DNA of 64,000 nt from the NCBI RefSeq assembly GCF_014268445.2, contig NZ_CP077089.1, forward strand, positions 1,047,501 through 1,111,500. Reading direction: 5' to 3'. This stretch comes from Pseudomonas tensinigenes. Its GTDB lineage: Bacteria > Pseudomonadota > Gammaproteobacteria > Pseudomonadales > Pseudomonadaceae. Below are positions 1 through 64,000 of this stretch, piece by piece (position 1 is the stretch's first letter; every line of letters starts with the position of its first letter). The notes beneath the pieces were generated by a model, which searched no databases, was not told where the DNA came from, and worked only from the letters and a program-made list of their open reading frames with translations. A program made the position numbers and the translations under genes.

Positions 1-360
1 GGGTATGGCTGTTCGCCATTTAAAGTGGTACGCGAGCTGGGTTTAGAACGTCGTGAGACAGTTCGGTCCCTATCTGCCGTGGACGTTTGAGATTTGAGAG
101 GGGCTGCTCCTAGTACGAGAGGACCGGAGTGGACGAACCTCTGGTGTTCCGGTTGTCACGCCAGTGGCATTGCCGGGTAGCTATGTTCGGGAAAGATAAC
201 CGCTGAAAGCATCTAAGCGGGAAACTTGCCTCAAGATGAGATCTCACTGGAACCTTGAGTTCCCTGAAGGGCCGTCGAAGACTACGACGTTGATAGGTTG
301 GGTGTGTAAGCGCTGTGAGGCGTTGAGCTAACCAATACTAATTGCCCGTGAGGCTTGACC
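1..360 (+). rRNA. 23S ribosomal RNA, 3' end (partial)
   Basis: The window opens inside the 3' domain of 23S rRNA. The conserved sarcin-ricin stretch (AGTACGAGAGGACC, about 112-125) is visible, as is the terminal helix sequence around GTTGAGCTAACC (323-334), followed by the usual end near CCGTGAGGCTTGACC. The 5' part lies outside the window. The exact 3' terminus is estimated by analogy with other gammaproteobacterial 23S genes. Confidence 0.95.
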
Positions 361-533
361 ATATAACACCCAAGCAATTTGCTGACCTGAAAAGGCACCA
401 GATTGCGGTGTGTGAAGACGAAACGAACCGAAAGTTCGACTGCACTTAAAAAAGCAGCACAAAACACCGAAAGCCATCACATACCCAATTTGCTGAAGCG
501 AGGCCACTTGGCCACGACTCAGTACCCGAATTT

Positions 534-649
534 CTTGACGACCATAGAGCGTTGGAACCACCTGATCCCATCCCGAACTCAGCAGTGAAACGATGCATCG
601 CCGATGGTAGTGTGGGGTTTCCCCATGTGAGAGTAGGTCATCGTCAAGA
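534..649 (+). rRNA. rrf: 5S ribosomal RNA
   Basis: About 116 nt matching the Pseudomonas 5S core (CCTGATCCCATCCCGAACTC; GATGGTAGTGTGGGG). The 5' CTTGACG pairs with the 3' CGTCAAG to close helix I. It lies about 170 nt after the 23S end, the usual spacing for the last gene of an rRNA operon. The 361-533 spacer holds processing sequence and no tRNA that I can see. No second 5S copy follows. Confidence 0.95.
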
Positions 650-659
650 TTAAATTCCG

Positions 660-692
660 AAACCCCAATTGCGAAAGCAGTTGGGGTTTTGT
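660..692 (+). terminator. rRNA operon intrinsic terminator
   Basis: Stem AACCCCAA/TTGGGGTT with extra TGC/GCA pairing around a GAAA loop, followed by a T-rich tail (TTTTGTTTTG). It lies 11 nt after 5S and 110 nt before recC, so it should separate the rRNA operon from recCBD. Confidence 0.9.
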
Positions 693-802
693 TTTGCCCG
701 CAGGAAAGTTCTTACAGCATTCACAGGCGCCGTCCGGCTGTCACAACCTGCCGACAATGCTAAGGTTCTGCCCTGGCTTTCGTACTTTCCAAGGAATCCT
801 TT

Positions 803-3800
803 ATGCCGGACGCTCAGTCCCTCAACGCTGCATTCATGGTGGTCCAGAGCAACAGCCTGGACGAACTGCGCAGCCTTGTGATCAGCATCATGCGGCGTTA
901 TCCGCTGGCTCCCCTGGAAAACGAAATAGCTCTGGTGCAGAGCAACGGCATTGCCCAATGGCTAAAATTGGCCTTGGCCGAAGATCCTGAGGAAGACGAC
1001 CTTGGCGGTTGCGGTATTGCCGCAGCGATTGATGTGCAACTGCCGGGCAGTTTCATGTGGCAGTTGTACCGCATGGTACTGGGGCGAGATGAAATCCCTC
1101 CCAAATCCCTGCTCGATAAAGCCCCGCTGACCTGGCGCCTCATGCGCCTGCTCCCTCAGGTCATTGATCGCCCGCATTTCGAGCCGTTGCAACGCTTCCT
1201 TACCCATGACACCGACCTGCGCAAGCGTTATCAATTGTCCGAACGATTGGCGGATCTGTTCGACCAGTATCAGGTGTACCGGGCTGACTGGCTTGAAGAC
1301 TGGGCCGAAGGTCGGCATCAGTTGCGCAATGTCAGAGGTGAAGTAAAACCATTGCCCCCGACCAGTTGCTGGCAGGCGGAACTGTGGCGTGCGCTGCTGG
1401 ATGACGTTGGCGAACAGGGGATGGCACAGAGTCGTGCCGGCGTTCACCAACGGTTCATCGAGCGCATCAACAATCTTGCCGAAGCTCCTGCGGGATTGCC
1501 TTCGCGAGTGATCGTTTTCGGTATTTCTTCGCTGCCAGCCCAGGTGCTTGAAGCACTGGCCGGGCTTGCGCGTTTCAGTCAGGTCCTGCTGTGTGTTCAC
1601 AACCCGTGCCGCCACCACTGGGCCGATATTGTCGCCGACAAGGATTTGCTGCGGCACCAATACAAGCGGCAATCGCGCAAGACTGGAATGCCCACAGTGC
1701 TGGACCCTGATGCACTGCATCAACACGCTCATCCACTGTTGGCTGCATGGGGTAAACAAGGTCGGGACTACATCAACCTGCTCGACAGTTATGACGATCC
1801 CAATAGCTATCGGGCGGCTTTCCGCGACGGCCGCATAGACCTGTTCAGCGAAACTCAACCACACAATCTGCTCAATCAACTCCAGGACGACATTCTCGAG
1901 TTGCGCCCACTCAATGAGACTCGCGAACACTGGCCTGTAGTCGATCTGGTACAAGACGAGTCGATCCGTTTCCACATTGCCCACAGCGCTCAGCGTGAAG
2001 TCGAAATACTGCATGACCAGCTTCTGGCGCGGTTCAGTGCCAACCCGGATTTGCGTCCTCGCGATGTGATCGTAATGGTGCCTGACATCGATAGCTACGC
2101 CCCGCATATCCGCGCGGTGTTTGGTCAGCTTGACCGGCAGGACGAGCGGTTCATCCCCTTCACATTGGCGGATCAAGGGCAACGTGGTCGTGATCCACTG
2201 CTGATCGCAGTCGAACACCTGCTTAAGCTTCCCGAAAGCCGTTTTCCGGTCAGTGAAATCCTCGATTTGCTTGACGTTCCTGCACTTCGCGCTCGTTTCG
2301 GTGTGGAAGAACGCGACCTGCCAACACTGCACCACTGGATCGAGGGTGCCGGCGTGCGCTGGGGGATGAACGCCGAGCAGCGCGCGGGTCTGGGTTTACC
2401 TGACGAGCTTGAGCAGAACAGCTGGCATTTCGGTCTGCGCCGCATGCTCCTGGGCTATGCCGTTGGCAGCGCCAGAGCGTGTGAAGGGATCGAACCTTAT
2501 GATGAAATCGGCGGTCTCGACGCCGCACTGATCGGGCCGTTGGTGGCTCTGCTCGATGCCTTGGAACTCGCCCATCAACAGCTCACTCAGCCTGCTCAAC
2601 CCAAGGAGTGGGGGTATCGATTGCAAGCGCTGATGCAACTGTTCTTCAAAGCCAGCAACGAGCATGACGACTACTTGTTGACCCAACTCGAAGAGCTACG
2701 TGAGACCTGGCTGGAAACGTGCGAGGCAGTAGGCCTGGCGGATGAGCTACCACTGACTGTGGTTCGTGAAGCCTGGCTCGCGGGTCTGGATCAGGGGCGC
2801 TTGTCTCAGCGCTTTTTGGCCGGCGCCGTGAATTTTTGTACGCTGATGCCCATGCGCGCCATTCCATTCAAACTGGTCTGCCTGCTGGGTATGAACGACG
2901 GCGATTATCCCCGCGCGCAGCCGCCGCTGGATTTCGACCTCATGGGTAGCGACTACCGCCCGGGAGATCGTTCCCGGCGCGAAGACGACCGCTATCTTTT
3001 GCTTGAAGCGCTTTTGTCTGCGCGCAACCAGTTGTACATCAGTTGGGTTGGTCGCAGCATCCGCGATAACAGTGAGCGACCGGCTTCAGTGTTGATCGGC
3101 CAATTGCGCGATCACCTCGCAAGTGGCTGGCGATTGCTCGACGAAAATCGCGATCTGCTGAGTGCCATTACGCAAGAGCATCCACTGCAGCCATTCAGTG
3201 CGCGCTATTTTCATGAAGGAGATCACCTGTTCAGCTATGCCAGTGAATGGCAGGTTCTGCATCAACCGCATGAGTCTCAAAGCGAAGCACAGTTACTCAG
3301 CCCTTATGTACAAGAGGAGCCGCTGAGCCTGGCTTTGTTGCAGGACTTTTTACGCAACCCGGTCCGGCACTTTTTCACCCAGCGCCTCAAGGTTTATTTC
3401 GAGGCTGCCGAAGCGCCGCTAGCCGACGAAGAACCCTTCGTGCTGGATGCATTACAGCGTTACACGCTCAGCGACAGCTTGCTCGAAGCCGCTCTCAGGC
3501 AACCGGACAATGTCGATCAAGCACTGACAGCCCAGGCCCGGCGTCTGCAAAACAGTGGTCTGTTGCCAATGGCCGGGTTTGGCGAGTGCCTGCAACGTGA
3601 GCTGATCGAACCTTTGCCGGACTTGCTACAGCGTTATCAACAACTGCTGGCACTCTGGCCTACCCCTTTGAGCAGTGCGATGCCGGTCAACCTTGAATTG
3701 CAGGGCTTGCGTCTTGAAGGCTGGCTCGCGGGTTTGCACCAGCGCGCTGACGCAGGCCTGTTGTCGATCACGACCATTCCCAACAGTATCGGCTCAATCA

Positions 3801-4255
3801 AAAGCCGCAAATGGCATCGGCTGACCAAACCTTGGGTTAATCATTTGGTGGCCTGCGCCAGCGGACTTTCGCTGACGACAGCATTGGTCGCCAGCGACGA
3901 TACATTGCTGCTTGAACCCATGGAGCCAGCACGAGCGATACGTTTCCTTGGTGACTTGCTCCTCGCTTGGCAGGCAGGCATGCGACAGCCACTGCCGATC
4001 GCGGTAAAAACCGCTTTTGCGTGGCTTTCCCAAACCGATCCGCTGAAGGCCGAAGCGGCAGCGCGTAAAGCCTATGAAGGTGACGGCCAGACCAGCGAAG
4101 GCGAGCGCCGTGAGAGCCCCGCGTTGTCCCGGCAATACGCCGACTTCGATGCATTGCTTGCAGATGAAACATTCTCCGGTTGGTGCGACGCGTTGTATCG
4201 CCCTCTGCTTGAAGCACCATGGCGTTCACTGTCCACTGAAGGGGCTCGCGCATGA
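803..4255 (+). CDS. recC: RecBCD subunit RecC
   Basis: 1150 aa, the usual length for the gamma subunit of exodeoxyribonuclease V. RecC contacts RecB and RecD, splits the incoming DNA duplex and reads Chi sites. Its helicase-like folds are degenerate, and no intact Walker motif is visible, as expected. The N-terminus (residues 10-60) carries the family pattern with SNSLDELRSL and VQSNGIAQWLKL. The start at 803 has a purine-rich CAAGGAAT upstream. The stop overlaps the recB start (ATGA), implying translational coupling. The recC-recB-recD order without ptrA is the normal Pseudomonas arrangement. In this genome it sits directly behind an rRNA operon. Confidence 0.97.
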   Translation: MPDAQSLNAAFMVVQSNSLDELRSLVISIMRRYPLAPLENEIALVQSNGIAQWLKLALAEDPEEDDLGGCGIAAAIDVQLPGSFMWQLYRMVLGRDEIPPKSLLDKAPLTWRLMRLLPQVIDRPHFEPLQRFLTHDTDLRKRYQLSERLADLFDQYQVYRADWLEDWAEGRHQLRNVRGEVKPLPPTSCWQAELWRALLDDVGEQGMAQSRAGVHQRFIERINNLAEAPAGLPSRVIVFGISSLPAQVLEALAGLARFSQVLLCVHNPCRHHWADIVADKDLLRHQYKRQSRKTGMPTVLDPDALHQHAHPLLAAWGKQGRDYINLLDSYDDPNSYRAAFRDGRIDLFSETQPHNLLNQLQDDILELRPLNETREHWPVVDLVQDESIRFHIAHSAQREVEILHDQLLARFSANPDLRPRDVIVMVPDIDSYAPHIRAVFGQLDRQDERFIPFTLADQGQRGRDPLLIAVEHLLKLPESRFPVSEILDLLDVPALRARFGVEERDLPTLHHWIEGAGVRWGMNAEQRAGLGLPDELEQNSWHFGLRRMLLGYAVGSARACEGIEPYDEIGGLDAALIGPLVALLDALELAHQQLTQPAQPKEWGYRLQALMQLFFKASNEHDDYLLTQLEELRETWLETCEAVGLADELPLTVVREAWLAGLDQGRLSQRFLAGAVNFCTLMPMRAIPFKLVCLLGMNDGDYPRAQPPLDFDLMGSDYRPGDRSRREDDRYLLLEALLSARNQLYISWVGRSIRDNSERPASVLIGQLRDHLASGWRLLDENRDLLSAITQEHPLQPFSARYFHEGDHLFSYASEWQVLHQPHESQSEAQLLSPYVQEEPLSLALLQDFLRNPVRHFFTQRLKVYFEAAEAPLADEEPFVLDALQRYTLSDSLLEAALRQPDNVDQALTAQARRLQNSGLLPMAGFGECLQRELIEPLPDLLQRYQQLLALWPTPLSSAMPVNLELQGLRLEGWLAGLHQRADAGLLSITTIPNSIGSIKSRKWHRLTKPWVNHLVACASGLSLTTALVASDDTLLLEPMEPARAIRFLGDLLLAWQAGMRQPLPIAVKTAFAWLSQTDPLKAEAAARKAYEGDGQTSEGERRESPALSRQYADFDALLADETFSGWCDALYRPLLEAPWRSLSTEGARA

Positions 4256-7200
4256 GCACAAAAACACCCCTCGCACTGGCCTTTCCGCTACAGGGCAGTC
4301 AGTTGATCGAAGCCAGTGCCGGTACCGGCAAAACATTCACCATCTCAGCTTTGTATCTGCGACTTATTCTTGGGCACGGTGGCGAGTCGAGCGGCTTTGG
4401 TCGTGAATTGCTGCCACCACAGATTCTCGTCGTGACCTTCACCGATGCCGCGACCAAGGAACTGCGTGAGCGCATACGCACGCGTCTGGCTGAGGCAGCT
4501 CGATTCTTTCGTGACGAAACACCTGCCCCTGACGGGCTGATTGCTGAGCTGCGCGATCAATTCGAACCACAGCAGTGGCCCGGTTGTGCCAACCGCCTCG
4601 ATGTCGCTGCGCAATGGATGGACGAGGCCGCTGTTTCGACCATCCACAGTTGGTGTCAGCGCATGCTCCGTGAACATGCGTTCGACAGCGGCAGCTTGTT
4701 CACCCAAACACTGGAAACCGATCACAGCGACTTGCTCGGAGAAGTGTTGCGCGATTACTGGCGGCTGTTCTGTTACCCGATGCAGGGCGATGCCTTGAGT
4801 TGGGTTCGCAGCAACTGGGGTGGGCCAGCAGCGTTGTTGCCTCGCGTGCGCGGTCTGTTCGCCAGTGAGCGCGACAGTGACGAGGGCAAGGCTCCGGCAG
4901 AGTTGATCGAGGAGTGCCTGCAAGAGCGCCGTGCGGCATTGATCGAACTGAAAATGCCCTGGCGCCAATGGGCAGACGAGTTGCTCGCCATCTGTCATCA
5001 AGGCGTCACTAGCAAAACCGTCGACGGGCGCAAAATGCAGGCACGTTACTTCGAACCGTGGTTCGAAAAGCTCAAGGCATGGGCTGAAGACGAGTCTCTG
5101 GAGCAACTGGATATCGGCACCGGTTTCACCCGACTGACCCCCGACGGCATGGCCGAAGCGTGGAAAGGTGAGGCCCCGAGCCACCCGGGTCTGGATGCCA
5201 TGCCGAAACTCAAGTCGAGCCTCGATGCACTGCCCACTCCTGATGCCGCTGTGCTGCAACATGCCGCCAAATGGGTAGGCGCACGCTTTGAAGAAGAGAA
5301 GCGGCGTCGCGCCGAGATGGGCTTCGACGACATGTTGTTGCGCCTTGATGCAGCTTTGCAATCCGACGGTGGAGAACGTCTTGCGACGTTGATTCGCGAG
5401 CAGTTCCCGGTCGCGCTGATCGATGAGTTCCAGGACACCGACCCGGTGCAGTACCGAATCTTCGAGAGCATCTATCGCATCGAAGACAATAGCCCCGAGA
5501 CCGGCCTGTTTCTGATCGGTGATCCTAAGCAGGCGATCTACGCCTTCCGCGGTGCAGACATCTACACCTACCTGCGCGCACGTCAGGCTACCACTGGCCG
5601 ACTGCATACACTGGGCACTAACTTCCGTTCCAGCCATGGCATGGTCAACGCGGTCAATCATGTATTCGCACGTGCCGAGTCCCGAGAGCAGGGACGCGGC
5701 GCGTTTTTGTTCCGCGAGAAAAACGGCGACAACCCGGTACCGTTTCTTCCTGTCGAATCTCAAGGTCGCAAGGAACAACTGCAAGTTGCCGGGCAAGATG
5801 TCGCGGCGCTGAATATCTGGCATTTGCCTGCCGACCAGCCACTGTCCGGCGTGGTCTATCGCCAGCAATTGGCAGCCGCGTGCGCCAGCGAAATCACCGC
5901 GCGGCTCAATGGCGGGCAAAGCGCTGACGCGGGGTTCGTGCAGGATGGCAAAGACTTCAGAGGTCTGAGGCCGTCCGACATTGCGATTCTCGTGCGCGAC
6001 GGCAAAGAAGCCCAGGCCGTACGCAGTGAACTCGCCGCCCGCGGCGTGCGCAGTGTTTATCTGTCGGACAAGGATTCGGTTTTCGCGGCGCAAGAGGCTC
6101 ATGACCTGCTGTCCTGGCTCAAGGCCTGTGCCGAGCCGGATGTCGAACGTTCCCTGAAAGCCGCGCTGGCCTGCATCACCCTGAACCTGCCATTGGCAGA
6201 GCTGGAACGTCTGAACCAGGACGAACTGGTGTGGGAAACCCGGGTCATGCAGTTCCGTGGCTATCGCGAGCTATGGCGCAAACAAGGTGTACTGCCGATG
6301 TTGCGCCGCCTGCTGCATGACTTCCACCTGCCGCAAACCTTGATGAGACGCACAGATGGTGAGCGTGTACTGACCAACCTTTTGCACCTGTCGGAATTGA
6401 TGCAGCAAGCGGCTGCGGAGCTGGACGGGGAACAAGCGCTGATTCGTCATTTGGCCGAACTGCTGGCAGTGTCCGGTCAGGCTGGCGAAGAGCAGATTCT
6501 ACGTCTGGAAAGCGACGAGCAACTGGTCAAAGTCGTGACCATCCACAAGTCTAAAGGTCTGGAATATCCATTGGTGTTCTTGCCGTTCATTTGTTCGGCG
6601 AAACCCGTGGATGGCAGTCGATTGCCACTGCATTATCACGACGCCGAGGGCAAGGCTCAGATTAGCCTCAAGCCGACTGCCGAGCTGATCGCGCAAGCCG
6701 ACGATGAGCGTCTGGCTGAAGACCTGCGCTTGCTCTACGTTGCTCTGACTCGCGCGCAGCACGCCTGCTGGTTGGGCGTAACGGACCTCAAACGCGGCAA
6801 TAACAACAGTTCGGTGCTGCACCTTTCGGCACTGGGTTATCTACTCGGCGGTGGTGTATCTCTGGGTGAGTCCAGCGAACTGAAGCGCTGGCTTCAAGAC
6901 CTGCAACAAGACTGCCCGGCCATCCACATCGATGAAATGCCGCAACCCACCGACGAGCATTACCAGCCGCCACGCAATGACGCCGTGCTGAGCGCCACGC
7001 TGTTGCCCAAGCGCAAGGCCAGTGAAAACTGGTGGATCGCCTCCTACAGCGCATTGCGCATCAGCGACGTATTGAGTGTCGGCAGCGATGAAGCGCCGGA
7101 CAGCCCGCAAGCGCAAAAACTATTCGATGATGAGCGCCTCGATCCCGACGCCCCGCGAGAAATTATTGCCGGTGGCGCCGATATCCATCGCTTTCCTCGT

Positions 7201-7941
7201 GGCCCCAATCCAGGAACGTTTCTTCACGGTTTGCTGGAATGGGCCGGAGATGACGGCTTTGCCGTTACCCGCGAGGCGTTGGAGGATGCGATTGCCCGAC
7301 GCTGTAACCTGCGTGGCTGGGAAGGCTGGATCACCACCCTGAGCGACTGGCTGCAGCACCTGCTCAAATCGTCACTGCCGATTGCTGGCGGGCAACTACC
7401 GGTTGTTCTTGAGCAACTGAAGCAATATCGGGTCGAGATGGAGTTCTGGTTCGCCAGCCATAAAGTCGATGTCCTCAAACTCGACGAACTGGTGCGTCAG
7501 CACACTCACAGGGGCGTGGCCCGTGTGGCGGCAGAACCAGTGCAACTCAACGGCATGTTCAAAGGCTTCATCGACCTGACCTTTGAACACAATGGCCGTT
7601 ACTACGTGGCCGATTACAAGTCCAACTGGCTCGGCGTGGATGATCTGGCCTATACCGAGCAGGCCATGGAGCAGTCGATCCTCGACAACCGTTATGACCT
7701 GCAATACGTGTTGTACCTGCTGGCGTTGCATCGCCAGCTCAAGGCCCGGCTGCCTGATTATGACTACGACCGGCATGTCGGCGGGGCGTTGTATCTGTTT
7801 CTGCGCGGTACTCGCGCCGATAGTCGCGGTGTCTATTTTGTACGTCCGCCCCGTGAGCTGATCGAGCGTCTCGACCGGATGTTCCAAGGCAAACCCGAAC
7901 CCAAGACCGAGCCCGCCTGGGAACAGGGAGTCCTGCTATGA
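4252..7941 (+). CDS. recB: RecBCD subunit RecB, helicase-nuclease
   Basis: 1229 aa SF1 3'-5' helicase with a C-terminal nuclease. Walker A is seen near residue 22 (EASAGTGKTFT). Helicase motif II appears as LIDEFQDTDPVQ (about 392), followed by GDPKQAIYAFRGAD, and motif VI includes LLYVALTRAQHACWL (about 830). The nuclease domain carries VADYKSNWLG (about 1120), the D-x-K metal centre shared by RecB and lambda-exonuclease-type nucleases. It overlaps recC upstream and recD downstream by 4 bases each. In homologous recombination it unwinds and degrades double-strand ends and loads RecA after Chi. All key residues are intact. Confidence 0.97.
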   Translation: MSTKTPLALAFPLQGSQLIEASAGTGKTFTISALYLRLILGHGGESSGFGRELLPPQILVVTFTDAATKELRERIRTRLAEAARFFRDETPAPDGLIAELRDQFEPQQWPGCANRLDVAAQWMDEAAVSTIHSWCQRMLREHAFDSGSLFTQTLETDHSDLLGEVLRDYWRLFCYPMQGDALSWVRSNWGGPAALLPRVRGLFASERDSDEGKAPAELIEECLQERRAALIELKMPWRQWADELLAICHQGVTSKTVDGRKMQARYFEPWFEKLKAWAEDESLEQLDIGTGFTRLTPDGMAEAWKGEAPSHPGLDAMPKLKSSLDALPTPDAAVLQHAAKWVGARFEEEKRRRAEMGFDDMLLRLDAALQSDGGERLATLIREQFPVALIDEFQDTDPVQYRIFESIYRIEDNSPETGLFLIGDPKQAIYAFRGADIYTYLRARQATTGRLHTLGTNFRSSHGMVNAVNHVFARAESREQGRGAFLFREKNGDNPVPFLPVESQGRKEQLQVAGQDVAALNIWHLPADQPLSGVVYRQQLAAACASEITARLNGGQSADAGFVQDGKDFRGLRPSDIAILVRDGKEAQAVRSELAARGVRSVYLSDKDSVFAAQEAHDLLSWLKACAEPDVERSLKAALACITLNLPLAELERLNQDELVWETRVMQFRGYRELWRKQGVLPMLRRLLHDFHLPQTLMRRTDGERVLTNLLHLSELMQQAAAELDGEQALIRHLAELLAVSGQAGEEQILRLESDEQLVKVVTIHKSKGLEYPLVFLPFICSAKPVDGSRLPLHYHDAEGKAQISLKPTAELIAQADDERLAEDLRLLYVALTRAQHACWLGVTDLKRGNNNSSVLHLSALGYLLGGGVSLGESSELKRWLQDLQQDCPAIHIDEMPQPTDEHYQPPRNDAVLSATLLPKRKASENWWIASYSALRISDVLSVGSDEAPDSPQAQKLFDDERLDPDAPREIIAGGADIHRFPRGPNPGTFLHGLLEWAGDDGFAVTREALEDAIARRCNLRGWEGWITTLSDWLQHLLKSSLPIAGGQLPVVLEQLKQYRVEMEFWFASHKVDVLKLDELVRQHTHRGVARVAAEPVQLNGMFKGFIDLTFEHNGRYYVADYKSNWLGVDDLAYTEQAMEQSILDNRYDLQYVLYLLALHRQLKARLPDYDYDRHVGGALYLFLRGTRADSRGVYFVRPPRELIERLDRMFQGKPEPKTEPAWEQGVLL

Positions 7942-10046
7942 GCCGCACCTTTGCCGATCTGCTCCCTACGCCGCTGGCTGCTGACAGTCTGTCGAGGTTA
8001 TCGCCCCTGACCAGCGCCGACGACCTGTTGATATTGCTGACCCGGTGGGTCGAGCGCGGCTGGTTGCGTGCGCTGGACAAAGCGTTTGTCGGGTTCCTGC
8101 ACGAACTTGAACGCAACACGGATCCGCTGGTGTTGCTTGCTGCTGCCCTGACCAGTCATCAACTTGGCCACGGTCATGTCTGTCTCGATCTGTATGAAAC
8201 CCTGAAAGCGCCCGACTTCGCTCTTTCGCTGCCCCCCGAAGGGGACGTGCAAGGTGGTGTCTTGTTGCTACCTTCGCAATTGCTCGAGGCGCTCGATGGT
8301 GCTCACTGGTGCAAGGTTCTAGCGGGCAGCTCTCTGATCGCGCTGGCGGCGGATAGCAGCGATTCAGCACAACAACGCCCGTTGGTGTTGGCGGGCAAAC
8401 GCCTGTATCTGCGACGCTACTGGGCCTACGAGCGGCGCATCGATACGGCATTGCGTCAGCGTCTGCAGCAAGTCGAGCCGACGCCGGACGATCTGCCGCA
8501 GCGCTTGAACGAGCTGTTCGGATCAGCGAAAACGGGTGAGGTGATCGACTGGCAGAAACTCGCCTGCGCCCTCGCAACTCGTGGCGCTTTCAGCATCGTC
8601 ACCGGCGGTCCGGGCACCGGCAAAACCACCACCGTGGTGCGTTTGCTGGCCCTGCTTCAAGCGCCTGCGGTTGCCACCGGTCATCCGCTGCGAATTCGTC
8701 TGGCGGCACCGACGGGCAAGGCCGCGGCGCGGCTGACCGAGTCCATCAGCCAGCAAGTGCAGTCGTTGGAAGTCAGCGAAGCGGTGCGGGCGAAAATCCC
8801 TTGCGACGTCACCACCGTGCATCGCCTGCTGGGCAGCCGTCCCGGCACCCGACACTTCCGTCACCACGCCGGCAATCGCTTGCCGCTGGATGTGCTGGTG
8901 GTCGACGAAGCCTCGATGATCGACCTGGAAATGATGGCCAACCTGCTGGATGCCTTGCCACCCCATGCACGACTGGTCTTGCTGGGCGACAAGGATCAAC
9001 TGGCCTCCGTGGAAGCCGGCGCGGTGCTGGGGGATTTGTGTCGAGACGCCGAGAGTGGCTGGTACAACCCGCAGACCCGACGGTGGCTGGAGTCGGTCAG
9101 CGGTGAGTCGCTGCAGGACAGTGGCTTGCATGAAGACGTCGATGGCACCCACCCGCTGGCCCAGCAAGTGGTGATGCTGCGCCACTCCCGGCGCTTCGGC
9201 GAGGGCAGTGGGATTGGTCAGCTCGCGCGTCGGGTCAACCAACAGTTGCCGGATGAAGCGCGCCAGTTGCTCACGGCCGGGCACTATGACGATGTGTATT
9301 CGCTGCCGCTCAAGGGCGAGCACGATCACACGCTGGAGCGACTGTTGCTGGAGGGGCATGGCGACGGCCCACAAGGCTATCGCCATTATCTGAGCGTGCT
9401 GCGTGATCAGCGTCCACCCTCGGGCCGGCCACTCGAACATCCGGACTGGGTCATTTGGGCCCGTGAAGTCTTGCAGGCGTTCGACACTTTCCAGTTGCTG
9501 TGCGCCGTGCGCAAAGGGCCGTGGGGTGTCGAAGGTCTGAATCAACGCATCACCGCCGCGCTGCTCAAAGCACGTCTGATCGAAAATGATCAGCAATGGT
9601 ACGAAGGCCGCCCGGTATTGATGACTCGCAACGACTACGGTCTGGGTTTGATGAACGGCGATATCGGCATCGCCCTCAAGCTGCCCGAGCGTGAAGGCCC
9701 TGACGCAGGCAAACCGGTGTTACGCGTGGCTTTCCCGCGCAACGACGGCCAGGGCGGCGTTCGCTTCGTATTGCCAAGCCGCCTCAACGATGTTGAAACC
9801 GTCTACGCCATGACGGTGCACAAGTCCCAGGGCTCGGAGTTTGCCCACACGGCGCTGATCCTGCCGGATGCCTTGAACCCGGTACTGAACAAAGAACTGA
9901 TCTACACCGGCATTACCCGGGCTAAACATTGGTTCACCTTGATCGAATCCCGCTCCGGCGTGTTTGAAGAAGCGGTGCAGCGCAGGGTCAAACGCCTGAG
10001 CGGGCTGATGCTGGAACTGGAGGAGGGCGCCGCGCCTCGGGGGTGA
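7938..10046 (+). CDS. recD: RecBCD subunit RecD, 5'-3' helicase
   Basis: 702 aa, slightly longer than E. coli RecD (608 aa). SF1B helicase with Walker A GGPGTGKTTTVVRLL at about residue 222 and motif II VVDEASMIDLEMM at about 320. The C-terminal UvrD-like motif is VYAMTVHKSQGSEF (about 625), followed by YTGITRAKHW. It provides the second, 5'-3' motor of RecBCD. The gene starts inside the recB stop (ATGA). A 119-nt gap with no clear terminator follows before yfiR. Confidence 0.97.
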   Translation: MSRTFADLLPTPLAADSLSRLSPLTSADDLLILLTRWVERGWLRALDKAFVGFLHELERNTDPLVLLAAALTSHQLGHGHVCLDLYETLKAPDFALSLPPEGDVQGGVLLLPSQLLEALDGAHWCKVLAGSSLIALAADSSDSAQQRPLVLAGKRLYLRRYWAYERRIDTALRQRLQQVEPTPDDLPQRLNELFGSAKTGEVIDWQKLACALATRGAFSIVTGGPGTGKTTTVVRLLALLQAPAVATGHPLRIRLAAPTGKAAARLTESISQQVQSLEVSEAVRAKIPCDVTTVHRLLGSRPGTRHFRHHAGNRLPLDVLVVDEASMIDLEMMANLLDALPPHARLVLLGDKDQLASVEAGAVLGDLCRDAESGWYNPQTRRWLESVSGESLQDSGLHEDVDGTHPLAQQVVMLRHSRRFGEGSGIGQLARRVNQQLPDEARQLLTAGHYDDVYSLPLKGEHDHTLERLLLEGHGDGPQGYRHYLSVLRDQRPPSGRPLEHPDWVIWAREVLQAFDTFQLLCAVRKGPWGVEGLNQRITAALLKARLIENDQQWYEGRPVLMTRNDYGLGLMNGDIGIALKLPEREGPDAGKPVLRVAFPRNDGQGGVRFVLPSRLNDVETVYAMTVHKSQGSEFAHTALILPDALNPVLNKELIYTGITRAKHWFTLIESRSGVFEEAVQRRVKRLSGLMLELEEGAAPRG

Positions 10047-10165
10047 AAATCCAGACGATTGGCGGCGTTTACTGACCAACCGGTCAGAGGTCGCTGTCTC
10101 GCTGGTGTTTCACTGCTGTGCTATCGTTGCGGCATCATTTCGCTACGATCCAAGAGAATCCTTGC

Positions 10166-10741
10166 ATGAAGGTGTCTGTCTGGGCGACAGGGCGCGTAGT
10201 TGTCTGCAAGCACGCGTTGCTTGTTGTTCTGCTCTGGTTGTTGACGGGTGCGGCTTTCGCGCAACCACAAGCGCCGACAGGCATGGCCGAACAGCGGGCC
10301 AAATCTGTCACGCAGGTAGTTCTTGGCATTCTCAGCTACGCGCGCTGGCCGGTTGAGCCGGCGCAATTGCGCCTGTGCATCGTCGGCCCCACCGAATACA
10401 CCGACGACCTGGTCAAAGGCACCACGCAAGCCACCGGCCGGCCGGTCGCCGTACGTCGCCTGCTGGCCGACAACCCGGCCATCGTCAGCGAATGCGATGC
10501 GGTGTACATCGGCAAACTCACGCCCGATGAACGCACTCGCTTGTTCGCTTCGCTGATTGGTCATCCAGTACTGAGCATCAGTGAAGGTGGCGATCAATGC
10601 ACGGTCGGTAGCCTGTTCTGTCTGCGCGTTGGCGATGAGCAAGTGTCCTTCGAGGTCAATCTCGACTCCGTTGCCCGTAGCGGCGTGCGCATTCACCCCA
10701 GCGTGCTGCAATTGTCGCGTCGCAAATCGGCGGCGCCATGA
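10166..10741 (+). CDS. yfiR: YfiR, periplasmic repressor of diguanylate cyclase YfiN
   Basis: 191 aa, DUF4154 family, with a signal peptide (hydrophobic ALLVVLLWLLTGAAFA, cleavage near residue 28). Start 10166 is preferred over the upstream in-frame codon because the signal peptide then begins normally after an AAGAGA-type RBS. Cysteines in ECDAVYIG and GDQCTVGSLFC match those that form disulfides and stabilise YfiR in P. aeruginosa. By homology it binds the periplasmic part of YfiN and shuts off c-di-GMP synthesis until redox stress or YfiB releases it. The stop overlaps the yfiN start (ATGA). Confidence 0.93.
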   Translation: MKVSVWATGRVVVCKHALLVVLLWLLTGAAFAQPQAPTGMAEQRAKSVTQVVLGILSYARWPVEPAQLRLCIVGPTEYTDDLVKGTTQATGRPVAVRRLLADNPAIVSECDAVYIGKLTPDERTRLFASLIGHPVLSISEGGDQCTVGSLFCLRVGDEQVSFEVNLDSVARSGVRIHPSVLQLSRRKSAAP

Positions 10742-12006
10742 ACCTGTTCAGATCGAATAGCCGCCCAACGCTGGGTTCGGTCATTGGCCGAGGGCATTTG
10801 ACGGTCGCGCTGGTGGGCGTGGCGATGGCCAGTGTTTCGCTGACGTTGCTCGGCGTACTGGCATTACGGGTGTACGCCGATCACAACCTGCACTTGATCG
10901 CCCGTTCGATCAGCTACACCGTGGAAGCCGCGGTGGTGTTCAACGACAAGTCGGCCGCCAATGAATCGCTGGCGCTGATTGCTTCCTCCGAAGAGGTCGC
11001 TGACGCCCAGGTGCTGGACAGCCAAGGGCAACTGCTCGCGCATTGGCAACGCCCGGAAAACGGTTTGTTCTCTGAGCTGGAAATGCAGATCACCCGCGCC
11101 CTCCTGGAAAAACCCATCAGCCTGCCGATCGAGCATCAGGACCGTGAAATCGGTCGTGTGCTGCTCACCGGCCATGGTGGCAGCCTGATGCGCTTTCTGC
11201 TCAGCGGTCTGGCGGGGATCATTCTCTGTACCGCTATCAGCGCCTGGGTGGCGCTCTACCTGGCGCGCCGGCAGTTACGCGCGATTACCGGTCCTCTGCG
11301 CAGTCTGGCGAATGTGGCCCACGCCGCGCGCAGCGAACGAGCGCTGGATCGCCGCGTGCCGCCAGCGCAGATCGCCGAACTCGACAACCTCGGCAATGAC
11401 TTCAACGCCTTGCTCGATGAACTGGAGTCGTGGCAAACCCACCTGCAAAACGAAAACGAAACCCTCGCTCACCAGGCCAGTCACGACAGCCTGACCGGTC
11501 TGCCGAACCGAGCGTTTTTCGAAGGGCGCTTGATCCGCGCGTTGCGCAATGCCAGCAAACACGATGAACGTGTTGCCGTGTTGTTTCTCGACAGTGACCG
11601 CTTCAAAGGCATCAACGACAACTTTGGCCACGCGGCGGGTGATGCGGTGCTGGTGGCGGTGGCCAACCGCGTTCGTGCGCAATTGCGCGAAGAGGATCTG
11701 GTGGCGCGGCTGGGCGGTGACGAGTTCGCTGTTCTGCTCACGCCGCTGCACAAGGTCGAAGATGCCGAGCGCATTGCCGACAAGATCCTCGCCAGCATGG
11801 ACATGCCCATCGCGCTGCCGGGCGACACCAGTGTCGTGACCTCGCTCAGTATCGGCATTGCGGTTTTTCCCGATCATGGTGTCACGCCGGGGGCCTTGCT
11901 CGATGCCGCCGATGCGGCGATGTATCAAGCCAAGCGTCTGTCGCGCGGCGCCCAATTCACGGCCGGGGCGGAGCACCTGGTCGATTCCGTTCAAACCAGG
12001 AGCTGA
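10738..12006 (+). CDS. yfiN: YfiN/TpbB-type membrane diguanylate cyclase
   Basis: 422 aa inner-membrane protein. TM1 lies at about residues 18-42, followed by a periplasmic sensor domain of about 110 residues. TM2 is at about 155-178, followed by HAMP (about 180-245) and GGDEF (about 250-415). The active-site motif RLGGDEFAV is intact, and an RxxD inhibitory site (REED) sits five residues before it, so both synthesis of c-di-GMP and product feedback are expected. The gene is coupled to yfiR by a 4-base overlap and followed by yfiB after 5 nt. No EAL domain is present. Confidence 0.95.
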   Translation: MNLFRSNSRPTLGSVIGRGHLTVALVGVAMASVSLTLLGVLALRVYADHNLHLIARSISYTVEAAVVFNDKSAANESLALIASSEEVADAQVLDSQGQLLAHWQRPENGLFSELEMQITRALLEKPISLPIEHQDREIGRVLLTGHGGSLMRFLLSGLAGIILCTAISAWVALYLARRQLRAITGPLRSLANVAHAARSERALDRRVPPAQIAELDNLGNDFNALLDELESWQTHLQNENETLAHQASHDSLTGLPNRAFFEGRLIRALRNASKHDERVAVLFLDSDRFKGINDNFGHAAGDAVLVAVANRVRAQLREEDLVARLGGDEFAVLLTPLHKVEDAERIADKILASMDMPIALPGDTSVVTSLSIGIAVFPDHGVTPGALLDAADAAMYQAKRLSRGAQFTAGAEHLVDSVQTRS

Positions 12007-12011
12007 CTCTC

Positions 12012-12506
12012 GTGTTCACACTGTCCATTCGATCTTTTTACGCTGTGCTGTTGATGGCCGTACTGGCCCTGACCGGTTGCCAGACCGCCCCGCAAAAAGG
12101 CCTGACCCCGGCGCAAGTCGCGGTCCTCAAACAACAGGGCTTTGAACTGACTGACGAGGGCTGGGAGTTTGGCCTGTCCGGCAAAGTGCTGTTTGGCAGC
12201 GACGTCGAAAGCCTGAACCAGCCAAGCACCGAGATCGTCGAACGCATCGGCAAGGCCCTGCTGGGTGTCGGCATCGAGCGCGTGCGCGTCGATGGCCACA
12301 CCGACGCATCGGGCAAAGAGACGTACAACCAGCAACTGTCCCTGCGCCGTGCGAAAAGTGTCGCCAACGTGCTGGGCACGGTTGGTATGAAACAAGAGAA
12401 CATCCAGTTGCAAGGCCTGGGTAGCAAAGAACCGGTGGCGTCCAACGATACGGCGGCCGGTCGCACCGAAAACCGCCGGGTTTCGATTGTGGTCAGCGCC
12501 GACTAG
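12012..12506 (+). CDS. yfiB: YfiB, OmpA-like outer-membrane lipoprotein
   Basis: 164 aa starting at GTG, with AGGAG inside the end of yfiN. The lipobox LALTGC places the lipidated Cys near residue 20. The OmpA-like peptidoglycan-binding domain covers about 55-160, with the DGHTDASG and LSLRRAKSVANVL signatures and the C-terminal ENRRVSIVV. In characterised YfiBNR systems YfiB captures YfiR at the outer membrane and so activates YfiN. Its last codon shares the palindrome CTAG with the stop of the convergent LysR gene. Confidence 0.93.
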   Translation: MFTLSIRSFYAVLLMAVLALTGCQTAPQKGLTPAQVAVLKQQGFELTDEGWEFGLSGKVLFGSDVESLNQPSTEIVERIGKALLGVGIERVRVDGHTDASGKETYNQQLSLRRAKSVANVLGTVGMKQENIQLQGLGSKEPVASNDTAAGRTENRRVSIVVSAD

Positions 12507-13450
12507 TCGGCGAACTGCATCTCGCGGGTTTGCCCCATTAGCAGACCCTGATTACGCTCGGTCACCTCACGAATGTAATCCCACAACAAAGTGATCCGTT
12601 TCAACTTCCTCAGATCCTCCCGGCAGTACATCCAGAACTGCCGGGTAATATCGATTTCCTCCGGCAACACGGGCAGCAGGCGCGGATCCTGCGCGGCGAG
12701 GAAGCACGGCAGAATCGCCAGTGAGCGCCCTTGCTGCGCCGCGACGAATTGCGCGATCACGCTGGTGCTGCGCAAGTTGGCGCTGGCGCCGGGCAGCACG
12801 TTCGCCAGGTAGAGCAGCTCCGAGCTGAACGCCAGGTCATCCACATAACTGATGAATTGATGCTTGCCCAAGTCTGCCGGGCGGCGGATCGGTGGGTGTT
12901 TGTCGAGATATTCCTGGGTCGCGTAGAGCTGCAAGCGGTAGTCGCAGAGTTTGCAGCACACGTACGGCCCGTGTTCCGGCCGTTCCAGGGCGATGACGAT
13001 ATCGGCCTCGCGCTTGGACAGGCTGATGAAGTGCGGCAGCGGCAGGATGTCCACCGAGATCGCCGGGTAGGCGTCGACGAAATGGCTTAGCTGCGGGGTG
13101 ATGAAAAAACTGCCGAAACCTTCGGTGCAACCCATGCGCACATGCCCGGAGAGTGCCACACCGGAACCTGACACCTGCTCGCAGGCCATGTGCAATGTGC
13201 TTTCGATCGACTCGGCATAACCGAGCAAGCGCTGACCTTCGCTGGTCAGCACGAAACCGCTGGTGCGCGACTTTTCAAACAACAGCGTACCGAGTGCCGC
13301 TTCCAGCGAACTGATGCGCCGCGAAACGGTTGTGTAGTCGACAGCCAGCCGTTTGGCGGCGGTGCTGGCCTTGCGGGTGCGGGCGACTTCAAGGAAAAAC
13401 TTGAGGTCGTCCCAGTTCAGCGAGCCTAGAGAGGTGATGTTTTTTTGCAT
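12503..13450 (-). CDS. LysR-family regulator next to mmsAB
   Basis: 315 aa. The winged HTH is at about 12-70 (WDDLKFFLEVARTRKASTAA), followed by a substrate-binding domain. I chose the start at 13450 because it leaves a standard LysR N-terminus; the longer frame adds an AT-rich non-conserved leader. It is divergent from mmsA with a 149-bp shared region, so control of mmsAB in response to a valine-pathway intermediate is likely. P. aeruginosa uses an AraC-type MmsR instead. The 3' end overlaps that of yfiB. Confidence 0.85.
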   Translation of the reverse strand: MQKNITSLGSLNWDDLKFFLEVARTRKASTAAKRLAVDYTTVSRRISSLEAALGTLLFEKSRTSGFVLTSEGQRLLGYAESIESTLHMACEQVSGSGVALSGHVRMGCTEGFGSFFITPQLSHFVDAYPAISVDILPLPHFISLSKREADIVIALERPEHGPYVCCKLCDYRLQLYATQEYLDKHPPIRRPADLGKHQFISYVDDLAFSSELLYLANVLPGASANLRSTSVIAQFVAAQQGRSLAILPCFLAAQDPRLLPVLPEEIDITRQFWMYCREDLRKLKRITLLWDYIREVTERNQGLLMGQTREMQFAD

Positions 13451-13544
13451 GATGGACGGGCTTATATGTGCGTTCTTATTAGAAGTTTGCACATCTATAC
13501 TCCAAAAACAGTCCGACAACCAATTCGTGACACACGCCTCATCT

Positions 13545-13565
13545 CAAGGCGAACCTTTCGCCTTG
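13545..13565. promoter_or_regulatory. Perfect 9-bp inverted repeat upstream of mmsA
   Basis: CAAGGCGAA, three bases, then TTCGCCTTG, ending 34 nt before the mmsA start. It could be an operator for the divergent LysR protein or a 5'-UTR hairpin. The half-site is not a typical LysR T-N11-A box, so the role is open. Confidence 0.4.
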
Positions 13566-13599
13566 GCTCCTACGATAAAAACAAGTTTCGGAGACCAGC

Positions 13600-15126
<1,527 letters not shown>

Positions 15127-15136
15127 GGAATCGATC

Positions 15137-16039
15137 ATGAAAATCGCATTTATCGGTCTGGGCAACATGGGCGCGCCGATGGCGCGCAACCTGATCAAGG
15201 CTGGCCACTCGCTGAATCTGGTCGATCTGAATAAAACCGTGCTGGCAGAACTGGAGCAACTGGGTGGCAACATTCGCGCTTCGGCCCGTGAAGCCGCCGA
15301 AGACGCCGAACTGGTAATCACCATGCTGCCGGCGGCTGTGCATGTGCGCAGCGTCTGGCTCGGTGAGGACGGTGTGCTGGCTGGCATTCGCCAAGCTGTT
15401 CCAGCGGTGGATTGCAGCACCATCGATCCGCAGACGGCCCGCGATGTAGCGGCCGCTGCGGCGAAACAAGGCGTGGCCATGGCCGATGCACCGGTCTCCG
15501 GCGGCACGGGCGGTGCGACCGCCGGCACGCTGACCTTTATGGTTGGCGCCACCCCGGAACTGTTCGCCACCCTGCAACCGGTGCTGGCGCAGATGGGTCG
15601 CAACATTGTGCATTGCGGTGAAGTCGGCACCGGGCAGATCGCCAAGATCTGCAACAACCTGCTGCTGGCGATCTCGATGGTCGGCGTCAGCGAGGCGATG
15701 GCACTGGGTGATGCGCTGGGTATCGACACGACTGTGCTGGCCGGGATCATCAACAGCTCGACCGGGCGTTGCTGGAGTTCGGAGATGTACAATCCGTGGC
15801 CGGGGATTGTTGAAACGGCGCCGGCATCGCGCGGTTATACCGGTGGTTTTGGTGCCGAGCTGATGCTCAAGGATCTGGGCTTGGCGACCGAAGCGGCGCG
15901 TCAGGCGCATCAACCGGTGGTGCTCGGCGCGGTGGCGCAGCAGTTGTATCAGGCGATGAGTCAGCGTGGGGATGGCGGGAAGGATTTCTCGGCGATCATC
16001 AACAGCTATCGCAAGCCTGCAATAGAAGGACAGCGCTGA
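15137..16039 (+). CDS. mmsB: 3-hydroxyisobutyrate dehydrogenase
   Basis: 300 aa beta-hydroxyacid dehydrogenase. It has an N-terminal Rossmann motif (IGLGNMGAPMARNL, residues 6-19), the substrate-binding signature DAPVSGGTGGA (about 117) and the catalytic-lysine helix GQIAKICNNLLLA (about 167). It oxidises 3-hydroxyisobutyrate to methylmalonate semialdehyde, the substrate of the preceding gene, so mmsAB forms a two-step operon. A REPIN and a terminator follow. Confidence 0.96.
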   Translation: MKIAFIGLGNMGAPMARNLIKAGHSLNLVDLNKTVLAELEQLGGNIRASAREAAEDAELVITMLPAAVHVRSVWLGEDGVLAGIRQAVPAVDCSTIDPQTARDVAAAAAKQGVAMADAPVSGGTGGATAGTLTFMVGATPELFATLQPVLAQMGRNIVHCGEVGTGQIAKICNNLLLAISMVGVSEAMALGDALGIDTTVLAGIINSSTGRCWSSEMYNPWPGIVETAPASRGYTGGFGAELMLKDLGLATEAARQAHQPVVLGAVAQQLYQAMSQRGDGGKDFSAIINSYRKPAIEGQR

Positions 16040-16045
16040 ACAAAT

Positions 16046-16135
16046 TGTGGGAGCGAGCCTGCCCGCGATGACGGCGGTCGCTTCAACTACGAAGTGACTG
16101 ACCGTACGCTTTCGCGAGCAGGCTCGCTCCCACAG
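16046..16135. repeat. REPIN, family 1 (GAGCGAGCCTGC type)
   Basis: Two inverted copies of the TGTGGGAGCGAGCCTGC core, one with a C for T change, about 50 nt apart. They form a long imperfect hairpin just behind mmsB. Further copies of the family are listed below. Confidence 0.9.
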
Positions 16136-16163
16136 GGGATTTGCGTATATCAGACATTGTTTG

Positions 16164-16198
16164 CCGGGAAATCACGTCGGGTGATCTCCCGGCTTTTT
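16164..16198. terminator. Terminator between mmsB and the cupin gene
   Basis: Stem CCGGGA-ATCAC / GGTGAT-TCCCGG followed by a run of six T on the plus strand. It ends mmsAB transcription and lies 4 nt past the 3' end of the convergent cupin gene. Confidence 0.8.
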
Positions 16199-16202
16199 TG
16201 CA

Positions 16203-16547
16203 TCAGGCAAACACGAAATATTTGCGCACGGTCTCGACCACTTCCCACGTGCCCTTCATGCCCGGCTCAATCACGAAGATATCGCCAGCACGCAGATGAA
16301 TCGGCGCCATGCCGTCCGGGGTGATTACGCAGTAGCCTTCCTGGAAATGGCAGTATTCCCACTTCACGTATTCAACGCGCCACTTGCCCGGCGTGCAGAT
16401 CCACGTGCCCATGATCTTGCTGCCGTCTTCGCTGGTGTAGGCGTTGAGGTTGACGGTGTGCGGGTCGCCTTCGAGTTTTTCCCATTTGCAGGCATCGAGT
16501 ACCGGCAGCGGATGGGTGTCGCGTAGAACGGTGATAGGGGCGGTCAT
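16203..16547 (-). CDS. Cupin-fold protein (DUF861/cupin_3 type)
   Basis: 114 aa single cupin domain. Motif 1 reads WEYCHFQEGYCVITPDG and motif 2 reads HLRAGDIFVIEPGMKGTWEV, as in the (S)-ureidoglycine aminohydrolase-like cupin_3 family of small enzymes and binding proteins of mostly unknown function. The start at 16547 has GGAG 7 nt upstream; longer in-frame starts lack it. It is transcribed towards mmsB and divergently from the amine-biosynthesis operon. No substrate can be assigned. Confidence 0.8.
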   Translation of the reverse strand: MTAPITVLRDTHPLPVLDACKWEKLEGDPHTVNLNAYTSEDGSKIMGTWICTPGKWRVEYVKWEYCHFQEGYCVITPDGMAPIHLRAGDIFVIEPGMKGTWEVVETVRKYFVFA

Positions 16548-16867
16548 GTGTCGGCTCCAGACAAGGCGATCAAACGGAAGCTGCACCCTATAGCGCCGCG
16601 CCTTGGCCCAGATGTCTGTGTTCGACATTCAGATATCCATAAACGCTGCCAGGTTTTACGGATGGGGGAGTAAACCTTCCAGCAAATTCAATTAACGTCA
16701 GTACTGACCTAAAACAAAGGTTATGAAGTTATAACTATTTTACTTGTCTGGTTTTTACTTTTAGTACGTCTGTTCCGTTGCTTCCTTAGTTGCTTTCGAT
16801 AGTCGGCCTGCCTGATACCGCGGGCGCCCCACCTTACCCCGTCTTTGTTAAGTAAATAAGTCGTTCA

Positions 16868-16913
16868 CCGCACCAAGGAGGTGCGGCGTCTGTGGGGTTT
16901 TGCAGACTTTTTT
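16868..16913 (+). terminator. Tandem hairpins with T-run in the operon leader (possible attenuator)
   Basis: CCGCACC-AAGGA-GGTGCGG (16868-16886) is followed at once by GTCTG-N10-CAGAC (16888-16907) and then TTTTTT (16908-16913). The second hairpin plus T-run has the form of an intrinsic terminator on the plus strand. It points at the ACP gene 147 nt downstream. It may end a leader transcript, terminate an upstream transcript, or act in attenuation. Confidence 0.55.
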
Positions 16914-16942
16914 CGACTTGTAAAAAAACCTTGAATAGTTCG

Positions 16943-16972
16943 TTGACTCTCCCCTTAAGGGCAGAGTTTAGA
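16943..16972 (+). promoter_or_regulatory. Candidate sigma-70 promoter of the biosynthetic operon
   Basis: TTGACT (16943-16948), 18-nt spacer containing CCCTTAAGGG, then TTTAGA (16967-16972). It lies downstream of the leader terminator and about 90 nt before the ACP start. The -10 match is only moderate. Confidence 0.35.
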
Positions 16973-17059
16973 TTCCCGCCGCGTGAGAAGTTGCTGTGGG
17001 AAAAGTTACTTTTCATAAGTCGAATTCATGAAGTAGTCACGACATATAGGGAGATAGAA

Positions 17060-17629
17060 ATGAACAATCCATTGGACTTGGAACATGTCGTTGCCAGCAC
17101 TCGCGAAATCCTCGCACAGCTGTTGGTGATGGATGCGAATGACATCGAAGAAAACAGCAGCATTGTCGAAGACCTCGGTGCCGACTCGCTGGACATCGTC
17201 GACCTGAGCTTCCAGCTGGGCCGCCAATATGGCTGCACACTGCCGAAAACCAGCGTGCTCGACCATGCAGTGGCGGTTTGCGGTGATGCCAGCGAATTTC
17301 TCGCCAACGGTCGCATTACCGAAAGCGGCAAAAGCCTGCTTGAGCAAAGCCTGAGCGCCTACACCCCGGATCAACTGAAGGCGGGCATGCAACCGGCTCA
17401 GGTGTTCGCCGCGACCACCGTGCGTAACTGGGCCAACCAGTGCCGCAATCTCTTCAACTACCTGCCGGCAACGTGCCCTGATTGCAATGCTCATCAGGCG
17501 ATTCTGAACGAGCGCCAACAAGTGGTCTGCGGCGTGTGCAGTGCGCGTCTGGTGCCGGCGGATGGCGATGAAGTGTCGCGTCAATTGGTTGAGCAGTTTG
17601 TCGCCACTCACGCCAAAGAAGCGGTGTAG
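17060..17629 (+). CDS. Acyl carrier protein with C-terminal zinc ribbon
   Basis: 189 aa. Residues 5-85 form an ACP domain. The phosphopantetheine serine is Ser43 in GADSLDIVDLSF, and helix I (REILAQLLVMDANDI) is typical. A linker helix (about 100-135) is followed by CPDC and CGVC 15 residues apart (about 145-165), the pattern of a zinc ribbon, which ordinary ACPs of 75-90 aa lack. Start 17060 has AGGGAG upstream; an earlier in-frame GTG would run back through the leader terminator. It is the first gene of the operon and the only carrier protein, so it should hold the growing chain for both ketosynthase pairs and for the reductase. The ribbon may dock partners or bind nucleic acid; this is unknown. 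Confidence 0.85.
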   Translation: MNNPLDLEHVVASTREILAQLLVMDANDIEENSSIVEDLGADSLDIVDLSFQLGRQYGCTLPKTSVLDHAVAVCGDASEFLANGRITESGKSLLEQSLSAYTPDQLKAGMQPAQVFAATTVRNWANQCRNLFNYLPATCPDCNAHQAILNERQQVVCGVCSARLVPADGDEVSRQLVEQFVATHAKEAV

Positions 17630-17637
17630 GAGTTCTC

Positions 17638-18912
17638 ATGCGGGCACGAGAAGTCTATGTGAGCGGGTTCGGTCTGGTGGCGCCCATGGCGCTGGACGCT
17701 GCCACGTTGTTCGAGCGGATTTGCCGGAAGCAATCCTGTGTCCGCGAACATCCTCGGTTCAAGGCGTTGGGATTCAGCAACAGCGCTGCCGGGTTTATTG
17801 ATGACGCGCAGTGGCAGCAGATCGGTGCCGGTTTCGGCGGCAATGCGGCGCTGCACCCGCGACAAAGTGTGCTGGCCGAGTACGTCGCCCGGCAGGCGCT
17901 GGAGCACGCCGGCCTGACGCCGGCAGACTTTGCCCACAGTCGCAGCGGTCTGTTTCTGGGCGCCAACAAGTACTGTGCCGACAGCCATGATCTGCAGCGG
18001 CTCAGCCGTTGCATGGATAAGGCCGGACGCGTCGACCTCGACCGTCTGCTGGACAGTCCGGCACCTTCCAGCGCGACCTTCACCCGGCGGGTCGATCAAC
18101 AGACGCAACACCTGGCCGATCGGCTCGGCATTCGCGATCACATCTCGACCCATTCCGATGCCTGTGCCGCCGGCACCATGGCCATCGGCAGTGCTTACCG
18201 GGCCATCGAGCGCGGAGAGATCGATCTGGCTATTTGCGGCGCCGTCGAACTGATGGCCAACGAACTGCCTTATTACATGTTCAACAGCCTCGGCGCGCTC
18301 TGTCAGGCCGACTTGCCGGCGAGCGAACAGAGCCGCCCGTTCATGCCCGACCGTAGCGGTTTTGTCCTCAGCGAAGGCTCGGCGATGGTCATTCTCGAAT
18401 CCGCTGAACACGCGCAGCGGCGCAAGGCTGCGCCACTGGGCCGAGTGTTGGGTTACGCGAATGTCTGCGAGGCGCAGAAAATGACCTCCAGCAGTCGCGA
18501 CGGCAGTAAATACGAGGAATGCATGGAAGCAGCAATCGAAGACGCCGGGCTGCTGCGCAGCGCCGTGCAACACGTCAACACCCACGGCACCTCCACACAG
18601 GCCAATGACAGTTGTGAAGCGTTGGCGCTGCAGCGGTTGTTTGGCGGCTGCCAAGATTTCATGACCTTCACCGCCAACAAGTCCGCCATCGGTCATTCCC
18701 TGGCAGGCAGTGGCGCGATCGAAGCGGTGCTGTCGCTGATGAGTCTGCGTGACGGTGTGCTGTTGCCCACCCTGAATTACGACCCCGAGCGTGCCGAATA
18801 CCCTTCGCTGAAGTTCTTGAGCGAGCCGGTGCGCCAGTCGATCAACGTGGTGATGTCCAACTCGTTCGGCTTTGGCGGCATCAACAGCTCGCTGGTTTTG
18901 GGGAGGGCATGA
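17638..18912 (+). CDS. Beta-ketoacyl synthase, active subunit of pair 1 (KS-alpha 1)
   Basis: 424 aa thiolase-fold condensing enzyme of the FabF/type II PKS kind. The triad is complete: Cys176 in SDACAAGTMAIG, His316 in VNTHGTSTQ, His353 in NKSAIGHSLAGSGA. The C-terminal SNSFGFGGINSSLVLG is canonical. It would condense malonyl-ACP onto an acyl chain. It starts 8 nt after the ACP gene. The following gene is a ketosynthase homologue without the triad, so the two probably form a heterodimer as in aromatic and polyene type II synthases. The TACSS/DACAA context differs from the FAS-type FabF active site, which argues against a spare FabF. Confidence 0.9.
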   Translation: MRAREVYVSGFGLVAPMALDAATLFERICRKQSCVREHPRFKALGFSNSAAGFIDDAQWQQIGAGFGGNAALHPRQSVLAEYVARQALEHAGLTPADFAHSRSGLFLGANKYCADSHDLQRLSRCMDKAGRVDLDRLLDSPAPSSATFTRRVDQQTQHLADRLGIRDHISTHSDACAAGTMAIGSAYRAIERGEIDLAICGAVELMANELPYYMFNSLGALCQADLPASEQSRPFMPDRSGFVLSEGSAMVILESAEHAQRRKAAPLGRVLGYANVCEAQKMTSSSRDGSKYEECMEAAIEDAGLLRSAVQHVNTHGTSTQANDSCEALALQRLFGGCQDFMTFTANKSAIGHSLAGSGAIEAVLSLMSLRDGVLLPTLNYDPERAEYPSLKFLSEPVRQSINVVMSNSFGFGGINSSLVLGRA

Positions 18913-18913
18913 G

Positions 18914-19972
18914 ATGAACCGAGCCATCTATCTCAATGCCGCAGCGGTGCTGAATGTGGCAGGCAGTGAATGCGCTGACTTGCTCGGCACACCCTGTGCG
19001 GCGCAACCGCTGGCATTTGACGCACAGCGTCAGGCGTTTGCATTACCGGTGCCGCGACTGGCCAGTGACCTGTTTGATCGCAAGATCCAGCGCAGCGTCG
19101 AACCGCAGGGCTTGCGCCTGTTGCATTGCGCCGCACGGCTGGCGCCAGCGCTGTCGGCGCTGCAATTGCCCGCGTCACGCATTGCCCTGACAGCGGCCAT
19201 TCCTGAAGTCGACGCGCCGAGTCCTTGCTGGGATGCGGTGCAGGCGATCATCGAACAGCCGCAAAAACAACTGGCGCAGTTATTGGCCAACACACCGCCC
19301 CTGCATGCGCTGACCCTGCTCAACAGCAGCGTCATGGCCTATGTGGCTGAAGCATTGAATTGCCATGGGCCAATGGGTGGATTTTGTTCTCAGGACAACG
19401 CCGGGCTGGATGCGCTGATCGAAGCTTGCCAGCAGATTGGCGAGCGACATGCCGACGCCGCGTTGGTGGTCAGCAGCAGCCCGAACCTGACCCCGGCCCT
19501 GTATCTGCGCGAGCCCGATCAGGCGAACGAAGCGATTTTCGGTGAGGGCGCCGCCGCGCTGTTGCTGGCGTCGACACCGCCGCCGGGTGCGGCACACGCC
19601 GTGCGCATCGCCGGGTTTGCCCGTGGTTACAGCACCGATCCGCAACGGTCTGTGGCGGTGGGTCGGCGCGTGATCGACCAAGTCCTGAGTGTCGAGAAAC
19701 TGCGGGTCGGCGACGTCGAGCATATCGTCGGCAATTGCGCTGACGGGCAAGTGATGAAGCTGCTCGAAGCCTTCCCGCGCGAGATTCGCAGCACCCGCGC
19801 CATGACCGGTGAACTGGGCGCCAGCGGTTTGCTGACAGAAGTCGCACTGACACTGCACCTGAGCTGTGAAGTCGCGGCGACGCCGGGCTACACGTTGCTT
19901 GTCAGCCACACTCGCGCCGGTCACTGGGGCGCATTGCTGTTGGCCAGTGAAACCATGGAGAAGCACGCATGA
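18914..19972 (+). CDS. Ketosynthase-like chain-length-factor homologue (KS-beta 1)
   Basis: 352 aa, shorter than a full ketosynthase. By alignment with its neighbours the nucleophile position is Asp161 (CSQDNAGLDALIEA); the nearby Cys158 is three residues out of register. The two catalytic His motifs are replaced (VEHIVGNCADGQ; MTGELGASGLLTE). The fold-forming FGEGAAALLLAS segment is kept. This is the pattern of chain-length factors (KS-beta), which heterodimerise with KS-alpha and shape the tunnel. Start 18914 lies 1 nt after the previous stop. The longer frame from 18872 runs inside KS-alpha 1 and is not needed. The stop overlaps the next start (ATGA). Confidence 0.82.
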   Translation: MNRAIYLNAAAVLNVAGSECADLLGTPCAAQPLAFDAQRQAFALPVPRLASDLFDRKIQRSVEPQGLRLLHCAARLAPALSALQLPASRIALTAAIPEVDAPSPCWDAVQAIIEQPQKQLAQLLANTPPLHALTLLNSSVMAYVAEALNCHGPMGGFCSQDNAGLDALIEACQQIGERHADAALVVSSSPNLTPALYLREPDQANEAIFGEGAAALLLASTPPPGAAHAVRIAGFARGYSTDPQRSVAVGRRVIDQVLSVEKLRVGDVEHIVGNCADGQVMKLLEAFPREIRSTRAMTGELGASGLLTEVALTLHLSCEVAATPGYTLLVSHTRAGHWGALLLASETMEKHA

Positions 19973-21264
19973 GTGCGACACGGATTGTGATCACCGGCAT
20001 GGGCGCCGTCACCGGTTTCGGTTTCGAATGGCAGACCCTCTGGGAAAAAATGCTCGGCGCCGAACATTGCGTGCGGCCATGGCAGCCGGACGACGTGCAA
20101 GAGGCGTCGTTCGCGGTGCGTTATGCAGCGCCTGTCGACATGCGCCTGTTGCCGGAAAAACTGCACAGCCATCCGGCCTGGACGATGCCGCTGGAAAAGC
20201 GCAGCCGCTTTGGCTGGGTCGCCGCCACGCAAGCCGTCAACGACAGCGGCTTGCAGCCTGAACAGTTGCTGGGCGCAGCGGTGCTGTGTGCCTCGGGCGC
20301 ACCGCAGCACATGCTCGCCGACATGCTGCTGACCGAAGCCCCGAATGGCGGCACCCCGAGCTGGTCATACCTGATGTCGCGGGCCGGGCAAGTGAATGCC
20401 GATGGCTCGCTACGCCAGAGCAACGACCGTCTGGCGCGGGTAATCGCCGACGACCTGGGCTGTGAAGGGCCGGTGATCAACATCAGCAGTGCCTGTGCCG
20501 GTGCTTCGCAAGCCATTGGCAATGCCTTTCAGATGATTCGTCGCGGAGAAGTCAGCGTTGCGCTGGCGGGTGGCGCCGACTCGGTGCTCAACCTCGACAC
20601 CATGGCGGCGTTGTATCTGTTGGGTGCCGCTTCGGGCGAGCAACGCTGGGGCGCGGATCTGTGTCGCCCGTTCGATCGTGATCGCAGCGGTCTGATTGCC
20701 GGCGAGGGCGGTGGTTTCGTCGTGCTGGAAAGCCTCGAACATGCCTTGGCCCGTGGCGCCACGCCGTATGCCGAGGTGTTGGGTTTCGGCAGCAGTCTGG
20801 ACGCCTACAAAGTCACCGCACCGCAACCCGAAGGACGCGGTGCGGCACTGGCGATGCAGGCCGCGCTCGACGACGCCGGGCTACGCCCGCAGCAGATCGA
20901 TCTGATCAACGCCCACGGCACTTCGACACCGCTCAACGACGTTGCCGAAACCCTGGCGATCAAAAGTGTGTTCGCCGAGCACAAGCATTATCAAGCCTTG
21001 GCGGTCAGCGCCAACAAATCACAGTTCGGTCACCTGATCGCAGCCGCTGGCGCCCCTGAATGCATCGTCACCGCGTTGGCCTGCCTCAACGATCTGGTCA
21101 CGCCAACGGTGAACCTGCATGACGCCGACGAACAGTGCGATCTGGATTACTGCGCCGGTCAGGCGGTCAGCCGCCGAGTGGATTACGCGCTGAGTAATTC
21201 CTTCGGTTTCGGTGGCCTCAATACCTCGCTGGCCCTTGGCAAATATCGGGAGCACGGACAATGA
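19969..21264 (+). CDS. Beta-ketoacyl synthase, active subunit of pair 2 (KS-alpha 2)
   Basis: 431 aa FabF-like condensing enzyme with full triad: Cys176 in ISSACAGASQAIG, His316 in INAHGTSTPLND, His355 in ANKSQFGHLIAAAGA. The C-terminus SNSFGFGGLNTSLALG is standard. It starts in the stop of KS-beta 1 and its own stop overlaps the start of KS-beta 2, so all four condensing genes are translationally coupled. A second active/inactive pair suggests either two elongation phases (starter formation and extension) or two chain-length specificities on one ACP. Confidence 0.9.
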   Translation: MSATRIVITGMGAVTGFGFEWQTLWEKMLGAEHCVRPWQPDDVQEASFAVRYAAPVDMRLLPEKLHSHPAWTMPLEKRSRFGWVAATQAVNDSGLQPEQLLGAAVLCASGAPQHMLADMLLTEAPNGGTPSWSYLMSRAGQVNADGSLRQSNDRLARVIADDLGCEGPVINISSACAGASQAIGNAFQMIRRGEVSVALAGGADSVLNLDTMAALYLLGAASGEQRWGADLCRPFDRDRSGLIAGEGGGFVVLESLEHALARGATPYAEVLGFGSSLDAYKVTAPQPEGRGAALAMQAALDDAGLRPQQIDLINAHGTSTPLNDVAETLAIKSVFAEHKHYQALAVSANKSQFGHLIAAAGAPECIVTALACLNDLVTPTVNLHDADEQCDLDYCAGQAVSRRVDYALSNSFGFGGLNTSLALGKYREHGQ

Positions 21265-22469
21265 CTGTTGCCACTGTACCTGTCGCGATCGCCGGCAGCG
21301 GCTGTGTGTTGCCCACCGGCTGGGGCGTTGAGGGTTTCTGGTCGGCGGCCCGCGAAGGGCGTAGCGCGATCTCGCCCCTGAACTCGTCGTTGTTCCACAG
21401 CGAGCGGGTCACTGCATTCGGACACATCGCTGATCGAGATCATCAACGTAGCCGTCAGGACGTTGCGCAAAACCTCCAGCGTTACTGTCCGCCGGCGGTG
21501 ATCTGGGGTGTCAGTGCGGTGCGCCAGGCGTTGGCAGAAGCCGGGCTTGAACCGGGCCGCGACAGCGTGCGTTTTGGTCTCTATTGCTGCCAGGGCGGTT
21601 ACACCCATCCGTCGCTCGCGTCTTACGGCGAACTGCTGCACGAGTGTCAGACCGAGACTGGTGCCGACATGCAGCGTCTGGCCAAACGCGTGTTGCAGGA
21701 GCGCGCACTCGATCCGTTCCTGGTGCTCAAGAGCCTGAGCAACGGTTTGCTCGGCGTCGTCAGTCTGGCCTTGAAGCTTGAGTGCGAATGCAACGCCTAC
21801 ATGCAAGGCGTGGCCGGCAATTTGGCGGCGCTGCGCGAGGCCTGCGCGGCGTTGCAAAGCGGTCGGATCGACGCAGCCATTGTGGTGGGCGCCGGCAGTG
21901 AACTGGATCCGCTGGCGCTTGCCGCACTGGCCGAGGCGGGGGTGATCAGCACCGACGGTTCGCCAAGCCTGCGTGCCTTTGATCGCCAAGGCAGTGGCGG
22001 CATTGCCGGCGAAGGTGCGGCGGCGCTGGTACTGCGCCGCGCCGATGATCTGCCGGCGGGCCCGAAAACCTGCCTGACAGCACTGTTCGCCCACCCTCGT
22101 CTGGATTCGCTGAACCTGCCGGATAAACAAGTGGATCTGCTGGTCAGCAGCGCCACTGGCGATCCGCACAAGGATGCCGATCTGGCTCGCACCCTGGCAC
22201 GAACCGGCGCCGCACACATCACCAGCAGCACAGCACTGACCGGCATTCTCAGCGGTGCGCCGAGCCTGGTTGATCTGATTCTCGCCAGGCAGGCGTTGCA
22301 GGCGCAAAGCATCCCGCCGGTCAGTGGTCTGGAACAACCTGTGGCTGCGCACCTGCCGTTCGTGATCGGCGGGCCGCGCGATGCCGTGCTCCACGATTGC
22401 CTGGTGATCAACCGCGACGACAACGGTTTCAGCACCGGTTACCAACTCGAATTTCACGCGGCCGACTGA
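21261..22469 (+). CDS. Ketosynthase-like chain-length-factor homologue (KS-beta 2)
   Basis: 402 aa thiolase-fold protein. The nucleophile position holds Val184 (YMQGVAGNLAALREA), and neither HGT nor NKSxxGH motifs are present (STALTGILSGAPS in the last position). The GIAGEGAAALVLRR segment shows that the fold is retained. It is therefore a non-catalytic partner, most likely of KS-alpha 2, with which it overlaps by 4 bases. A 54-nt gap with a small RBS follows before the aminotransferase-reductase gene. Confidence 0.82.
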   Translation: MTVATVPVAIAGSGCVLPTGWGVEGFWSAAREGRSAISPLNSSLFHSERVTAFGHIADRDHQRSRQDVAQNLQRYCPPAVIWGVSAVRQALAEAGLEPGRDSVRFGLYCCQGGYTHPSLASYGELLHECQTETGADMQRLAKRVLQERALDPFLVLKSLSNGLLGVVSLALKLECECNAYMQGVAGNLAALREACAALQSGRIDAAIVVGAGSELDPLALAALAEAGVISTDGSPSLRAFDRQGSGGIAGEGAAALVLRRADDLPAGPKTCLTALFAHPRLDSLNLPDKQVDLLVSSATGDPHKDADLARTLARTGAAHITSSTALTGILSGAPSLVDLILARQALQAQSIPPVSGLEQPVAAHLPFVIGGPRDAVLHDCLVINRDDNGFSTGYQLEFHAAD

Positions 22470-22523
22470 CCGTCGGCATGCAACGAAACGCAGCTGATTT
22501 TTTACTCAAGGGATAGAACTGTC

Positions 22524-25394
22524 ATGGATTACCGCGATTACGTACGGCCGAAATTCGTTGAATTGATGCAGGCCCTGGGCCTCGAATGCCAGTTCCACAG
22601 AGCGCTGGGTAGCAAACTGTTTTACCGCGACCGCCAGGGCGATGAAGTGACCGTCACCGACTTCCTCGGCGGTTACGGCGCTGCGCTGTATGGCCACAAC
22701 GATCCGCAATTTGTCGAGCAACTCGTCGACCTGTTGCGCGCCGATGTGCCGTTTAACGCGCAGATGTCGGTGCGCGGTGCGGCGGGGCAGTTGGGGCGTG
22801 AACTCAGTGAAGCGTTCAACCGTGAACTGAACAACAGCGAACGCTACATTTCGACCTTCTCCAACAGTGGCGCCGAGTCGGTGGAAATCGCCGTCAAGCA
22901 CGCCGAATACCGTCGTCAGAAAAACCTGCAGAAGCAATTCGACGAGCGCGATTTCGCCCTCGCCAATCTGGTCGCCAGCGACAAGGCTTACGTCGAACTG
23001 GACATCGACGATCTCGATTTGCCAGCCGGTCTGCTGCCGCAGAATCTGTCCTGCGTCACCGTGCGCCAAGTGGCCGAAGCGGTGCGTCAGCACAACCTGG
23101 CGCAGTTGCATGTCGAGCCGGTATTCCTCGCTGTGCGCGGCAGCTTCCACGGCAAACTGGTGAACACCGTTCAACTGACGTACGGCAAGCAGTACCGCAA
23201 GCCGTTCGCCCGTTTCGGCCTCAACGTCGAGTTCATCGACCCACAACAGCCACAGCAATTGCAGGAGCTGCCGGCCCGTCATATTCGTCACTGGCTGAGC
23301 CTGGAATGGAGCGGCGAAACCCTGCAGGTGCGCCGCGAAGCATTCAGTGCGATCACGGCGGTATTGCTCGAACCGATTCAGGGCGAGGGCGGGATCAACG
23401 AGTTCGCCAATGAGTTTTATCTGGGCCTGCGGCGTCTGTGCAACGAACAGCAATGCCCGCTGATCATCGACGAAGTGCAATCGGGCTTCGGCCGCACCGG
23501 CACTTTGCTGGGTGCCAGCCATTTCAACTTGCAGGGCGATTACTACTGCCTGTCGAAAGCGCTGGGCGGTGGCTTGATGAAAATCGCCGCGACGGTAATC
23601 CGCGCCAGCCACTACGAAAACGATTTCAGCTACATCCACAGTTCGACCTTTGCCGAAGATGATGCGTCCTGCCATATCGCCCTGTCGGCCTTGCGCCGTC
23701 TGTTCGAAAACGACAGCGCGATGCTCAAGGACGTGAACAAAAAGGGCGAGTACCTCAAGGCTTCGCTGCTGGAACTCAAAGCGGCCTATCCGGACGTCAT
23801 CGCCGACGTGCGTGGGCGCGGCTTGCTGCTGGGCTTCGAACTGCACGACCTGACCGGCACCAGTTCGCTGGTTCAGGCATCGGCGCAGTACAACGATGCG
23901 CTGGGCTACATCATCGCCGGCTACCTGCTGCAATTCGAATCCCTGCGCGTGGCGCCGTCGGGCAGCAACGCCAATGTGATCCGACTGGAACCGCCGGTGT
24001 GCATCACCTTCGAAGAGATCGATGGACTGATCGCGTCCTTGCAGAAAGTCTGCGACATGCTGCGCCGCCGCGACGCCTTCCCGCTGGCCGCCGGAGTGTG
24101 CGCCGACAGCATCGCTGACGTGCCGGCGCGCGAGGTCAGCTTCAAGGAGAGCGAAACCCGCCCAAAGTCTGACGAGAACGTGCGTGTGGTGGCTCGCGTG
24201 GCGTTCATCAACCATCTGATTGATTCGGACATGCTCAGCGACGTCGATCCTTCATTGTCGACCCTGAGCGCTGAACAGAAACGCGAGTTCATCAAACGCA
24301 TGGCCCCCGAGCGCCGTGCCGCGCCCATCGGCCCGGTGCAGATTCGCTCGAAACTCGGCACTGCCGTGGAGTTCACCCTGTACCCGCTGTGCATGGATTC
24401 CGATGCCATGGCGGCGTATATCGCCAGCGGCGATCTGCAGACCATCCGCGAAGAAGTCGGCAATCGCATCAAGGATGCCCGCGCCGATGGCTACACCGTC
24501 GCTGGGCTGGGCATGTACACCTCGATCGTCACCAACAACTGCCAGGCCTTGCAGATTCCTGACATGGCGCTGACCTCCGGTAACGCGCTGACCATCGGCA
24601 TGGGCCTGGAAGCTATCGAGCAGGGCTGCAAGCAGCAAGGCCTTGAGCTGGGCGAGCAGACTGCCGCAGTGGTCGGTGCCGCCGGCAACATCGCCTCGAC
24701 CTACGCCTCGCTGCTGTCGACCAGTGTCGAGCACCTGATCCTCATCGGCAGCGGCCGCGACGGTTCCCTGCGTCGTCTGGAAAAAACCGCGCAACAGATT
24801 TATGCCGAAGCCGCCCGCGCGATTCTCAAGGGCGTCGCCGAGCACGACCGTCTTGCCCGTCGCTTGCAGCAAATCGACGGTATTGATGCGCTGTTGCAGG
24901 CCCATGGCAGCAGTGCCGATCTAGGCGTGCGCGTGGCGAAACTGGTCGAAGAACGCTTGGGCGCGAACGCCTTCATCACCGTCAGCAACGATCTTGATGT
25001 GCTGAAACAGGCACGCATCGTGCTCTGCGCGGCGAACGCACCGCAGCCGTTTCTTTTTGCCGAGCACTTCGCCGAAAACAGTGTGATCTGCGACATCGCC
25101 GTTCCGCTGAACGTTGACCAGAACCTCGCCAGCCAACGCAGCGACGTGCTCTACATGCACGGCGGCATCGTGCAGACGCCGCTGGGTGATGGCCTGGTGA
25201 AAAACGTTCGCGCCTATCTCAAGCAAGGTCAGTTGTACGCGTGCATGGCCGAGTCGGTGCTGATGGGCCTGTCCGGGATGAAACAGCACTACTCCTACGG
25301 CGACATCAGCCGCGAGCAAGTGCAGCAGATTCGTGCACTGGCGGCGACTCACGGCTTCAGCCTCGCCCAGTTCAAAACCGACAACTCGCTCTAA
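22524..25394 (+). CDS. Class III aminotransferase fused to an acyl-ACP reductase
   Basis: 956 aa didomain protein. Residues 25-530 are a fold-type I PLP aminotransferase of class III. The features seen are SNSGAESVEIAVKHA, LLEPIQGEGG, the cofactor-binding IIDEVQSGFGRTG (Asp316) and Schiff-base Lys345 in LSKALGGG. Residues about 590-956 resemble cyanobacterial long-chain acyl-ACP reductase (AAR). The evidence is a nucleotide-binding loop AVVGAAGNIAS near 715, a LYMHGGIVQTPLGDG strand, and the end QLYACMAESVLMG with Cys907 followed by ISREQVQQI and THGFSLAQF. These correspond to the AAR tail with its acyl-accepting cysteine. Predicted reaction: acyl-ACP to aldehyde with NADPH, then transamination to a primary amine. 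TamH of tambjamine biosynthesis is a functional analogue. RBS AAGGGA lies upstream of the start. Confidence 0.85.
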   Translation: MDYRDYVRPKFVELMQALGLECQFHRALGSKLFYRDRQGDEVTVTDFLGGYGAALYGHNDPQFVEQLVDLLRADVPFNAQMSVRGAAGQLGRELSEAFNRELNNSERYISTFSNSGAESVEIAVKHAEYRRQKNLQKQFDERDFALANLVASDKAYVELDIDDLDLPAGLLPQNLSCVTVRQVAEAVRQHNLAQLHVEPVFLAVRGSFHGKLVNTVQLTYGKQYRKPFARFGLNVEFIDPQQPQQLQELPARHIRHWLSLEWSGETLQVRREAFSAITAVLLEPIQGEGGINEFANEFYLGLRRLCNEQQCPLIIDEVQSGFGRTGTLLGASHFNLQGDYYCLSKALGGGLMKIAATVIRASHYENDFSYIHSSTFAEDDASCHIALSALRRLFENDSAMLKDVNKKGEYLKASLLELKAAYPDVIADVRGRGLLLGFELHDLTGTSSLVQASAQYNDALGYIIAGYLLQFESLRVAPSGSNANVIRLEPPVCITFEEIDGLIASLQKVCDMLRRRDAFPLAAGVCADSIADVPAREVSFKESETRPKSDENVRVVARVAFINHLIDSDMLSDVDPSLSTLSAEQKREFIKRMAPERRAAPIGPVQIRSKLGTAVEFTLYPLCMDSDAMAAYIASGDLQTIREEVGNRIKDARADGYTVAGLGMYTSIVTNNCQALQIPDMALTSGNALTIGMGLEAIEQGCKQQGLELGEQTAAVVGAAGNIASTYASLLSTSVEHLILIGSGRDGSLRRLEKTAQQIYAEAARAILKGVAEHDRLARRLQQIDGIDALLQAHGSSADLGVRVAKLVEERLGANAFITVSNDLDVLKQARIVLCAANAPQPFLFAEHFAENSVICDIAVPLNVDQNLASQRSDVLYMHGGIVQTPLGDGLVKNVRAYLKQGQLYACMAESVLMGLSGMKQHYSYGDISREQVQQIRALAATHGFSLAQFKTDNSL

Positions 25395-25403
25395 GGAACG
25401 GTC

Positions 25404-26141
25404 ATGCCGAATAAAGTAGCAGTGGTGACCGGTGGCAGTCGTGGCATCGGTCGGGCGATTGTCCAGACCCTGGCCGGGGCGGGTTATCAGATCGCGTTCA
25501 GTTACGTGCGCGATGAAGTCGCGGCAATGGCCTTGCGCGATGAGGTTCAGGCGTCGGGGATCGATTGCCTGGCGTTGCAGTGCGATGTCAGCAGCGGCGA
25601 CAGCATCAAGGTGTTTTTTGAGCGGGTCGATCAGCATTTTCAGCGTATCGATCTGTTGGTCAATAACGCCGGCATCACCCGCGATGGTTTGCTGGCGACG
25701 ATGTCAGCGCGCGACCTGGTCGAGGTGATCCAGACCAACCTGATTGGCACGATGCTTTGCTGTCAGCAGGTGGTGCCGGGCATGTTGCGCCAGCGCAGCG
25801 GTTGCATCGTCAACATCAGTTCGGTGGCGGCGCAGAAGCCCGGCAAAGGCCAAAGCAACTATGCCGCTGCCAAGGGCGGGGTCGAATCCTTGACCCGTGC
25901 CTTGGCGGTGGAGCTGGCGCCGCGCAACATTCGCGTCAACGCGGTCGCCCCGGGCATCGTCAAGACCGAGATGAGTACGGCGCTGATCGGCAGTCAGGAA
26001 GAAGAAATCCAGTCGCGCCTGCTGATCAAACGCTACGCCGAACCGGAGGAAATTGCCGAAGCGGTGCTGTACCTCGCCGATCGCGGTTTGTACCTGACCG
26101 GGGAGGTCCTGTCGGTCAACGGCGGGTTGAAAATGCCATGA
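25404..26141 (+). CDS. 3-oxoacyl-ACP reductase (FabG-like SDR)
   Basis: 245 aa classical short-chain dehydrogenase. It has the cofactor motif TGGSRGIGR (residues 9-17), NNAGITRDG (about 88), catalytic Ser in NISSVAAQKPG (about 139) and YAAAK (about 153), with the C-terminal NGG. The combination is closest to FabG. It sits 10 nt after the aminotransferase-reductase gene, with RBS AAGGAA. It would reduce the beta-keto group formed by the ketosynthase pairs. Its stop overlaps the next SDR. Confidence 0.88.
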   Translation: MPNKVAVVTGGSRGIGRAIVQTLAGAGYQIAFSYVRDEVAAMALRDEVQASGIDCLALQCDVSSGDSIKVFFERVDQHFQRIDLLVNNAGITRDGLLATMSARDLVEVIQTNLIGTMLCCQQVVPGMLRQRSGCIVNISSVAAQKPGKGQSNYAAAKGGVESLTRALAVELAPRNIRVNAVAPGIVKTEMSTALIGSQEEEIQSRLLIKRYAEPEEIAEAVLYLADRGLYLTGEVLSVNGGLKMP

Positions 26142-26902
26142 GCCGAACCATTCTGATCACCGGTGCGGCCAAAGGCATCGGCCGCGCGGTCGCCGAGAAC
26201 TTTGCCGCCGACGCCGACAATCGCCTGATCCTGCTGGATCTCGATCTGGCCGAACTGCAGCGCTGGGTCGACGAGCAGCAGGAGCAGATCAAGGCGCGGG
26301 TCGAAACCCATGCGGCGAACATTGCCGACCTGCCGGCCATGCAAGCGTTCTTTAAAACCCTCGGTTCGCAAGTCGATTACGTTGATGTGCTGGTCAACAG
26401 TGCCGGCATCTGCAACGAGAACGAGCCGGAGGATCTGCACAACTGGCACAAGGTGATTTCGGTCAATCTCAACGGTACGTTCTATGTGACCTCGTTGTGT
26501 CTGGCACTGATGCCCGACCGTGGGCGGATCATCAATATGTCGTCGATCCTCGGCCGTGCCGGCAAGGTGCGCAACACCGCGTACTGCGCGTCCAAGCACG
26601 GCATCGTCGGCATGACCAAGGCGCTGGCGCTGGATCTCGCTTCGCGGCAGATCACCGTCAATGCGATTCTGCCGGCGTGGATCGATACGCCGATGTTGCA
26701 GGGTGAACTGGCGACGCAAGCGGCGATTGCCGGTTTGACCCAGGAACAGATCGTGCGCAACGCGAAGAAGAAACTGCCGATGCGCCGTTTCATCCAGAGC
26801 GAAGAAGTGGCGGCGATGGTGCGTTACCTGGCCAGCCCCGAGGCTGGCGGGGTGACCGCGCAGAGTCTGGTGATTGATGGCGGTGTCGGGTTGGGAATGT
26901 AG
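26138..26902 (+). CDS. Second short-chain dehydrogenase of the operon
   Basis: 254 aa SDR starting in the stop of the FabG-like gene. It has TGAAKGIGRAV (residues 8-18), NSAGICNEN (about 86), MSSILGRAGK (Ser about 132) and YCASK (about 148), plus the C-terminal DGGVGLGM. It resembles FabG-type or 3-hydroxybutyrate dehydrogenase-type enzymes. It could be a second ketoreductase with other stereochemistry or chain-length preference, or could act on the aldehyde/amine stage. The sequence does not decide between these. Confidence 0.85.
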   Translation: MSRTILITGAAKGIGRAVAENFAADADNRLILLDLDLAELQRWVDEQQEQIKARVETHAANIADLPAMQAFFKTLGSQVDYVDVLVNSAGICNENEPEDLHNWHKVISVNLNGTFYVTSLCLALMPDRGRIINMSSILGRAGKVRNTAYCASKHGIVGMTKALALDLASRQITVNAILPAWIDTPMLQGELATQAAIAGLTQEQIVRNAKKKLPMRRFIQSEEVAAMVRYLASPEAGGVTAQSLVIDGGVGLGM

Positions 26903-26904
26903 CG

Positions 26905-28203
26905 ATGCCTCGATTTCACAACAGTCACGTCGTGGGTGCGGTGTGGGCGTGCATGGCTGCGCCCACCGCGATGGCCGAATTTACCGTCGCTGATCTGAAG
27001 CCCGATTACGCCGACGGTGAAGTCGGCGTGGCCACGGCTTTGCGCCTGCACGGTGACGATCAGGTCACGCAGAAAGCCGTGTACTTCAAGGCCAACCTGG
27101 AAGACAACTGGGAGGGCGGTTACTACAAGGCCAAGGGCCGCGTGCGTTACGACGCGCGTTATGACGGCAACAATCCGTACAGCGAACGGGCGCGGGACAA
27201 GTACCGTTTCGACGCCGATTGGCGGCACCTCTACGTCGGCCATTCGCTGGGTGACGGTGAAGTGACAGTGGGCTGGCAGCAAGTGGTCTGGGGCCGCGCG
27301 GATGAATTGCGCGTGCTCGATCAGATCAACCCGCTGGACTATCGCGATGGCCTGACGCCGCTGCTCGAAGACAGTCGCATCGCCGTGCCCATGGTGCGTT
27401 TTGCACAACCGGTGGGCGAGTGGGAACTGGAGGCGCTGTGGATCACTGACTTCGTGAAAAACCGGGCGCCGGTTGAGGGCAGTGAGTTTGCCGCGCCACT
27501 GTTTGCTACGCCGGACCCGCAGTATTTCCTGGTCGATTCCAAACCCGGCTATGACGGCGACAAGGGCTATTCCTATGGCCTGAGCGCCAACGGCCGGATC
27601 GGCGCGGTGGACACCAGTTTTGTTGCCTTGAGCGCCCGTCAGCAAGACCCGGTGTACGCCGTCGAAGGCCTCGCCGATGACGGTCGCACGCGGCTGGAAC
27701 GGCAGTTTCCCCGTTACACCATGGGCGGTGCCGGGCTGGCGATCGACGCCGGGCACAGCATCGTGGTGCGCAGCGAGGTCGCGTATTTCGACAACTGGCG
27801 AGTGACCAATCCGACGCGCGCCTACGGTGCCGACAGCACGCCGATGGTCAAGTCGCTGCTGGGCGTCGACTACCTGTTGCGCGACTGGCTGATCTCCGCG
27901 CAATGGCAGGAGCAGGTGTTGCTCGACTGGCAGGACGGCATGTTGCAGGACAAGCGCGAACCGCTGTTCACCCTGTCGGCCGAAGGCACCCATTGGCAGG
28001 ATCGTCTCAAGAGTCGTCTGGTGGTCGCTGGCTCACCGCCGTTTCAGGACGACGCCTTGCTGCAAGGCATCTTCACCTACAAGCCGGTCGACTACATCAA
28101 GCTCGGCCTGGAAGTCGACGTGTTCTTCGGCAAGCCCGAGAAGACTTTCGGCGAGTACAGCAAGCGCGATCAAGTGCGGCTGTCGGCCGGTTATCTGTTC
28201 TGA
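26905..28203 (+). CDS. Outer-membrane beta-barrel of the export module (DUF1302-like)
   Basis: 432 aa with a short signal sequence (cleavage near AMAEF, residue 24). Alternating hydrophobic/polar strands rich in Tyr/Trp and a C-terminal aromatic (LSAGYLF) indicate an outer-membrane barrel. The segment VTVGWQQVVWGRADELRVLDQ (about 115) resembles the VGRQ-NWG region of DUF1302 proteins such as the one at 52.2 kb, though it is about 200 residues shorter. It lies 2 nt after the SDR stop and before the LolA-fold gene and RND pump. I infer that it forms the outer-membrane end of a lipid or metabolite export path. Confidence 0.7.
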   Translation: MPRFHNSHVVGAVWACMAAPTAMAEFTVADLKPDYADGEVGVATALRLHGDDQVTQKAVYFKANLEDNWEGGYYKAKGRVRYDARYDGNNPYSERARDKYRFDADWRHLYVGHSLGDGEVTVGWQQVVWGRADELRVLDQINPLDYRDGLTPLLEDSRIAVPMVRFAQPVGEWELEALWITDFVKNRAPVEGSEFAAPLFATPDPQYFLVDSKPGYDGDKGYSYGLSANGRIGAVDTSFVALSARQQDPVYAVEGLADDGRTRLERQFPRYTMGGAGLAIDAGHSIVVRSEVAYFDNWRVTNPTRAYGADSTPMVKSLLGVDYLLRDWLISAQWQEQVLLDWQDGMLQDKREPLFTLSAEGTHWQDRLKSRLVVAGSPPFQDDALLQGIFTYKPVDYIKLGLEVDVFFGKPEKTFGEYSKRDQVRLSAGYLF

Positions 28204-28260
28204 CCCATCACGCCTGCCGCTCTCGCGCAGGTGCACTCATCCAACGAAAAGGAAGTTGTT

Positions 28261-29097
28261 ATGTTGCCGTTTTTGAAAAGTCTGACCACCGCCGCACTGA
28301 TCCTCGGTAGCGCCTGCGCCAGTGCCGCCGAGGCTGGCAATGCCGATGAGATCATCCGTCAGGTACGCGATCGCAATGACGGGAACAGCTTCATGTCCCA
28401 GGTTTCGCTGATCCTGCATGACAAGAAAGGCAATACCCGGGTTCGCGAGTTCACCTACCTGCAAAAGGATTACCCGGACAGCGACAAGTTCAGCATGTAC
28501 TTTTCCGCGCCGACTGACGTGCGTGACGTGGCCTTCCACATCGAAAACCCGCACGAAACCCTCGGCCTGGAAGACAGCCAGTGGATGTACCTGCCGGTCA
28601 GTCGCCAGACCCGCCGCATCTCCACCACCGACAAGCGCGGCTCGTTCATGGGCAGTGAGTACTCGTATGCCGATCTGGACAAGATCCGCGTCAAAGACTA
28701 CTCGCAGAAACTCGTCGGCGAAGAACAGATCAAGGGCCGCGACTGCTACGTGATCGAGCGCGAACCAGCCTCCCCCGAGGTGCTGGCCAAGACCGGTTAC
28801 AACAAGCTGAAGGTGTGGATCGACAAGCAGAATTTCCTGGTCATGCGTCAGGATTTCTTCGACGTCAAAGGTGTGCTGATCAAGCAGATGCGCACGCAGA
28901 AAGTCGCGACCATCGATTCGATCGACAGCATCGTGCTCAGTGAAACCGAGCATTTTATCGACGGCACGCGTTCGGAAATGCGCTTCAACCAGTTGCAGTA
29001 CAACGTTTCTCTGGAAGACCGCCTGTTCACCCAGACCGCCATCAAGCGCGGGCTGAAAACCGGTGACCTGCCGGACTTTGCCGTGTCTGCCCGCTAA
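28261..29097 (+). CDS. Periplasmic outer-membrane lipoprotein-sorting protein (LolA-like fold)
   Basis: 278 aa with signal peptide (cleavage after ACASA, about residue 22). The mature protein matches the pattern of the outer-membrane lipoprotein-sorting family (PF17131): VREFTYLQKD, MYLPVSRQTRRIS, GSEYSYADL, and YVIEREP followed by KLKVWIDKQNFLVMRQDFFD. Start 28261 has AAGGAAG upstream. Such proteins are commonly encoded beside MMPL/RND pumps and are thought to carry a lipidic cargo across the periplasm. It lies between the barrel and pump genes. Confidence 0.88.
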   Translation: MLPFLKSLTTAALILGSACASAAEAGNADEIIRQVRDRNDGNSFMSQVSLILHDKKGNTRVREFTYLQKDYPDSDKFSMYFSAPTDVRDVAFHIENPHETLGLEDSQWMYLPVSRQTRRISTTDKRGSFMGSEYSYADLDKIRVKDYSQKLVGEEQIKGRDCYVIEREPASPEVLAKTGYNKLKVWIDKQNFLVMRQDFFDVKGVLIKQMRTQKVATIDSIDSIVLSETEHFIDGTRSEMRFNQLQYNVSLEDRLFTQTAIKRGLKTGDLPDFAVSAR

Positions 29098-29124
29098 GCG
29101 CCGACCCCGACGACCTGGAACCGC

Positions 29125-31746
29125 ATGATCATGGAAAGATATCTGAATTTCGTCGAGCGCTATGCGCGGGCGATTGTTTTCCTGCTGGTGGCGATTACGG
29201 CGTATTTCACTTATACGCTGGGCGCGCTGGTGTCCGACACCAACCCTTATCTGCTCAAGGAAAGCCACCCGGCGCGCAAGACCATCATCGATTTGCAGGG
29301 TGAATTCACCGGCACGTTCGACTCGGTCATGGTGGCGCTGAACAACCCGCAAACGGTATTCAACAAATCGACGCTCAACGCGCTGTTTTCGATGTCGCAA
29401 TCAGTGCGCAAGATGATTCTGGCCAACGATGCCGACAAGGATCAGCTGGCGCAAATCGTCGCCCGCCATCCAGACGACAGCCGTGCGCAGTTGTTGACCC
29501 GGGACATTCTCGACGGCGGTTTTTCGCAGAACGATTACGCCAACGCCAAGGCTTTGCGTGATCATGCCCAGAGTCAGAACTGGGACTCCCATGATCAGCT
29601 GTTCCTGTCCTTTCTCGCCGAGCGGATCAACCCGATCCGCGAAATGGCCTCGATGGGCGACCTGGAAAACATCGTCTTGACCGACGACGGCGAACTGTTG
29701 ATCCACAAAACCCTGAATGCCTATGACATGGATCCGGCGCTGGTCGAGTCGCAGATCATGGGCAACGAGTTGATGGTCGACGGGGTGGTGTCCAAGGACA
29801 AGAAAGTCGCGATGCTGGTGGCTGAGCTCGGCACCAAGCAGGACGACGCTCAGGCGCAACTGCGGGCTTATCAGATCGTGCGCGGCATCGTCGCGCAATA
29901 TCAGGCCGAACACCCGGAGTACAAGGACGAAATCTTCATTGCCGGCATGCCGATCTTCATCGCCGCGCAACAGGAGATCATCGATCACGACCTGGCCGTG
30001 CTGTTTCCGATCGTGTTTCTGCTGATTACCTTGCTGCTGATTTTCTTCTTCCGCAAACCGCTGGGCGTGCTGCTGCCGCTGTTCAACATTCTGTTCTGCA
30101 CCATCTGGACCTTGGGCCTGATGGCGCTGTTGCGGGTGCCGTTCGACCTGTTGACCAGTGTGCTGCCGGTGTTCCTGTTCACCATTTGCTGCTCGGATGC
30201 GATCCACGTGATGGCTGAGTATTACGAGCAGAAAAACGCCGGCAAGAGCAATCGCGAGGCCAACCGCGAAACCCAGCGCTTGATGGTGGTGCCGGTGGTG
30301 TTGACGACCGTGACGACCATCGCCACGTTCATGATTTCCACCACCAACAACATTGTCAGCATCCGTAATTTCGGCGTGTTCATGTCGATCGGTCTGACCG
30401 CGGCGCTGATCATTTCGCTGTTGCTGATTCCGGCGTGGATTTCCATCTGGGGCAAGGATCAGCCGCAGCAAGCCAAGGCTGTGGTGCACCAGGAATCGAT
30501 CATCTCGCGCTATCTGGTGGCGTTCTGTGCCTGGATGATCCGCTTTCGCAAACCGATCCTGATGGTCATGCTGCCGCTGCTGGCGCTGGCCACCGTGTTC
30601 ACCTTCCGCGTCGATATCGAAGACTCCGGCATTGCTTACTTCAAGCCGGAAAGCCACATTCGCGTGTCCGATCAGTTCATCAACCACGCCAAAGTAGCGG
30701 GCACGGCGCCGGGCTGGATCGCCATCGACAGCAAGGAGCCGCGCGGCGTGCTGACCACCGAAGTGGTGCAGTTCATCGACAAGCTCGACCACTTCATCAA
30801 ACAGCAACCGAACGTCAGTTACGGCTACTCACTGGCCACGTACGTCAAGCGTATGAACCTGGTGCTCAACGACATGAACCCGGAGTATCTGCGGGTGCCG
30901 AATGCCGTGGAGAAGGTCACTTCGGTCAATGACGACGGGCAGGTCGAGCGTTTTGAAGTGCCGGGCAATTCGCTGATCGAGCAGCACGTGATGCTGTTCG
31001 AAAACGGTGGCGGTTCCGACCTGAACAACGTGCTCAACGCCGATTTCTCCAAGGCCTTGACCCTGTACACCATGACCTCGTCGGTCGCCAGCGACTATCA
31101 GGGCATGCTCGACCGCCTCGATGCCTGGCTGCTGGTGAACAAACCGGCCAACCTGGAAGTGACCCACGCCGGCACGCCGTTGATCTGGACCGGGGTGTTG
31201 CAGGAAATCACTCAGGGCCAGGTGCTGAGTTTTTCCCTGGCCTTGCTGGTCGTCACGCTGATGATGATGTACTGGCTCAAATCGGTGCGCCTCGGGGTGC
31301 TCGGCATGCTGACCTTGCTGACCACCTCGGTGACGGTCTACGGCTTCATGTTCCTGTTCGGCATCGAGCTGAACATCGGCACGACGCTGGTGACGTTCCT
31401 GGTGGTCGGTGTGGTCGATTACGCAGTGCACCTGCTGTCGCGCATCAAGTTGCTGGTGCAGCAGGGCATTGAGATCGACGCGGCTATTTTGCAGGCGATG
31501 CACAGCGTCGGTCGTTCGACGGTGATCAACGTGGTGATCTTCTCTGTCGGCTTCATGGCGCTGCTGTTTTCCGACTTCAAGCCGATTGTCGATCTCGGTG
31601 CACTGGTGGCGATGGCGCTGTTTTCCAGCGGGGTCATGACCATTGTCCTGGTGACGCTGGTGTCACCGTGGTTCTTTGCGGCGATTGCGCCGGTGCATGC
31701 GCCGGTTCCAGCACTGCATACAGAGGGAGAGACGGTGCCGGGCTGA
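29125..31746 (+). CDS. MMPL/RND-family exporter
   Basis: 873 aa with two repeats, each of one leading TM helix, a periplasmic loop (about 45-260 and 455-690) and a five-helix bundle, about 12 TM in all. The conserved charged motif of the family is seen twice in the bundles: CCSDAIHVMAEYYE (about 353) and VVDYAVHLLSRIK (about 760). It belongs to the hydrophobe-exporting RND subfamily (HpnN/MmpL-like) rather than AcrB-type drug pumps. A second in-frame ATG lies two codons in. It is the last gene of the operon and the likely energised step moving the product out of the inner membrane. Confidence 0.9.
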   Translation: MIMERYLNFVERYARAIVFLLVAITAYFTYTLGALVSDTNPYLLKESHPARKTIIDLQGEFTGTFDSVMVALNNPQTVFNKSTLNALFSMSQSVRKMILANDADKDQLAQIVARHPDDSRAQLLTRDILDGGFSQNDYANAKALRDHAQSQNWDSHDQLFLSFLAERINPIREMASMGDLENIVLTDDGELLIHKTLNAYDMDPALVESQIMGNELMVDGVVSKDKKVAMLVAELGTKQDDAQAQLRAYQIVRGIVAQYQAEHPEYKDEIFIAGMPIFIAAQQEIIDHDLAVLFPIVFLLITLLLIFFFRKPLGVLLPLFNILFCTIWTLGLMALLRVPFDLLTSVLPVFLFTICCSDAIHVMAEYYEQKNAGKSNREANRETQRLMVVPVVLTTVTTIATFMISTTNNIVSIRNFGVFMSIGLTAALIISLLLIPAWISIWGKDQPQQAKAVVHQESIISRYLVAFCAWMIRFRKPILMVMLPLLALATVFTFRVDIEDSGIAYFKPESHIRVSDQFINHAKVAGTAPGWIAIDSKEPRGVLTTEVVQFIDKLDHFIKQQPNVSYGYSLATYVKRMNLVLNDMNPEYLRVPNAVEKVTSVNDDGQVERFEVPGNSLIEQHVMLFENGGGSDLNNVLNADFSKALTLYTMTSSVASDYQGMLDRLDAWLLVNKPANLEVTHAGTPLIWTGVLQEITQGQVLSFSLALLVVTLMMMYWLKSVRLGVLGMLTLLTTSVTVYGFMFLFGIELNIGTTLVTFLVVGVVDYAVHLLSRIKLLVQQGIEIDAAILQAMHSVGRSTVINVVIFSVGFMALLFSDFKPIVDLGALVAMALFSSGVMTIVLVTLVSPWFFAAIAPVHAPVPALHTEGETVPG

Positions 31747-31764
31747 TTCGCCAACGACCGGGCG

Positions 31765-31787
31765 CGCCTGCCCTGAGGCGGCAGGCG
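31765..31787. terminator. GC-rich hairpin after the exporter gene
   Basis: CGCCTGCC-CTGAGGC-GGCAGGCG, an 8-bp perfect stem 18 nt past the exporter stop and between convergent genes. There is no T-run on either strand, so terminator function is plausible but not certain. Confidence 0.5.
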
Positions 31788-31815
31788 AGCTTGGTCATGC
31801 GGCGCAGCAGGGTTT

Positions 31816-32226
31816 TCAGTTCAGAGTAGTGCCCGGGTTTTTTTCGCCATAACGGGCGATGCGTTCGAACTGACATTCCTGGCGGGCGTCGTTGAGGTTG
31901 TGTTCAAACGCCTCGAGGCCATCATGCAATTGCTGCAAATCGCCGATCTGGGTCACCAGTTCGGCTTTTTTTTCGGCGATGGCTCGTTGCGCCATGTCCC
32001 ACGGGAATTCGTCGCCGCGGTAGTTGTTGAGGATCACCTGCAGCTCTTTGAGCTTGAAGCCCAGTTGCTGGGCGCACTTGATGAACGTCAACACCTCGAC
32101 ACTTTGCTGGCTGTAGATGCGGTATTTGCCTTCACGCTTGGGCTCGGGCAACAGGCCGATTTCTTCGTAATGGCGAATGCTTTTGACAGTGGTGCCCGAC
32201 AGCTGGGCGGCTTTGCCGATATACAT
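31816..32226 (-). CDS. MerR-family transcriptional regulator
   Basis: 136 aa. The winged HTH at 1-68 (MYIGKAAQLSGTTVKSIRHY, EEIGLLPEP, YRIYSQQSVEVLTFI) is followed by a coiled-coil dimerisation helix (about 80-120). The C-terminus has one Cys (EECQ-like region) but no metal-site pair as in CueR or SoxR, so the effector is unknown. It faces the exporter gene convergently. The nearest gene upstream of it, a quinone reductase, is on the same strand 200 nt away, so it could regulate that gene or itself. Confidence 0.85.
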   Translation of the reverse strand: MYIGKAAQLSGTTVKSIRHYEEIGLLPEPKREGKYRIYSQQSVEVLTFIKCAQQLGFKLKELQVILNNYRGDEFPWDMAQRAIAEKKAELVTQIGDLQQLHDGLEAFEHNLNDARQECQFERIARYGEKNPGTTLN

Positions 32227-32381
32227 AAAGGTCCGTCTCGATGGTCAAACATAGCGTAGCGCGATCGGGCGTCATGCCGGATCGGCGGCGATTATATGTC
32301 CAATACCATCTGAAAATTGCAACTGCGCGTAAATGACGTGCACAGGCGACGGACGGGCTCGTGAAGGGAACCCGAAGAGGC

Positions 32382-32408
32382 ACTGACGGCGGCAGGTGCG
32401 CCGTCAGT
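32382..32408 (-). terminator. Hairpin behind the quinone oxidoreductase gene
   Basis: ACTGACGGCG and GCGCCGTCAGT face each other around a short loop, 19 nt past the minus-strand stop at 32427. No strong T-run follows. It probably ends or protects that transcript. Confidence 0.45.
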
Positions 32409-32426
32409 TGAGGCGGCTGGAAAACC

Positions 32427-33002
32427 TTAGACGGCGGCGGTCACGCGCGCCTTTTCCAGCCAGGCATCGCGCTGGTTTGGCTTGGAGCCAAGGATCGGCC
32501 CGAAGGTCAGCGTCTTCAGTGGCTTGATGCCGCAGAATTCCAGCGTGGTCTTGCGCATCTGATTCAGCCCCGGCATGCCATAGATCCATTTGTAGTACCA
32601 GTACGGCGTGTCCATGGTCACCAGCAAATGCGCGGTGCGGCCCTTGAGCAGCTTGTCGGGGAAGGCTTTGCCTTCGCGGTATTTGAAAGCGAAACCCGGC
32701 AGGAAAATCCGGTCGACGAAGCCTTTCAACAGTGCCGGAATCCCGCCCCACCAGATCGGATAGACGAATGTCAGGTGCTCGGCCCAGGTGATATCGGCCT
32801 GCGCTTGCAGCAGGTCCGGCTCCAGTGGCTGCACCTTGTTGTAGCCTTCGTGCAGGACCGGGTCGAACTCCAGTGCATCCAGACGCAACAGCCGCACCTC
32901 ATGCCCGGCGTCCTTGGCGGCCTGAACGTAAGTCTCACTCAATGCCCCGCAAAAGCTGTCGGTGGAGGGGTGACCCAGAATCACGAGCATTCGTTTGCTC
33001 AT
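32427..33002 (-). CDS. NAD(P)H:quinone oxidoreductase (flavodoxin-fold)
   Basis: 191 aa NQO1/KefF-like flavoprotein. The N-terminus MLVILGHPSTDSFCGALSE is the FMN/FAD phosphate-binding turn, and VYPIWWGGIPALLKGFVDR (about 78) is the family signature. Start 33002 has AGGAG 9 nt upstream; the longer frame starts within the neighbouring promoter. It would carry out two-electron reduction of quinones in the cytoplasm. It is head-to-tail with the LysR gene upstream (55-nt gap). Confidence 0.9.
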   Translation of the reverse strand: MSKRMLVILGHPSTDSFCGALSETYVQAAKDAGHEVRLLRLDALEFDPVLHEGYNKVQPLEPDLLQAQADITWAEHLTFVYPIWWGGIPALLKGFVDRIFLPGFAFKYREGKAFPDKLLKGRTAHLLVTMDTPYWYYKWIYGMPGLNQMRKTTLEFCGIKPLKTLTFGPILGSKPNQRDAWLEKARVTAAV

Positions 33003-33057
33003 TGTGTGTACTCCTGAAATGAAGCGCACAGGATAGAGTCTGCCCCTAGCGGTAGAG

Positions 33058-33939
33058 TCAAGGCACCAGCGCATCAAACAAGGCCCGGGCGTAACCGGGC
33101 AGGTGGTCGAAGTCGCGTGCGCACAGTTGCAAGGTGCGATGCGCCCAGACTTCGTCCAGCGGCCGGCACGTTACCGAGTGCACTGCCGCCCAGCGCTCGA
33201 TGGCCACCTTGGGCACGATGGCCAGCCCCGCACCTCGCGCCACCATGCGCATGACGCCCTCGAAGCCATCGGCGCGGATCCGGATCGACATGCGCTGGCC
33301 GATGTGCAGCGCTTGTTCCTCCAGGTGAATCGCCAGCGCGCTGTGGCTGCCAAGCGCGACATAGTCGTGCGCCAGGGTTTCACCAAACGTCAGTGACGGC
33401 CGACTCGCCAGAGCATGGTCAGGGGGCAGGATCAGTACCAATGGATCGTCGCGAAAGGGCCGGGTTTGCAGGCCATGGGTGTCGACCGCATCGGAGACAA
33501 TCCCGAGGTCCGCCGCGCCTTGGCGCAAGGCGTGGGTGATGCGCGCGCTGGGCAGTTCCTGCAAGTCGATGTCGAGATTGGGATGATCGCGCAGGAAGTC
33601 CGCGAGTACTTCCGGCAGGTATTCGGTGATCGCGGTCGTGTTGCACAGCAAGCGCACCTGACCTTTGACGCCTTGGGCATAGTCGGCCAGATCCTGCTGC
33701 AGGCGTTCGGCTTGTTGCAGAAGGATGCGCGCATGCTGGGCGAGGGCTTTGCCGGCCGGTGTCGGCGTGACGCCACGGCGCCCGCGCTCGAGAAAATCGA
33801 CGCCAAGCGAGGCTTCCATGGCGCGGATTCTGGCGCTGGCAGCGGCCAGGGATAAATGGCTGCGGGCGGCGCCGGCGGTGATGTTGCCGGTGTCGAGGAT
33901 GTGCAGGTAGAGGCGCAGGTCGGTGAGGTCGAATTGCAT
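33058..33939 (-). CDS. LysR-family regulator
   Basis: 293 aa with HTH at 1-60 (LRLYLHILDTGNITAGAARS, LSLAAASARIRAMEASLG) and a LysR substrate-binding domain (about 90-290). The start at 33939 has GAGG upstream; the longer frame translates a REPIN and is rejected. The quinone oxidoreductase lies directly downstream on the same strand. The TSUP permease gene is divergent across 218 bp that include a REPIN. LysR regulators paired with TSUP permeases often control them, which is inference here. Confidence 0.88.
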   Translation of the reverse strand: MQFDLTDLRLYLHILDTGNITAGAARSHLSLAAASARIRAMEASLGVDFLERGRRGVTPTPAGKALAQHARILLQQAERLQQDLADYAQGVKGQVRLLCNTTAITEYLPEVLADFLRDHPNLDIDLQELPSARITHALRQGAADLGIVSDAVDTHGLQTRPFRDDPLVLILPPDHALASRPSLTFGETLAHDYVALGSHSALAIHLEEQALHIGQRMSIRIRADGFEGVMRMVARGAGLAIVPKVAIERWAAVHSVTCRPLDEVWAHRTLQLCARDFDHLPGYARALFDALVP

Positions 33940-33980
33940 GATTGGCAGCCTCTGGTTTTTGTGGTGTCTGGGCTGGCCCT

Positions 33981-34054
33981 TTCGCGAGCAGGCTCGCTCC
34001 CACAGGGGATTTGGTACGACACCCATCCAATGTGGGAGCGAGCCTGCTCGCGAA
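33981..34054. repeat. REPIN, family 1
   Basis: Inverted pair TTCGCGAGCAGGCTCGCTCCCACA / TGTGGGAGCGAGCCTGCTCGCGAA, described here by its ends only. It lies in the divergent region between the LysR and TSUP genes, an unusual site because most copies here sit behind genes. Confidence 0.92.
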
Positions 34055-34157
34055 TGGGCCAGAAGCCTCAATGGAAAAATCAGCCTCTTGCTAAAAGAGA
34101 GGCAGCCTCAGTATATGGCAGATTTTCAGCCAACTCCGACTGGCGCACAGTAGCGCC

Positions 34158-34922
34158 ATGAACACGCTCACAGATTTCTACCAGCACCTCGGCCTGGCCC
34201 TGTCCCTGCTGGTCATCATGACCTTCATCCTCGCCGGTCTGATCAAAGGCGTCATCGGCCTCGGCCTGCCCACCGTCGCCATGGGCTTGCTCGGTCTGGC
34301 TATGGCGCCGTCGCAGGCAGCCGCGTTGCTGATCATCCCGGCAACCCTGACCAATGTCTGGCAACTCGCCTTTGGTGGTCACCTCAAAGGACTGATCAAG
34401 CGCCTGTGGCCAATGCTGCTGATGATCTTCCTCGGCACCGCTATCGGCACGTTGTCGATCGGCATGACGGGCGGGCATTGGGTGGTGCGCGGGTTGGGCG
34501 CGGCGCTGTTGCTTTATGCGTTGAGCGGTTTGTTTCTGCCAACGCTGAGCGTCAATCCACGCCATGAAGGTTGGCTGGGGCCGGCGTGCGGTTTGATCAC
34601 CGGTGTCATCACCTCGGCCACCGGCGTGTTTGTGATTCCGGCGGTGCCGTACCTGCAAGCGCTGGGCTTGAATCGCGATCAACTGGTGCAGGCGCTGGGC
34701 CTGTCTTTCACCGTTTCGACGTTGGCGCTGGCCGCTGGATTGCTCTGGCGTGGCGCCCTCGGTGGCGGCGAACTGAGTGCTTCGCTGCTGGCGCTGATCC
34801 CGGCCATTCTCGGTATGTTGCTGGGCCAATGGCTGCGCGAACGGATCAGCGCCGTGTTGTTCAAACGGGTGTTCTTTGTCGGTATGGGCGCGCTCGGCGC
34901 GCACTTGTTGATCAGCGGTTAG
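34158..34922 (+). CDS. TSUP (TauE/SafE) family permease
   Basis: 254 aa inner-membrane protein with about eight hydrophobic helices in two repeats. The first repeat contains LAGLIKGVIGLGLPTVAMGLL (about 25-45) and the second VFVIPAVPYLQALGLNRDQLVQALGLSF-like sequence (about 158). The glycine/proline helix breaks and a D/NRDQ segment are typical of TauE. The family exports sulfite, sulfoacetate or other organosulfur anions, or taurine-related compounds. The substrate is undetermined. Its 3' end overlaps the convergent monooxygenase-fold gene by 11 bp. Confidence 0.88.
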   Translation: MNTLTDFYQHLGLALSLLVIMTFILAGLIKGVIGLGLPTVAMGLLGLAMAPSQAAALLIIPATLTNVWQLAFGGHLKGLIKRLWPMLLMIFLGTAIGTLSIGMTGGHWVVRGLGAALLLYALSGLFLPTLSVNPRHEGWLGPACGLITGVITSATGVFVIPAVPYLQALGLNRDQLVQALGLSFTVSTLALAAGLLWRGALGGGELSASLLALIPAILGMLLGQWLRERISAVLFKRVFFVGMGALGAHLLISG

Positions 34923-35226
34923 CCGAGGCTTCGCTGAGCATTTCGATCTGGCGGATATCGAAATCGCGCTCCAGATAGTCCATGCGCTGTTCAAAGAAAG
35001 CCTTCATGTGCGGCAAATTCGAATGCACGTCCAGGTGCGCCTGGGAGGCCCAGATCTCGTAGAAGATAAACAGCGTCGGATCTTCCTTATCACGCAGCAT
35101 GTGGTACTCGATGCAACCTGGCTCGGCGCGGCTCGGTTCGACGTAGGCGCGAAACAGCGCTTCGAAAGCCTCGGACTGTTCCGGTCGGGTCTTGGCGTGC
35201 AGGATAAAACCCAAGCGTTCACTCAT
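34912..35226 (-). CDS. Antibiotic-biosynthesis-monooxygenase-fold protein
   Basis: 104 aa ABM/YgiN-like alpha+beta barrel domain: GFILHAKTRPEQSEAFEALF at the N-terminus, EPGCIEYHMLRDKEDPTLFIFYEIW and HLDVHSNLPHMKAF. P. aeruginosa and E. coli relatives act on quinols or are uncharacterised. Start 35226 (ATG) has AGGAG 8 nt upstream; GTG at 35229 is the alternative. It is divergent from mdaB, which encodes a quinone reductase, as ygiN is found with mdaB in E. coli. A shared role in the quinone cycle is likely. Confidence 0.88.
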   Translation of the reverse strand: MSERLGFILHAKTRPEQSEAFEALFRAYVEPSRAEPGCIEYHMLRDKEDPTLFIFYEIWASQAHLDVHSNLPHMKAFFEQRMDYLERDFDIRQIEMLSEASANR

Positions 35227-35410
35227 CACAACGACTCCTCACATTCAGAATGCTGCGGATGTTATTGCAACAATCGGCGATGGATTCGTGCTTTTTGATC
35301 AAATGTATTTTGCGCAATCGGGCCTTATTCCGCGCGAGGCGGATCGTTAATCTGCCGCCATTCCAGTTTCCCTTCTCCATCCAGCCCAATGGCTGCGCCG
35401 AGGCTTTCTC

Positions 35411-36001
35411 ATGAAAAAAGTGCTGTTGCTCAATGGCGGTAAAAAATTCGCTCACTCCGACGGTCGCTACAACACCACCCTGCACGAAGCGGCGTTAAGC
35501 GTGCTCGATCGCGGCGGTGTCGACGTCAAGACCACCTTCATCGACGAGGGCTATGACGTCGCTGAAGAAGTGGCCAAATTTCTCTGGGCCGACGTGATCA
35601 TTTATCAGATGCCCGGCTGGTGTATGGGCGCGCCGTGGACGGTGAAAAAGTACCTCGACGAAGTCTTCACCGAAGGCCACGGCAGCCTCTACGCCAGCGA
35701 TGGCCGCACTCGTTCCGATGCTTCGCAGAAGTACGGCAGCGGTGGCCTGATTCAGGGTAAGCAATACATGCTGTCGCTGACCTGGAACGCACCGCAGCAG
35801 GCCTTCGATGACCCGACTGATTTCTTTGAGGCCAAAGGTGTTGATGCGGTGTACTTCCCGTTTCACAAGGCCAACGAGTTTCTCGGTATGACCGGGTTGC
35901 CGACGTTCCTCTGTGTCGACGTGATGAAACGGCCGAACATCGAGGCAGATGTGGCGCGTTATGAGCAGCATTTGACCGAGGTGTTTGGCCTCAAGGCTTG
36001 A
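35411..36001 (+). CDS. mdaB: NADPH:quinone reductase MdaB-like
   Basis: 196 aa flavodoxin-fold FAD enzyme. The N-terminal MKKVLLLNGGKKFAHSDGRY, DVIIYQMPGWCMGAPWTVKK (about 60) and YGSGGLIQGKQYMLSLTWNAP (about 110) regions follow E. coli MdaB closely. It performs two-electron quinone reduction and protects against redox-cycling compounds. It is divergent from the YgiN-like gene across 184 bp, in which the AT-rich TTGATC/TATTTT region could hold promoters. A family 2 REP follows the stop. Confidence 0.93.
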   Translation: MKKVLLLNGGKKFAHSDGRYNTTLHEAALSVLDRGGVDVKTTFIDEGYDVAEEVAKFLWADVIIYQMPGWCMGAPWTVKKYLDEVFTEGHGSLYASDGRTRSDASQKYGSGGLIQGKQYMLSLTWNAPQQAFDDPTDFFEAKGVDAVYFPFHKANEFLGMTGLPTFLCVDVMKRPNIEADVARYEQHLTEVFGLKA

Positions 36002-36033
36002 GTGTTTCAAGCTACTATCGGTGGTAACAGCAA

Positions 36034-36103
36034 AAGATCGCAGCCTTCGGCAGCTCCTACAGGAACCCATTTCCATGTAGGAGCTGCCGAAGGCTGCGAT
36101 CTT
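36034..36103. repeat. REP pair, family 2 (GCAGCCTTCGGCAGCTCC type)
   Basis: Inverted copies of AAGATCGCAGCCTTCGGCAG and its complement separated by a short loop, directly before the LysR gene. It belongs to the same family as 43154-43229 and 56050-56143. Confidence 0.92.
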
Positions 36104-36125
36104 GGCGATCTCAAAGAGGACACCC

Positions 36126-37037
36126 GTGAAAGCCAGATCCGATGAGTTGCAGATTTTCGTCTGCGTGATCGAGTGCGGTTCGATCTCCGCCGCCGCCGAG
36201 CAGGTCGGGCAAACGCCTTCGGCGGTTAGCCGCACGTTGTCGAAGCTGGAAGCCAAGCTCGACACCACGCTGATCAACCGCACCACGCGGCGCATGGACC
36301 TGACCGAGGAGGGCAAGTATTTCTTCGAGCAAGCCAAGCTTATTCTCGATCAGATGGAGCAACTCGAAGAACGCCTGTCTTCGCGCCAGCAAACACCGTC
36401 CGGTCGCTTGCGAATCAACGCCGCATCACCGTTCATGCTCCATGCGGTGGTCCCGTACATCGACGAATTCCGTCGGCTCTATCCGGACATCCAGCTCGAA
36501 CTCAACAGCAATGACCTGATCATTGACCTGCTGGAACAAAGCACCGACGTCGCCATCCGTATCGGCACCCTCGCTGACTCGACGCTGCACGCGCGCTCGC
36601 TCGGCTGCAGCCCGCTGCTGATCGTCGCCAGCCCCGCCTACCTGGAAAAACATGGCGCCCCGCAGCAAGTGGCCGATCTGAGCGAACACACCTTGCTCGG
36701 CTTCACCCAGAATGAAGGTCTCAACCAATGGCCGCTGCGCTATGTGCACGGCGACCGCTGGCCGATCACCCCGGCCATCAGCGCCTCCAGCGGCGAGACC
36801 GTGCGCCATCTGGCGCTGGAAGGGCAGGGCATCGCTTGCCTGTCGCACTTCATGACCATTGACGACATTCGTGCCGGGCGCCTGAAGGTCCTGCTCGGCG
36901 AATTCAACAGCGGTTATCGCCAGCCGATCAACGCCGTGTACTACCGTAACTCGCAACTGGCGCTGCGCATTCAGTGCTTCCTCGACTTTATCCAGAGCAA
37001 ACTCGCTGCTTACGCCAGCGCCGATTTCAAGGGCTGA
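36126..37037 (+). CDS. LysR-family regulator
   Basis: 303 aa. HTH at 1-60 (LQIFVCVIECGSISAAAEQV, TPSAVSRTLSKLEAKL) and a CrgA-like substrate-binding domain (about 90-295). The start is the GTG at 36126 with GAGG 7 nt upstream; an earlier TTG lies inside the REP. It is followed by an NAD-dependent epimerase gene (103-nt gap) and preceded by mdaB. CrgA-type regulators next to MdaB-like quinone reductases are known, so control of mdaB is likely. Confidence 0.88.
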   Translation: MKARSDELQIFVCVIECGSISAAAEQVGQTPSAVSRTLSKLEAKLDTTLINRTTRRMDLTEEGKYFFEQAKLILDQMEQLEERLSSRQQTPSGRLRINAASPFMLHAVVPYIDEFRRLYPDIQLELNSNDLIIDLLEQSTDVAIRIGTLADSTLHARSLGCSPLLIVASPAYLEKHGAPQQVADLSEHTLLGFTQNEGLNQWPLRYVHGDRWPITPAISASSGETVRHLALEGQGIACLSHFMTIDDIRAGRLKVLLGEFNSGYRQPINAVYYRNSQLALRIQCFLDFIQSKLAAYASADFKG

Positions 37038-37140
37038 TTCGTGACCTCTGCGCAAGAGTGAATTGGGCGAGGGCGGGTTTTTCCCTCCGACCCACAGGTC
37101 GATACTCGTCCCATCACTTACTCACGCAGGGAATTACTCC

Positions 37141-38034
37141 ATGAACGTATTCGTCACCGGCGCTGCCGGTTTTATCGGCGGCTCGATCGCTACCGGTCTG
37201 GTCAAGGCCGGGCACAAAGTCACAGGCCTGGTGCGCAGCGCCGAACAGGCTGAAGAGCTGAAAGCCATCGGGATTACCCCGGTCATCGGCACTCTCGACG
37301 ACAAGGCACTGCTCGCCGAACAGGCTCGCGCTGCCGACGCAGTGATCAACGCCGCCAGCAGTGACCATCGCGGTGCAGTCGAAGCCTTGCTCGACGCGTT
37401 GCGCGGCTCCAACAAAGTATTCCTGCACACCAGCGGTTCGAGCATCGTCGGTGATGCCTCGGGCGGTAAATCCAGCGATGTCATCTACTACGAGGACAAT
37501 CTGCCGGAGCCGACCGTCGACAAGGCCGCCCGCGTGGCCATCGACAACCTGATCCTCGCGGCGGCGAAGGACGGCGTGAATTCCGCCGTTATCTGCAACA
37601 CGCTGATCTACGGCCACAGCCTGGGCGTCAATCGCGACAGCGTGCAATTGCCACGACTGCTCAAGCAAGCACGCAAAAGCGGCGTGGTGCGCCACGTCGG
37701 TACCGGCCAGAACATCTGGTCCAACGTGCACATCGAAGACGTCGTCGCCCTCTACCTGCTGGCGCTGACCAAGAACGTACCGGGTACTTTCTACTTCGTC
37801 GAAAGCGGTGAAGCGTCGTTCATCGACATGACAACCGCCATGGCCGAAGCCCTCAATCTGGGCCAACCACAAGACTGGCCACTGAAAGACGCCGAAGCGG
37901 AATGGGGCTACGAAATGGCCAACTACGGCCTCGGCTCCAACAGCCGAGTGCGCGGCAAACACGCCCGCGAACTGCTGGGCTGGGTGCCGAAGCGCACGTC
38001 GGTGGTTGAATGGATTCGTAACGAAATGGTGTGA
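37141..38034 (+). CDS. NAD(P)-dependent epimerase/reductase-like protein (extended SDR)
   Basis: 297 aa. N-terminal VTGAAGFIGGSIATGL (Rossmann GxxGxxG, residues 5-20), LHTSGSSIVGDASGG (about 103), a degenerate active-site region where the usual YxxxK is not obvious (VDKAARVAIDNL), and ICNTLIYGHSLGVN (about 155). It is similar to extended SDRs acting on nucleotide sugars or dihydroflavonol-like substrates. The start has AGGGA upstream. It is monocistronic, bounded by a terminator. The substrate is unknown. Confidence 0.85.
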   Translation: MNVFVTGAAGFIGGSIATGLVKAGHKVTGLVRSAEQAEELKAIGITPVIGTLDDKALLAEQARAADAVINAASSDHRGAVEALLDALRGSNKVFLHTSGSSIVGDASGGKSSDVIYYEDNLPEPTVDKAARVAIDNLILAAAKDGVNSAVICNTLIYGHSLGVNRDSVQLPRLLKQARKSGVVRHVGTGQNIWSNVHIEDVVALYLLALTKNVPGTFYFVESGEASFIDMTTAMAEALNLGQPQDWPLKDAEAEWGYEMANYGLGSNSRVRGKHARELLGWVPKRTSVVEWIRNEMV

Positions 38035-38075
38035 TTGCCGTCTGGGCCGCGCTGGGCTTTGTGATCACCCTTTAG

Positions 38076-38106
38076 AACGGCTGCCATCGGGCAGCCGTTT
38101 TCGTTT
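38076..38106 (+). terminator. Intrinsic terminator after the SDR gene
   Basis: AACGGCTGCC-ATCG-GGCAGCCGTT followed by TTCGTTT, 42 nt after the stop. Confidence 0.88.
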
Positions 38107-38174
38107 CGGGCTTTGCGCTTGTGTCACGCCAGACCTATGGTGCTCTGAACATTGCCAGTTCAGCAGGTACAAGG

Positions 38175-38792
38175 ATGATTGACCGTTATGACGCAGAAGG
38201 GGCGCAAAGCAGCTTTCAGCCCGGCTCGAATGAGCAAGTGCTGAGCAATAAACTGGGAATTATCGAACCCGAAGACATGGATGATGCAGAGCTGTTTTTG
38301 TTGGAAAAACTCTACCAATCTGTGCTCATCGAGCATTTGCCTGATCGATCAATCACTGTTCAGGATCTGAAGGATTGGCATCGACACTGGCTCGGGAACA
38401 TCTATCCATGGGCGGGCGATGTCCGTGCGGTAAATTTGGGCAAGGATGGATTTTTCTTCGCTGCTGCGCCGCAGATTCCTCGATTGCTCGATGGATTTGA
38501 AAAGGACTGCCTGTCCAAATACACGCCATGTGGTCCCGATTTGGATGAGAACCTGATTCGCGCCATCGCTGTAACGCACGTCGAGTTCATCCTGATTCAT
38601 CCCTTTCGTGAAGGTAACGGACGCTTGTCGCGATTACTGGCGGATGTCATGGCCGTACAGGCGGGCTACGTGCCGCTGGACTACAGCAGTTGGGAGCGAA
38701 ACAAAGAGGCTTATTTTGCAGCCATCAACCAAGGGCTGAACTGCAACTACGAACCCATGGAGTATTGGGTCCGGCAGGCATTATGGACTTGA
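38175..38792 (+). CDS. fic: Fic-domain protein (AMPylase/toxin-like)
   Basis: 205 aa. The full Fic catalytic motif HPFREGNGR is present, with His142 as the catalytic base and the following RLLADVM helix. The beta-hairpin flap region is seen in WAGDVRAVNLGKDG. Fic enzymes transfer AMP to Ser/Thr/Tyr of targets such as GyrB. No (S/T)xxxE(G/N) inhibitory motif is visible inside this protein, so if active it needs an external antitoxin (class I). I chose ATG 38175, preceded by AGGTACAAGG, because the upstream frame lacks conservation. A small convergent gene 8 nt downstream has a motif of the inhibitory type. Confidence 0.9.
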   Translation: MIDRYDAEGAQSSFQPGSNEQVLSNKLGIIEPEDMDDAELFLLEKLYQSVLIEHLPDRSITVQDLKDWHRHWLGNIYPWAGDVRAVNLGKDGFFFAAAPQIPRLLDGFEKDCLSKYTPCGPDLDENLIRAIAVTHVEFILIHPFREGNGRLSRLLADVMAVQAGYVPLDYSSWERNKEAYFAAINQGLNCNYEPMEYWVRQALWT

Positions 38793-38799
38793 GGCGGGG

Positions 38800-38961
38800 C
38801 TACTTGGCCAAGGACAAGTGCAGGAACTTACTGGACCTGAGTTTGAGTTTGCGCTCAATGGTCTCCACGCTTTGACCCGTCTCGATGGCTGTCGAGCTGG
38901 CGATTGCGCGGATCAACGTTTCGGTTGTCAGTTTTTTTTTGGTGCGAGGCGTGGGGCTCAT
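38800..38961 (-). CDS. Small 53-aa protein convergent to fic, candidate antitoxin
   Basis: 53 codons starting at ATG (38961) with GGAG 8 nt upstream, ending 8 bp from the fic stop on the other strand. The Lys-rich N-terminus (PRTKKKLT) is followed by a predicted helix with ASSTAIETGQ and a second helix (VETIERKLKLR). The S-x-x-x-E spacing (Ser23-Glu27) resembles the (S/T)xxxE(G/N) inhibitory helix of Fic antitoxins, but Thr replaces the final G/N. Known Fic antitoxins (VbhA, AntF, YhfG) are also very small, though usually encoded upstream on the same strand. Codon use is mixed. Function is inference. Confidence 0.5.
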   Translation of the reverse strand: MSPTPRTKKKLTTETLIRAIASSTAIETGQSVETIERKLKLRSSKFLHLSLAK

Positions 38962-39045
38962 GGCAGGGACTCCGCGGAGGTTGTCAGGCGAGTATAGCGT
39001 TTGGCTGGATTTGAAAAATATAAGGTATGGCTGGACACCGAACCG

Positions 39046-39135
39046 GTGGGAGCTGGCTTGCCAGCGATAGCGGTCGGCCAGTCAGCATCTAAATTGAATG
39101 TGCAGCCATCATCGCTGGCAAGCCAGCTCCCACAG
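39046..39135. repeat. REP pair, family 3 (GGGAGCTGGCTTGCCAGCGA type)
   Basis: Inverted copies of GGGAGCTGGCTTGCCAGCGA about 50 nt apart, the only family 3 element in the window. It lies in the gene-poor 38.96-39.45 kb stretch. Confidence 0.9.
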
Positions 39136-39172
39136 TTTTTGCACATTCTGTCTGACAGTGCGCGATCAAAAC

Positions 39173-39262
39173 TGTGGGAGCGAGCCTGCTCGCGAAAGCG
39201 GTTTTTCAGTCGATAGAGATGTTGAATGTGAAGCCGCCTTCGCGAGCAGGCTCGCTCCCACA
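39173..39262. repeat. REPIN, family 1
   Basis: TGTGGGAGCGAGCCTGCTCG and its complement, about 48 nt apart, 37 bp after the family 3 pair. The two elements fill most of the 490-bp gap before the GntP permease gene. Confidence 0.93.
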
Positions 39263-39361
39263 TTGGTTTCTCGTTCACCGAAAAGCCATGTAAATCCCGC
39301 CCTACGATTTTCATTAATCACGACAAGACATATCCATTAGCGACACGTCTTGCCTCTCCAC

Positions 39362-39374
39362 GAAAATTACTTTC
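39362..39374. promoter_or_regulatory. Candidate RpiR-type operator upstream of the permease
   Basis: GAAA-ATTAC-TTTC dyad 80 bp before the gntP-like start. Just downstream are TTGAAA (39382-39387) and ATTTAT about 16 nt further on, a possible promoter. MurR/RpiR regulators commonly bind GAAA-Nx-TTTC dyads, and the second gene of this operon encodes one. Confidence 0.35.
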
Positions 39375-39454
39375 ATGCGGTTTGAAATCTCGATCTCGAA
39401 ATGATTTATGAGTTTCACAACCCATTCGAACGTGACCCTTTCGAGGAGTACCGC

Positions 39455-40804
39455 ATGACGCCTTCCTTCGGCTATTGGCTGCTGGTGTATGCCGCCGTTG
39501 CCATCATCGCGCTGATCGTGTTGATCGCCCGTTACCGGCTCAACCCGTTCATCGTCATCACCCTGATTTCCATTGGTCTTGCGCTGGTCGCGGGGATGCC
39601 GCCGTCGGGTGTGGTGGGGGCGTATGAGGCCGGGGTGGGCAAGACGCTGGGGCATATTGCGCTGGTGGTCGCGCTGGGGACGATGCTCGGCAAGATGATG
39701 GCCGAGTCCGGTGGTGCCGAGCAGATGGCGCGCACGCTGATCGATAAATTCGGCGAGAAGAACGCGCACTGGGCGATGGTCTGCATCGCCTTTCTGGTCG
39801 GGCTGCCGCTGTTCTTCGAGGTCGGTTTTGTGTTGCTGGTGCCGATTGCATTCACTGTGGCGCGGCGCGTTGGCGTGTCGATTCTGATGGTCGGTTTGCC
39901 GATGGTTGCCGGCCTCTCAGTGGTGCATGCGCTGGTGCCGCCACACCCGGCGGCGATGCTCGCGGTGCAGGCGTATCAGGCGTCGGTCGGGCAGACCTTG
40001 CTGTATGCGATCGCCATCGGCATTCCCACCGCGATCATTGCCGGGCCGCTGTACGCCAAATTCATCGTGCCGCGCATTCAGCTGCCGGCGGATAACCCGC
40101 TGGAAAAACAATTCCTCGACCGCGAACCGCGCGACAAACTACCGGGTTTCGGCATCACCATGGCGACCATTCTGTTGCCGGTGGTGTTGATGCTGATCGG
40201 TGGCTGGGCCAACCTGATTTCCACGCCGGGCAGCGGCTTCAACCAGTTCCTGTTGTTCATCGGCAACTCGGTGATTGCCTTGCTGCTGGCGACCTTGTTG
40301 AGTTTCTGGACACTGGGTATTGCTCAGGGTTTCAACCGCGAATCGATCCTCAAATTCACCAACGAATGCCTGGCGCCGACCGCCAGTATCACCCTGCTGG
40401 TGGGCGCTGGCGGTGGCTTGAACCGGATTCTGGTCGACGCTGGCGTCACCGATCAGATCGTCGGCCTCGCTCATGAATTTCACCTGTCGCCGCTGATCAT
40501 GGGCTGGCTCTTCGCTGCGTTGATGCGCATCGCCACGGGTTCGGCGACCGTGGCCATGACCACCGCGTCCGGCGTGGTCGCGCCAGTGGCCATTGGTCTG
40601 GGTTATCCACACCCTGAACTGTTGGTGCTGGCGACCGGTGCTGGCTCGGTTATCTTTTCCCACGTCAACGACGGCGGCTTCTGGTTGATCAAGGAATACT
40701 TCAACATGACGGTCGCGCAGACGTTCAAGACCTGGACCGTGCTCGAGACGCTGATCTCGATAGTCGCGTTCGGCCTGACCGTCGGCCTTTCTTACCTGCT
40801 GTAA
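39455..40804 (+). CDS. GntP-family permease
   Basis: 449 aa inner-membrane transporter, the normal GntP length, with about 12-14 hydrophobic segments and no signal peptide. Signatures seen: ALVAGMPPSGVVGAYEAGVG (about 45), LPLFFEVGFVLLVPIAF (about 115), and ATGSATVAMTTASGVVAPVA (about 365). ATG 39455 is preferred over 39401 because GAGGAG precedes it. The family imports gluconate and related hydroxy/keto acids. With a D-aminoacylase two genes downstream, the cargo here may be a D-amino acid or N-acyl-D-amino acid, as in other operons of this layout. Confidence 0.9.
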   Translation: MTPSFGYWLLVYAAVAIIALIVLIARYRLNPFIVITLISIGLALVAGMPPSGVVGAYEAGVGKTLGHIALVVALGTMLGKMMAESGGAEQMARTLIDKFGEKNAHWAMVCIAFLVGLPLFFEVGFVLLVPIAFTVARRVGVSILMVGLPMVAGLSVVHALVPPHPAAMLAVQAYQASVGQTLLYAIAIGIPTAIIAGPLYAKFIVPRIQLPADNPLEKQFLDREPRDKLPGFGITMATILLPVVLMLIGGWANLISTPGSGFNQFLLFIGNSVIALLLATLLSFWTLGIAQGFNRESILKFTNECLAPTASITLLVGAGGGLNRILVDAGVTDQIVGLAHEFHLSPLIMGWLFAALMRIATGSATVAMTTASGVVAPVAIGLGYPHPELLVLATGAGSVIFSHVNDGGFWLIKEYFNMTVAQTFKTWTVLETLISIVAFGLTVGLSYLL

Positions 40805-40820
40805 CCGGAGCCCGCCGCCC

Positions 40821-41681
40821 ATGGACATCCTCTACCAGATCCGCGCCCGTCAGGATTCCTTCAGCGCCGGTGAAGGCCGCATCGCCCGGCTGATGCTCGA
40901 TGACGTTGGTTTCGCCGCCAGCGCCAGCCTCGAAGACCTCGCGCAACGCGCCGAAGTCAGCACCGCTACGCTGTCGCGTTTTGCCCGCACGGTCGGCTGT
41001 CGCGACCTGCGTGATCTGCGCCTGCAACTGGCTCAGGCCAGCGGCGTCGGCAGCCGTTTTCTCGACCCAGCGGGCACGCCTGAACAGTCGGCGTTCTATG
41101 GGCAGATTGTCGGCGACATCGAAACCACGCTGCGCCAGCATCTGGCCGGATTCGACGAGTCACGCTTTGCCGATGCGGTGAAGATGCTCGGCCAGGCACG
41201 AATGATTCACGCCTTCGGCCTGGGCGGTTGCTCGACCCTGTGTAGCGACGAATTGCAGGTTCGGCTGGTGCGCCTCGGCTACCCGATTGCCGTGTGCCAT
41301 GACGCGGTGATGATGCGCGTCACCGCCGCCAGCCTGAACGCCGAGCAAGTGCTCATCGTTTGTTCGCTGACCGGCATCACTCCGGAGCTGCTCGAGACGG
41401 TCGAACTGGCGCGCAACTACGGCGCACGCATTCTAGCGATCACCCGCGCCGATTCGCCGCTGGCGCAACTGGCCGACATCGTCCTGCCGCTGCAAGGCGC
41501 AGAAACCTCGTTCATCTACAAACCGACGGCGGCGCGCTACGGCATGTTGCTCGCCATCGACGTGCTGGCGACCGAGCTGGCGCTGGCCAATCCTGAAGAC
41601 AATCAAGAACGTCTGCGGCGGATCAAACTCGCCCTCGATGAATACCGTGGCGGCGACGATCACCTGCCGCTGGGAGACTGA
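40821..41681 (+). CDS. MurR/RpiR-family regulator
   Basis: 286 aa: N-terminal HTH_6 domain (about 1-77, ARLMLDDVGFAASASLEDLA, AEVSTATLSRFARTVGC) and a C-terminal SIS phosphosugar-isomerase-like domain (about 120-250, MIHAFGLGGCSTLCSDELQ, VLIVCSLTGITPE). It sits between permease and D-aminoacylase with gaps of 16 and 1 nt, so it is autoregulated with its targets. The SIS domain binds the inducer, here presumably a catabolite of the substrate. Confidence 0.9.
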   Translation: MDILYQIRARQDSFSAGEGRIARLMLDDVGFAASASLEDLAQRAEVSTATLSRFARTVGCRDLRDLRLQLAQASGVGSRFLDPAGTPEQSAFYGQIVGDIETTLRQHLAGFDESRFADAVKMLGQARMIHAFGLGGCSTLCSDELQVRLVRLGYPIAVCHDAVMMRVTAASLNAEQVLIVCSLTGITPELLETVELARNYGARILAITRADSPLAQLADIVLPLQGAETSFIYKPTAARYGMLLAIDVLATELALANPEDNQERLRRIKLALDEYRGGDDHLPLGD

Positions 41682-41682
41682 C

Positions 41683-43140
41683 ATGCTGTACGACACCCTG
41701 ATTCGCAATGCCCTGCTCATCGATGGCAGCAACATGCCCGGTTACCGCGCCGATGTTGCTATTCGCGCGGGCCGCATCGAGCGTATCGGCGACTTGCAAG
41801 ATGCCACGGCGACCGAAGAAATCGACGCGGCCGGTCGTGTGCTGGCGCCGGGTTTCATCGATGTGCACACCCACGACGACACTGTGGTCATTCGCCAGCC
41901 GGAGATGTTGCCCAAACTCAGTCAAGGCGTGACCACGGTGATTGTCGGCAACTGCGGGATCAGCGCTTCGCCCGTGACACTGAAGGGCAATCCGCCGGAT
42001 CCGATGAACCTGCTCGGTACAGCGGCGGCGTTTGTTTATCCACGCTTCAGTGATTATCGTGCGGCGGTGGAAGCGGCCAATACCACGTTGAACGTGGCTG
42101 CACTGATTGGCCATACGGCGCTGCGCAGCAATCATCTGGATGACCTGTTCCGCACAGCGACGCCAGAAGAAATCGCCGCGATGCGCGAGCAGTTACGCGA
42201 AAGCCTTGAGCACGGTGCGTTGGGTTTATCCACAGGTCTGGCGTACGCCAGCGCCTACAACGCCTCCACCGATGAAGTGATGCAACTGACCGAAGAACTG
42301 ACGGCGTTCGGCGCGGTGTACACCACTCATTTACGCAGCGAATTCGCGCCGGTTCTGGAAGCGATGGATGAAGCGTTCAGCATCGGTCGACACTCGCGTT
42401 CACCGGTGATTATTTCCCACCTCAAATGTGCTGGCGTCGGTAATTGGGGGCGCAGTCCGCAATTGCTCGCCTCATTGGAGGAAGCAGCGAAAACTCACCC
42501 GGTCGGTTGCGATTGCTACCCGTATGCAGCGAGTTCATCGACGCTGGATTTGAAGCAAGTCACCGATGCGCATCGCATCACCATCACCTGGTCGACGCCG
42601 CACCCCGAGGTCAGCGGCCGTGACCTGATCGACATTGCCGCCGAATGGAACGTGCCACTGCTCGATGCCGCGAAATGCTTGCAACCGGCGGGTGCGGTGT
42701 ATTACGGGATGGACGAGGCGGATGTCAGACGAATCCTCGCGCATCCGTTGTCGATGGTCGGTTCTGACGGACTGCCGGAAGACCCGTTCCCGCATCCGCG
42801 TCTGTGGGGCGCTTTCCCACGGGTGTTAGGACATTTCAGTCGCGACGTCGGCCTGTTTCCGCTGCACACCGCCGTGCACAAGATGACCGGGTTGTCGGCG
42901 GCGCGATTTGGGTTGAAGGAAAGAGGCGAGATTCGTGAAGGCTATTGGGCGGATCTGGTGTTGTTCAATCCGGCGACCGTGCGTGATGTCGCGGATTTCA
43001 ATGATCCGCAACGGGCCGCGCAGGGGATTGATGGGGTTTGGATTAATGGCGTGTTGAGTTATCGCGACGGGCAGGCGAATGGTCGCAGGGAAGGGCGGTT
43101 TCTCGCACGCGATGGGAATTTACGCGACGGGTTTAAGTGA
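41683..43140 (+). CDS. N-acyl-D-amino-acid deacylase (D-aminoacylase)
   Basis: 485 aa amidohydrolase-superfamily enzyme, usual length about 480. Seen: metal-binding FIDVHTHDD (about 65), the family-specific Cys in VGNCGISASP (about 92), HTALRSNH (about 148), HLRSEFAPVLEAMDEA, ISHLKCAGVGNWGR (about 247) and the catalytic Asp in MVGSDGLPEDPFPHPRLWG (about 365). It cleaves N-acyl groups from D-amino acids. The start at 41683 lies 1 nt after the regulator stop. The operon lacks the D-amino-acid deaminase and RidA genes often found with this enzyme. Confidence 0.92.
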   Translation: MLYDTLIRNALLIDGSNMPGYRADVAIRAGRIERIGDLQDATATEEIDAAGRVLAPGFIDVHTHDDTVVIRQPEMLPKLSQGVTTVIVGNCGISASPVTLKGNPPDPMNLLGTAAAFVYPRFSDYRAAVEAANTTLNVAALIGHTALRSNHLDDLFRTATPEEIAAMREQLRESLEHGALGLSTGLAYASAYNASTDEVMQLTEELTAFGAVYTTHLRSEFAPVLEAMDEAFSIGRHSRSPVIISHLKCAGVGNWGRSPQLLASLEEAAKTHPVGCDCYPYAASSSTLDLKQVTDAHRITITWSTPHPEVSGRDLIDIAAEWNVPLLDAAKCLQPAGAVYYGMDEADVRRILAHPLSMVGSDGLPEDPFPHPRLWGAFPRVLGHFSRDVGLFPLHTAVHKMTGLSAARFGLKERGEIREGYWADLVLFNPATVRDVADFNDPQRAAQGIDGVWINGVLSYRDGQANGRREGRFLARDGNLRDGFK

Positions 43141-43153
43141 TTCTGCTGACGTC

Positions 43154-43229
43154 AAAAGATCGCAGCCTTCGGCAGCTCCTACATGGGAATGCGACCTTCT
43201 GTAGGAGCTGCCGAAGGCTGCGATCTTTT
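43154..43229. repeat. REP pair, family 2
   Basis: AAAAGATCGCAGCCTTCGGC and its complement around a 20-nt loop, 14 nt past the D-aminoacylase stop. The near-perfect hairpin may also act as a transcript end. Confidence 0.93.
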
Positions 43230-43338
43230 GAACTGTGTCTCATAGTGGCACTGTGCAATTAAAGAAACGCCAGCCCAAGCCGAATTGCTGACATCCACCC
43301 CGTCTACACTGTGGGGCCAACCAGTCAGGGAGCACCCC

Positions 43339-43707
43339 ATGAGCTTCGGCAAAACCACCCCGATCCTGCGGATCTTCGATGAAGCCAAGGCTGTCGAGTT
43401 TTACGTCGATTTTCTGGGTTTCAAGATCGACTGGCAGCATCGCTTCGAGGCGAATTTTCCGTTGTATCTGCAGGTGTCGCGCGGTGAATGTGTGCTGCAT
43501 TTGTCCGAGCATCATGGCGATGCGTGCCCGGGTTCGGCGCTGCGTATCGAGACCGATGAGCTGGAGGCGTTTCAGCAACAGTTGGTGGCCAAGGATTACA
43601 AGTTTTCGCATCCGGGTATTCAGGCGATGCCGTGGGGGAGTCAGGACATGACCATCGTCGATCCGTTTGGTAATCGGTTGGTGTTCACCAATGCGATCAG
43701 CCTCTGA
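43339..43707 (+). CDS. Glyoxalase/bleomycin-resistance-fold protein
   Basis: 122 aa VOC-superfamily domain with two beta-alpha-beta-beta-beta halves: TPILRIFDEAKAVEFYVDFLGF at the N-terminus and DMTIVDPFGNRLVFTN at the C-terminus. It resembles the Ble/Shble group (GECVLHLSEHHGDACPGSA). It may bind a small ligand or act as a lyase/isomerase. ATG 43339 with AGGGAG 7 nt upstream is chosen. It is monocistronic and not linked to a pathway. Confidence 0.85.
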   Translation: MSFGKTTPILRIFDEAKAVEFYVDFLGFKIDWQHRFEANFPLYLQVSRGECVLHLSEHHGDACPGSALRIETDELEAFQQQLVAKDYKFSHPGIQAMPWGSQDMTIVDPFGNRLVFTNAISL

Positions 43708-43716
43708 AGCGAAAAG

Positions 43717-43988
43717 CCCCTCACCCTAACCCTCTCCCAGAGGGAGAGGGGACTGACCGAGGTGTCTGGCGCTAGACATCGACCTGAAAGATCTGCATCG
43801 ATTATGGATGGCCCTCACCCTAGCCCTCTCCCAGAGGGAGAGGGGACCGATTCGGGGATGCTTGAGAGATACACCGACCTGAACCTGCTCGGTCGAATCC
43901 ATAATCGACTCGGTCATTCAGGTCGATGTCTAGCGCCAGACACCTCGGTCGGCCCCCTCTCCCTCCGGGAGAGGGCTGGGGTGAGGGG
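43717..43988. repeat. 272-bp nested inverted-repeat element
   Basis: A perfect 34-bp inverted repeat (43755-43788 with 43917-43950) encloses a perfect 12-bp one (43798-43809 with 43897-43908). It is flanked by CCCTCTCCCAGAGGGAGAGGG-type palindromes at 43730-43750, 43822-43842 and, imperfectly, 43955-43975. The outermost CCCCTCACCC / GGGTGAGGGG ends also pair. There is no ORF with an RBS. Transcribed, the whole would fold into one long branched hairpin. Confidence 0.9.
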
Positions 43989-44003
43989 AAATGGCACACC
44001 GCA

Positions 44004-44052
44004 AAAAGAAGCCCGCCACCTAACCATCACAGTTGGGGTCGCGGGCTTTTTC
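44004..44052. terminator. Bidirectional terminator-like hairpin
   Basis: AAAAAGAAGCCCGC and GCGGGCTTTTT pair around a 24-nt loop. A-run and T-run flank the stem, so it can serve both directions. It lies 1 nt beyond the stop of the minus-strand remnant at 44054. Confidence 0.75.
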
Positions 44053-44053
44053 G

Positions 44054-44323
44054 TTAGTCGGTCGGCACTAACCTGTCCAACACGCGATTGACGGCCATTT
44101 CCGCCACCATCACCACTTGCGCTGTGTTCCCTTTGTTGAGCGGCCACCCTTTGGCTACTAAACGAAAGGGTGGCAGCTGTACGCAGGTTAGTAGACCGGG
44201 GAACTCAGCTAAGCCGGCGCGCCGAAGCGCCCTGCGTACAGCCACCATCAAGCTCAGATACGCGAGTACCTGTGATGAATGTACGACCAGCAGAATTACC
44301 TCCGGGCTACTAAACCCGATCAC
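44054..44323 (-). pseudogene. Remnant of a DUF6124-type gene disrupted by repeats
   Basis: The last 20 or so residues of this minus-strand frame (QVVMVAEMAVNRVLDRL) have the C-terminal pattern of the short DUF6124 proteins abundant in Pseudomonas; compare the intact copy at 62386-62760. Upstream the frame reads through inverted repeats (44169-44246) and CTACTAAAC motifs and has no family-like content. The terminator next to the stop looks intact. I read it as a decayed or repeat-invaded gene; a novel repeat element that happens to carry this tail is the alternative. Confidence 0.4.
44169..44246. repeat. Inverted repeat GGTGGC-N2-CTGTACGCAGG / CCTGCGTACAG-CCACC
   Basis: Two arms of 16-18 bases about 43 bp apart. 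A CACCCTTT/AAAGGGTG hairpin stands just to the left (44144-44171). TACTAAAC or its complement recurs near 44156, 44189 and 44310. The pattern suggests a structured repeat or RNA element about 200 bp long. Confidence 0.65.
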
Positions 44324-44528
44324 TGGGAATCAGTGACGCAATCAAGTTACGCAGCATGCTCCGGGCGCACAAGCCGGCGGATTCTGGCGCAGGCGTAGGC
44401 AGTGGCGCAAGGATTTGTGGGCTGTTTCGCGTAACGCTGAGTGTCTTTAAACAACTGGGGTGCGGGATGTTTATTGCGCTCAAGTATCGAAGATTTACCT
44501 GTAGGAATTGGGTGCGGCAACTGGCGCA

Positions 44529-44621
44529 TTCGCGAGCAGGCTCGCTCCCACAGTTGATCTCCGTTGTTCACAAAGTTGATGTTCACCGCCGACCCAATGT
44601 GGGAGCGAGCCTGCTCGCGAA
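44529..44621. repeat. REPIN, family 1
   Basis: TTCGCGAGCAGGCTCGCTCC and its complement about 50 nt apart, immediately behind the 3' end of the AraC gene. The 44340-44528 stretch to its left holds no gene that I can support. Confidence 0.92.
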
Positions 44622-44634
44622 GAGGCCCGAACAT

Positions 44635-45651
44635 TCACCCCCGATGCATCTGCCGAAACTCCCCCGGCGGCATCCCTCGCCGACTCTTGAACGTGCGATG
44701 AAACGACCTCGGTTCGGTAAACCCCAGATACTGCGCAATGTCCTGAATCGGCAGCGTGCTGTTGAGCAAATAATGCTCAGCCAGTTCCTGGCGCAGATCA
44801 TCGAGAATCTGCTGATACGACGTCCCCGCCTGATGCAACTGCCGCTGCAATGTGCGCACTGAAACGGCGAGCTGCTCGGCGACCTGCTCCTTGCGCGGCA
44901 AACCCTCCTTGAGCAACTGCCGCAGGATGTTCTTCACCTGCTGCTCAAGCGACGCATCCTCCAGCGTCGCCATCAATCCCAACGCATGTTCTTCCAGCGT
45001 GCGCAGCAACTGCGCATCCGCCTGACGCAACGGCAACTGCAAATACGCCAACGGCACGACCAGCGCTGAATACGGTTGATCAAACAACACCGGGCAATCG
45101 AAAAAAGCTTCGTACTGCGCCGGCGTGGCCTCGGCCGGGCATGAATGTTCCAGCCAGACCCCGGCCGGCGACATCTGCGTGTCGGCGATCCAGCGCGCGT
45201 ATTGCAGCCACGAACCGAGGACATTCTCCACCAAGTGCCGACGAATCCGTGGGCGCTGATAGCGGCAGGTCCAGATCAGATGCACATGGCCGTCCTGCAC
45301 CTCGGCGCGGCTGACGCCCATGTCGCCGACCAGTTTTTCGAACGGCATGATCCGGCTCATCGCATCGCCCAGCGTCGCGCAGTTCATGGTGATGTAACCG
45401 AGCACGCTCCACGAATTGGGCAGGACGAAATTCGCCGCGTTGAGGCCGAACAGCGGATCGCCCGAGTGTTCGCAGAAATAATCCAGCAAGCGTTCATGCG
45501 CCTCACCGGGCAAACGCAGGGTGTTGTCGCTCAACTGCTGCGCCTGCAAACCCGCCGCCGCCAATGCAGGTTCAATCGCCATGCCCAGGTGTTCGGCATG
45601 GCGCAGGTACTTGAGCAGCGGCGGAACCGAGGTGTAGCCAAGCGATTGCAT
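44635..45651 (-). CDS. AraC-family regulator (OruR/ArgR-like architecture)
   Basis: 338 aa. The N-terminal ligand-binding domain of the PF12625 type (about 20-210, LLKYLRHAEHLGMAIEPALA, PLFGLNAANFVLPNSW) is followed by AraC HTHs (about 235-335, LAVSVRTLQRQLHQAGTSYQ, IAQYLGFTEPRSFHRTFKS). Start 45651 has AAGGAAT upstream; the long upstream frame overlaps the divergent promoter. It is divergent from the FAD oxidase operon across 211 bp and very likely controls it. P. aeruginosa PA3027 next to PA3026-PA3024 has the same arrangement. Confidence 0.88.
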   Translation of the reverse strand: MQSLGYTSVPPLLKYLRHAEHLGMAIEPALAAAGLQAQQLSDNTLRLPGEAHERLLDYFCEHSGDPLFGLNAANFVLPNSWSVLGYITMNCATLGDAMSRIMPFEKLVGDMGVSRAEVQDGHVHLIWTCRYQRPRIRRHLVENVLGSWLQYARWIADTQMSPAGVWLEHSCPAEATPAQYEAFFDCPVLFDQPYSALVVPLAYLQLPLRQADAQLLRTLEEHALGLMATLEDASLEQQVKNILRQLLKEGLPRKEQVAEQLAVSVRTLQRQLHQAGTSYQQILDDLRQELAEHYLLNSTLPIQDIAQYLGFTEPRSFHRTFKSRRGMPPGEFRQMHRG

Positions 45652-45862
45652 GATCCCATTCCTTTGATCAATGGCGGCGGAGGCGGACGAATAGCCTGAA
45701 AGGTAATTTGAAACCCCGACTAAAGTAAATGGCTGACGCTTGCGCGACGTTTGACTCAATTGGCTACACGAACTGGCCGGATGCGACCGTGACACTTTGC
45801 GGCCGCTGGCTAGTATGGGGGCCTGAAATATCACTGATCTGACGGCAAAAAAGGACACACGC

Positions 45863-47458
45863 ATGCGACGCTGGAACGGCTGGGGAGATGCAACCACGGT
45901 GGTCGAACTGCCGGCCCAGGGCGCGGAGTTTCTTCATGAGCGATTGGGCGAGGGGCGAGCGCTGCCCGACGCGACACTGGAGACCGCATTGGCCCGCGTG
46001 CCAGCCTCGCGATTGCCGGCGCACAGTTTGTACAGCGTCGATGCCCATGATCGTTTGCTGCATGCGCGGGGTCAGAGCCTGCCGGACTGGCTGGCGTTGC
46101 GCGAAGGTGCGCTGGGCAATTATCCGGATGCGGTGGCGTTCCCGGAGACGGCCGAACACATTCGCCAATTGCTGGCGCTCGCTCACGAACAGGACTTGTG
46201 CCTGATCCCGTACGGCGGCGGCACGTCGGTGGCCGGGCACATCAATCCGCCAGATTCGGCGCGGCCAGTGGTGACGGTGTCGCTGGCGCGGATGAATCGC
46301 CTGATCGACCTCGACGAACAAAGCCTGCTGGCAACGTTCGGCCCCGGCGCGAGTGGCCCGCAGGTGGAAAGTCAGTTGCGTGCGCGGGGCTACACGCTGG
46401 GGCATTTCCCGCAGTCGTGGGAGTTGTCGACGCTGGGCGGTTGGGTCGCCAGCCGTTCCAGTGGTCAGCAGTCGTTGCGCTATGGCCGGATCGAGCAATT
46501 GTTTGCGGGCGGAACCCTGGAAACCTTTGCCGGGCCTTTGGAAATTCCAACTTTCCCGGCCTCTGCCGCCGGGCCCGATCTGCGCGAAGTGGTGCTCGGT
46601 TGCGAGGGCCGTTTCGGGATCATTTCCGAGGTCAAGGTGCGGGTCAGCGCGCTGCCTGCCGATGAACGTTTTTACGGTGTGTTTCTCCCCGACTGGCCGC
46701 AAGCGCTAAGGGCGATCCGCCAATTGGCCCAGGCGCGCGTGCCGCTGTCGATGCTGCGCCTGTCCAACGCCGTGGAAACCGAAACGCAACTGGCGCTGGC
46801 CGGTCATCCGCAACAAATCGCCTGGCTGGAAAAGTACCTGAAGCTAAGGGGGGCGGCAGAGGGCAAATGCCTGCTGACCTTCGGCGTCACCGGCAATCGC
46901 CGACAAAATGCATTGTCGCTGACGCAGGCGCGGCAGCATCTGAAGGCCTTCGGCGGCGTATTCACCGGCACCTTGCTCGGCAAGAAATGGGCGCAGAACC
47001 GCTTCCGTTTCCCCTACCTGCGCGAGAACCTGTGGAACGCCGGTTACGTGGTCGACACCCTCGAAACCGCCACCGACTGGAGCAACGTCGACAACCTGCT
47101 CAACCTCATCGAAAACAGCCTGCGCGATGCCCTGGCCGCCGAAGGCGAACGCGTGCATGTGTTCACCCACCTGTCCCACGTCTACGGCGAAGGTTCGAGT
47201 ATCTACACCACCTACGTGTTTCGCCCGTCGGCGGATTACCCCGCGACGCTGGCGCGCTGGAAAGCGCTCAAACATGCGGCCAGCCAGACCATCGTCGACA
47301 ACCACGGCACCATCAGTCACCAACACGGTGTCGGCAAGGATCACGCGCCGTATCTGTTGCGTGAGAAGGGCGCGCTGGCGATGGATACCTTGCAGGCGCT
47401 GAGCAAACACTTCGATCCGGCCGGGCGCCTCAACCCCGGCACGCTGCTGCCGGAATGA
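45863..47458 (+). CDS. FAD-binding oxidoreductase, alkyl-DHAP-synthase-like
   Basis: 531 aa vanillyl-alcohol-oxidase-fold flavoprotein. The FAD-binding_4 domain (about 85-265) shows VAFPETAEHIRQLL, PYGGGTSVAGHINP, ELSTLGGWVASRSSGQQS and GCEGRFGIISEV. The C-terminal domain has NHGTISHQHGVGKDHAPYL, the His-containing motif seen in alkyldihydroxyacetonephosphate synthases. That enzyme swaps acyl-DHAP for an ether-linked alkyl chain. Bacterial homologues are mostly uncharacterised and may oxidise hydroxy acids instead. The 4-base overlap with the glycerol-3-phosphate dehydrogenase gene supports a role with triose/glycerol phosphates. Confidence 0.85.
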   Translation: MRRWNGWGDATTVVELPAQGAEFLHERLGEGRALPDATLETALARVPASRLPAHSLYSVDAHDRLLHARGQSLPDWLALREGALGNYPDAVAFPETAEHIRQLLALAHEQDLCLIPYGGGTSVAGHINPPDSARPVVTVSLARMNRLIDLDEQSLLATFGPGASGPQVESQLRARGYTLGHFPQSWELSTLGGWVASRSSGQQSLRYGRIEQLFAGGTLETFAGPLEIPTFPASAAGPDLREVVLGCEGRFGIISEVKVRVSALPADERFYGVFLPDWPQALRAIRQLAQARVPLSMLRLSNAVETETQLALAGHPQQIAWLEKYLKLRGAAEGKCLLTFGVTGNRRQNALSLTQARQHLKAFGGVFTGTLLGKKWAQNRFRFPYLRENLWNAGYVVDTLETATDWSNVDNLLNLIENSLRDALAAEGERVHVFTHLSHVYGEGSSIYTTYVFRPSADYPATLARWKALKHAASQTIVDNHGTISHQHGVGKDHAPYLLREKGALAMDTLQALSKHFDPAGRLNPGTLLPE

Positions 47459-49056
47459 CGGCCATGAGTCAGGACTGGAACGCTGCGTGGCGCCAGCAGA
47501 TTCTGCCGACGCTGGCCGAGGAAAGCTGGGATCTGATCGTCATCGGCGGCGGCATCAGCGGCGCCGGCATCCTGCGTGAAGCCGCACGTCGAGGTTGGCG
47601 CTGTCTGCTGCTGGAACAACGCGATTTCGCCTGGGGCACCTCAAGTCGATCATCGAAAATGGTCCATGGCGGTTTGCGTTACATCGCCAAGGGCCAGTGG
47701 CGCCTGACCCGTGATTCGGTGCGCGAACGTCAGCGCTTGCTCGACGAAGCGCCGGGGTTGGTCGAGCCGATGAGTTTCATGATGCCGCACTATCGTGGCG
47801 GCTTTCCCGGGCCTCGGGTGTTGGGTGGTTTGCTGAGCGTTTACGACGCTCTGGCCGGGCGTCGCAGCCATCGCTTTCATGATGCGCAACAGCTTCGATA
47901 TCTGGCGCCGGGGGTGAAGGAAATCGACTTGCTCGGCGGCACCAGTTTTGTCGATGCGCTGACCGATGATGCGCGGCTGGTGATGCGTGTGTTGAGCGAG
48001 GCACGGGCGGATGGCGCTGTCGTGGTCAGTGGCGTTCGCGTCGAACATTTGCTGCGAGAAAACGGCCGTGTTTGCGGCGTTCAGATCGAAGATTGCGAGG
48101 CGGGCACAACCCTGAAATTGTGCTGCGACGTGCTCGCCGTGGCGACTGGCGCGTGGGCTGAACGCCTGCGGCCGACGGAGGCACCACGGCAATTGCGGCC
48201 GTTGCGCGGCAGTCATTTGTTACTGCCGGGTTGGCGTTTGCCGATGGCACAGGCGTTCACTTTTATGCATGAGCGTGATCGGCGACCGGTGTTTGTTTTC
48301 CCTTGGGAGGGCGCCACGGTGGTGGGCACCACGGACCTCGATCATCGCGAGGATCTGGATCAGAGCGCGAGCATCAGCGCTGAAGAACTCGACTATCTGC
48401 TGGCGGCCTGCACACAACAGTTTCCCGGTGCAGAAGTGACGGCGAATGATGTGCTGTCGACCTGGTCCGGCGTGCGTCCGGTGGTGGGCAGCGCAGGTGC
48501 GCATCACGACAAACCGTCGAATGAAACCCGCGAGCATGTGCTGTGGCAGGAACCCGGTTGCGTGACACTGGCCGGCGGCAAACTGACCACGTTTCGCCCT
48601 CAAGCCATCGAGGTGCTCAAGGCCTGCGCGAGCATGCTGGATCGTCCTTTCGTCGATGACGCCGCTCCAGTATTCGCCGCTGTACCTGCGTTGCCGATCC
48701 CGGCGCTGAGCAGCCATCAATGGCGACGTCTCGCCGGACGGCATGGCCGCGACCTGCCAAGGCTGGCGCAACTGCTCACGGAGATCGGCCACGCCACGGT
48801 CGGCGCCACGGACACTTTATGGGCGGAATTGGCCTTCGCCTGCGACGCAGAAATGGTCCTGCACCTCGACGATCTCCTGCTGCGCCGCACGCGGCTTGGC
48901 CTATTGTTGCCTCACGGTGGCGAAGAATACTTCAGCGCCATCCGCCAACTCTGCCAGCCACGACTGGCCTGGAGCGACGAACACTGGCAGCAGGAAGAAC
49001 AGCGTTATCGGGCGTTGTGGCAACGCCATCATGGTTTGCCGGATGCCACGCCTTGA
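47455..49056 (+). CDS. FAD-dependent glycerol-3-phosphate dehydrogenase (GlpD-like)
   Basis: 533 aa (530 if the ATG at 47464 is used). Dinucleotide-binding motif [19 protein letters not shown] (about 27), [17 protein letters not shown] (about 62, the GlpD signature), and the C-terminal DAO_C domain (about 400-520) with [14 protein letters not shown]. It would oxidise G3P to DHAP and reduce quinone at the inner membrane. It is distinct from the housekeeping glpD, which normally sits with glpFKR. It matches the PA3025 position in the conserved AraC/oxidase/G3P-dehydrogenase/kinase locus. Confidence 0.9.
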
Positions 49057-49076
49057 TGCCCCTTGAAGAGAGCTCC

Positions 49077-50645
49077 ATGGATAACCACCCGAACAAGCGT
49101 TACCTGCTGGCCATCGACAACGGCACCCAGAGCGTGCGCGCGCTGCTCTTCGATTTGCAGGGCAATCTGCTCGGCAAAGGCAAGGTTGAATTGCAGGCGT
49201 ATTACTCGACGCAACCGGGCTGGGCCGAGCAGGATCCGGAGTATTACTGGGCGAAACTCGGCGAGGCTTGCCAGCAAGTGTGGGCGCAGACCGGCATCGA
49301 CCGTTCGCAGATTGCCGGCGTTTCCCTGACCACGCAGCGCGGCACGGTGATCAATGTTGATGCCGAGGGTAAACCGTTGCGCCCGGCGATTCTGTGGCTC
49401 GATCAACGGCAGAGCGAAGTCGAGGGCGGGATCAAAGGGCCGTGGGGCTGGCTGTTCAAACTGGTCGGCGCCCAGGCGACTGTGGATTATTTTCGTGCCC
49501 AGGCTGAGGCGAACTGGATCGCCAAGCATCAGCCTGAAGTGTGGGCGGCAACAGACAAGTTTTTGCTGCTGTCCGGTTTTCTTACTCATCGACTGTGCGG
49601 GCGTTTTGTCGACTCCGTAGGCTGCTGCGTCGGCTATCTGCCGTTCGACTTCAAACGGCTGAAATGGGCCGCGCCGAGTGACTGGAAATGGCAGGCGCTG
49701 GCGGTGCGTCCCGAGCAATTGCCGAGCCTGCACAAACCCGGTGAAACCCTCGGCTACATCACCGCTGAAGCCGCTAGCCACACCGGCATTCCCGAGGGCT
49801 TGCCGCTGATTGCTGCCGGTGCCGACAAGGCTTGCGAAGTGGTCGGTGCCGGCGTGGTCGATGCGAGCACGGTGTGCCTGTCCTACGGCACCACGGCGAC
49901 GATCACCAGCACCCGCTCGCGTTATCTGGAAATTGTCCCGTTGATCCCGCCATACCCCTCAGCGGTGCCCGATCAGTTCAACTGTGAGGTGATGATTTAT
50001 CGCGGTTACTGGATGGTCAGCTGGTTCAAGAACGAGTTCGGTCTGCGCGAGATGCAGCAGGCCAAAGAGCAGGGCATCGAGCCGGAGCAGTTGTTCGATG
50101 CGCTGGTTGAGGCGGTGCCGCCTGGCTCGATGGGTTTGATGCTGCAACCGTACTGGTCGCCGGGGATTCGCGAGCCGGGTGTCGAGGCCAAAGGCGCGAT
50201 GATCGGCTTCGGCGATGTGCACACTCGCGCGCATATTTACCGGGCGATTCTTGAGGGATTGGCGTATGCATTGCGCCAGGGCATGGAGAATATCGAGCGG
50301 CGTTCGAAGGTCTCGATCAAGCGGTTGCGCGTGGCCGGTGGTGGTTCGCAGAGTGATGCGGCGATGCAGCTGACGGCGAATATTTTCGGCCTGCCGGCGG
50401 AGCGTCCGCATGTGTATGAGGCGTCGGGTTTGGGGGCGGCGATTTGTTGTGCGGTGGGGTTGGGATTGCATGCGGATTTCCCTACGGCGATCGCGGCGAT
50501 GACGCGGGTGGGTGCGGTTTTCATGCCGCAACCCGAGGCGCAGAAAATCTACGAGCAACTGTACAAAGAGGTCTACCTGCGCATGTACCGCCAGCTTAAA
50601 CCGCTGTATCAAAGCATCCGCAAAATCACCGGTTATCCCGCCTGA
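49077..50645 (+). CDS. FGGY-family carbohydrate kinase
   Basis: 522 aa with both FGGY domains. N-terminal ATP-phosphate loop [19 protein letters not shown] (residues 11-29), [14 protein letters not shown] (about 107), [13 protein letters not shown] (about 245), and the C-terminal [16 protein letters not shown] / [20 protein letters not shown] (about 400-435) signature. It resembles glycerol/xylulose kinases but the substrate is not fixed. With the preceding G3P dehydrogenase it may phosphorylate glycerol or an ether/glycerol derivative. Start 49077 with GAAGAG upstream; earlier in-frame codons lie in the preceding gene. Confidence 0.9.
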
Positions 50646-50663
50646 AAGAACACTGTAGATCCC

Positions 50664-50752
50664 TGTGGGAGCGAGCCTGCTCGCGAATGCGGAGTGTCAG
50701 TCACCAATAATTTCACTGACCCACCGTATTCGCGAGCAGGCTCGCTCCCACA
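50664..50752. repeat. REPIN, family 1
   Basis: TGTGGGAGCGAGCCTGCTCG and its complement about 45 nt apart, behind the kinase stop. It separates the kinase operon from the phospholipase gene. Confidence 0.93.
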
Positions 50753-50886
50753 GGGGGACGGTGGCGTTTTTTATATTGCGTACTTGGCGCCATCGGAGAG
50801 CTTTTCTGGTGAGATCGGACAGTGTCAGCGGCGGGGTCGGTTGTTAGGCTCATCCCCCACGGCACCGCCAATAAGAACGAAAAGCA

Positions 50887-52176
50887 ATGAAGCTGACTTT
50901 CCTCCTGTTGCTGCTTTGTGCAACGGCCCCGAGCGCCTGGGGCTGGTCGAACCATACGGTGGGCAGCTATCTGGCATTGCAGGAACTGCCGGCGTTGCGT
51001 GATGCACCGCAGGTTGAAGTAGAGCCATTGGAGCAGTTTCTCACCAAGCAATACCCGGCCGTGCTGGCGCTGCTGGAACAACAGGAAACCTTCGCCCGCG
51101 CGCACTTCGCTCAATACCCGCCACGCCCCGACAAGCTGAAATTGCCCGCAGTGCCAAGTGACAATCTGCGTCACGACTTCCTCACGGCGCTGCGCATCAA
51201 TCCCGAGATTCATCTGGCGATGGTCATCCAGCCCTTGCCGGGTAAAGACCTGCCTGAGCGTGAGCACTTGCAGGCCAATCAGGTCATGGTCGAGCAAACC
51301 CTCTCTCCATGGAATCGCCAGCGCTTCATCGTTATCACCGAGCACGAAAAAGTCGCGCCTCTTGCGGTGCTCGCCAGCGCCGCCGACGAGCCGGATTACG
51401 GTCACGACATCAACCTGTTCAGCGACAACCCTGGCAATGTCGGTGCGCTGTACGGTTTCGGCCCGCAACCGTTCGGTGATGCGCGTTTCCAGTACAGCTC
51501 GCAGGCGCCGTTCCACATGGGCTTCTTCCACGAAAGCCCCGTGGTGTACGCCGCTGCCGGTTTCCTTGAACGCAGTTGGCCGGACTGGCGTGCGTATCAA
51601 TACATGGGCCTGGCGCGATTGGCGTTTGCCAGCGGTCATCCGTATTGGGGTTATCGCTTTCTCGGCTGGGGCCTGCACCACATTCAGGACCTGACCCAGC
51701 CGTATCACGCCAAGCCGTTGCCCGGCGTCGACCTCGCCAGTCTTCTGTTGCTGGAAGGCAAGGCAATCGCCGGTTTCGCCGAGGATAAACAGGCCTCGAT
51801 CGAGCGCGTCGCCACGCGGCACATGGAAGTGGAGAAGTACCAGTCGACCTGGCTGCGCCGATTGCTGCGCGCCGGCCAGCCGCATCCGATGCTTGCTGCC
51901 TACGTCGATGTAGCTCAGGACAAAACCTACCCGCCGTACTCGGTCGACTACCTGCGCGAAGTGGTCAGCGCCGAGTCCGTCAACGACTCCGCAGTCTTCG
52001 ACGAGGCCATCGGGCAGTGGCTGGAAACCGCGCCGGTCAGCAGTGATTTCAGCAGCGGTAATCAGCTGCACCGAGAAGATTTCGACCATCCCGCACTCAA
52101 CCAGCAACTGTTCAAGTTACTCGGGCATTTCGGCTCGCACAGCCGGATTTACGTCAGCGCGGGATTGGCGCCCTAG
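50887..52176 (+). CDS. Secreted phospholipase C / S1-P1-like zinc hydrolase
   Basis: 429 aa with a signal peptide whose cleavage (APSAWG-WSNH) would leave an N-terminal Trp, the first zinc ligand in zinc-dependent phospholipases C. His in WSNHTVGSYL and the motif GLHHIQDLTQPYHAK (about 262, HxxxD/HIxD-Px-H) are further zinc ligands of the PLC/S1-P1 superfamily. It likely hydrolyses phospholipids or similar phosphodiesters in the periplasm or outside. The start is preceded by AACGAAAAG. DUF1302 and DUF1329 genes follow on the same strand. It may supply glycerol-type products to the upstream kinase/dehydrogenase operon, which is inference. Confidence 0.8.
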   Translation: MKLTFLLLLLCATAPSAWGWSNHTVGSYLALQELPALRDAPQVEVEPLEQFLTKQYPAVLALLEQQETFARAHFAQYPPRPDKLKLPAVPSDNLRHDFLTALRINPEIHLAMVIQPLPGKDLPEREHLQANQVMVEQTLSPWNRQRFIVITEHEKVAPLAVLASAADEPDYGHDINLFSDNPGNVGALYGFGPQPFGDARFQYSSQAPFHMGFFHESPVVYAAAGFLERSWPDWRAYQYMGLARLAFASGHPYWGYRFLGWGLHHIQDLTQPYHAKPLPGVDLASLLLLEGKAIAGFAEDKQASIERVATRHMEVEKYQSTWLRRLLRAGQPHPMLAAYVDVAQDKTYPPYSVDYLREVVSAESVNDSAVFDEAIGQWLETAPVSSDFSSGNQLHREDFDHPALNQQLFKLLGHFGSHSRIYVSAGLAP

Positions 52177-52225
52177 CCATCGCGGCAGGACAACAAAACA
52201 ATAAAAAACAGGGAAGGAGGAAAAC

Positions 52226-54184
52226 ATGATCAACACTCGATTGCGCCTGACGGGCGCCGCGCTCCCCGGTGTCGGTCTGGCCGGGTTGCTGCAATTGTGC
52301 GCAGTCGATGCGGCGCACGCGGTGGAGTTCAGCTTCTTGGACAAACAGGTCACCGGTTCCCTCGACACGACCTTGTCCTACGGTCGTTTGTGGCGGGTGC
52401 AGGGCCGCGACAAGAGCAACGATGACGTCAACACCAACGACGGCAATCGCAACTTCGACACCGGGCTGGTTTCCGAGGTGTACAAGATCACCTCCGAGCT
52501 TGAAGCCAACTATCAGAACTACGGCGTGTTCGTGCGCGGCACCGCGTTTTACGACACGCAGCTGATGGACAAGCGCAACGACTACTACGACAACAACAGC
52601 CCGTCGCAACCGAGCCAGAGCTACCCGCAGGATGACCACTTCACCGGCCAGACTCGCGACATCGCCGGCAGCCGCATCGAGATGCTCGACGCCTATGTGC
52701 ATGGCAGTTGGGACGTTGCGCAGATGCCGGTGACGGCGCGCGTCGGTCGGCAAGTGTTCAACTGGGGCGAGGGGATTTTCTATCGCGGCGGGATCAACAC
52801 CACCAACCCGGTGGACGCCGCCAAGTACCGCTTGCCCGGCGCCGAAGTGAAGGAAGTGCTGGTGCCGGTCGAGGCGCTGAGCTTCAACATCGGCCTGACC
52901 GACTCGCTGACCATGGAGAGTTTCTACCAGACCAACTGGAAGGAAACCCGCATTGATCCGGTCGGCACCTTCTACTCGCAGACCGACCTGTTCGCCGACG
53001 GCGGCAACACCGGTTACAACAACTTTAGCGGCACGGCGCTTGATACCCCAGTGCCGGGGTTTGGCAACGTCATCGGTTTGTACAGCGCGCTGGGCAACAA
53101 CCCGTTGCTGAGTTCGGCCCTGCAAAGCACCGGGTTGTACGCCAACGGCGTGACCCCGGCCTACGGCAATACGTTGAAAGTGGCGAGCATCGGCAAGGAT
53201 TACAACGCGCGCAACGATGGGCAGTTTGGCTTTGCTTTTCGCTACATCGCCGAACAGCTCAACAGCACCGAGTTCGGGTTGTACATGGTCAATTACCACG
53301 CCAAGGAACCGACCATCGCTGCGGATCTGGGCGGGTACAAAGGCATCGACATGGATGCGCTGACCAATCTGCTGGCGGGGGTCGCTGGCAGTCAGGCCGG
53401 GGCGCTGGCCAATGGGTTGGCGACGGCCGACGTGATGGGCAATATCCAGGCGCATCGGCGTTACGCCGAAGACATTCGCATGTACGGCTTCAGCTTCAAC
53501 ACGACGTTGGGCGAGGCGTCGGTATTCGGTGAAATCGCTTATCGGCCGAACTTGCCGATCGGCGTCGCGGCCACCAATGATCTGATCGGTGACCTGGCCA
53601 ACGGCGCAGCGGCAGCGGTCACCGGCAAGTCGATCAACGTCGGCGGGCAGATGGTGACGCTCGACAGCCAGATCAATAACGCCGAGCGCGTGGAAGCGTT
53701 CAACACCTCGCTGGGCACTATCTACAACTTCGGCCCCACGGCTTCGTTCGACTCGCTGTTCGGCATCTTCGAACTGGCCTCGGAGCACCTGCGCGGCAGC
53801 AGTCTGCAATACACCGCGTATGACGGTAGTCGTCGTTACTACGCCGGCACCGGTAACTATTCCTATGTGTCCGGCGGTGAGCGTGACGATCAGGTCAACC
53901 GCGATTCCTACAGCTACACGGCAATGCTCAACGGCACCTGGAACGACGTGTACGCCGGGGTCAACGTCTCGCCCTACATCGTTTACAAGGACGATTTCGA
54001 GGGCAACAGCTACCAGGCCGGCAACACCATCGAAGGTCGCAAGGCCTACACGCTGGGGATCAAGGCCAATTACCAGAACAAGCTCGAAGCCGAACTGCAA
54101 TACACCGAGTTCTACGGCGGCGGGCAGAACAACGGCATCCGCGATCGCGACAACGTCGGGTTCAATCTCAAGTATTTCCTTTAA
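52226..54184 (+). CDS. DUF1302 outer-membrane barrel protein
   Basis: 652 aa with signal peptide (cleavage after AHA, about residue 33) and a very strong RBS (AAGGAGG). Typical DUF1302 pattern: VEFSFLDKQVTGSLDTTLSYG at the mature start, VGRQVFNWGEGIFYRGGIN (about 175), YRLPGAEVKEVLVPVE, and a final FNLKYFL with terminal aromatic/Leu as in outer-membrane barrels. Function in most bacteria is unknown; relatives accompany lipid, sterol or aromatic uptake/export genes. It is paired with the DUF1329 gene downstream. Confidence 0.9.
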   Translation: MINTRLRLTGAALPGVGLAGLLQLCAVDAAHAVEFSFLDKQVTGSLDTTLSYGRLWRVQGRDKSNDDVNTNDGNRNFDTGLVSEVYKITSELEANYQNYGVFVRGTAFYDTQLMDKRNDYYDNNSPSQPSQSYPQDDHFTGQTRDIAGSRIEMLDAYVHGSWDVAQMPVTARVGRQVFNWGEGIFYRGGINTTNPVDAAKYRLPGAEVKEVLVPVEALSFNIGLTDSLTMESFYQTNWKETRIDPVGTFYSQTDLFADGGNTGYNNFSGTALDTPVPGFGNVIGLYSALGNNPLLSSALQSTGLYANGVTPAYGNTLKVASIGKDYNARNDGQFGFAFRYIAEQLNSTEFGLYMVNYHAKEPTIAADLGGYKGIDMDALTNLLAGVAGSQAGALANGLATADVMGNIQAHRRYAEDIRMYGFSFNTTLGEASVFGEIAYRPNLPIGVAATNDLIGDLANGAAAAVTGKSINVGGQMVTLDSQINNAERVEAFNTSLGTIYNFGPTASFDSLFGIFELASEHLRGSSLQYTAYDGSRRYYAGTGNYSYVSGGERDDQVNRDSYSYTAMLNGTWNDVYAGVNVSPYIVYKDDFEGNSYQAGNTIEGRKAYTLGIKANYQNKLEAELQYTEFYGGGQNNGIRDRDNVGFNLKYFL

Positions 54185-54201
54185 AGGCTACACACAGCTC
54201 C

Positions 54202-54291
54202 TGTGGGAGCGAGCCTGCTCGCGAAGAGGCCGGCACATTCAACATTGATGTCGACTGACCCACCGCTTTCGCGAGCAGGCTCGCTCCCACA
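54202..54291. repeat. REPIN, family 1
   Basis: TGTGGGAGCGAGCCTGCTCG and its complement about 48 nt apart, placed between the DUF1302 and DUF1329 genes, inside what should be one operon. Confidence 0.93.
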
Positions 54292-54315
54292 GGTTTTGTA
54301 TTTTTGGAGAAAGTC

Positions 54316-55689
54316 ATGATTCACACTTCAAGACTGACAAAAACATCGCTAGCGCTGTTTCTGGGCCTGGCTGCCAGCACCGCTCTGGCCGCCATCACCC
54401 CGCAAAAAGCCGAACAACTGAAAACCACCCTGACCCCTATGGGCGCCGAGCGCGCGGGTAACTCAGCCGGCACCATCCCTGCGTGGACCGGCGGCATCAC
54501 CCAGGTGCCCGCCGGCTACAAACCCGGCCAGCATCACCCCGATCCATACGCGGCCGACAAACCGCTGTTCACCATCACCAAAGCCAATCTCGACCAATAC
54601 AAAGCCCACCTCAGCCCCGGCCAGATCGCCCTGTTCAACAGCTATCCCGACACCTTCCAGATGCCGATCTACCCATCCCGGCGATCTGGCTCGGCACCGC
54701 AGTGGCTGTACGACAACACCCTGAAAAACGCCACCTCGGCCAAGCTGCTCGAAGGCGGCAGCGGTTTCTCCGATGCCTACGGCGGCGTGCCGTTCCCGGT
54801 GCCCAAGGATGGCGTTGAAGTGCTGTGGAACCACATCACCCGCTACCGCGGCATCTACGTCGTGCGCCGCGCTTCCGAAGCACCGGTACAGCGCAACGGC
54901 AGCTTCGCGCTGGTGACCTCGCAGCAGGAAGCGCTGTTCAACTACTACCGCCCGAACGGCCAGTTCGCCGACCTGAAGAACATCCTGTTCTACTACCTCG
55001 CCTTCGTGAAGAGCCCCGCACGATTGGCCGGCGGTGCCGCCCTCGTGCACGAAACCCTCGACCAGCTCAAGGATGCGCGCCAGGCCTGGATCTACGACGC
55101 TGGCCAACGTCGCGTGCGCCGCGCACCGAATCTCGCCTACGACACGCCGATCGCATCCTCCGATGGCCTGCGCACCGCCGACGACACCGACCTGTTCAAC
55201 GGCTCACCGGATCGCTACGAGTGGAAGCTCAAGGGCAAACAGGAAATCTACATCCCCTACAACAACTACAAAGTCGCCAGCCCTGACGTGAAATACGCGC
55301 AACTGCTCACCCCCGGCCACCTCAACCCGCAATACACCCGCTATGAACTGCACCGCGTGTGGGTGGTGGAAGGCAACTTGAAACCGGGTTCGCGGCATAT
55401 CTATTCCAAGCGTGTGCTGTTTCTCGATGAAGACAGCTGGGGCGCGGCACTGGTCGATCAATACGATGGGCGAGGGGAGTTGTGGCGGGTGTCGATGGCC
55501 TACCTGAAAAACTTCTACGACCTGCCGACGACGTGGAGTGCGCTGGATGTTTTCCACGATTTGCAGGCGCGTCGTTATTACGTGCAGAACCTTGATAACG
55601 AAGAAGCGGAGACGGTGGATTTCGCGCAGCCGGTGCCGGAGGATGCTTACTTCATGCCGTCGGCGTTGCGGCAGCGTGGGACGCGCTAA
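54316..55689 (+). CDS. DUF1329 periplasmic protein (LolA/LolB-like fold)
   Basis: 457 aa with signal peptide (LALFLGLAASTALAAIT). The family pattern is complete: LTPMGAERAGNSAGTIPAWTGG (residues about 38-58, described by its ends), WNHITRYRG (about 175), RRAPNLAYDTPIASSDGLRT (about 275) and the C-terminal YYVQNLDNEE. DUF1329 proteins are periplasmic or outer-membrane-associated and nearly always travel with DUF1302 barrels. ATG 54316 has GGAGAAAG upstream. Unlike the 26.9-31.7 kb set, no RND pump is adjacent. Confidence 0.9.
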   Translation: MIHTSRLTKTSLALFLGLAASTALAAITPQKAEQLKTTLTPMGAERAGNSAGTIPAWTGGITQVPAGYKPGQHHPDPYAADKPLFTITKANLDQYKAHLSPGQIALFNSYPDTFQMPIYPSRRSGSAPQWLYDNTLKNATSAKLLEGGSGFSDAYGGVPFPVPKDGVEVLWNHITRYRGIYVVRRASEAPVQRNGSFALVTSQQEALFNYYRPNGQFADLKNILFYYLAFVKSPARLAGGAALVHETLDQLKDARQAWIYDAGQRRVRRAPNLAYDTPIASSDGLRTADDTDLFNGSPDRYEWKLKGKQEIYIPYNNYKVASPDVKYAQLLTPGHLNPQYTRYELHRVWVVEGNLKPGSRHIYSKRVLFLDEDSWGAALVDQYDGRGELWRVSMAYLKNFYDLPTTWSALDVFHDLQARRYYVQNLDNEEAETVDFAQPVPEDAYFMPSALRQRGTR

Positions 55690-55765
55690 GTGATTGCGCT
55701 GGCTGTTCTTGGGTGGATGGATGTTAGTCTCGATCAATGATTTTTGCTTGATAGCAGGAGGCATC

Positions 55766-56014
55766 ATGGCCATCATCACAATTCGAAATGTTGATGGTCC
55801 GCTCATGGATCAGTTACGGATTAACGCGGCCCAGAACGGAAATTCCATCGAGGAAGAAGCTCGCATGATACTGGGGCGAGCATTGATTAGAAGGGATAGC
55901 GCTGGAGGCTTGGGTAGCCGGATTCGCCAGCGTTTTTCCTCGGTCGGAGGGATCGACCTTGCTCTGCCTTCACGGCAGGAAAAAGCCAGGATTATGGATT
56001 TTCCAGATTGCTGA
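55766..56014 (+). CDS. FitA/Arc-type ribbon-helix-helix antitoxin, apparently orphan
   Basis: 82 aa. The N-terminal ribbon-helix-helix reads MAIITIRNVDGPLMDQLRIN, then AAQNGNSIEEEARMILGRAL, as in FitA antitoxins that bind DNA and neutralise PIN-domain FitB/VapC RNases. RBS CAGGAGG lies 7 nt upstream. The normal next gene is the PIN toxin, usually overlapping by a few bases. Here an ATG overlaps the stop (TGATG) but yields only seven residues before a stop, and REPs follow. The antitoxin itself looks intact. Confidence 0.82.
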   Translation: MAIITIRNVDGPLMDQLRINAAQNGNSIEEEARMILGRALIRRDSAGGLGSRIRQRFSSVGGIDLALPSRQEKARIMDFPDC

Positions 56015-56049
56015 TGCTCGAAATGCGCACGCGCTGAAGAATACCTTCA

Positions 56050-56143
56050 TGTAGGAGCTGCCGAAGGCTGCGATCTTTTGATCTGGCTTCTGATTTGTTC
56101 AAAAGCGAAGATCAAAAGATCGCAGCCTGCGGCAGCTCCTACA
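56050..56143. repeat. REP pair, family 2
   Basis: TGTAGGAGCTGCCGAAGGCT... and its complement (one T-for-C difference in the second arm), about 38 nt apart, 36 nt after the FitA stop. Confidence 0.92.
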
Positions 56144-56190
56144 TTAGGCGGAGTTTTTTCCGGGACATCGGGGTGATGGGGCGGACGCAA

Positions 56191-56280
56191 TCGCGAGCAG
56201 GCTCACTCCTACAGGAGGATTGGCGTCGTTCACATAATCTGTGATCGACGCGTTACCTGTAGGCCTTCGCCTGCTCGCGA
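56191..56280. repeat. Degenerate REPIN, mixed family 1/2
   Basis: TCGCGAGCAGGCTCACTCCT and CTGTAGGCCTTCGCCTGCTCGCGA face each other. The outer ends are family 1 while the TCCTACAGG/CCTGTAGG part resembles family 2, as if the element were a decayed chimera. Confidence 0.75.
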
Positions 56281-56310
56281 TTCGCTTGTAGCTTCAGCGC
56301 GAAATCAAGA

Positions 56311-58230
56311 TCAAACGCGGAAGTGGCTGACCATCTGCTGCAATTGACCACCCAGACGCGCCAGTTCAACACTCGACGCAGCCGTCTCATCACTCGCCGC
56401 AGCGGTCTGTTCCGACACGTCGCGCACGTTGATGATGCTGCGGCTGATCTCTTCGGCCACCGCGCTCTGCTGTTCGGCTGCGGCGGCGATCTGCTGGTTC
56501 ATCGACTGGATGTTCGACACCGTGCGGGTGATGTTTTCCAGTGACGCGCCAGCCTTGCGCGTCAGCGCCACGCTGCTGTCGGTCAGGGCGCGGCTGTTGC
56601 TCATTACCGCCGAAACCTGCTGGGTGCCGTTCTGCAGACCGGCGACCAGGCCTTCGATTTCTTCGGTGGATTTCTGCGTACGCTGGGCCAGGCCACGAAC
56701 TTCATCGGCAACCACGGCAAAACCACGACCGGCCTCACCGGCGCGCGCGGCTTCGATCGCAGCGTTGAGGGCCAGCAGGTTGGTCTGTTCGGCCACGGCT
56801 TTGATCACGTCCATGACGCTGCCGATCTTGTCGCTTTCCTGTTGCAGCACGCTCATGGCTTCGGTGGAACGCACCACTTCGCTGGCCAGACGCTCGATCT
56901 GCGCGATGGCTTCGTTGACCACTTTGTCGCCTTCACGGGCTTCGCCGTCAGCGGCGGCTGCGGCTTGCGAGGCTTCTTCGGCGTTGCGCGCGACTTCCTG
57001 CACGGTGGCAGTCATCTCGTGCATCGCGGTGGCAACCTGATCGGTTTCGACCTTCTGGCTGTTCACACCGGCGCTGGTCTGCTCGGTAACGGCGGACAGT
57101 TCTTCGGCAGCGCTGGCAATCTGGGTGACGCCGTCGCGGATGCCGCTGATCAAGTCGCGCAGGGTCACGCCCATGCGGGCGATGCCTTGTTGCAGCACGC
57201 CGAGTTCGTCGCGGCGGGTGACGGTGACGTTCTGGGTCAGGTCGCCGCTGGCGATGCGCTCGACCACAGCCAGGGTTTCTTGCAGCGGACGGGTGATCTG
57301 ACGGGTGATGATCACCGCAGCAATCACGCCAACCAGCAATGCCAGCAGGGTGCTGATCAACTGGAAGGTGCGCGCCTGGGCACTTTCGATGTCGCGACGG
57401 TCGAGCTGGATCTGATACAGCTGCTCGCTCGTAGTGACGATGGCGGCGCCTTGATCAGTCATTTCCTTACGCGCCTGCACGGCGTCGGTGTTGGCATTTT
57501 TATACGCCATCAACGCGCTGCGATAGTTGACCAGTGCGGTTTCCAGCTGACGCAGGGCGTCTTGCTGCGAGTCAGCAAAATGCACGTTCAGTTGCTTGAG
57601 GCTGGCAATGGCGGCGTCAATCTGGCCGATGGCTTTCTGCTCGGTTTCGGCGTTGGTGGTGGCGGTGTAGCCGCGCACTTCATAGCGCGCGAGGATGAAC
57701 GCTTCCTTGGCGGCGGTGATCGCTTGGAACTGCTCGAAACGCTGCTCGCTCATGTCCATCTGCTGCACGCGTTTGCTGATCGATTCGATCTGGTTGTACG
57801 CGGTCTCGGCACTCACGCTCATGCTGTCGCGGGCGCTATTACCGGTGCGATAGGCGTTGCGCATTTTGTTCAGCGACGTCTGGTATTCAGCGATGGTCGC
57901 GGCCTGCTCCTTGAGCAGTTTGACGTTTTCCGGGCTCTTGAAGCTGTTGATCAGCTTCTGTTGCTGCGCGGCGAAGCTTTCGAGGGTGGTCTGCACATTC
58001 TGCGCGGCGGTTTCATCGCCATTGGTCAGCATGTACTGCAGGCGCACTACGCGCAGTTTGGTCAGGCCGGCATTGAGCTGGGTGATGTCGCTCATCCAGT
58101 TGCTGCGGTCGATCAGGCCACCGAGGCTGGTCCAGCCCGTCAGGGCTAGCACGCAGGTCAGGGCCAGTACCAGGCCGAAGCCCAGGCCCAATTTCATGTT
58201 CACGCTGATGTTGCCGAACCAGCTATTCAT
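56311..58230 (-). CDS. Methyl-accepting chemotaxis protein with HBM sensor
   Basis: 639 aa. TM1 about 13-35 ([21 protein letters not shown] region), then a periplasmic helical region of about 250 residues (45-290). Its length and helices ([35 protein letters not shown]) match helical bimodular (HBM) sensors such as McpS, which bind organic acids. TM2 is about 298-318, followed by HAMP and a cytoplasmic signalling hairpin with [20 protein letters not shown] (about 505). No C-terminal CheR-binding pentapeptide is seen. Start 58230 has GGAGG 7 nt upstream; the longer frame is non-conserved. It is divergent from the phosphatase gene. Confidence 0.92.
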
Positions 58231-58483
58231 CAAAAATCCTCCAGAAACGTTGGGTTTCTTGTCGTCAGTTAGGCTGGAAGATTGTTGTTTTTTTGAGCCA
58301 GCAAGGGTGTTAGCAGGTTTGTATCGGCCGCATTTCCCAGAGCTGAAAGGATTTTGTCCTACGGAATTTGTAACATCGGATCCCAAGACTTTTTTCACAT
58401 GGGTTTCACTGGCTGCCCACGCGCGCCTCTGTACCTTCGCCGCATCGAATGAACCCGTGATGCAAAGTGGCGAGGCGGTTTTT

Positions 58484-59155
58484 GTGGAATTGAGACTGAG
58501 TCTGTTCGGCGTCAAACGCTCGATTGATCTGAGCTTTTTGGCGCGTTTTCGCAACACTTGGGTGGTGTTGGCGGCATCGGTGTTGGTGATCCCGCTTACC
58601 CTGTGGTTGCTCGCGCCGGCGGCGGTGCCGGATCTCGCCCATGGCAATGTCTCCGGTGCGCAGGCGCTGGCAGCCGGTTGGGCCAAGGGCGAAGTGATCG
58701 TGCTGGTGCGTCACGTCGAGCGCTGCGATCACTCCAAAGCTGCCTGCCTGAGTGGCAATGACGGCATCACCGATCGCTCACGCAGTGTCGCGGTGGCGGT
58801 CGGTGCCCGTTTCGAGCAACTGGGCCTGAACAACGCCGACATCTACAACAGCCCGTCGATGCGCACGGTGCAGACCGCCGGTTACATGTTCAACCATGCC
58901 GCCAGCGGCGACGACTGGTTGATCAACTGCCGGGGCCGCATGTTGCAGGATGCGCTGGCCCACAAGGTGCCCGGTCGCAATCTGGTGCTGGTGACCCACA
59001 GCGAGTGCATGGCGCAAATCGAGAAAGATCTCAAAGTACCGACTTCGGACGTGGGTTACGGCTCGTCATTATTTGTTTCCGCTGCCAGCCCGGCGGCTCC
59101 CAAGATGCTCGGCTTTATTGAAGCCTCCGACTGGCGCACGGTGAATACCCGATGA
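58484..59155 (+). CDS. Membrane-anchored histidine phosphatase (Ais/PmrG-like)
   Basis: 223 aa from GTG 58484 (GAGG 8 nt upstream); ATG 58460 is the alternative. One N-terminal TM ([20 protein letters not shown], about 25-45) places the enzyme in the periplasm. Phosphohistidine motif LVRHVERCD (about 70), [15 protein letters not shown] (about 124) and second His in LVTHSECM. It resembles Ais/PmrG, which removes a phosphate from LPS core heptose, but substrate is inferred. Translationally coupled (ATGA) to the PAP2 gene. Confidence 0.85.
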
Positions 59156-59973
59156 AATCACGCTTCTACGCTTATAATTTCGGCATTCCGCTGGCCTGTG
59201 CGGCGCTGGTGTTCCTGATGTTCGACATGACCCGAATCGACATCGCCTTCAGCAACCTGCTGTTCGATCCGATGACCCAGACCTTCCCGCTCGACAAAAT
59301 CCACTTCTTTGAAAAGCTCACGCACAAATGGGCGCGGATCATTCCCAACTGGACGGCGGAAATCGCGTTGGTCGGCGCACTGCTGTCGCTGGTCTGGCCG
59401 TTGGTCAATCCGCACATGCGTCCGCGACTCGGTGCAATGCTGGATCGCAGCAAAGTCGCGCCAGTGCTGCGATTTGCCGCTGATCACCGTAGGGATTTTC
59501 TGTTTGTGGTGGTCGCATTCGCGCTCTGCACCGGGGTGATTCACTTCCTCAAATCCCACACCAGCGTTTACTGCCCCATCGAAACCACGCTGTACGGCGG
59601 AAAAATGGCCCACATTGAGTGGTACAGCAACTTTCAACTGTTCCATGAAGCGGGTAGTGGCCGGTGCTGGCCGGGTGGTCATGCGTCGGGTGGCTTCACC
59701 ATGCTGGCGCTGTATTTCGTGGCGCGGCGCTATCAATGGCGTTTTTCCAGTGCAATCTTGTGGGGCTCACTGTTGCTGGGGTTCGTTTATGGCACTACTC
59801 GTGTCCTGCAAGGTTGGCACTACATGTCCCACACGTTCTGGGCCGGAATCTTCGTCTGGCTGGCGTGTTTGCTGACAGCGCTGGCCTTCTACGGACGGGC
59901 GCGGCTGGATGTGCCGGTGCTGAGCAAGCGCACGCAGAAAGCTTTCATTGCGCAGTCTGAGGTCTCTCTCTGA
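59152..59973 (+). CDS. PAP2-family membrane phosphatase
   Basis: 273 aa with about six TM helices. Tripartite PAP2 motif: KSHTSVYCPIE region (about 125), CWPGGHASGGF (about 172, catalytic His) and TRVLQGWHYMSHTFWAG (about 217, second His), though the usual final Asp is replaced in the HTF stretch. PAP2 enzymes dephosphorylate lipid A, undecaprenyl diphosphate or phosphatidate. With the Ais-like gene and the opposite GT39 gene, it points to LPS or lipid A tailoring. Confidence 0.88.
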   Translation: MKSRFYAYNFGIPLACAALVFLMFDMTRIDIAFSNLLFDPMTQTFPLDKIHFFEKLTHKWARIIPNWTAEIALVGALLSLVWPLVNPHMRPRLGAMLDRSKVAPVLRFAADHRRDFLFVVVAFALCTGVIHFLKSHTSVYCPIETTLYGGKMAHIEWYSNFQLFHEAGSGRCWPGGHASGGFTMLALYFVARRYQWRFSSAILWGSLLLGFVYGTTRVLQGWHYMSHTFWAGIFVWLACLLTALAFYGRARLDVPVLSKRTQKAFIAQSEVSL

Positions 59974-59996
59974 ACCCGTCCGGATGAAATGAAAAA

Positions 59997-60018
59997 AACC
60001 GCCAATCATCGGCGGTTT
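59997..60018. terminator. Bidirectional terminator
   Basis: AAAAAACCGCC and GGCGGTTTTTTT around AATCATC, between the convergent PAP2 and GT39 genes. A- and T-runs on both sides. Confidence 0.92.
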
Positions 60019-60039
60019 TTTTATGCGGCTGCGCAGGCC

Positions 60040-61518
60040 TCAATAGCCGACGAAGTAATACGCCTGTCGTCCGACCATCATGGTCTTGAGTACTTTCAGT
60101 GGGGCGGCGGGTTCGCTGTCGCCGGCCATCACCACGACATGGGATGGCGAGGCCGCGAGGAAATCTCGCAGCTGCACTTCGGTATCCAGGCCTTTGAGTA
60201 CCTGCTGGGTGTAGAAGACCGTGGCGCCACCGACCCGCTCGTTGGCCTCAAACAGTGCGACTTGATGCCCGGCAGTTTGCAGCGTCTGAATCTCTGCGCT
60301 CAACGGCAGGAACGAAAGCTTTTTGTCGGCGTGGGGCAGGGCCCACTGCGCGGCTGCGAGGTAACTGCCGATCACGAGCGTGAGCACACCCACTGCCAGT
60401 GTCTGACGCTGTCGGGCGATTCGGCCTACGAATCCATTGCCTGATTCGTACTGCTTCAAGCGCTCGAACAGCACGCTCGCATACTCCGCGGCGATCACTG
60501 CGGCGGCGGGTGTCATCGACATCAGGTACACCGTGCGCTTGCTCGACGCCAACGTCAGCATCACGAACTGCGCAACGATCCACAGGCTGAAAAACAGCAA
60601 GTAGCGGTTAGCCTTCAATTGTTTACGGAAATGCCAGAGCCCCAGGTACACCAGAATGTTCCACGGCAGGAAGGCTTCCGGCAGTTTGGCGAGGTAGTAA
60701 TAGAACGGTTCGTAGTGCCCTGCCTCGACGAACGAACCGCTGAAGCGCCCGACACTGTTGGTCAGCAGCACCTCTTTGACGGCCTGCGCGCCGCCGTGCT
60801 GGAAGAGGATGACGAGCCAGATCAGCAGCGGAATCAAGCCGACCATGGTCAGTAAGCCGGGTCGTAGCCAGTCGGCGATTTTCAGGCGCTTGTCCATCAG
60901 GTTGTCCGCCAGCAGATAGGCAAAAATCACCACCCCCGGCATGGCCAGGCCCAGCACACCTTTGCTCAATGTGGCGATGGCGATCCCGACTACAAACAGC
61001 AGCGAGTTGCCGAGCGTCGGTGCCCGCTGCGCCTGGAAAAAGGCGAGCAACGCCGTGGCTACGCCGAGTGCGAGCAGCGCGTCTTCGCCGACGCCGCGCA
61101 CATTGCTCCAGTAACTGGCCATGGTCGCGAGCAGAATGCCTGCGGTCCAGGCGACCATTTTCGGCCGCTCGAAACGCCGCAACATGCCGTACAGCAGCAT
61201 CACGCTGAGCAACCCGGCAACCGCTGACGCCAGTCGTACGGCCCACGGTGAAACGCCGAATACGCGCATCGCGCCAGCATCCAGCCACAGGCTCAGTGGT
61301 GGTTTTTCCAGAAACGGTTCGCCGAACAGGCGCGGCGTCACCCAGTCGTTATCAAGGTGCATCTCCATGGCGATCCCGGCGACACGGGCCTCGGTGGAGC
61401 CTTGCAATTGGTGGCCACCCAGCGCGAAGAAAAACAGCAGGGCGGCAAGCAGAAACAGCGAAGTGGCGGCACGCGACATGGGGTTCAGGCAACCGGAAGG
61501 GGCGGGAGGCCTGAGCAT
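60040..61518 (-). CDS. GT39-family (ArnT-like) membrane glycosyltransferase
   Basis: 492 aa with about 11-12 TM helices. The first periplasmic loop carries GSTEARVAGIAMEMHLDNDW and PFLEKPPLSLWLDAGAMRVFG (about 45-85, only ends given), the DE/E-KPP pattern of ArnT/PMT-type transferases. It uses a polyprenyl-phosphate sugar donor, as ArnT does for lipid A aminoarabinose. The C-terminal soluble domain is short. Start 61518 is chosen for the CAGGA upstream. It lies 29 nt after the GNAT gene on the same strand. The acceptor is unknown. Confidence 0.85.
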   Translation of the reverse strand: MLRPPAPSGCLNPMSRAATSLFLLAALLFFFALGGHQLQGSTEARVAGIAMEMHLDNDWVTPRLFGEPFLEKPPLSLWLDAGAMRVFGVSPWAVRLASAVAGLLSVMLLYGMLRRFERPKMVAWTAGILLATMASYWSNVRGVGEDALLALGVATALLAFFQAQRAPTLGNSLLFVVGIAIATLSKGVLGLAMPGVVIFAYLLADNLMDKRLKIADWLRPGLLTMVGLIPLLIWLVILFQHGGAQAVKEVLLTNSVGRFSGSFVEAGHYEPFYYYLAKLPEAFLPWNILVYLGLWHFRKQLKANRYLLFFSLWIVAQFVMLTLASSKRTVYLMSMTPAAAVIAAEYASVLFERLKQYESGNGFVGRIARQRQTLAVGVLTLVIGSYLAAAQWALPHADKKLSFLPLSAEIQTLQTAGHQVALFEANERVGGATVFYTQQVLKGLDTEVQLRDFLAASPSHVVVMAGDSEPAAPLKVLKTMMVGRQAYYFVGY

Positions 61519-61547
61519 ACGTCGGCAATCCTGAACAAATTGTGAAG

Positions 61548-62135
61548 CTAGGCCAGTTGTCGTGACCAACGCTTGTCCGGCGTTTCGAACAGCGGATTGA
61601 CCAGCGCCGTCAGCACATGATCCTGCCAGCGCCCGGCAATGTTCAGATACGCCTTGGCGTAACCCTCGCGCTCGAAGCCCAACCGCTCAAGCAAGCGCGC
61701 ACTGCGCTCGTTGCCGGGGATGTAGTTGGCCATGATCCGGTGCAGATTCTGGGTATCGAACATGTAACCGATGCCAGCCTCCAGCGCCTCGTGCATCAAG
61801 CCTTGCCCCTGCAGGGACTCGTCTATGTGATAACCCAGATAACACGCCTGAAACGCTCCGCGAATAATGCCGCTGAAATTGCACGCGCCGATCATCTGCT
61901 GGCCGTCCGGCGTCAGTAGCGCGAAATGCATGGCCAGCCCGGCCTCGAACGCGCTGGCCTGTATTTCAAGACGTCGGCGAATCTGCTCGGTGGAAAAATA
62001 TTCGGTGGTGCGGATTGGCGACCATGGCGCGAGGTGGCGCTGGTTGCGTCGGTAGAACTCGCTTTCAAGTTCGGCCTGATCCGGAGCGAGTATTGCGAGC
62101 GTCAGGCGTTGGCAGGGCAGGGTCAACAGCGGCAT
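61548..62135 (-). CDS. GNAT N-acetyltransferase (RimJ/RimL-like)
   Basis: 195 aa. The substrate-side N-terminus RLTLAILAPDQAELESEFYRRN is followed by the acetyl-CoA site LGYHIDESLQGQGLMHEALE (about 112, Q/R-x-x-G-x-G/A variant) and NERSARLLERLGFEREGYAK (about 152). RimJ/RimL relatives acetylate ribosomal-protein N-termini or small molecules. Start 62135 has GGAG 6 nt upstream. It probably shares a transcript with the GT39 gene. Confidence 0.9.
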   Translation of the reverse strand: MPLLTLPCQRLTLAILAPDQAELESEFYRRNQRHLAPWSPIRTTEYFSTEQIRRRLEIQASAFEAGLAMHFALLTPDGQQMIGACNFSGIIRGAFQACYLGYHIDESLQGQGLMHEALEAGIGYMFDTQNLHRIMANYIPGNERSARLLERLGFEREGYAKAYLNIAGRWQDHVLTALVNPLFETPDKRWSRQLA

Positions 62136-62226
62136 CGGGCGCTCCGAAGTGTGGGTTCTTCCAGCAGAGTCGCGCAATAAGCGGGGTCACGGCAAGTCGT
62201 GGCGAAGAAGGGGCTTTGTTTCAGGC

Positions 62227-62252
62227 AAAAAAAAGCCCGCAGGAGCGCGGGC
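62227..62252 (-). terminator. Terminator of the DUF6124 gene
   Basis: GCCCGC-AGGAGC-GCGGGC with eight A on its left, i.e. a T-run on the minus strand, about 130 nt beyond the stop at 62386. Confidence 0.85.
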
Positions 62253-62385
62253 GAACCGTAGTTTCTTGAATGAGCGAACGGACTGTACAAGGGTTGGCCG
62301 CGCCGCTGCAGTGAAGAAAAATTCATCTCGATGGGCGGCTCCAACCGTGTCCGATGCTTCAATAAACGTGCACAGACTTTGCCCG

Positions 62386-62760
62386 TCAATGGCAGGTTTC
62401 AGGCCTGGATGAGGGCGGCGCGCTCTGCGGATCAAGATTGTCCCGTGCCCGGCAGACCAGGATCTCGGCCAGCGCGCTTAATTGCTTCATTGCCACCGCC
62501 ACATGGCGTTTCGAACCGTCGAACTCATCGGCAAAGTTGGCGCTGATGGCCGTCAGAGAGTCGAGAATCTCGCTGGCGTGGGTGAGCAGGGTCAGCGTGT
62601 CGACATCTTCCCGTACCCTGATGAGCTGATTGAGCGGCACACTACGCCGCCGCTTCGACGCCTCGCTGCGTGCGCTGGTGTTCGACTGGATTTGAGTGCT
62701 GGACGCTGGCGCATCGGAAGGTGCCGAGCCAACCAGCGAAAGTCGGGTGATTTTCTTCAT
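62386..62760 (-). CDS. DUF6124 (DUF3077-type) small protein
   Basis: 124 aa. The helical core DVDTLTLLTHASEILDSLTA, then ISANFADEFDGSKRHVAVAMKQLSALAEI (about 60-110, described by ends) is the pattern of this Pseudomonas-rich family of unknown function. The N-terminal 50 residues are Ser/Arg-rich and probably disordered. The start at 62760 has GGAG 8 nt upstream. Monocistronic with its own terminator. A decayed relative lies at 44054-44323. Confidence 0.75.
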   Translation of the reverse strand: MKKITRLSLVGSAPSDAPASSTQIQSNTSARSEASKRRRSVPLNQLIRVREDVDTLTLLTHASEILDSLTAISANFADEFDGSKRHVAVAMKQLSALAEILVCRARDNLDPQSAPPSSRPETCH

Positions 62761-62980
62761 GACGTAGCTCCGTGGAGTGAACATTCACTGCAATTGCGTC
62801 TGCCAATCGTCCGTTGGATGGCAGTGGTCGTGGAGGGTAACGCCTTGAAAAACGCTGCACCAGTTCATGGAAGTCGACGCGTGTTGCGGGAATTTTCCTA
62901 GGATGCTCGATGTGGGAAGGAACGCGTGGCGATAAAGCACTTTCTGGATTTATCCGCCGGCTTGAGTCCGGTGACGGAGC

Positions 62981-63901
62981 TCAATATTCCGCCACCTTTT
63001 CTTCGCGCAAAACCCACCCGGCTTCGCCCGCCATCAACGTGTATTGAACCTGGCGCATCTTCCCCGTGCGGCCTGCGCCTGCATCTGCGTTGTCATACAC
63101 CGGGAAGCGCTGCACCAAGGCGTTTTCCACCACTGCAAACGAATCCTCGCCCTGATAGCCCGCGGCGATTTTCGGATTGTCGCTGACCGGCGGCAGGTAG
63201 ATTTCGCTCAGGGATTTCTTGTTGTTGGCCGAATAGGCGATCAGCTCTCCCGGCATGCCGCGTCCGGGAACGCGGGTGAAGATGTAGATTTCGGGCGAAC
63301 CGTCGTTGTTCAGGTCTGCAATTTCGGCGCGGACGATATCGCCCTTGAGCGGGCGGGTGATCGCGCTGTTATCGATTTCCAGGCCCTTGGGTTCAATGCG
63401 CAAAACGGATTGGCCATCGACCTGTTCACGGCTGACGTGAAAGCGGATGCCCTGCAATTCCAGTGTCTGTTCGAATGGCTTTGTCTGAGCCGCATCGGCG
63501 CCGGCGAGCCTCAGAGACAACGCATAGTTGGCGACTTCATTGCGCCGTGCCGCATTGCGCATGAGGTACACCTGAACGGTGTACTCCCCATCGGAAGGCA
63601 GTGAGCCAGAAAAGTGATTGCCCATGATCGAGCCGTTGAACAGCGCGTAATCCGCGCCCTTGGCGGTGATGTTGAAGTAGGCGGAGGTGTTGGACGGTTT
63701 GAAATCGATGGTGAGCATCTGGCCGGCCCTTCCTTTGAATCTGTACTCCGCCGTTTGGTCCCCCTTGATCGACTGTTTGCGCTCGACACTGTCCGCACTG
63801 GTTGTGAAAGCGATAGGCTCGACGCGCACAGCGCCATTATCTGCTGCGTGAACAGGCAGGGAAATCAGTGCAGCCAGTGTGGCGGCGATCCAGATCTTCA
63901 T
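62981..63901 (-). CDS. Periplasmic protein with PliG-like N-terminal domain
   Basis: 306 aa with signal peptide (IAATLAALISLPVHAA, cleavage about 20). Residues 35-125 (KGDQTAEYRFKGRAGQMLTI, GNHFSGSLPSDGEYTVQVYL, MRNAARRNEVANYALSLRL) follow the g-type lysozyme inhibitor PliG of enterics. The C-terminal 170 residues are extra and contain ADLNNDGSPEIYIFTRV, a calcium-loop-like NDG motif as in FG-GAP/VCBS repeats. Start 63901 has GGAG 6 nt upstream. The role could be lysozyme defence or a general periplasmic binding task. Confidence 0.7.
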   Translation of the reverse strand: MKIWIAATLAALISLPVHAADNGAVRVEPIAFTTSADSVERKQSIKGDQTAEYRFKGRAGQMLTIDFKPSNTSAYFNITAKGADYALFNGSIMGNHFSGSLPSDGEYTVQVYLMRNAARRNEVANYALSLRLAGADAAQTKPFEQTLELQGIRFHVSREQVDGQSVLRIEPKGLEIDNSAITRPLKGDIVRAEIADLNNDGSPEIYIFTRVPGRGMPGELIAYSANNKKSLSEIYLPPVSDNPKIAAGYQGEDSFAVVENALVQRFPVYDNADAGAGRTGKMRQVQYTLMAGEAGWVLREEKVAEY

Positions 63902-64000
63902 CTTCAACTCCATGCATCTCGATGTTCGCAGCATAGAGGCTGCGTCGAGGCAGCGCCCTGGATTGCGCGGATTAAATGTTGCTGGATTTGAGTGTGTGCT

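Follow-up and report, generated by a model that had tools for sequence, protein, structure and literature searches.

The koreenceine biosynthetic gene cluster, kecA–kecK, was described in Pseudomonas koreensis CI12 by Lozano et al. (2019; PMC6498172) and corresponds to MIBiG entry BGC0001987, as given in PMC11888242. CI12 makes koreenceines A–D, which are cyclic, and was compared in that work with a kecA–K deletion. The published route, which is largely a proposal, comprises two KS/CLF pairs, ketoreduction, reductive release, transamination, and ring closure (PMC6498172). For PP_2782, the KecF orthologue, transaminase activity has been shown while the reductase step is only predicted (PMC10829540), and the KecG orthologue accepts medium chains in vitro (PMC12490732). 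With respect to regulation, a published screen that yielded 16 transposon mutants out of 2,500 struck cbrA, a CysB-family regulator, and a hybrid kinase; the account of the screen does not list merR. Moreover, expression of azoR in the producer drops >270-fold upon kec deletion (PMC9239112).

Here we compare with these systems a locus in a window of 64,000 nt (the whole stretch of DNA that was analyzed) from Pseudomonas tensinigenes. Eleven intact open reading frames, all on the + strand, occupy positions 17060–31746:

17060–17629, + strand: kecA, acyl carrier protein (PF00550) with a DSL motif and an insertion; C-terminal part resembling a zinc ribbon, with four Cys (C139, C142, C157, C160)
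17638–18912, + strand: kecB, FabF-like ketosynthase, Cys-His-His
18914–19972, + strand: kecC, degenerate KS, chain-length-factor-like, active Cys lost; slightly under the Pfam cut-off
19969–21264, + strand: kecD, FabF-like ketosynthase, Cys-His-His
21261–22469, + strand: kecE, degenerate KS, chain-length-factor-like, active Cys lost; matched in its N-terminal part only
22524–25394, + strand: kecF, class III aminotransferase fused to an acyl-ACP-reductase (AAR)-like domain; PP_2782 orthologue
25404–26141, + strand: kecG, ketoreductase (SDR), close relative of the medium-chain-selective PpFabG4 (PDB 9NG1)
26138–26902, + strand: kecH, second SDR
26905–28203, + strand: kecI, DUF1302 protein, predicted outer-membrane beta-barrel
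28261–29097, + strand: kecJ, PF17131 LolA_like, predicted periplasmic protein; start probably ATG 28261, GTG 28231 also open
29125–31746, + strand: kecK, MMPL/HAE3-like RND pump

The starts of kecA (ATG 17060), kecC (ATG 18914), and kecH (ATG 26138) were refined from the sequence. The intergenic gaps from kecA to kecK are, in order, 8, 1, −4, −4, 54, 9, −4, 2, 57, and 27 nt, and the refined coordinates give the same largest gap, 57 nt, as the initial annotation, which had also described a one-strand operon of eleven genes. Its inventory of one ACP, two SDRs, a LolA-fold protein, and an MMPL pump agrees with matches to PF00550, SDR (twice), PF17131, and MMPL.

This gene set is the already published koreenceine cluster, with identical genes and gene order. 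The kec layout of ACP, KS, CLF, KS, CLF, aminotransferase-reductase, KR, KR, two membrane-associated proteins, and transporter was matched in order. In addition, three of the four primers used for the CI12 kecA–K deletion match the window (24/24 at 17036–17059, 21/22 at 16010–16031, and 25/25 at 32754–32778), with 0.00 matches expected by chance. The two outer primers (21/22 and 25/25) identify the kec flanks in the window with those of CI12. The fourth, an inner primer for the kecK 3′ end, finds no site in the window at ≤3 mismatches, hence the DNA beyond kecK differs from that in CI12. What had been taken for an unnamed pathway thus carries a name, given the same eleven genes, order, and primer sites, and with the cluster already known the question raised by the initial annotation is closed. 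That annotation was to fall if a named product of a different class had already been attributed to homologues, which is in part the case for the koreenceine kec genes. A linear long-chain amine or a nameless amino-polyketide, as had been proposed, is very improbable as the compound made and exported by the operon. The reductase-aminotransferase fusion in KecF could finish with a free amine, but the same genes, order, and deletion-primer sites yield the cyclic koreenceines A–D in CI12, and the known kec products are tetrahydropyridines with a C14 skeleton.

Of 398 Pseudomonas genomes, 20 have full-length relatives of KecF (79–100%), counting the genome from which the window comes, and KecF of CI12 and PP_2782 share 80% identity. 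The order A–K recurs in Photobacterium and A–H in two Streptomyces, so the gene set is not a product of chance. A search of genome contigs returned mostly unrelated aminotransferases, with the kec cluster only in the two Streptomyces among 11 annotated loci; as 11 of 80 loci were annotated, this search says little about the distribution of kec. Four other Pseudomonas (L104–L107) carry related fusions (27–34%) without a surrounding kec operon. Near the fusion in L105 there are distant kecJ- and kecK-like genes, and near that in L106 distant kecD- and kecJ-like genes.

In alignments read by eye, KecB and KecD retain the Cys and the two His motifs, while the active Cys is gone in KecC and KecE. 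Hence, the four condensing-enzyme genes of the initial annotation are all KS-like, but only KecB and KecD keep Cys-His-His, and KecC and KecE are CLF-like. The sequences point to two KS/CLF-like pairs, KecB–KecC and KecD–KecE, rather than four condensing enzymes, i.e., the Cys-His-His KS beside a Cys-less partner, together with a discrete ACP, of a type II PKS. The aminotransferase-reductase fusion noted at the outset is seen in KecF, where the class III aminotransferase is accompanied by a weak, below-cut-off Shikimate_DH match. Residues Cys907, G718, A720, G721, and N722 of its AAR domain are invariant in 20/20 aligned rows and A719 is present in at least 90%, which gives both the catalytic Cys and the NADP-binding glycine motif; the Cys of the KecF orthologue corresponds to AAR C294 according to PMC10829540. 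KecG matches PDB 9NG1 with an E value of 8.7e-125, and this entry is the FabG (PpFabG4/PP_2783) deposited by the authors of PMC12490732.

In the published proposal, KecB–KecC and KecD–KecE would elongate a decanoyl-type starter on KecA by two malonyl units. KecG, and perhaps also KecH, would then reduce the beta-keto group. In KecF, aldehyde release is predicted for the C-terminal domain and amination for the N-terminal one, and the amine likely closes non-enzymatically on a keto group of the chain, giving the tetrahydropyridine ring. The initial annotation had arrived at a type II synthase, keto reduction, aldehyde release, transamination, and likely export, the same steps as proposed by Lozano et al. 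(PMC6498172); most of its chemistry thus agrees with the published route, but ring closure was absent from it and the known products are cyclic. A halogenase for the chlorinated koreenceine D was also sought; the best PF04820 match (50.2 bits, in a 425-aa ORF) was rejected, since the model also fires in 5 of 14 control genomes, including E. coli.

The C-terminal tail of KecA is zinc-ribbon-like, with its four Cys (C139, C142, C157, and C160) invariant. A structure search with KecA returned ACPs, and residues past 135 were barely probed by it; a literature search for a zinc-ribbon ACP gave nothing relevant among the matches listed. In PMC12490732, PP_2777, the KecA orthologue, is described as having failed with the enzymes tried, and misannotation was suspected. 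The four-cysteine tail may explain both this failure and the suspicion.

As to export, the structure model of KecI (pLDDT 87.5, pTM 0.81) has porins and the alginate exporter AlgE as its best structure matches, and KecI, initially annotated as an outer-membrane barrel, is likewise predicted to be one here on the basis of DUF1302 and this model. KecK reaches 150.9 bits with the HAE3 model (cut-off 351.9). Together, KecI, KecJ, and KecK are predicted to span the envelope as an exporter that resembles AmeABCD (see below). Collectively, we consider it highly probable that the window holds a kec cluster of the P. koreensis/P. mandelii type, with predicted C10 acyl extension, release, amination, and tetrahydropyridine export, and with the operon likely under MerR control. 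The kec enzymes are predicted to make hemlock-like alkaloids that hold back competing bacteria.

The initial annotation ended at kecK, and a convergent MerR gene and the kec promoter fell outside it. The features concerned are:

16888–16907, + strand: terminator-like stem followed by a T run (consensus match only; shuffles average 0.6)
16943–16974, + strand: MerR-type kec promoter, −35 TTGACT (16943–16948), 20-bp spacer, −10 TAGATT (16969–16974)
16946–16967, + strand: 22-bp palindrome ACTCTCCCCTTAAGGGCAGAGT, 10 of 11 pairs, inside the kec promoter
31816–32226, − strand: merR (here kecR), MerR-family regulator of 136 aa, 69 nt from the convergent kecK; Cys51 and Cys118 invariant
32427–33002, − strand: nqo, NAD(P)H oxidoreductase of the Flavodoxin_2 family, located upstream of merR
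33030–33061, − strand: MerR-type promoter of nqo-merR, TTGACT, 20-bp spacer, TATCCT; a variant that misses the strict pattern

Our evidence, drawn from sequence, places the MerR gene and the promoter in the same system as the kec operon. In all 18 carriers checked (20 carriers in all), the MerR gene and kecK stand tail to tail, and nqo is absent beside merR in two kec carriers (G381 and G109). A −35/−10 spacer of 19–20 bp that holds a palindrome is the rule for MerR-family promoters (PMC9909328 and PMC1526738), and this arrangement was found in 14/14 kec leaders, all of which have TTGACT, exactly 20 bp, and TANNNT. When the kec and nqo promoters are taken together, 40 of 42 have the same layout, with none at spacers of 17 or 19. 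The exact pattern occurs in 55 of 396 Pseudomonas genomes, once in each, including 19 of the 20 kec operons (reversed control, 0). Since the pattern was itself derived from the kec leaders, independent evidence comes from the spacing, the nqo sites, and the near-absence elsewhere, and not from the kec matches. The nqo site of kec carriers misses the strict pattern, leaving one site per genome. The kec site of G165 has a weak palindrome (6/10 pairs) and failed the exact pattern. No standard sigma-70 promoter was detected in 16600–17100, and no Rfam family reached its gathering threshold in 16000–33000.

An Rsm/CsrA-type hairpin (CCGCACC-AAGGA-GGTGCGG, 16868–16886) was considered as a leader control and rejected, as it is located upstream of the kec promoter and AAGGAGG is present in 3/14 leaders. 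The stem at 16888–16907, likewise upstream of the promoter, likely ends mmsAB transcription, and the hairpin with this stem after it is more likely to serve that purpose.

These features suggest that KecR likely switches kec on, and we predict that it controls koreenceine production. KecR probably occupies the palindrome in both stretched promoters, that of kec and that of nqo-merR, and would distort them upon a signal, for which koreenceine itself, or thiol stress from koreenceine, is the first candidate. A MerR regulator of kec is not described in the searched koreenceine literature (main texts of open papers). The main texts of PMC6498172, PMC9586298, PMC12817932, and PMC6401489 do not contain "MerR", and only two of the searched papers that mention koreenceine do: PMC9239112, in its reference list alone, and PMC9584964, where it is the botanical author name Merr. 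What appears to be new here is thus the conserved MerR gene together with the MerR-type promoter, the cluster itself being known.

One alternative, which we regard as unlikely, is that MerR serves nqo alone and that the kec promoter is alike by descent and governed by other systems such as CbrAB. The regulator does travel without the cluster: nqo-merR is found without kec in 14 of the best 30 MerR loci, and the order nqo-merR-cupin occurs in 4 of 30 cupin loci. Because merR-nqo is also found without kec, KecR may be a borrowed detoxification regulator. The transposon screen referred to above struck CbrA, the CysB-family regulator, and the hybrid kinase rather than merR, and since it missed merR, this gene may be non-essential for production. 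Descent alone, however, sits poorly with the kec site keeping its exact 20-bp spacing at differing genome positions and with its palindrome being usually better than that of nqo (8–9/10 pairs in 12/14 kec sites, range 6–9, versus 4–7). Moreover, merR stays next to kecK even where nqo is missing (L130 and L131).

It is rather more doubtful still that KecR is a CueR/CadR-like metal sensor tying koreenceine production to a metal. Its best NCBIfam matches are CueR, MerR, and CadR-PbrR, all under the cut-off, and arsenic and cadmium genes of neighbors are reported to respond to P. koreensis. Metal sensors, however, have two flanking Cys in the metal-loop region, where KecR has only Cys118 (32/32 sequences), and the other predicted target is a flavodoxin-fold oxidoreductase and not a metal pump. 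Cys51 presumably is like the Cys of NmlR/AdhR, and the NmlR model gives KecR 43.3 bits against a cut-off of 175, which does not place it in the NmlR/AdhR group.

With KecR as the likely activator of kec, we tentatively raise the possibility that koreenceine autoinduces its own synthesis, i.e., that a Cys-based KecR from an older nqo-merR module is triggered by koreenceine or its thiol stress and turns on both kec and a reductase that protects the producer. If true, autoinduction would account for the drop in azoR in the kec deletion (PMC9239112). Koreenceine, a model antibiotic of the THOR rhizosphere community, now has a candidate switch consisting of an adjacent gene, a 32-bp promoter, and a second target. 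Koreenceine-dependent reductase expression in the producer becomes directly testable via the candidate KecR, which would also provide a handle for turning the koreenceine pathway on.

Among known systems, aryl polyene clusters share type II KS/CLF chemistry and, as in kec, also carry LolA-like and MMPL genes; unlike these, the eleven kec genes include no dehydratase and kec ends in amine release. PigE of prodigiosin biosynthesis, like KecF, joins an acyl reductase and a class III aminotransferase in a single chain, but in reversed domain order, and KecF scores 269 bits against the PigE model (NCBIfam NF053554), below its 850-bit cut-off. The CI12 kecA–K cluster (PMC6498172; BGC0001987) shares with the window the eleven genes, their order, and the genomic context (3/4 published primers), while the DNA beyond kecK departs from the fourth primer and the cluster in the window is known from sequence only. 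PP_2777–PP_2787 of P. putida KT2440 is of the same type, and its orthologues of KecF and KecG have been examined in vitro (PMC10829540 and PMC12490732), but it belongs to the other main Pseudomonas clade of the published tree. AmeABCD, a terpene exporter of Castellaniella defragrans (PMC6394551), also co-encodes a DUF1302 outer-membrane protein, a LolA-superfamily periplasmic protein, and an HAE3-type RND pump. In kec, the DUF1302 barrel and the LolA-like and HAE3-like proteins are present, the last below the HAE3 cut-off; KecJ is PF17131 and not DUF1329, the second periplasmic partner, a counterpart of AmeC (COG4447), is absent, and the substrate is another one. Finally, as in ZntR-type MerR-family promoters (PMC1526738 and PMC9909328), a 22-bp palindrome is held in a 20-bp spacer and the regulator gene adjoins; the palindrome sequence differs, the metal-loop Cys pair is lacking, and control is predicted to extend to an alkaloid operon together with a flavodoxin-fold reductase.

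All eleven forward-strand genes between positions 17060 and 31746 are intact, confirming the single-strand arrangement of the initial annotation with refined start codons. Family searches identify an ACP, two full and two degenerate ketosynthases, a class III aminotransferase-reductase-like fusion, two SDRs and, in the last three genes, a DUF1302 protein, a LolA-like protein and an MMPL pump. The gene set had been regarded as unnamed, wrongly: it is the already known koreenceine cluster. The same eleven genes in the same order, kecA-kecK, were reported from a transposon screen of Pseudomonas koreensis CI12; their deletion abolished inhibition of Flavobacterium johnsoniae, and their products are koreenceines A-D, tetrahydropyridine alkaloids (PMC6498172). 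A protein search with the KecF fusion returned close relatives in many Pseudomonas together with an entry from clone pEAF66, and this clone name led to a study assigning PP_2782, the P. putida KT2440 orthologue of KecF, to the koreenceine cluster (PMC10829540). Primers of the published CI12 kec deletion served as a direct identity test. Identity to the window is 24/24 bases for the kecA-start primer (17036-17059), 21/22 for the outer left primer (16010-16031) and 25/25 for the outer right primer (32754-32778); for the inner 3′ primer, the window contains no site with ≤3 mismatches. The three matches indicate the kec cluster in its CI12 context, i.e., clade A of PMC6498172. KecF relatives occur in 20 of 398 Pseudomonas genomes searched, with identities of 97-100% (n = 9, including the window's genome), 91-94% (n = 5) and 79-81% (n = 6). 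The last band is taken as clade B of the same study, since CI12 KecF and PP_2782 are 80% identical.

In the proposed route, KecB-KecC and KecD-KecE add two malonyl units to a decanoyl-type starter on KecA, reduction is assigned to KecG/KecH, KecF performs reductive release and transamination, ring closure is non-enzymatic and export is assigned to KecI-K (PMC6498172). Measured against this route, the chemistry initially suggested for a long-chain amine or amino-polyketide was mostly right. Of its four condensing enzymes, KecB and KecD stand as full ketosynthases, while the active cysteine is gone from KecC and KecE (alignment, judged by eye), which look like chain-length factors. The window KecG matches PDB 9NG1 (PP_2783; E 8.7e-125), an orthologue for which others found medium-chain selectivity (PMC12490732). 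PP_2782 is an active transaminase with a putative reductase function (PMC10829540); in the KecF alignment, the reductase Cys907 and G718, A720, G721 and N722, most of the glycine-rich motif, are invariant in 20/20 proteins. The ACP KecA (17060-17629) carries a zinc-ribbon-like CxxC...CxxC tail (residues 136-165), invariant in 36/36 aligned KecA proteins and absent from Photobacterium. Other Pseudomonas aminotransferase-reductase fusions (loci L104-L107 in genomes G028, G051, G267 and G001; 27-34% identity) occur without the kec operon; in L105 and L106, genes distantly resembling kecJ, kecK or kecD lie near the fusion gene.

With the cluster itself known, the part worth following is its predicted MerR-type control, of which no description was found in the koreenceine literature searched. 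Alignment of the 500 bases upstream of kecA in 14 carriers revealed a single block kept in 14/14 leaders; the window copy is TTGACTCTCCCCTTAAGGGCAGAGTTTAGATT.

16943-16974, + strand: kec MerR-type promoter; -35 TTGACT, exactly 20 bp, -10 TAGATT; 22-bp palindrome with 10/11 pairs
803-16039: ordinary chromosomal context; recC (by model), two further large ORFs, YfiR-like, GGDEF-type (by eye), YfiB, a LysR gene, mmsA and mmsB (both by model)

TANNNT stands at exactly 20 bp in 14/14 kec leaders, and MerR-family promoters typically have a palindrome inside a spacer of 19-20 bp (PMC9909328, PMC1526738). Judged from its sequence, the block is a predicted MerR-type promoter. Upstream of it, at 16868-16907, a perfect 7-bp hairpin with an AAGGA loop is directly followed by a terminator-like stem; its AAGGAGG is kept in 3/14 leaders. 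A looser pattern (≤2 mismatches) matches the 64-kb window three times, against an expectation of 0.10. Two of these matches are the kec site, read on either strand; the third is another promoter, at 33061-33030 (- strand). This third match precedes nqo (32427-33002, - strand), a Flavodoxin_2 oxidoreductase gene, which is followed by merR (31816-32226, - strand), encoding KecR. Another Flavodoxin_2 reductase gene (35411-36001) lies within 3 kb of nqo; in the window search, only the merR-adjacent gene of the two has a MerR-type promoter.

The merR gene is convergent with kecK at a distance of 69 nt and adjoins it in 18/18 checked carriers (of 20; G347 and G381 included, G231 and G312 left out), also where kec is away from the mms/cupin genes. 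By synteny, the MerR gene belongs to the kec cluster. nqo is kept in 16/18 of these carriers (missing in G381 and G109). Among the best 30 MerR loci, 14 are without kecK; nqo stands beside merR in 14/14 of those and the promoter motif (≤3 mismatches) in 13/14, so that nqo-merR appears to be an older module that has a putative operator of its own. The kec operon would carry the same kind of operator. TANNNT at 20 bp is found in 26/28 nqo promoters of the best 30 loci. Cys51 and Cys118 are present in 32/32 MerR sequences (two rows being the window's own), making a thiol sensor plausible. Cys51 of KecR presumably resembles the sensing cysteine of NmlR/AdhR; the score of KecR against the NmlR model is far under cut-off.

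Of 396 whole genomes, 55 contain the strict pattern, each at one site, and the reversed control gave none. Nineteen of the sites were assigned to kec promoters from their distance to kecF or from the leader alignment (19/20 carriers; G165 deviates), and are not independent of the pattern, which was written from kec leaders; the nqo site of kec carriers fails it. Fourteen of 15 non-kec sites in genomes numbered below G199 lie, among the matches listed, ~0.7 kb upstream of a merR homologue; the other 21 were traced only in G221, an nqo-merR case. The fifteenth is an orphan putative operator in G114 (locus L167, 4188, - strand) at the end of lysR2, between lysR2 and cupin; nqo is not adjacent to it, and the 7 kb examined contain neither merR nor kec. 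In 30 cupin loci, kecA is beside the cupin gene in 8, 16 have lysR2 adjacent to cupin and lack both kec and merR-nqo at that place (one of these genomes, G035, has kec elsewhere), 4 are nqo-merR-cupin without kec and 2 are other. By coordinates, among the matches listed, merR lies within 160 nt of cupin in 14 kec-less genomes, and G135 has the window's right flank through nqo-merR without kec.

Koreenceine has been linked to redox-stress responses of neighbours, and azoR of the producer falls >270-fold on kec deletion (PMC9239112); azoR of a neighbour species is a Flavodoxin_2 gene (PMC12817932), and nqo is a candidate for azoR in the producer. As the boldest reading, an autoinduction loop via KecR would fit the azoR fall.

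Photobacterium sp. DA100 has kecA-K-like genes in the window's order (kecE-like ORF short, 295 aa) on a 2.1-Mb plasmid (L001, 9919-24808, then a further ORF, 24023-24808); the 33 kb examined yielded no relative of the window's merR. Two Streptomyces have kecA-H only, in agreement with a published statement on Streptomyces and Xenorhabdus (PMC6498172); this distribution would be expected if KecI-K form an envelope-spanning exporter in Gram-negatives. The KecI model is a predicted barrel (pLDDT 87.5, pTM 0.81) whose structure matches OmpF-type porins at E 1.8e-12 and, at a TM-score of 0.57, the alginate exporter AlgE; KecJ belongs to PF17131 and the best NCBIfam model of KecK is HAE3 (150.9 bits, under its cut-off). 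As a predicted DUF1302 barrel, a LolA-like protein and an HAE3-like pump (below cut-off), KecI-KecJ-KecK parallel AmeABCD, a DUF1302/LolA-superfamily/HAE3 system reported in terpene protection of Castellaniella (PMC6394551). The kec promoter resembles the ZntR site, both placing a 22-bp palindrome within a 20-bp spacer (PMC9909328, PMC1526738).
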